Shown piece by piece: positions 1-64,000 of a stretch of 64,000 bases of DNA. Below the pieces are notes generated by a model that was not told the origin of the DNA, did no database searches, and worked only from the letters and a program-made list of their open reading frames with translations. Made by a program: the position numbers and the translations under genes. Every line of letters starts with the position of its first letter. Within the stretch, counting starts at the first letter, position 1. Origin of the DNA: Bolinopsis microptera (taxonomy: Eukaryota > Ctenophora > Tentaculata > Lobata > Bolinopsidae); assembly GCF_026151205.1 (NCBI RefSeq), contig NC_087083.1, forward strand, positions 14,320,944-14,384,943, written 5' to 3'.

Positions 1-3000
1 CTAACGTGTACAATTGTCCGGCAGGTTCTCAGTGCCACTATTCCACCCTAACCTGTACAATTGTCCGGCAGGTTCTCAGTGCCACTATTCCACCCTAACC
101 TGTACAATTGTCCGGCAGGTTCTCAGTGCCACTATTCCACCCTAACGTGTACAATTGTCCGGCAGGTTCTCAGTGCCACTATTCCACCCTAACGTGTACT
201 ATTGTTCGGCAGGTTCTCAGTGCCACTATTCCACCCTAACGTGTACAATTGTCCGGCAGGTTCTCAGTGCCACTATTCCACCCTAACGTGTACAATTGTC
301 CGGCAGGTTCTCAGTGCCACTATTCCACCCTAACGTGTACTATTGTTCGGCAGGTTCTCAGTGCCACTATTCCACCCTAACGTGTACAATTGTCCGGCAG
401 GTTCTCAGTGCCACTATTCCACCCTAACGTGTACAATTGTCCGGCAGGTTCTCAGTGCCACTATTCCACCCTAACGTGTACAATTGTCCGGCAGGTTCTC
501 AGTGCCACTATTCCACCCTAACGTGTACAATTGTCCGGCAGGTTCTCAGTGCCACTATTCCACCCTAACGTGTACAATTGTCCGGCAGGTTCTCAGTGCC
601 ACTATTCCACCCTAACGTGTACAATTGTCCGGCAGGTTCTCAGTGCCACTATTCCACCCTAACGTGTACTATTGTCCGGCAGGTTCTCAGTGCCACTATT
701 CCACCCTAACGTGTACAATTGTCCGGCAGGTTCTCAGTGCCACTATTCCACCCTAACGTGTACAATTGTCCGGCAGGTTCTCAGTGCCACTATTCCACCC
801 TAACGTGTACAATTGTCCGGCAGGTTCTCAGTGCCACTATTCCACCCTAACGTGTACAATTGTCCGGCAGGTTCTCAGTGCCACTATTCCACCCTAACGT
901 GTACAATTGTCCGGCAGGTTCTCAGTGCCACTATTCCACCCTAACGTGTACAATTGTCCGGCAGGTTCTCAGTGCCACTATTCCACCCTAACGTGTACAA
1001 TTGTCCGGCAGGTTCTCAGTGCCACTATTCCACCCTAACGTGTACAATTGTCCGGCAGGTTCTCAGTGCCACTATTCCACCCTAACGTGTACAATTGTCC
1101 GGCAGGTTCTCAGTGCCACTATTCCACCCTAACGTGTACAATTGTCCGGCAGGTTCTCAGTGCCACTATTCCACCCTAACGTGTACAATTGTCCGGCAGG
1201 TTCTCAGTGCCACTATTCCACCCTAACGTGTACAATTGTCCGGCAGGTTCTCAGTGCCACTATTCCACCCTAACGTGTACAATTGTCCGGCAGGTTCTCA
1301 GTGCCACTATTCCACCCTAACGTGTACAATTGTCCGGCAGGTTCTCAGTGCCACTATTCCACCCTAACGTGTACAATTGTCCGGCAGGTTCTCAGTGCCA
1401 CTATTCCACCCTAACGTGTACAATTGTCCGGCAGGTTCTCAGTGCCACTATTCCACCCTAACGTGTACAATTGTCCGGCAGGTTCTCAGTGCCACTATTC
1501 CACCCTAACGTGTACAATTGTCCGGCAGGTTCTCAGTGCCACTATTCCACCCTAACGTGTACACTTGTCCGGCAGGTTCTCAGTGCCACTATTCCACCCT
1601 AACGTGTACAATTGTCCGGCAGGTTCTCAGTGCCACTATTCCACCCTAACGTGTACAATTGTCCGGCAGGTTCTCGGTGCCACTATTCCACCCTAACGTG
1701 TACAATTGTCCGGCAGGTTCTCAGTGCCACTATTCCACCCTAACGTGTACAATTGTCCGGCAGGTTCTCAGTGCCACTATTCCACCCTAACGTGTACAAT
1801 TGTCCGGCAGGTTCTCAGTGCCACTATTCCACCCTAACGTGTACAATTGTCCGGCAGGTTCTCAGTGCCACTATTCCACCCTAACGTGTACAATTGTCCG
1901 GCAGGTTCTCAGTGCCACTATTCCACCCTAACGTGTACAATTGTCCGGCAGGTTCTCAGTGCCACTATTCCACCCTAACGTGTACAATTGTCCGGCAGGT
2001 TCTCAGTGCCACTATTCCACCCTAACGTGTACAATTGTCCGGCAGGTTCTCAGTGCCACTATTCCACCCTAACGTGTACAATTGTCCGGCAGGTTCTCAG
2101 TGCCACTATTCCACCCTAACGTGTACAATTGTCCGGCAGGTTCTCAGTGCCACTATTCCACCCTAACGTGTACAATTGTCCGGCAGGTTCTCAGTGCCAC
2201 TATTCCACCCTAACGTGTACAATTGTCCGGCAGGTTCTCAGTGCCACTATTCCACCCTAACGTGTACAATTGTCCGGCAGGTTCTCAGTGCCACTATTCC
2301 ACCCTAACGTGTACAATTGTCCGGCAGGTTCTCAGTGCCACTATTCCACCCTAACGTGTACAATTGTCCGGCAGGTTCTCAGTGCCACTATTCCACCCTA
2401 ACGTGTACAATTGTCCGGCAGGTTCTCAGTGCCACTATTCCACCCTAACGTGTACAATTGTCCGGCAGGTTCTCAGTGCCACTATTCCACCCTAACGTGT
2501 ACAATTGTCCGGCAGGTTCTCAGTGCCACTATTCCACCCTAACGTGTACAATTGTCCGGCAGGTTCTCAGTGCCACTATTCCACCCTAACGTGTACAATT
2601 GTCCGGCAGGTTCTCAGTGCCACTATTCCACCCTAACGTGTACAATTGTCCGGCAGGTTCTCAGTGCCACTATTCCACCCTAACGTGTACAATTGTCCGG
2701 CAGGTTCTCAGTGCCACTATTCCACCCTAACGTGTACAATTGTCCGGCAGGTTCTCAGTGCCACTATTTCACCCTAACGTGTACAATTGTCCGGCAGGTT
2801 CTCAGTGCCACTATTCCACCCTAACGTGTACAATTGTCCGGCAGGTTCTCAGTGCCACTATTCCACCCTAACGTGTACAATTGTCCGGCAGGTTCTCAGT
2901 GCCACTATTCCACCCTAACGTGTACAATTGTCCGGCAGGTTCTCAGTGCCACTATTCCACCCTAACGTGTACAATTGTCCGGCAGGTTCTCAGTGCCACT

Positions 3001-3112
3001 ATTCCACCCTAACGTGTACAATTGTCCGGCAGGTTCTCAGTGCCACTATTCCACCCTAACGTGTACAATTGTCCGGCAGGTTCTCAGTGCCACTATTCCA
3101 CCCTAACGTGTA
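1..3112 (+). repeat. 47-bp minisatellite carrying the UBE2G2 3' splice site, at least 66 copies
   Basis: Near-perfect 47-bp tandem array that runs off the left edge of the window. Each unit contains TTCTCAG followed by TGCCACTATTCCACC and CTAACGTGTAC. These are the 3' splice site and the first 26 bases of the UBE2G2 exon that begins at 3088, encoding PLFHPNVY. The last copy passes without a break into the exon at 3113. Substitutions are rare: early copies with CCTGTAC, two with TACTATTGTTCGG near 197 and 338, and single changes near 1563, 1676 and 2768. The unit is not a multiple of three, and one of its three phases reads TAA, so upstream acceptor copies cannot give a normal protein. Confidence 0.97.
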
Positions 3113-3656
3113 CTCGTGCGGTAAGGTGTGTATCAGTATCCTACACCCACCTGGAGACGACCCCCTGGGCTACGAGCACTCTTCAGAGAGGTGGTCTCCT
3201 GTACAGAGTGTGGAGAAGATACTCCTCTCTGTTATCAGCATGTTGGGTTAGTACTTAGTTCCCTCAATATGATTTTAAATGTACTGTTCAATGCACTGTT
3301 CAATGTACTGTTCAATGTACTGTTCAATGTACTGTTAAATATATGCTATTTAATGTACTATTCAATGTACTGTTCAATGTACTAGAGTCAATGGATCCTG
3401 TAATGTGAACTGAATACAAGTTCTGATTTGTTCTGCTTTTTATGGATTGTAGTATTTGAGGTGTTACTGTTTAGGATTCACTGTAAGTAACCCGATTGTA
3501 CTAAATCTCCCACACTCTGATAATACCTCCCTATTTTCAGCTGAGCCGAACCCGGAAAGTGGGGCTAATGTTGACGCTTGTAAGATGTGGCGAGACAACA
3601 GGGACGGGTTCCTGAGGGAAGCTGATAAAGCTGTCAGACGTACTCTGGGACTCTGA
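3088..3656 (+). CDS. UBE2G2: Ubiquitin-conjugating enzyme E2 G2 (UBC7-type), last two coding exons
   Basis: Class E2 ubiquitin-conjugating enzyme of ER-associated degradation. It takes ubiquitin from E1 and passes it to RING E3 ligases at the ER membrane. Two exons are visible: 3088-3246 and 3541-3656. The first encodes FHPNVY, then [13 protein letters not shown], where the Cys is the catalytic thioester residue and the acidic insert after the HPN motif is diagnostic of the G subfamily, then [16 protein letters not shown]. The donor at 3247 (GTTAGT) splits an Ala codon that is completed after the acceptor TATTTTCAG at 3540. The last exon reads [18 protein letters not shown] and ends RRTLGL before TGA. 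The 5' exons lie left of the window, beyond the minisatellite. The first exon joins a prior exon in phase 1. SCG replaces the PDG expected before the RV/KV of the active-site strand, a small oddity. Confidence 0.93.
3279..3385 (+). repeat. 12-bp tandem repeat in the last UBE2G2 intron
   Basis: About eight imperfect copies of TACTGTTCAATG start some 30 bases after the donor at 3247. This array contains no exon sequence. Confidence 0.85.
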
Positions 3657-3750
3657 AGTTAGAAGTAGTACACGTGCAAACTGCGCCGCGCACAGACGTA
3701 CTCTTGGACTCTGAAGTTAGAAGTAGTACACGTGCAAACTGCGCCGCGCA
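3635..3750 (+). repeat. 58-bp tandem duplication across the UBE2G2 stop codon
   Basis: Two copies with a 58-bp period begin CAGACGTACTCT at 3635 and 3693. The first covers the last seven codons, the stop and the start of the 3' UTR. The second lies wholly in the UTR and differs by one base (GGG to TGG), so the protein end is preserved. Confidence 0.9.
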
Positions 3751-4619
3751 CAATGTCGCGTGTATTGTATGATTTCGTGCCAGTTTTGAGGAGGAGAAGA
3801 ATTCAAGAAAGATCGGATATGTGAGAAAACATCCCTCTTATCTGTGAACTACAAACATGATTATTAAATCACTGACATCGATTGGGCTTCATTTAAATGA
3901 CTTCGTTTAAGATACCTATTAAATTGTACAATTATATTGATTCGATAAGTAGCCATTACTATAAGATAAGCTGTAGAATTACGGAAATTATGTAGTTTTA
4001 AGCCACTAATTATCTTGTATGCGCTGGTTACTCATTTACTGATGTATTAGTGTAAAGTGTTGATTTAATGAATTACTGTGCTGTAGTCCGAATTTTCTTT
4101 GCTGCTAATTGAGTTTTCCTTAAATCTTATAATTTTCAAGTTGTGGTGCAAATTTATAATTCAAATCGGACTTGGTGTGTCATTAACTTTAGTCCAAATA
4201 TTATTGCGTGTTTTTGGTTCAGTTGTGGTTATCAAACTTTAGAACTCTGAATTTGAGTTCTCCAATCTCCATGTAAGTAATGTTAGTTATTGTCCGCGCT
4301 AACCTTCTTACCAACCCTAGGTATGGTTATATGATGAAGCCTCACTTATCAGGCGTTATTCACTGGAACTTCACACTGCTCAACTGAGAAACATTCCAAC
4401 TTTAAAGAATCGCTCCACCATTTCAGTGTCACTTGTATTTCAACTGAGAAATTCTCATTTTAGAAACTGAATAAAGACTATAACTTTGAATCAAATTGGT
4501 GTGGTCATTGGTGGTAAAGCATCTGTTTTGAGCGGAAGTTGTATACTAAAAAGAGAGGCTCGCCCAACATTTCATGTAAAAGATATCAGGCAGGGAAGTT
4601 GTCCAGTAACGTGTAAGAG
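3751..4619 (+). other. UBE2G2 3' UTR and intergenic spacer
   Basis: AT-rich sequence without a credible ORF. An AATAAA at 4470-4475 is a plausible poly(A) signal for UBE2G2. The start codon of the next gene lies only about 145 bp further on, so its promoter must lie in or near this spacer. Confidence 0.5.
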
Positions 4620-7600
4620 ATGGGCCTGATAAGTACAACACGGACTATAATGTACTGTATGGCAGCTGTTGTAACTACGGGGTGTGTCGGATTCACTGTT
4701 AACGCTTATATCCTCTACTTACTCAGGGTAACATAATAAGGACCAGTTAATTAAGTTAAGTGCTCCATATTCCGAACATGTATTTCTCAGTGTTCATAAT
4801 GTATGCGATGAACAAGCAGAAAAAGAACCGGATGATAAAATCCGTTTGAGGTTAACCTGTAATTGCTAGTAAAACTTTAAACGGGTTTAACTTCCTTTCG
4901 GTTCCTTATATTAGTGTAAATTTAGCAACTTTTTTACACTTTTTGGAAAGGTTGACCTGATGATTCCAAGGAACCACTGTACCAAACCTCAAGATCAGGA
5001 AGTGGCTGGTTTTCTCAACTAAGAAACCGAAAAATTTAACAATTTAGACCTGTTCCAGCTTTGTTAGTACTGACAGGTAAACCTCAAACTTTGGCGAGGA
5101 CCATCTCAGGAACGCAAGGCCAGATTTGAACCGGTTCTACTTGTTCGACTCCAGCAGCTGTTTCATATATAATATATGAAAACTGAAAATTTACGTTTTT
5201 GGTCTAGATAAGATAATAGTCTGGATAAAATCATTTTTATTATCAGAGACTCAAATTAAAAACCTCTCCTCCACCTCATCAACACCCCTTCAGGAGAATG
5301 TGAAACGACTAGAATTGGAGATAACCGCACTGAGACGTGAACTCACGCAGGTTGATGGTGACGTCACACGGTCATCACGTGACGTCACACGGTCATCACG
5401 TGACGTCACACGTGACAGAGCCTCTGATAGTGAGAGTGAGGATGAATTTCAGCTAGCTCTCGAGAGCATACCTTCACAAAGGTACCCAGCTTTGTTCATA
5501 GGTCCTGATATCTAAATTCCGCGATACATTCTATGATTTTAGCGTGTTTCTTTAATAAAACTATAATGTAAATAGTTTTCAGTTATTTTACTGCATCCAA
5601 TTTTCAGTATTATAGCCCAAGGAACGGACAGCCTGTGTACAGACAGACAGTGCGAGAGTGGCTTGTTAACACTGTGTCAGAGTATTGATAAGGATCACGA
5701 TACTCTCAAGTTAACGGAGCAAGGCTGTGAGCAAGGTCTTACTACACTCACACAACTTAATGATCAGGTAGGATACAGTGTTCCTTACACTCACACAACT
5801 AAATAACCAGGTAGGATACAGTGTTCCCTACACTCACACAACTAAATAACCAGGTAGGATACAGTATTCCCTATACACTCACACAACTTAATAACCAGGT
5901 AGGATACAGTGTTCCTTACACTCACACAACTAAATAACCAGGTAGGATACAGTGTTCCCTACACTCACACAACTAAATAACCAGGTAGAATACAGTGTTC
6001 CCTACACTCACACAACTTAATGATCAGGTAGGATACAGTGTTCCTTACACTCACACAACTAAATAACCAGGTAGAATACAGTGTTCCCTACACTCACACA
6101 ACTTAATGATCAGGTAGGATACAGTGTTCCCTACACTCACACAACTAAATAACCAGGTAGAATACAGTGTTCCCTACACTCACACAACTTAATGATCAGG
6201 TAGGATACAGTGTTCCCTACACTCACACAACTTAATGACCAGGTAGGATACAGTGTTCCTTACACTCACTCAACTTAATGACCAGGTAGGATACAGTGTT
6301 CCTTACACTCACTCAACTAAATAACCAGGTAGGATACAGTGTTCCTTACACTCACACAACTAAATAACCAGGTAGGATACAGTGTTCCTTACACTCACAC
6401 AACTTAATGATCAGGTAGGATACAGTGTTCCCTACACTCACACAACTTAATAACCAGGTAGGATACAGTGTTCCCTACACTCACACAACTAAATAACCAG
6501 GTAGGATACAGTGTTCCTTACACTCACACAACTAAATAACCAGGTAGGATACAGTGTTCCTTACACTCACACAACTTAATGATCAGGTAGGATACAGTGT
6601 TCCCTACACTCACACAACTTAATGATCAGGTAAGATACAGTGTTCCTTACACTCACTCAACTTAATGATCAGGTAGGATACAGTGTTCCCTACACTCACA
6701 CAACTTAATGATCAGGTAGGATACAGTGTTCCTTACACTCACACAACTTAATGATCAGGTAGGATACAGTGTTCCCTACACTCACACAACTTAATGATCA
6801 GGTAGGATACAGTGTTCCCTACACTCACACAACTTAATAACCAGGTAGGATACAGTGTTCCTTACACTCACTCAACTTAATGATCAGGTAGGATACAGTG
6901 TTCCTTACACTCACTCAACTTGATGACCAGGTAAGATACAGTGTTCCTTACACTCACTCAACTTAATGACCAGGTAAGATACAGTGTTCCTTACACTCAC
7001 ACAACTAAATAACCAGGTAGGATACAGTGTTCCTTACACTCACACAACTTAATGATCAGGTAGGATACAGTGTTCCCTACACTCACACAACTAAATAACC
7101 AGGTAGGATACAGTGTTCCCTACACTCACACAACTAAATAACCAGGTAGGATACAGTGTTCCCTACACTCACACAACTAAATAACCAGGTAGGATACAGT
7201 GTTCCTTACACTCACACAACTTAATGATCAGGTAGGATACAGTGTTCCCTACACTCACACAACTAAATAACCAGGTAGGATACAGTGTTCCTTACACTCA
7301 CACAACTAAATAACCAGGTAGGATACAGTGTTCCCTACACTCACACAACTTAATAACCAGGTAGGATACAGTGTTCCCTACACTCACACAACTTAATGAC
7401 CAGGTAGGATACAGTGTTCCCATATTATTTATTAAGGAAATGTTTGAAGTTTTATTACTAAACTAATTAATTTGAATCAGTAACCAGTAGTCACTTATTA
7501 ACCAGGAGTCACAAAGTAAGCATGAATCACTAAGTAACCAGGAGTCACTAAGTAACCAGTAGCTCAGGTCACTAAGTAACCAGTGGGGGGGGTACCAATG

Positions 7601-10600
7601 GCATAAATGGCATAATGGAGAATTGGCCAAGCAAAATTTCCATTTATGCCATGAAATTTCTATGCCATTTGACGATTTTTATGCCATTTGACGATTTTTA
7701 TGCCATTTGTCTCCATTTTATGCCATTCGAAATATGAAATTTTAAAACTTTGAACTGAGAATTTAATAACGAATAGTCTGCACTACACTAGTACTGTCCA
7801 CCTTTATCTCTATTTATTGTACTAGTACAACATTTATTTTCACCCATTAAATTCCTCAAAATATCCCTAGCAATGGGCATTATTGATTATAATGACGTTC
7901 AATTATGTATATCAATATGATATGAGAATTTGGTTGATAGTGGACAAGTGACCGGGCAGTATGGCATAGTACACGCTACACACCATATAACAGAGAGGAC
8001 AGTCGACTGAATGCTCCGAGTCAATCGAATATCCAAATTAACAGTGGAAAACTGTAACAGAGAGGCTGGGCCTGGTTGGCCCACGAGAGGATAGCATATG
8101 GATGCTTTGCCTACCTCTGGGGTATGACAGTCCTGTGGGAGTTTGCCAGTGGAATCAAGATGTTTAATCAAGGATGATGGTAAGTGTTGTGGGGTGTGTC
8201 ATAGATAAACGCTTAAGTGGTGGTTGAGTGTGGAAGAGAGAGGCGGAATAAGACGGCGTTAAAGTAGTCGCTATGTTACACCTGTCTGGTCCAACTCCTC
8301 CGGCACCACTAAGCGTTTAGTGTGGTTTGTAAAGTTGACAATGGTGGAGATGTGTTGGTTGTCGAATATGTCATTGACAGAGAGGTAGTAGTCCCGGAAA
8401 TATTGACCTCTTATTTGTGCAATAGCCGGGCACTGTCCGAGAAAGTGTGAGACAGTCTCCTCTCCGTCGCCGCATTAAGGACAAGCACTTGTGTCTGATT
8501 TGCGAATGGTGTGTAGGTGTTTGTTGAGGCCACAATGTCCCGTGATGAGGTGCACTGCAGTTCTGTAATTTTGTCTGTTGTTACCGAGTGTAGTGTTGAG
8601 ATTTTTGATGATGTTGATGTTTTTATGTCCAAGTGTCAGTTTAGTGTGTCTGGGACCATCAGTAATCCATGATTCTTGATTAAGTTTTGTGACTTTGTCG
8701 TTGATCAGGCGTTTGATGTAAGATTGTGGTATTGGGCAATTCAAAGTGGATTCACTGGTTGTGCCTTTTTTGGCCAGCTCGTCTGCTTTTTCATTACCCC
8801 ACAATCCGATGTGTGCTGCTATCCATCTGATTTCTAAGGTGTTAGTGGATCCGAGTGTATTGAGGGTGTCGTAACAGTCTCTAGTAGTTCTACTCCTCGT
8901 TGAAGGTGAGGATATAGCTTGAATAGAGGAGAGACTGTCCATATGATGATATGTGTGTTTTTGTAAGTTGATAGATATTTACAAGCTTCGATGATGGCAG
9001 TGAGTTCTGTTTGATAAACGGTGCAATAATCGGGAAGCTTGAATGATCTTTCATCTAGTGTAGTGTTGTTGTTGTCTGTGGTGATAATATAACCAGCCCC
9101 GCTACCTGAGTCTGTGCTTGACCCGTCTGTGTAGCAGGTGATGGTTTCACTGGGGATGTTGTCGATGGTGTTTTGGAGTGAGCCTCTATATTCGATGTTG
9201 TCAGCTCCAGGAGTGGTGACCGTGAAGCGTCGTTCAAGCATCTTGGTTGGTATAGATAGGTCTCTCTCTGCTTTGGGTGGTATGTTGAGGTCTACCATGA
9301 ATTGTTTGTTGATAGTGGTGTGAGTTGTGATGGTACCTTTTCTGGGGGCGATAGTTTCGAGGGTTAGGCTTTCGTAGGCTTGAAGCCTGGCTGTGCCCTT
9401 GCTGCCTCACCTCTCAGGAAAAGTATGATATCTGGAGTGTTAGTGAGGTGGTTCAGTGCGATGAAGGGAGTACTAGGCATGGCACCAGACATCATTCTCA
9501 ATGCCAATGCCTGAACTCGTTTGAACTTCCTCGCGTTGGTGTCTGTTTGGGTTGCCCTAATCCATATACTACAGCAGTATGATAGAATAGGTCTGATGAC
9601 AGCGGTGTACATCCATTTGCATGTTTTAGGGCTCATACCCCAAGTGGGGCCGACAGCTCTTCTACATTGCATAAGGGATGCCGTAGCTTTTTTGGTGGTA
9701 TTGGTGATATGTTCATTGAAATTGAGCTTGCTGTCGAGGGTCACTCCTAGGAATTTGGCAGATCTGGATAGACCTATAGTGGTGTTACCCACCACCACAG
9801 GTCTAAGTGTCCATTTCTTATTCCAGGTAAACATGACTATTTGTGTTTTGAGTGCGCTTATGGATAGATCTTTGGTTTGGCACCATTTTTCTATTGTGTT
9901 GATGGTTTTGCGTGTTCTGTTCCAGATGATATCTAAATCATTCCCCTCCGCTAGAGAAAGCAGATCATCTGCAAAAGCTTGCAGATAACCTGGTATGTCT
10001 CTTGCGGTGTAGGCCAGGAGATCATCGACTACCAGGTTCCAAAGGAAAGGGGAAAGGATGCCACCTTGGGGGCACCCGCTCCGGATCCGAACCCTTTTCG
10101 ACTTATCCTTATGATTTAATGTGATGAATCTGTTAGTTACCATGTTGATAATCCATTTTGCTGTGGCCGGATCCACTTTCGTGGTCTTGATAGCGTCAGA
10201 AATAGCCTTGAAAGAGACATTATCAAAAGCTCCCTCTATATCTAGAAAGACTCCTAAGACATATCCCTTCTTAGCTATCCTGCGCTCGATGGTGTGAGTA
10301 ACTTTATGAAGGGCTGCTTCGGGTGAACATCCCTTCTTAAAGCCAAATTGTCGTTTGTTGATGTCTTTAGCGTGTTGCATATGCCACAGTATCGCCTTCT
10401 CCTGTAGTTTTAATATCACAGGAGAAAGGGTGATAGTGCGAAATGATTTCGGTTGGTTGTAGTCAGTTTTTCCAGGCTTTGGGAGAAAGATTCCAAGGGA
10501 TTCTTTCCACAAAGTTGGAATGTGTCGGGTTTCATGATTTTTTGTCATAATGGTTCTGGTGATGTCTTTGATGTGTGTCCAAGCTTTCTGTATGATGATA

Positions 10601-13600
10601 GGTTTGAGGGTGTCGGGTCCAGCAGCTTTCAACGGATCAAAGGATTTAAGAGCCTCCTCGATTCTGTCTGGGCTGTAGATGGTATTGAGTAAGGTGGTGG
10701 TGATTGGTAGAGGTCCAGGTGGAGGCACTGGCGGGTCAGTGACACTATTCTTGAAGTGGGTTTGTGTCATGACCTCCAGTGTCTCCTCTGCATTTTTGGT
10801 GATGTCTCCGTTTGGTTTGTAAACGGCTTCTAGTGTGTGCTTGTTGTCGTTGCAGGATTTCAGAATCTTGTTCATCCTTCCGGAACCGTGTCGGGACCGT
10901 GTTCATGTTGAAGCTTTTAAAATTTAAACATTTTCATAAGATTGATAATGATCTGTAAACATGTTTCGAATGGGTAGCCTCTTAAAAATAATATTCATTG
11001 ATATCTCGATGAACCTGTATATAAGTATTACATAACAGTTCACCAAATGACCTGAAATACTTGCTTCCTATTATACAAAATGATGATGACATAATATATT
11101 GCTTAAATAACGCTGGACAGGGCGTCGAGGGACTGCATTTGAGAAGGGAAAAGAAATAATTTCCCTGTGTTCGCCGCAGTCGCAGATCCCGAAGAACAGA
11201 GTGGGAAGCCAATCGTCCATGGCCAAGTACTTTCTTGGGAAGCTGTAGATGATGAAGCTGGATGCCTCGAGGATGAGGACGACTTAGCTTATGAGGTAGA
11301 ACCTGGAGTTGATGATTGTGATGTTGGAGAAACGATATCAACAGATAAATATGGAACACTTTCCTTCCGGTCTTTTGAGACACTCACGCTCAATGGAGGA
11401 AGAAGCACTTTATCAACAAAATCTCGTCTTTCAAGATTCAAGGGGAACGCGTTTGGAGTGTCTTCTGATGTTCGCATATACAATCAACCTGAATGCGGAT
11501 GTTCAACAGTTTTGAAAGCTGGCAGTACAGAAACTCTTAAAGTCTTCAAATCTCAGCAGGACTTTGCAACAGGAGTGGTTAGATTTATTTCTTATAAGTC
11601 ATGCCCGATGAAGTACTACTGCCAGGAACATAGCCTAATCAATGGATCTCCTAATGTTTGGCTACTCGTCGAAGACAAATACATCAGATGCATTGTTCCT
11701 TGATGACATTCAAAATCGTTGTGTTGTCAATGTTTGTATTCTGTACATTTTGAACATCTCACAATTTGCTTTTCTTGAATAGTGAAATGTTTGGTATATA
11801 TTTGATATAATACATTTCTATTTTCTTTATTTAGTTATTTGTCATATGAATCTTTGACTTTAACGATCATTCCAAGCGTTATAAAGCATGAAACATGTCT
11901 CTTATTCAAGTACTAATAATATTTGCGAATCTAAAGTCATCCTAAAGGTCAAATATGAAGACCTAAATTCATGGCATAAATTGGCATAAATGGAGAATTG
12001 GCCAAGCTAAATTTCCATTTATGCCATGAAATTTCTATGCCATTTGACGATTTTTATGCCATTTGTCTCCATTTTATGCCATTGGTACCCCCCCTAACCA
12101 GTGCAGGAGTCACTAAGTAACCAGGAGTCGCTAAGTAACCAGGAGTCACTAAGTAACCAGGAGTCACTTAGTAACCAGTAGTTCAGGTCACTAAGTAACC
12201 AGGAGTCACTAAGTAACCAGAGGTCACTAAGTAACCATGAGTCACAAAGACGTAACCATGAGTCACTAAGTAACCATGAGTCACTAAGTAACCATGAGTC
12301 ACTAAGTAACCATGAGTCACTAAGTAACCAGGAGTCACTAAGTAACCAGGAGTCACTAAGTAACCAGAGGTCACTAAGTAACCACGAGTCACTAAGTAAC
12401 CATGAGTCACTAAGTAACCATGAGTCACTAAGTAACCGTATCTCCCCCAGACACCAGACACCCCACAACTAATGTGGAGGCTCGCTAGAATAATGTACGA
12501 GAAAGCAAAACACAACACTAAAGCGGGAGTAAACGCCCAGAAAGGACTGTTAGAGGCACTCGCTATTGCAAAGAAAGTAAATCATATTAATTTGCTTTTT
12601 TGCTCATCCTGATTTTCTTATTTGATTTTTGTTTGGGTCTGTGATCTTGAACTGAATATGTACCAGTAGCAAACGACACAAATGTTGGTAGTTTCAACTT
12701 ATAACAATATACAATTTGTATTTACTGTTAAATGTAATATTATGTTGAGCAATGGCAGGGTGAAGAGTTGAGTGAAGGGAACTCTAAGAGCCACCTGTGG
12801 TACGCTATCCTACTGGGTGACACGTGTAAATATGACGATACGCGCGTTAAACTGACCAAGGGTTTAGAATTTGAGAAGCAGGTGAAACTCTCGCTGGATA
12901 TTGATCCCTACAATTCTACTGCGCTGCATCTGATCGGGAGATACTGTTTCGAGGTGACATTCTGTAATTTCTTTTCTTTCTTCTTTTCAATAAAGCATTT
13001 TTAAATTATTATAATTTGCGCACTCATGTTATTGTACCTAATACAATAATACATTCGTTTCTTCGGGCTACGCGTGATAATTCCTGACAGCTTGCTGGAG
13101 GGAATTTTCGGTCTGAAGTAATACCTTCGGTTCCGGTTCCTTGCGGGAAAAATCTGCAAATTATCAGCTCTCAGTGTTGACGAGTTTTAGTGCATATAAT
13201 TCCCGGAAATAGTTATAACCCTTTACTGTCAGGTATCAGGTATAAAACCCTTTACTGTCAGGTATCAGGTATAAAACCCTTTACTTTCAGGTATCAGGTA
13301 TAAAACCCTTTACTGTCAGGTATCAGGTATAAAACCCTTTACTGTCAGGTATCAGGTATAAAACCCTTTACTGTCAAGTATCAGGTATAAAACCCTTTAC
13401 TGTCAGGTATCAGGTATAAAACCCTTTACTGTCAGGTATCAGGTATAAAACCCTTTACTGTCAGGTATCAGGTATAAAACCCTTTACTGTCAGGTATCAG
13501 GTATAAAACCCTTTACTGTCAAGTATCAGGTATAAAACCCTTTACTGTCAAGTATCAGGTATAAAACCCTTTACTGTCAGGTATCAGGTATAAAACCCTT

Positions 13601-14765
13601 TACTGTCAGGTATCAGGTATAAAACCCTTTACTGTCAGGTATCAGGTATAAAACCCTTTACTGTCAGGTATCAGGTATAAAACCCTTTACTGTCAGGTTT
13701 CAGGTATAAAACCCTTTACTGTCAGGTATCAGGTATAAAACCCTTTACTGTCAAGTATCAGGTATAAAACCCTTTACTGTCAGGTATCAGGTATAAAACC
13801 CTTTACTGTCAGGTATCAGGTATAAAACCCTTTACTGTCAGGTATCAGGTATAAAACCCTTTACTGTCAGGTATCAGGTATAAAACCCTTTACTGTCAGG
13901 TATCAGGTATAAAACCCTTTACTGTCAGGTATCAGGTATAAAACCCTTTACTGTCAGGTATCAGGTATAAAGTGGTGGGAAGCTAAGATAGCAGCTACTT
14001 TGTTCGGGTGTGTACCTCAGTCTACCTATGATGAGGCCCTGCAATACTTCCTCCGTGCTGATGAGATTAATAGTGAGTGGATGGAGAACTCTCTCTTCAT
14101 TGCTAAGGTAACTTATATTGGGTTAATTATTTATTTAGTTGATTGGTTACTTAATTCAGTAACTGAATACTCAGTTAATTGTTTAGTAGGGTAATTGTCA
14201 TTGAAACTTCTCCATTCTACTTTAAAACCATTTAAATTTCTGTGAGGAATTTATTTCGTAATTTTTGTTCAAGAAAATTTGTTCCGCGAAATTGATTGCT
14301 CGTGACTTGATTCTTCGTTGAATCATTTAAATTTTGAATTTGCGAAAATTTAAACCGCGAGGAAGATAAAATGTCCGCGGTAAAATTGGTTTTACAGTAT
14401 CATGTACTTCTTTCTTGATATATTGATAGTAATATACGACATACGTGACATCTTGAGAAAAATACGTATCTCCTACGTTGATAGAAGATTACGTTTTACG
14501 TGAAACATTTCAATTTCCAGTGTTTGATTGCCCTGAAAAGGAATGAAGAAGCTAAATCTTGGTTGGATAGAGTTGATTTGAAACAGGTAATTTTAAGCAA
14601 AATCAATTGTCATCAGTTGTACTGAATCTACAATATTGGAATCTAAGATATCAGATATTTAAAGCTCGAACAGTTGTTTTAACTTTACAGTGATAATTAA
14701 ATCGTTGTCAGGGGGCAGAACACGAACTTCAAGCTCAAATAACAGACTTGAAAAAGAAGTTGTAA
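4620..14765 (+). CDS. RMDN: Regulator of microtubule dynamics (RMDN) family protein, eight exons
   Basis: Exons 4620-4727, 5294-5481, 5608-5767, 12451-12576, 12759-12963, 13965-14107, 14521-14586 and 14712-14765 join in frame (1050 nt, 349 aa). Exon 1 starts MGLISTTRT and encodes one hydrophobic segment (about residues 11-34), a probable N-terminal membrane anchor as in RMDN2/3. Exon 2 encodes a short coiled coil ([13 protein letters not shown]) and an acidic tract, [14 protein letters not shown]. The helical repeat domain follows: [70 protein letters not shown]. Family members are TPR-like proteins at mitochondria or ER contacts. Exon 5 could instead end at 12953 with exon 6 from 13973; I prefer 12963/13965 because it keeps six residues the family has between CF and WW. 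Introns 3 and 5 contain large minisatellites. Confidence 0.87.
5360..5413 (+). repeat. 21-bp in-frame repeat inside RMDN exon 2
   Basis: Two and a half copies of a 21-mer beginning GACGTCACACGG encode DVTRSSR twice, then DVTR. Each junction forms TGACGTCA, the CRE palindrome. The period keeps the reading frame. Confidence 0.92.
5743..7411 (+). repeat. 43-bp minisatellite carrying the RMDN exon 3 splice donor, about 38 copies
   Basis: The first copy is the real exon end: ACACTCACACAACTTAATG, then ATCAG and the donor GTAGGATACAG at 5768. About 38 further copies follow, each with about 24 exon bases plus the donor. Two main variants alternate (CTTAATGATCAG and CTAAATAACCAG), with some GTAAGATA or GTAGAATA donors. 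One unit near 5870 is 2 bp longer. Read-through past the true donor meets TAA in the first unit. Confidence 0.95.
8475..10875 (-). pseudogene. 5'-truncated non-LTR retrotransposon, reverse transcriptase plus RNase H, frameshifted
   Basis: The 503-codon stretch 9364-10875 (-) is a reverse transcriptase. It shows [45 protein letters not shown] and [10 protein letters not shown], where the FADD pair binds metal. A frameshift near 9375 leads into the next frame, which holds an RNase H domain: [27 protein letters not shown], then after a second shift near 8945 [10 protein letters not shown] and [19 protein letters not shown]. The RT-RNase H layout suits the I/Jockey/R1 group. No endonuclease domain precedes 10875, so the copy is 5' truncated. 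It is dead by two frameshifts. A 3' tail probably extends to about 7900. Confidence 0.9.
11167..11703 (+). CDS. Unrecognised ORF (178 codons) carried by the composite element
   Basis: Open frame ending in TGA at 11701-11703. It starts with no ATG, and TTCGCCGCAG just before 11180 could be an acceptor, so it may be a terminal exon. The first third is acidic ([20 protein letters not shown]). The rest is Ser/Thr-rich, then has [15 protein letters not shown] and [11 protein letters not shown] with several Cys, ending YIRCIVP. The Cys spacing suggests an extracellular fold, but I do not recognise the family. It could be a captured host exon or an element gene. The length and balanced composition make chance less likely, but expression is not shown. 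Confidence 0.4.
   Translation: MFAAVADPEEQSGKPIVHGQVLSWEAVDDEAGCLEDEDDLAYEVEPGVDDCDVGETISTDKYGTLSFRSFETLTLNGGRSTLSTKSRLSRFKGNAFGVSSDVRIYNQPECGCSTVLKAGSTETLKVFKSQQDFATGVVRFISYKSCPMKYYCQEHSLINGSPNVWLLVEDKYIRCIVP
13214..13971 (+). repeat. 29-bp minisatellite carrying the RMDN exon 6 acceptor, about 26 copies
   Basis: Unit CCCTTTACTGTCAGGTATCA plus GGTATAAAA. The last copy supplies the acceptor TATCAG at 13964 and the first seven exon bases GTATAAA, then diverges into GTGGTGGGAAG of exon 6. Occasional variants are CTGTCAAG and GGTTTCAGG. Splicing to the preceding copy would read GTA TAA and stop. Confidence 0.93.
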
Positions 14766-15678
14766 CTGAAGAAGCAATCTTGAAAATAGTGTGTACTGAC
14801 TGTAAAAACAGTGGATATCAGACTGGCGAAGATAATTGGATAAAGCATAGGGAATGTTTTACTTAATTCTTTATCTAGCAAAAAGATGGTTTATATCACT
14901 ATTTATGTGTAAAGAAACAGCGAAGTTGAGTTCCCCATGTAATATTTTTAATTATGTACTAGCTATAATAGTGATCGTTTGTAATTTATCTGCAGATATG
15001 GACAAAGTTAGTCTCTTAATAGCCGATATTTATTCGTATTACACTGAAGTTATTTATAGCATATTGAATAAATTAAACCAAGTAATGTTTGTATATTACT
15101 CTCCAAATATTATAATAAACAACTTTGCAATTCATGCTTCGGAATCCAAAAAATACCTGGGCAAAACTCAGGAACCCGTTCATTCAGCATGCCTATTTTC
15201 AGACTTCCTTCATCATAAGAATACATGATACATATGGAGCTGCTGTAGAACTAGAGTCCATGTAACCCATCAACTGCCCCACTTGGCCCCTTGTAGGTTT
15301 ATAACCTACCAAGACGTGCGCCGATTTAAACTCGTTGACGGATGATACCGAACGTGCTAAATCACTTTACAGTCGATAGATTGGAGATTTTTCTAAAACA
15401 TGAAAGTTGAAACATCTCTGACATCTGAACTTCTGAATCGATGTATTTTCGAATGCTGATTATCGGTATCCAATCAATCATGATCAGGTTGTCATCTCCT
15501 CAGTAGCGCCTTACTTGATGAGATTGAGTGGCCGGATCACTGATTAAGTGCAGAGATCACGTATCCGATGGATTTTGAAATGGTCATAACTCCGCCAAAT
15601 TTTGAACAATGAACTTGAAACTTTGGAAAAGGTTTTAAATTATCAAGCCAAATGTGTGCAACATTTTGAGTTCCTAGC
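14766..15678 (+). other. RMDN 3' region and convergent intergenic spacer
   Basis: Sequence between RMDN (+) and the BTB-like gene (-), which converge. An AATAAA at 15067-15072 could end the RMDN transcript. A frame at 14854-15228 has no family signal and is low-complexity hydrophobic, so I do not call it a gene. Confidence 0.45.
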
Positions 15679-17016
15679 TTAAAGCGTTCTCATTTTATGA
15701 AGACAATAATGAAAAAAAGGGAGTGTTACCAGGTTCTGTACACTGTGATATATAATTGCCGGGTGTTTAAAAGAAAAGTGATAATTGTAAACAGTGCCTG
15801 ATGGTAAACTTTCATCTCTGTTGAAGAAATGTTTCAATGAACTGATTACTTTCTTTCCAATACCTGGAGAATCGGTAATCTCCTTATCTGCATTTAGGAT
15901 AACATTCTCATGATAACTAGAAAGCTGATTGTTATTGATTATTTCATTTAACACTGAAATAAGCTCAAATCTCTGCGATAAAGGAGAGTAGTTTAAGGTA
16001 TGTATCATCATATCCACGTACTGCTTTGGGACCTTTTGGATGTGTTTGTCTCTGCAGCTTGTTTCCAAGATTTTAATAAATGTTTCTGTTTCTTCCGTGG
16101 TTGGAGGATTTTGGTAGAAAACTCCAACCAGCGTATCAACAACTTTAAACATGGATGTGATGATGTTCCTTGCAATCAAATCTGTCAAACTGTTCATTGT
16201 TTCACACCTGTTCCACAAATCAATGTTTTTATCACTGTTGTACACCTGATCTGTAGTCCTTTCCTTTGTGTTCGTGCTACGGGAACTAGCTGATTTAATT
16301 GCCTCCGTAGTCAGTTTAAACGCATATTTCATATCCTCTGCTGAAATATTCAACAAATCTTGTATCTTCTCGCACATCTCTAAAAACTGATCTTTATTTT
16401 GCTTCCAGCAAAGTGTGAGATCCATTCGGCTTAGAAGATACTTACTGTTTTTATCCAGGATTTTACTGTTTTCCAAGTTCATTAAAACTATTCGAAGGAA
16501 AAGTTTAGTATTACATCCTCCAAGAACCAACATGAGATCAATCTGAACAACGTCTAATTTACCCAACTCTGTCATGTACTGCAACACGAATGAATTGTTG
16601 TCCCTACCAGAAAACCTGCACATAAAACCGTTCATTAAATCATGCTGCTCCCACTTGTTCCTTATATAGAGGGACTCCTCAAAAGCAAATAACTTCTCCT
16701 CATCCGTCACAGCTTTCTCCATCCTGCATTCCAGCCATTCCTTTAGTTCCTTCACCAGCCACACCACCTCGAACACGTGACCTAACTTGTGTTGCTCCCT
16801 GAACTGAGCGGTCTCCAAATCTCCCACACTCTTATCGTCCAATAATGTAACAAATAATGTTACACTCACAGGGTTGAAGTCTTCCAGGTCTAGCTCATCG
16901 TAATTCAGTTCCTCTATCAGGTAGCGGAACATTCGGCTGTCTTCCGTTAATCTCTGTTTGGAGACATTCAGCGGGTCTCCGTCCTTCAGCTTTATGATTA
17001 TTGTTTCTTCGTTCAT
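15679..17016 (-). CDS. Intronless BTB/POZ-like protein (445 aa)
   Basis: Single open frame from ATG at 17016. Residues 5-95 resemble a BTB/POZ fold: IIIKLKDGDPLNVSKQRL, then SRMFRYLIEEL, a DFNPVSVTLFVTLLDD stretch where BTB proteins have the Phe/Leu-rich helix, and FEVVWLVKELKEWLECRM. The rest (about 100-400) is helical, Leu/Lys/Asn-rich and could be a BACK-like extension. I see no Kelch, zinc-finger or MATH domain. BTB domains dimerise and often recruit cullin-3, but that role is not shown here. The lack of introns contrasts with its neighbours and could mean a retrocopy or a lineage-specific expanded family. The last 40 residues (KHPAIIYHSVQNLVTL) have no obvious homology. Confidence 0.75.
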   Translation of the reverse strand: MNEETIIIKLKDGDPLNVSKQRLTEDSRMFRYLIEELNYDELDLEDFNPVSVTLFVTLLDDKSVGDLETAQFREQHKLGHVFEVVWLVKELKEWLECRMEKAVTDEEKLFAFEESLYIRNKWEQHDLMNGFMCRFSGRDNNSFVLQYMTELGKLDVVQIDLMLVLGGCNTKLFLRIVLMNLENSKILDKNSKYLLSRMDLTLCWKQNKDQFLEMCEKIQDLLNISAEDMKYAFKLTTEAIKSASSRSTNTKERTTDQVYNSDKNIDLWNRCETMNSLTDLIARNIITSMFKVVDTLVGVFYQNPPTTEETETFIKILETSCRDKHIQKVPKQYVDMMIHTLNYSPLSQRFELISVLNEIINNNQLSSYHENVILNADKEITDSPGIGKKVISSLKHFFNRDESLPSGTVYNYHFSFKHPAIIYHSVQNLVTLPFFHYCLHKMRTL

Positions 17017-17810
17017 TTTAATGTTGATCTAAAAGAAAATGTAATATCATGTTTAAATTGGCTTTATCATGTTCATTGTTATGTTCACTCTAGCATATAC
17101 AATATACCCTGGTAATACCAACGTACCAACGATATAAAACATTCGTGCGGTATGTAAATGTAATATAGAAGGCTTGTTGGAGATACTGTAAGTGTATTAT
17201 TCAATTGCAGTTCAATTTCACATATATTAAAATTGGAAAAAATCGTTTAGAAACTTTTACCCGGAACAGTACTACGTCTTGAAGCGAGCCAAGAGCCTAG
17301 AATTAAGTATCAGGTAACAGCACAAATTGTAAGATCAACGCGGAGAGAAACAAAGGTATGTGAAGATAAACCAACTGAAACTCAAAGCTCTGAGTCTGTG
17401 CGATGATCTCACAGAATGTAACGGTGGGTTAGTCACATTGGTTGGTCACTGGTCACGTGCGTGTTATATGATACTGTACCATCGCTCTACCTTCAGCTAT
17501 TCACGGATAAGATCCAAATAAGATTTGTTTTATCTGCGGCGCGGCTCCCTTTTTCGTCCTGTTAGATAACTTTTAAATGAAATCATCGTTAAACCTAATT
17601 TATTATCTCTGTTCGCGTGGTAAGAATAATTTACAATTTTATCAGAGTATGCAGTATGGCGCTGGCATACACTTTTGAAGGCATACTATACTGGCTGGCA
17701 GCCCCCTTTGAAATTCCAATCTTACATCGAAATCGAAACAATATAATAGGAATGACTTGAAAACTATTGGAGATGAAGATTCCGAATATATAATGAACAG
17801 TTGAACAGAG
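17017..17810. other. Spacer upstream of the BTB-like gene
   Basis: AT-rich non-coding sequence of about 800 bp. It must hold the BTB-like promoter (-) and any promoter for the small ORF at 17811 (+). No TATA box stands out and no transposon ends are visible. Confidence 0.4.
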
Positions 17811-17972
17811 ATGACCGACGACATCTGCAATATGTACTCCACCGCCATAAGGGGTGCTATTGCCAACAGTGATACCTTCACCAACGTTAAGGCCGATTGT
17901 GGGGATTTCAACGGGGCTTCTGGATTCGGCTTCAGTGCTCTTCTGGTGACGATCATGTGCATCTTGTACTAA
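17811..17972 (+). CDS. Possible small ORF or terminal exon (53 codons)
   Basis: ATG at 17811 to TAA at 17970. It begins MTDDICNMYSTAIRG, has a second Cys in KADCGDFNGASG, and ends with a hydrophobic tail FSALLVTIMCILY. A Gly/Ala/Ser stretch followed by a hydrophobic end looks like a GPI-attachment signal or a tail anchor. A TGA lies three codons upstream in frame, so translation starts here, or this is a last exon joined at ACAG just before 17809. It is intact but short, and chance cannot be excluded. Confidence 0.35.
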   Translation: MTDDICNMYSTAIRGAIANSDTFTNVKADCGDFNGASGFGFSALLVTIMCILY

Positions 17973-18076
17973 GCTCTAAGAAGGAACATTCGAAATGCTT
18001 AGGCCGACACTAATTAATTATGCTATTAAGGGAATAAGGAGTATAAGTATAACTCCACTTTTGACCTATTCGACGG

Positions 18077-18439
18077 GGCTCTTACTAATTCGCTCGCCCA
18101 AAAATTTCACGTGACTTTGGTTTTTATGGTTTTGCAGCCGTACAAAACGGTTTTACATAAACCCTAATCCTAACCATAACCCCGAAGCTAACCATAACCC
18201 TTACCACAACCCTAACCCTAACCCGGGCCCTAAACAATCGAATTCGTATTTTACTAGCCTGTCACGTGACCAAAACGGTTTTTTGCCCATAACTCTCCAG
18301 GGAAGCATTTTAACCCTACGTCATGGGGGGTGATTCGGAATCAGCGTCCAAAAATACACCGATCCAGATCACTTTCATGCCCAAAGGGCCTTTTCACAAG
18401 AATTTTCTTAAAATTTGGGCGAGCGATTTAGTAGGAGCG
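18077..18439. mobile_element. 363-bp MITE with 9-bp target duplication
   Basis: ATTCGACGG flanks both sides (18068-18076 and 18440-18448). The ends are imperfect inverted repeats of about 25-30 bp: GGCTCTTACTAATTCGCTCG against the complement of the right end, CGCTCCTACTAAATCGCTCG, both continuing CCCAAA. The 9-bp duplication suggests Mutator-type mobilisation. The interior holds a degenerate CCCTAA/CCATAA run (about 18160-18235). Confidence 0.82.
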
Positions 18440-18448
18440 ATTCGACGG

Positions 18449-19346
18449 CCACTTATTACATATTAATACTGCATGTTTTACAATTTTTTTTGCTAGCCTT
18501 AGTAGATTTCCATACTGATGCCGTTTGAGGTTCTGATGACCACGCCCTTCGGTGACCACGCCCAACTCAAGATTGGTAAATCGTAGAAAATTCGAAGAAC
18601 CATATTTATGTGTTTGGGGGACTTCGCCGCTTCGACTCGTCGCGCAAACTAGCATTCTTGCTTCGCAGAGCAACGATCCCGATGGGTTGACACCGTCAAA
18701 TTCAATCAATTATGTGTTTGATGATCTTAGATTTGATCTATTTGTAACCATTTATTAATTTTAACATGTAAGATGATTAAAGTTGCTGAATTTATTGAAT
18801 AAGATTGAAAATGTATAGCTATAACATCAAACAACATGGATCACATAATACCTCCAATAAATACACCTACAACTCTGTAAAGAAGAAATATTGCCCATCA
18901 CAATTAAGCGCGCAGTGTGTTTTGTATATTTTAGTTGTCATATTGTTGTATATAGTAGTATACACTTTGTATGTAGTTCAACTTCAAGCAACTTCCTCGA
19001 CTGATGCCCTTTACAAAATAATAAATATACTCATTTTATCATAAAAATAGTATTAAAATCAGCTAAGCAACTAATAGGAGATTGAAAGGCTGTAAGTCAG
19101 TTAGAAGACGATATTTGGTGACTACAAGTTGTGGATTCTCTGTTTATTATATTAATTAATACCACTATTATACACTATTATACAATTACTCAGGAATGAG
19201 GAAGTAAACCTACACGTAGCTAGAGAAAATATCATTTTATAGTATCGACTATAAATAATCGAACGTCTTCTAACTGACTTTTCAACTAAAATTTCAATCG
19301 ACCGATGAAGACACAATACGTACCACGTAACATGTATAAATGTATT
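18449..19346. other. Intergenic, no gene recognised
   Basis: AT-rich sequence. A segment at 18614-18690 (ACTTCGCCGCTTCGACTCG, then ATTCTTGCTTCGCA) has a diverged relative at 31050-31115 in an ABCC intron, so it is probably a dispersed repeat. Confidence 0.4.
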
Positions 19347-19540
19347 CCTGTCACCAAGATGTAATCAGATCGAACGCATAAATTAGATCGAACCGGTTTG
19401 ATCTAGGAATTAGATCGAACGCTGGCGCGAGATACATATACAAATACATTGAAAGCCGCGCCGCGCGTTCGATCTAATTACTAGATCGAACCGGTTCGAT
19501 CTAATTTCTGCGTTCGATCTAATTACATCTTGGTGACAGG
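19347..19540. mobile_element. 194-bp palindromic MITE
   Basis: The ends are inverted: CCTGTCACCAAGATGTAAT and ATTACATCTTGGTGACAGG. Inside, TTAGATCGAAC and GTTCGATCTAA motifs repeat, including AGATCGAACCGGTTCGATCT. No clear target duplication is seen. Half of the same element recurs inverted at 50046-50157. Confidence 0.85.
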
Positions 19541-19984
19541 AACTGACACCAAGATATTATAAACATAATGTACAATGTATATGAAGCACTGAAGCAGCAT
19601 GGCAAATGTGGAGGACTGTCTGTTAACATGAAATAAGTTTCATCTGGGGAGCCTATCTGTAATCTGTAGGTTTAAATTGTTATAAGTTAAATAACTCTGG
19701 GATATGTCTATAAGGTTTCATACAATAATTCATAAAAAAGGGTCGCTACTAAAATCTGTATCCAATCATTAACAGTTTCTTAATTGGAAATCTGCAGTGG
19801 GGTCACAGGACTTTAGATTTCCATACTGATGCCTCGCAAAACTGTCATACTATCAACTAAACGCACTATTATTTAACTAGTTCAGCCTTATAACTATACC
19901 TAAAATCATAACCTAGTATTTAACGGAACTTAAAGCAGTAACACAAAGTACAAATAAATATATTTCAGTGGATTACTGACACGA
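19541..19984. other. ABCC 3' flank
   Basis: Non-coding sequence just past the ABCC stop (the gene is on the minus strand), expected to hold its 3' UTR. No clear poly(A) signal was picked. Confidence 0.4.
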
Positions 19985-61316
<41,332 letters not shown>

Positions 61317-61322
61317 CTATAG

Positions 61323-61826
61323 TTCCATATTATTAGTTACATATTATTAGTTACATATTATTAGTTACATATTATTAGTTACATATTATTAGTTACATAT
61401 TATTAGTTCCATATTATTAGTTACATATTATTAGTTCCATATTATTAGTTACATATTATTAGTTACATATTATTAGTTACATATTATTAGTTACATATTA
61501 TTAGTTACATATTATTAGTTACATATTATTAGTTACATATCATTAGTTACATATTATTAGTTCCATATTATTAGTTCCATATTATTAGTTACATATTATT
61601 AGTTACATATTATTAGTTCCATATTATTAGTTCCATATTATTAGTTACATATTATTAGTTACATATTATTAGTTACATATTATTAGTTCCATATTATTAG
61701 TTACATATTATTAGTTACATATTATTAGTTCCATATTATTAGTTCCATATTATTAGTTCCATATTATTAGTTACATATTATTAGTTACATATTATTAGTT
61801 ACATATTATTAGTTACATATTATTAT
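61323..61826 (-). repeat. 14-bp array just upstream of the acceptor of ABCC exon 61316
   Basis: About 36 copies of ACATATTATTAGTT (plus strand) with CCATATT variants, ending six bases from the acceptor CTATAG. The unit does not clearly contain exon sequence, though GGAAC of the acceptor region resembles the CCATATT variant units. Confidence 0.9.
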
Positions 61827-61911
61827 AAACAATATAATCTCAACATGGAGAACGTGTGCTGTGATATAACATTACGCTTACTCATATCACCTGTGTTCCT
61901 ATTCTGAAAGC

Positions 61912-64000
61912 CAGTATAAACTACTTTATAGTTTTAGTATAAACTACTATTTCAACTTTATAGATTTAGTATAAACTACTATTTCAACTTTATAGTTTTA
62001 GTATAAACTACAATAACTTTATAGATTTAGTATAAACTACTATAACTTTATAGTTTTAGTATAAACTACAATAACTTTATAGATTTAGTATAAACTACAA
62101 TAACTTTATAGATTTAGTATAAACTACTATAACTTTATAGTTTTAGTATAAACTACTATAACTTTATAGTTTTAGTATAAACTACAATAACTTTATAGAT
62201 TTAGTATAAACTACAATAACTTTATAGATTTAGTATAAACTACTATAACTTTATAGTTTTAGTATAAACTACTATAACTTTATAGTTTTAGTATAAACTA
62301 CAATAACTTTATAGTTTTAGTATAAACTACTATAACTTTATAGATTTAGTATAAACTACTATAACTTTATAGTTTTAGTATAAACTACTATAACTTTATA
62401 GTTTTAGTATAAACTACAATAACTTTATAGATTTAGTATAAACTACAATAACTTTATAGATTTAGTATAAACTACTATAACTTTATAGTTTTAGTATAAA
62501 CTACTATAACTTTATAGTTTTAGTATAAACTACAATAACTTTATAGTTTTAGTATAAACTACAATAACTTTATAGATTTAGTATAAACTACTATAACTTT
62601 ATAGTTTTAGTATAAACTACTATAACTTTATAGTTTTAGTATAAACTACAATAACTTTATAGATTTAGTATAAACTACTATAACTTTATAGTTTTAGTAT
62701 AAACTACTATAACTTTATAGTTTTAGTATAAACTACAATAACTTTATAGTTTTAGTATAAACTACTATAACTTTATAGTTTTAGTATAAACTACTATTTC
62801 AACTTTATAGTTTTAGTATAAACTACAATAACTTTATAGATTTAGTATAAACTACTATAACTTTATAGTTTTAGTATAAACTACAATAACTTTATAGATT
62901 TAGTATAAACTACAATAACTTTATAGATTTAGTATAAACTACTATAACTTTATAGTTTTAGTATAAACTCCTATAACTTTATAGTTTTAGTATAAACTAC
63001 AATAACTTTATAGATTTAGTATAAACTACTATAACTTTATAGATTTAGTATAAACTACAATAACTTTATAGATTTAGTATAAACTACAATAACTTTATAG
63101 ATTTAGTATAAACTACAATAACTTTATAGATTTAGTATAAACTACAATAACTTTATAGATTTAGTATAAACTACTATAACTTTATAGTTTTAGTATAAAC
63201 TACAATAACTTTATAGATTTAGTATAAACTACTATAACTTTATAGTTTTAGTATAAACTACAATAACTTTATAGATTTAGTATAAACTACAATAACTTTA
63301 TAGATTTAGTATAAACTACAATAACTTTATAGATTTAGTATAAACTACTATAACTTTATAGTTTTAGTATAAACTACTATAACTTTATAGTTTTAGTATA
63401 AACTACTATTTCAACTTTATAGATTTAGTATAAACTACTATTTCAACTTTATAGTTTTAGTATAAACTACAATAACTTTATAGATTTAGTATAAACTACT
63501 ATAACTTTATAGTTTTAGTATAAACTACAATAACTTTATAGATTTAGTATAAACTACAATAACTTTATAGATTTAGTATAAACTACTATAACTTTATAGT
63601 TTTAGTATAAACTACTATAACTTTATAGTTTTAGTATAAACTACAATAACTTTATAGATTTAGTATAAACTACAATAACTTTATAGATTTAGTATAAACT
63701 ACTATAACTTTATAGTTTTAGTATAAACTACTATAACTTTATAGTTTTAGTATAAACTACAATAACTTTATAGTTTTAGTATAAACTACTATAACTTTAT
63801 AGATTTAGTATAAACTACTATAACTTTATAGTTTTAGTATAAACTACTATAACTTTATAGTTTTAGTATAAACTACAATAACTTTATAGATTTAGTATAA
63901 ACTACAATAACTTTATAGATTTAGTATAAACTACTATAACTTTATAGTTTTAGTATAAACTACTATAACTTTATAGTTTTAGTATAAACTACAATAACTT
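61912..64000 (-). repeat. 29-bp minisatellite running off the right edge, about 72 copies
   Basis: Plus-strand unit ACTTTATAGTTTTAGTATAA followed by ACTACAATA or ACTACTATA, with GATTTAG/GTTTTAG variants and a few longer CTATTTCAACT units. It lies in the ABCC intron upstream of exon 61316. Whether it carries a splice site cannot be judged because the next exon is outside. Confidence 0.95.

Follow-up and report, generated by a model that had tools for sequence, protein, structure and literature searches.

Genes and tandem arrays in the window

We analysed a window of 64000 bases from Bolinopsis (C12:14320944-14384943), taken from an assembly of 264.65 Mb in 232 contigs, 97.5% of which lies in thirteen contigs of 15-26 Mb, the next contig being of 0.2 Mb. 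Three genes were modelled from the letters of the window: a UBE2G2-like gene (protein match, E 2.7e-41), an RMDN-family gene (E 1.1e-24; Pfam RMD1-3) and an ABCC/MRP-like gene. The ABCC exons from 53958 downward gave a protein match of E 1e-191 and the upstream exons, located in the flank stretches L006/L007, one of E 9.9e-84. The linker exons between them (~61.3-54.4 kb), which bear the edges of the 20-mer and 42-mer arrays described below, are absent from the E 1e-191 match and were called by open frame and splice consensus; taken alone, they gave a weak, collinear match to ABCC2 (E 0.025). The ABCC model has a frame break between 54429 and 53958, where an exon is probably missing. Arrays were located by TRF and exon edges were taken from the gene models read off the sequence. 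The exons and arrays concerned were as follows.

1..3113, + strand: 47-bp array at the UBE2G2-like acceptor 3080; 74 copies; unit of 13 intron and 34 exon bases
3080..3246, + strand: UBE2G2-like exon (protein match, gene model)
5608..5767, + strand: RMDN-family exon (protein match, Pfam)
5742..7421, + strand: 43-bp array at RMDN donor 5767; 39 copies; unit of 26 exon and 17 intron bases
13217..13971, + strand: 29-bp array at RMDN acceptor 13958; 26 copies; 14 exon bases
13958..14107, + strand: RMDN-family exon (protein match, gene model)
20547..30384, - strand: 41-bp array at ABCC donor 30359 (...EGGSNLS); 222 copies; 26 exon bases
37381..38484, - strand: distal part of the 63-bp array, in the intron shared with 42295-43531 (TRF)
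38485-42294, - strand: LINE with a long open frame (38900-42310) and RVT_1 and endonuclease domains (Pfam)
42295..43531, - strand: 63-bp array at ABCC donor 43520 (...FGETLIG); 12 exon bases
43594..43702, - strand: 35-bp array at acceptor 43610 of the exon ending at 43520; three copies; 17 exon bases
44127..44537, - strand: 34-bp array at ABCC acceptor 44132; 12 copies; 6 exon bases
53257..53350, - strand: 51-bp duplication across ABCC donor 53307; two copies; 44 exon bases
54466..57813, - strand: 42-bp array at ABCC acceptor 54486 (linker exon); 80 copies; 21 exon bases
58178..59356, - strand: 20-bp array at ABCC donor 59348 (linker exon); 59 copies (TRF); 9 exon bases
61320-61825: 14-mer array abutting an ABCC edge, without exon bases
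61923..64000, continuing to L006:2932, - strand: 29-bp array abutting the ABCC donor after ...LEQG, without exon bases

The first-pass annotation of this DNA had described ten exon edges in three genes at which a tandem array carries the junction itself, and both TRF and the gene models bore this out: at each of the ten, the array crosses the junction and its copies lie on the intron side. The units are 20-63 bp long and span the splice site together with 6-44 exon bases. The exon-side edges of the arrays agree with the protein matches for UBE2G2, RMDN and ABCC, and two of the ten array-bearing edges (20-mer and 42-mer) sit in exons with weak protein support. The large 29-mer and the 14-mer beyond 61 kb in the window fall outside this description, since both abut ABCC edges and carry no exon bases. 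With the flanks L006 and L007, which contribute a 59-mer and a 40-mer, both at ABCC acceptors, junction arrays occupy five donors and seven acceptors.

Together the ten arrays in the window cover 22868 of the 64000 bases (36%). The 41-bp array nearly fills its intron (9812/9873 bases, inserted fragments counted), and the 42-bp and 20-bp arrays take 3327/3527 and 1170/1248 intron bases, respectively. The 47-bp array starts 366 bp upstream of the window (flank L005:9635), and the 63-bp array is split into two parts by the LINE. One fragment, which we take to resemble a retroelement 3' end, was found three times inside the 41-mer array (20660-20870, 23875 and 25000); it was perhaps inserted once and then multiplied along with the array.

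Several further features were observed in the window. A telomere-like ACCCTT array at 30650-30855 begins at an ABCC donor (CAG followed by GTACCCTT). RMDN intron 2 holds a second retroelement at 8475-10902, with reverse-transcriptase-like frames on the - strand (by eye), bordered by an 18-mer on one side and a 19-bp repeat on the other. Two open frames had no Pfam match: one of 169 aa (46157-46666, + strand) inside an intron of ABCC, which itself lies on the - strand, and one of 449 aa (15679-17028, - strand) between RMDN and ABCC.

Frequency of edge crossing in the window and elsewhere

We compared how many arrays cross an exon edge with the number expected from random seeds within each intron, using a crossing probability of 2(u-1)/(L0+u-1) for a duplication of length u touching an intron of length L0. 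L0 was set to the present intron minus the array plus one unit, so that the null treats present remainders as ancestral lengths. These remainders are approximate: edges are off by at least 1 base for the UBE2G2 47 and the ABCC 59, 17 and 19 arrays, and there is uncertainty over the ABCC 36 edges and over the ABCC 17 acceptor. The count drops arrays of <3 copies, of period <17 and in introns with unmodelled edges (most of L005). Across window and flanks, an edge was crossed by 11/16 arrays where 4.7 were expected (P 5e-4; the pattern had been the reason for choosing this window, which inflates the value). Adding 11 arrays embedded in other elements gave 11/27 (P 1e-3). A variant count of 12/17 included the two-copy 51-mer but no other two-copy arrays, and 11/16 is the fairer version. 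Among arrays of at least 10 copies, 10/13 cross an edge (3.8 expected), or 10/14 with the 18-mer at 12104 included.

Beyond the window the picture was different. Arrays in the flanks alone, which lay outside the DNA given to the first-pass annotation, crossed an edge in 2/6 cases, as expected (2.0). An outside sample of 223 kb, neither random nor large, comprised six random 10-kb stretches, one E2 locus and myosin gene loci, with exons located by homology or by eye. It held 24 arrays (at least 2.9 copies, period at least 20), of which four cross an edge, two of them firmly, and 17 show no visible crossing. The four are listed here.

Stretch L003: 63-mer, Pfam-supported exon
Stretch L055: 40-mer x 22, Pfam-supported exon
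Stretch L022: 31-mer, open frame and donor only
Stretch L040: 29-mer, open frame and donor only

The exons in L022 and L040 gave no family match above the cut-off, and that in L022 had no PDB match either. Expressed as 4/21, the outside count omits two arrays judged coding by open frame (L021 and L044) and one ambiguous array (L013); the myosin-intron model, unlike the open-frame call, places the L021 array in an intron with a weak donor. On these figures the window and flanks differ from the outside sample (11/16 against 4/21, P 0.006). None of 25 modelled myosin introns, a set biased to short introns, had a crossing array, and all eight arrays found there are intron-internal. Splice motifs were not visibly enriched in array units elsewhere, as examined without gene models. 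Junction arrays thus recur in the genome, yet a general preference for junctions is not demonstrated.

These counts bear on the proposal, also made in the first-pass annotation, that duplication is recurrently started at exon-intron boundaries, and they do not support it as a property of this genome. A bias of duplication or, likelier, of expansion towards splice junctions, for instance owing to co-transcriptional structures or to junction breakage, would account for the excess in window and flanks and for that among arrays of at least 10 copies. The selection of the window for its pattern, the chance-level flanks, the low count elsewhere, the myosin introns and the units without motif enrichment all speak against it, and we regard such a bias as unlikely, if worth weighing. 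It is quite unlikely, too, that junction-containing units outgrow or outlast other intronic units, such that splice sites themselves make minisatellites grow and introns lengthen in particular genes, e.g. ABCC.

Copy sequence, sister copy and unit diversity

In ten arrays, eight from the window and two from the flanks, GT or AG is intact in 583/587 copies (collected at up to 22% mismatch). The exon-side copy equals the array consensus in the 47-, 29-, 42- and 59-mer arrays and differs from it in the 43-, 20-, 63-, 41-, 34- and 40-mer arrays; in the 43-bp RMDN array, for example, the exon-side copy reads QLNDQ against QLNNQ in the consensus. With end copies left out, variable columns numbered 1/20 for the splice dinucleotide, 19/86 for the nearby splice site, 34/190 for the exon part and 22/122 for the intron part. 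No constraint on the repeat copies was detectable, as all comparisons between column classes were nonsignificant (P 0.11-1.0). Accordingly, few independent mutations underlie the near-perfect conservation of the splice dinucleotide.

Selection on the repeated splice sites, as spare sites, decoys or splicing regulators, is a very improbable explanation of the arrays. The 583 intact copies would suit it, as would the 41-, 42- and 40-mer arrays, in which exon parts differ at 0.0-0.1% of positions and intron parts at 1.4-6.9%. However, the exon parts of the 43-mer and 20-mer arrays are more variable than their intron parts, and AG, kept in 22 of the 26 copies of the 29-bp RMDN acceptor array, is lost in the other four. 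In a larger sample, dinucleotide retention at this level might prove constraint.

A sister copy of part of the locus, L057 (C12:14872500-14880900), borders on an assembly gap and aligns with parts of the window between 44.2 and 53.7 kb. Over 3733 aligned positions, it has 99 differences from window 44.5-48.4 kb and may be the other haplotype or a paralogue. At donor 53307, L057 has a single edge, in which CAG is followed directly by GTCTTT, whereas the window carries this edge twice, at a distance of 51 bp: GTAATACTGAT follows the exon-side copy and the GTCTTT intron follows the outer one. Translation continued past the exon-side copy hits a stop immediately, so the exon-side donor is needed for the full protein. 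The extra 51 bp can be divided into 42 duplicated and 9 filler bases, seven of the latter repeating AATACTG of the nearby exon. Because L057 is without the 51-bp copy, the junction duplications look recent. The extra copy is probably a gain in the window, though it may instead have been lost from L057. The founder copy had been described as the real exon edge, with array copies on the intron side only. The placement of copies stands at all ten edges; for the 51-mer, however, the original donor would now be the intron-side copy if the L057 state is the older.

L057 also lacks a 104-base piece in which the 97-bp intronic duplication at window 47190-47389 has its second copy, and it shares the 34-mer array at acceptor 44132, which there lies close to the assembly gap. 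Separately, window segments 48396-49666 and 50262-52935, which resemble long palindromic insertions, had no match in L057.

Nine junction arrays were tested, and in five the array span equals whole units plus 1-3 bp, an excess expected if repair leaves little overlap. The remainder was 15-43 bp in the other 4/9, reaching at least 30 in three, and the figure of 15 for the 20-mer is blurred by a one-base deletion. Remainders of 15-43 bp are unexplained by simple duplication with little overlap.

The ten units share little sequence, the longest word common to any two being 10 bases. We searched the genome with eight units (the 41-mer was outside the query set), using a tool that skips very common words. 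All 150 listed of 533 matches fall in these same arrays; the listed matches cover four units (63, 47, 43 and 42), and the other four units are not among them. The 34-mer unit occurs once more, in L057. The earlier view that the arrays do not belong to a single element family is therefore upheld.

Two origins were considered in the light of these comparisons. Introns could have originated when an exonic AG/GT segment was duplicated in tandem (Rogers model), so that the array is the new intron, and several introns are indeed nearly all array. A unit's intron part would then be homologous to the opposite exon edge, but 7/8 arrays tested share only chance words with that edge, and the eighth is borderline (a 6-base word, P 0.05). 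Moreover, 98 to 8462 intron bases remain beside the array, one unit included, and we consider intron birth highly improbable. The Drosophila cases of intron gain in PMC2891723 are similar in that the duplicated segment carries a splice motif; the segment is coding there, whereas the units studied here straddle a junction that already existed, and the exon edge on the far side of the intron is unrelated to them. A transposon or introner family targeting splice sites, suggested by the many affected introns in the window, would place one unit across many unrelated introns, and can be given next to no credence, as every edge has a unit of different length and sequence carrying its own exon edge and the listed genome matches stay within these arrays.

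Relation to mirage minisatellites and proposed origin

According to the first-pass annotation, no described class fits these arrays. This was wrong, as exon-intron-spanning tandem repeats are known from amphioxus as "mirage" minisatellites (PMC3087553, citing a 2002 paper). Mirages were named in Adh3 and are also reported in the globins BflGb6 and BflGb9, PGBD5 and troponin C, where they apparently leave splicing undisturbed (PMC3087553 and PMC3902484). Units there are of 10-72 bp in Adh3 and 150-160 bp in the globins, with 3-6 copies in BflGb6 (PMC3087553). The present arrays fit the anatomical definition of mirages: they span exon-intron boundaries at donors and acceptors, 5' or 3', with unit lengths that vary by locus. 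As in amphioxus, many copies carry AG/GT, and the authentic edge appears to lie outside the repeats. They differ in their comb jelly host, in size (up to 222 copies over 9.8 kb, against 3-6 in BflGb6), in the presence of ten edges in one window and in the filling of whole introns by some arrays. A literature search on ctenophores and minisatellites returned nothing apparently related, judged by titles and abstract starts. New here are the host, the size of the arrays, their number per gene and the comparison copy that lacks one duplication.

We favour an explanation in which mirage-type minisatellites arise by an unspecific process and are sorted by survival (probability about 0.62). Break repair would make tandem duplications of 20-60 bp with a few bases of overlap or short filler, as the one comparison case, L057, suggests. 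Small tandem duplications at double-strand breaks, made by Pol alpha-primase with CST or by Pol theta, are described for mouse and human cells in PMC8355091. Those duplications are likewise tandem, <100 bp and with little overlap at the joints; they were demonstrated in cells, whereas ours are deduced from the assembled genome only.

Duplications wholly within coding exons would mostly be lost unless in frame, and those inside introns or across a boundary would be retained. A junction-spanning duplication would provide two usable splice sites, of which the exon-side one gives the normal message. If that site is used, every additional copy falls within the intron, and the exon edge will invariably resemble the founder. 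Unequal exchange and slippage may subsequently extend the array, possibly until it fills the intron, a step that we infer from the homogeneity of the arrays, their high copy number and the one fragment multiplied inside one of them. The copies themselves would be functionless.

Repeats at other positions in genes also bear on this explanation. Two are in the window.

3635..3752, + strand: 58-bp duplication across the UBE2G2 stop codon, with the second copy behind the stop (TRF)
5358..5412, + strand: 21-bp in-frame coding repeat in an RMDN exon (DVTRSSR), 2.6 copies

A third, at L044:1217-2198, is a 27-bp repeat x 36 that is apparently coding, in frame directly after an acceptor and between two myosin exons (read by eye). 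The existence of in-frame coding repeats and of a duplication across a stop codon fits a survival filter rather than a splice-specific process. The idea that duplications copying the splice site survive had been offered in the first-pass annotation as an alternative, and it is the one that fits best. The counts in the flanks and in the outside sample also favour sorting by survival; the strong excess in window and flanks, and its difference from the outside sample, count against it, as do the remainders of 15-43 bp and, should a larger sample reveal constraint, the 583 intact GT or AG copies.

The presence of mirages in Bolinopsis extends their range far beyond lancelets, and rather than a lancelet oddity they may be something that tandem duplication generally produces in animals. 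They may also offer a simple way for introns to reach many kilobases harmlessly. The arrays supply spare splice sites at large scale, from which intron sliding or new exons could start, and gene annotation is easily misled by them, since every copy resembles an exon edge. Finally, the comparison with L057 indicates that it is possible to observe events of this kind while only two copies exist.
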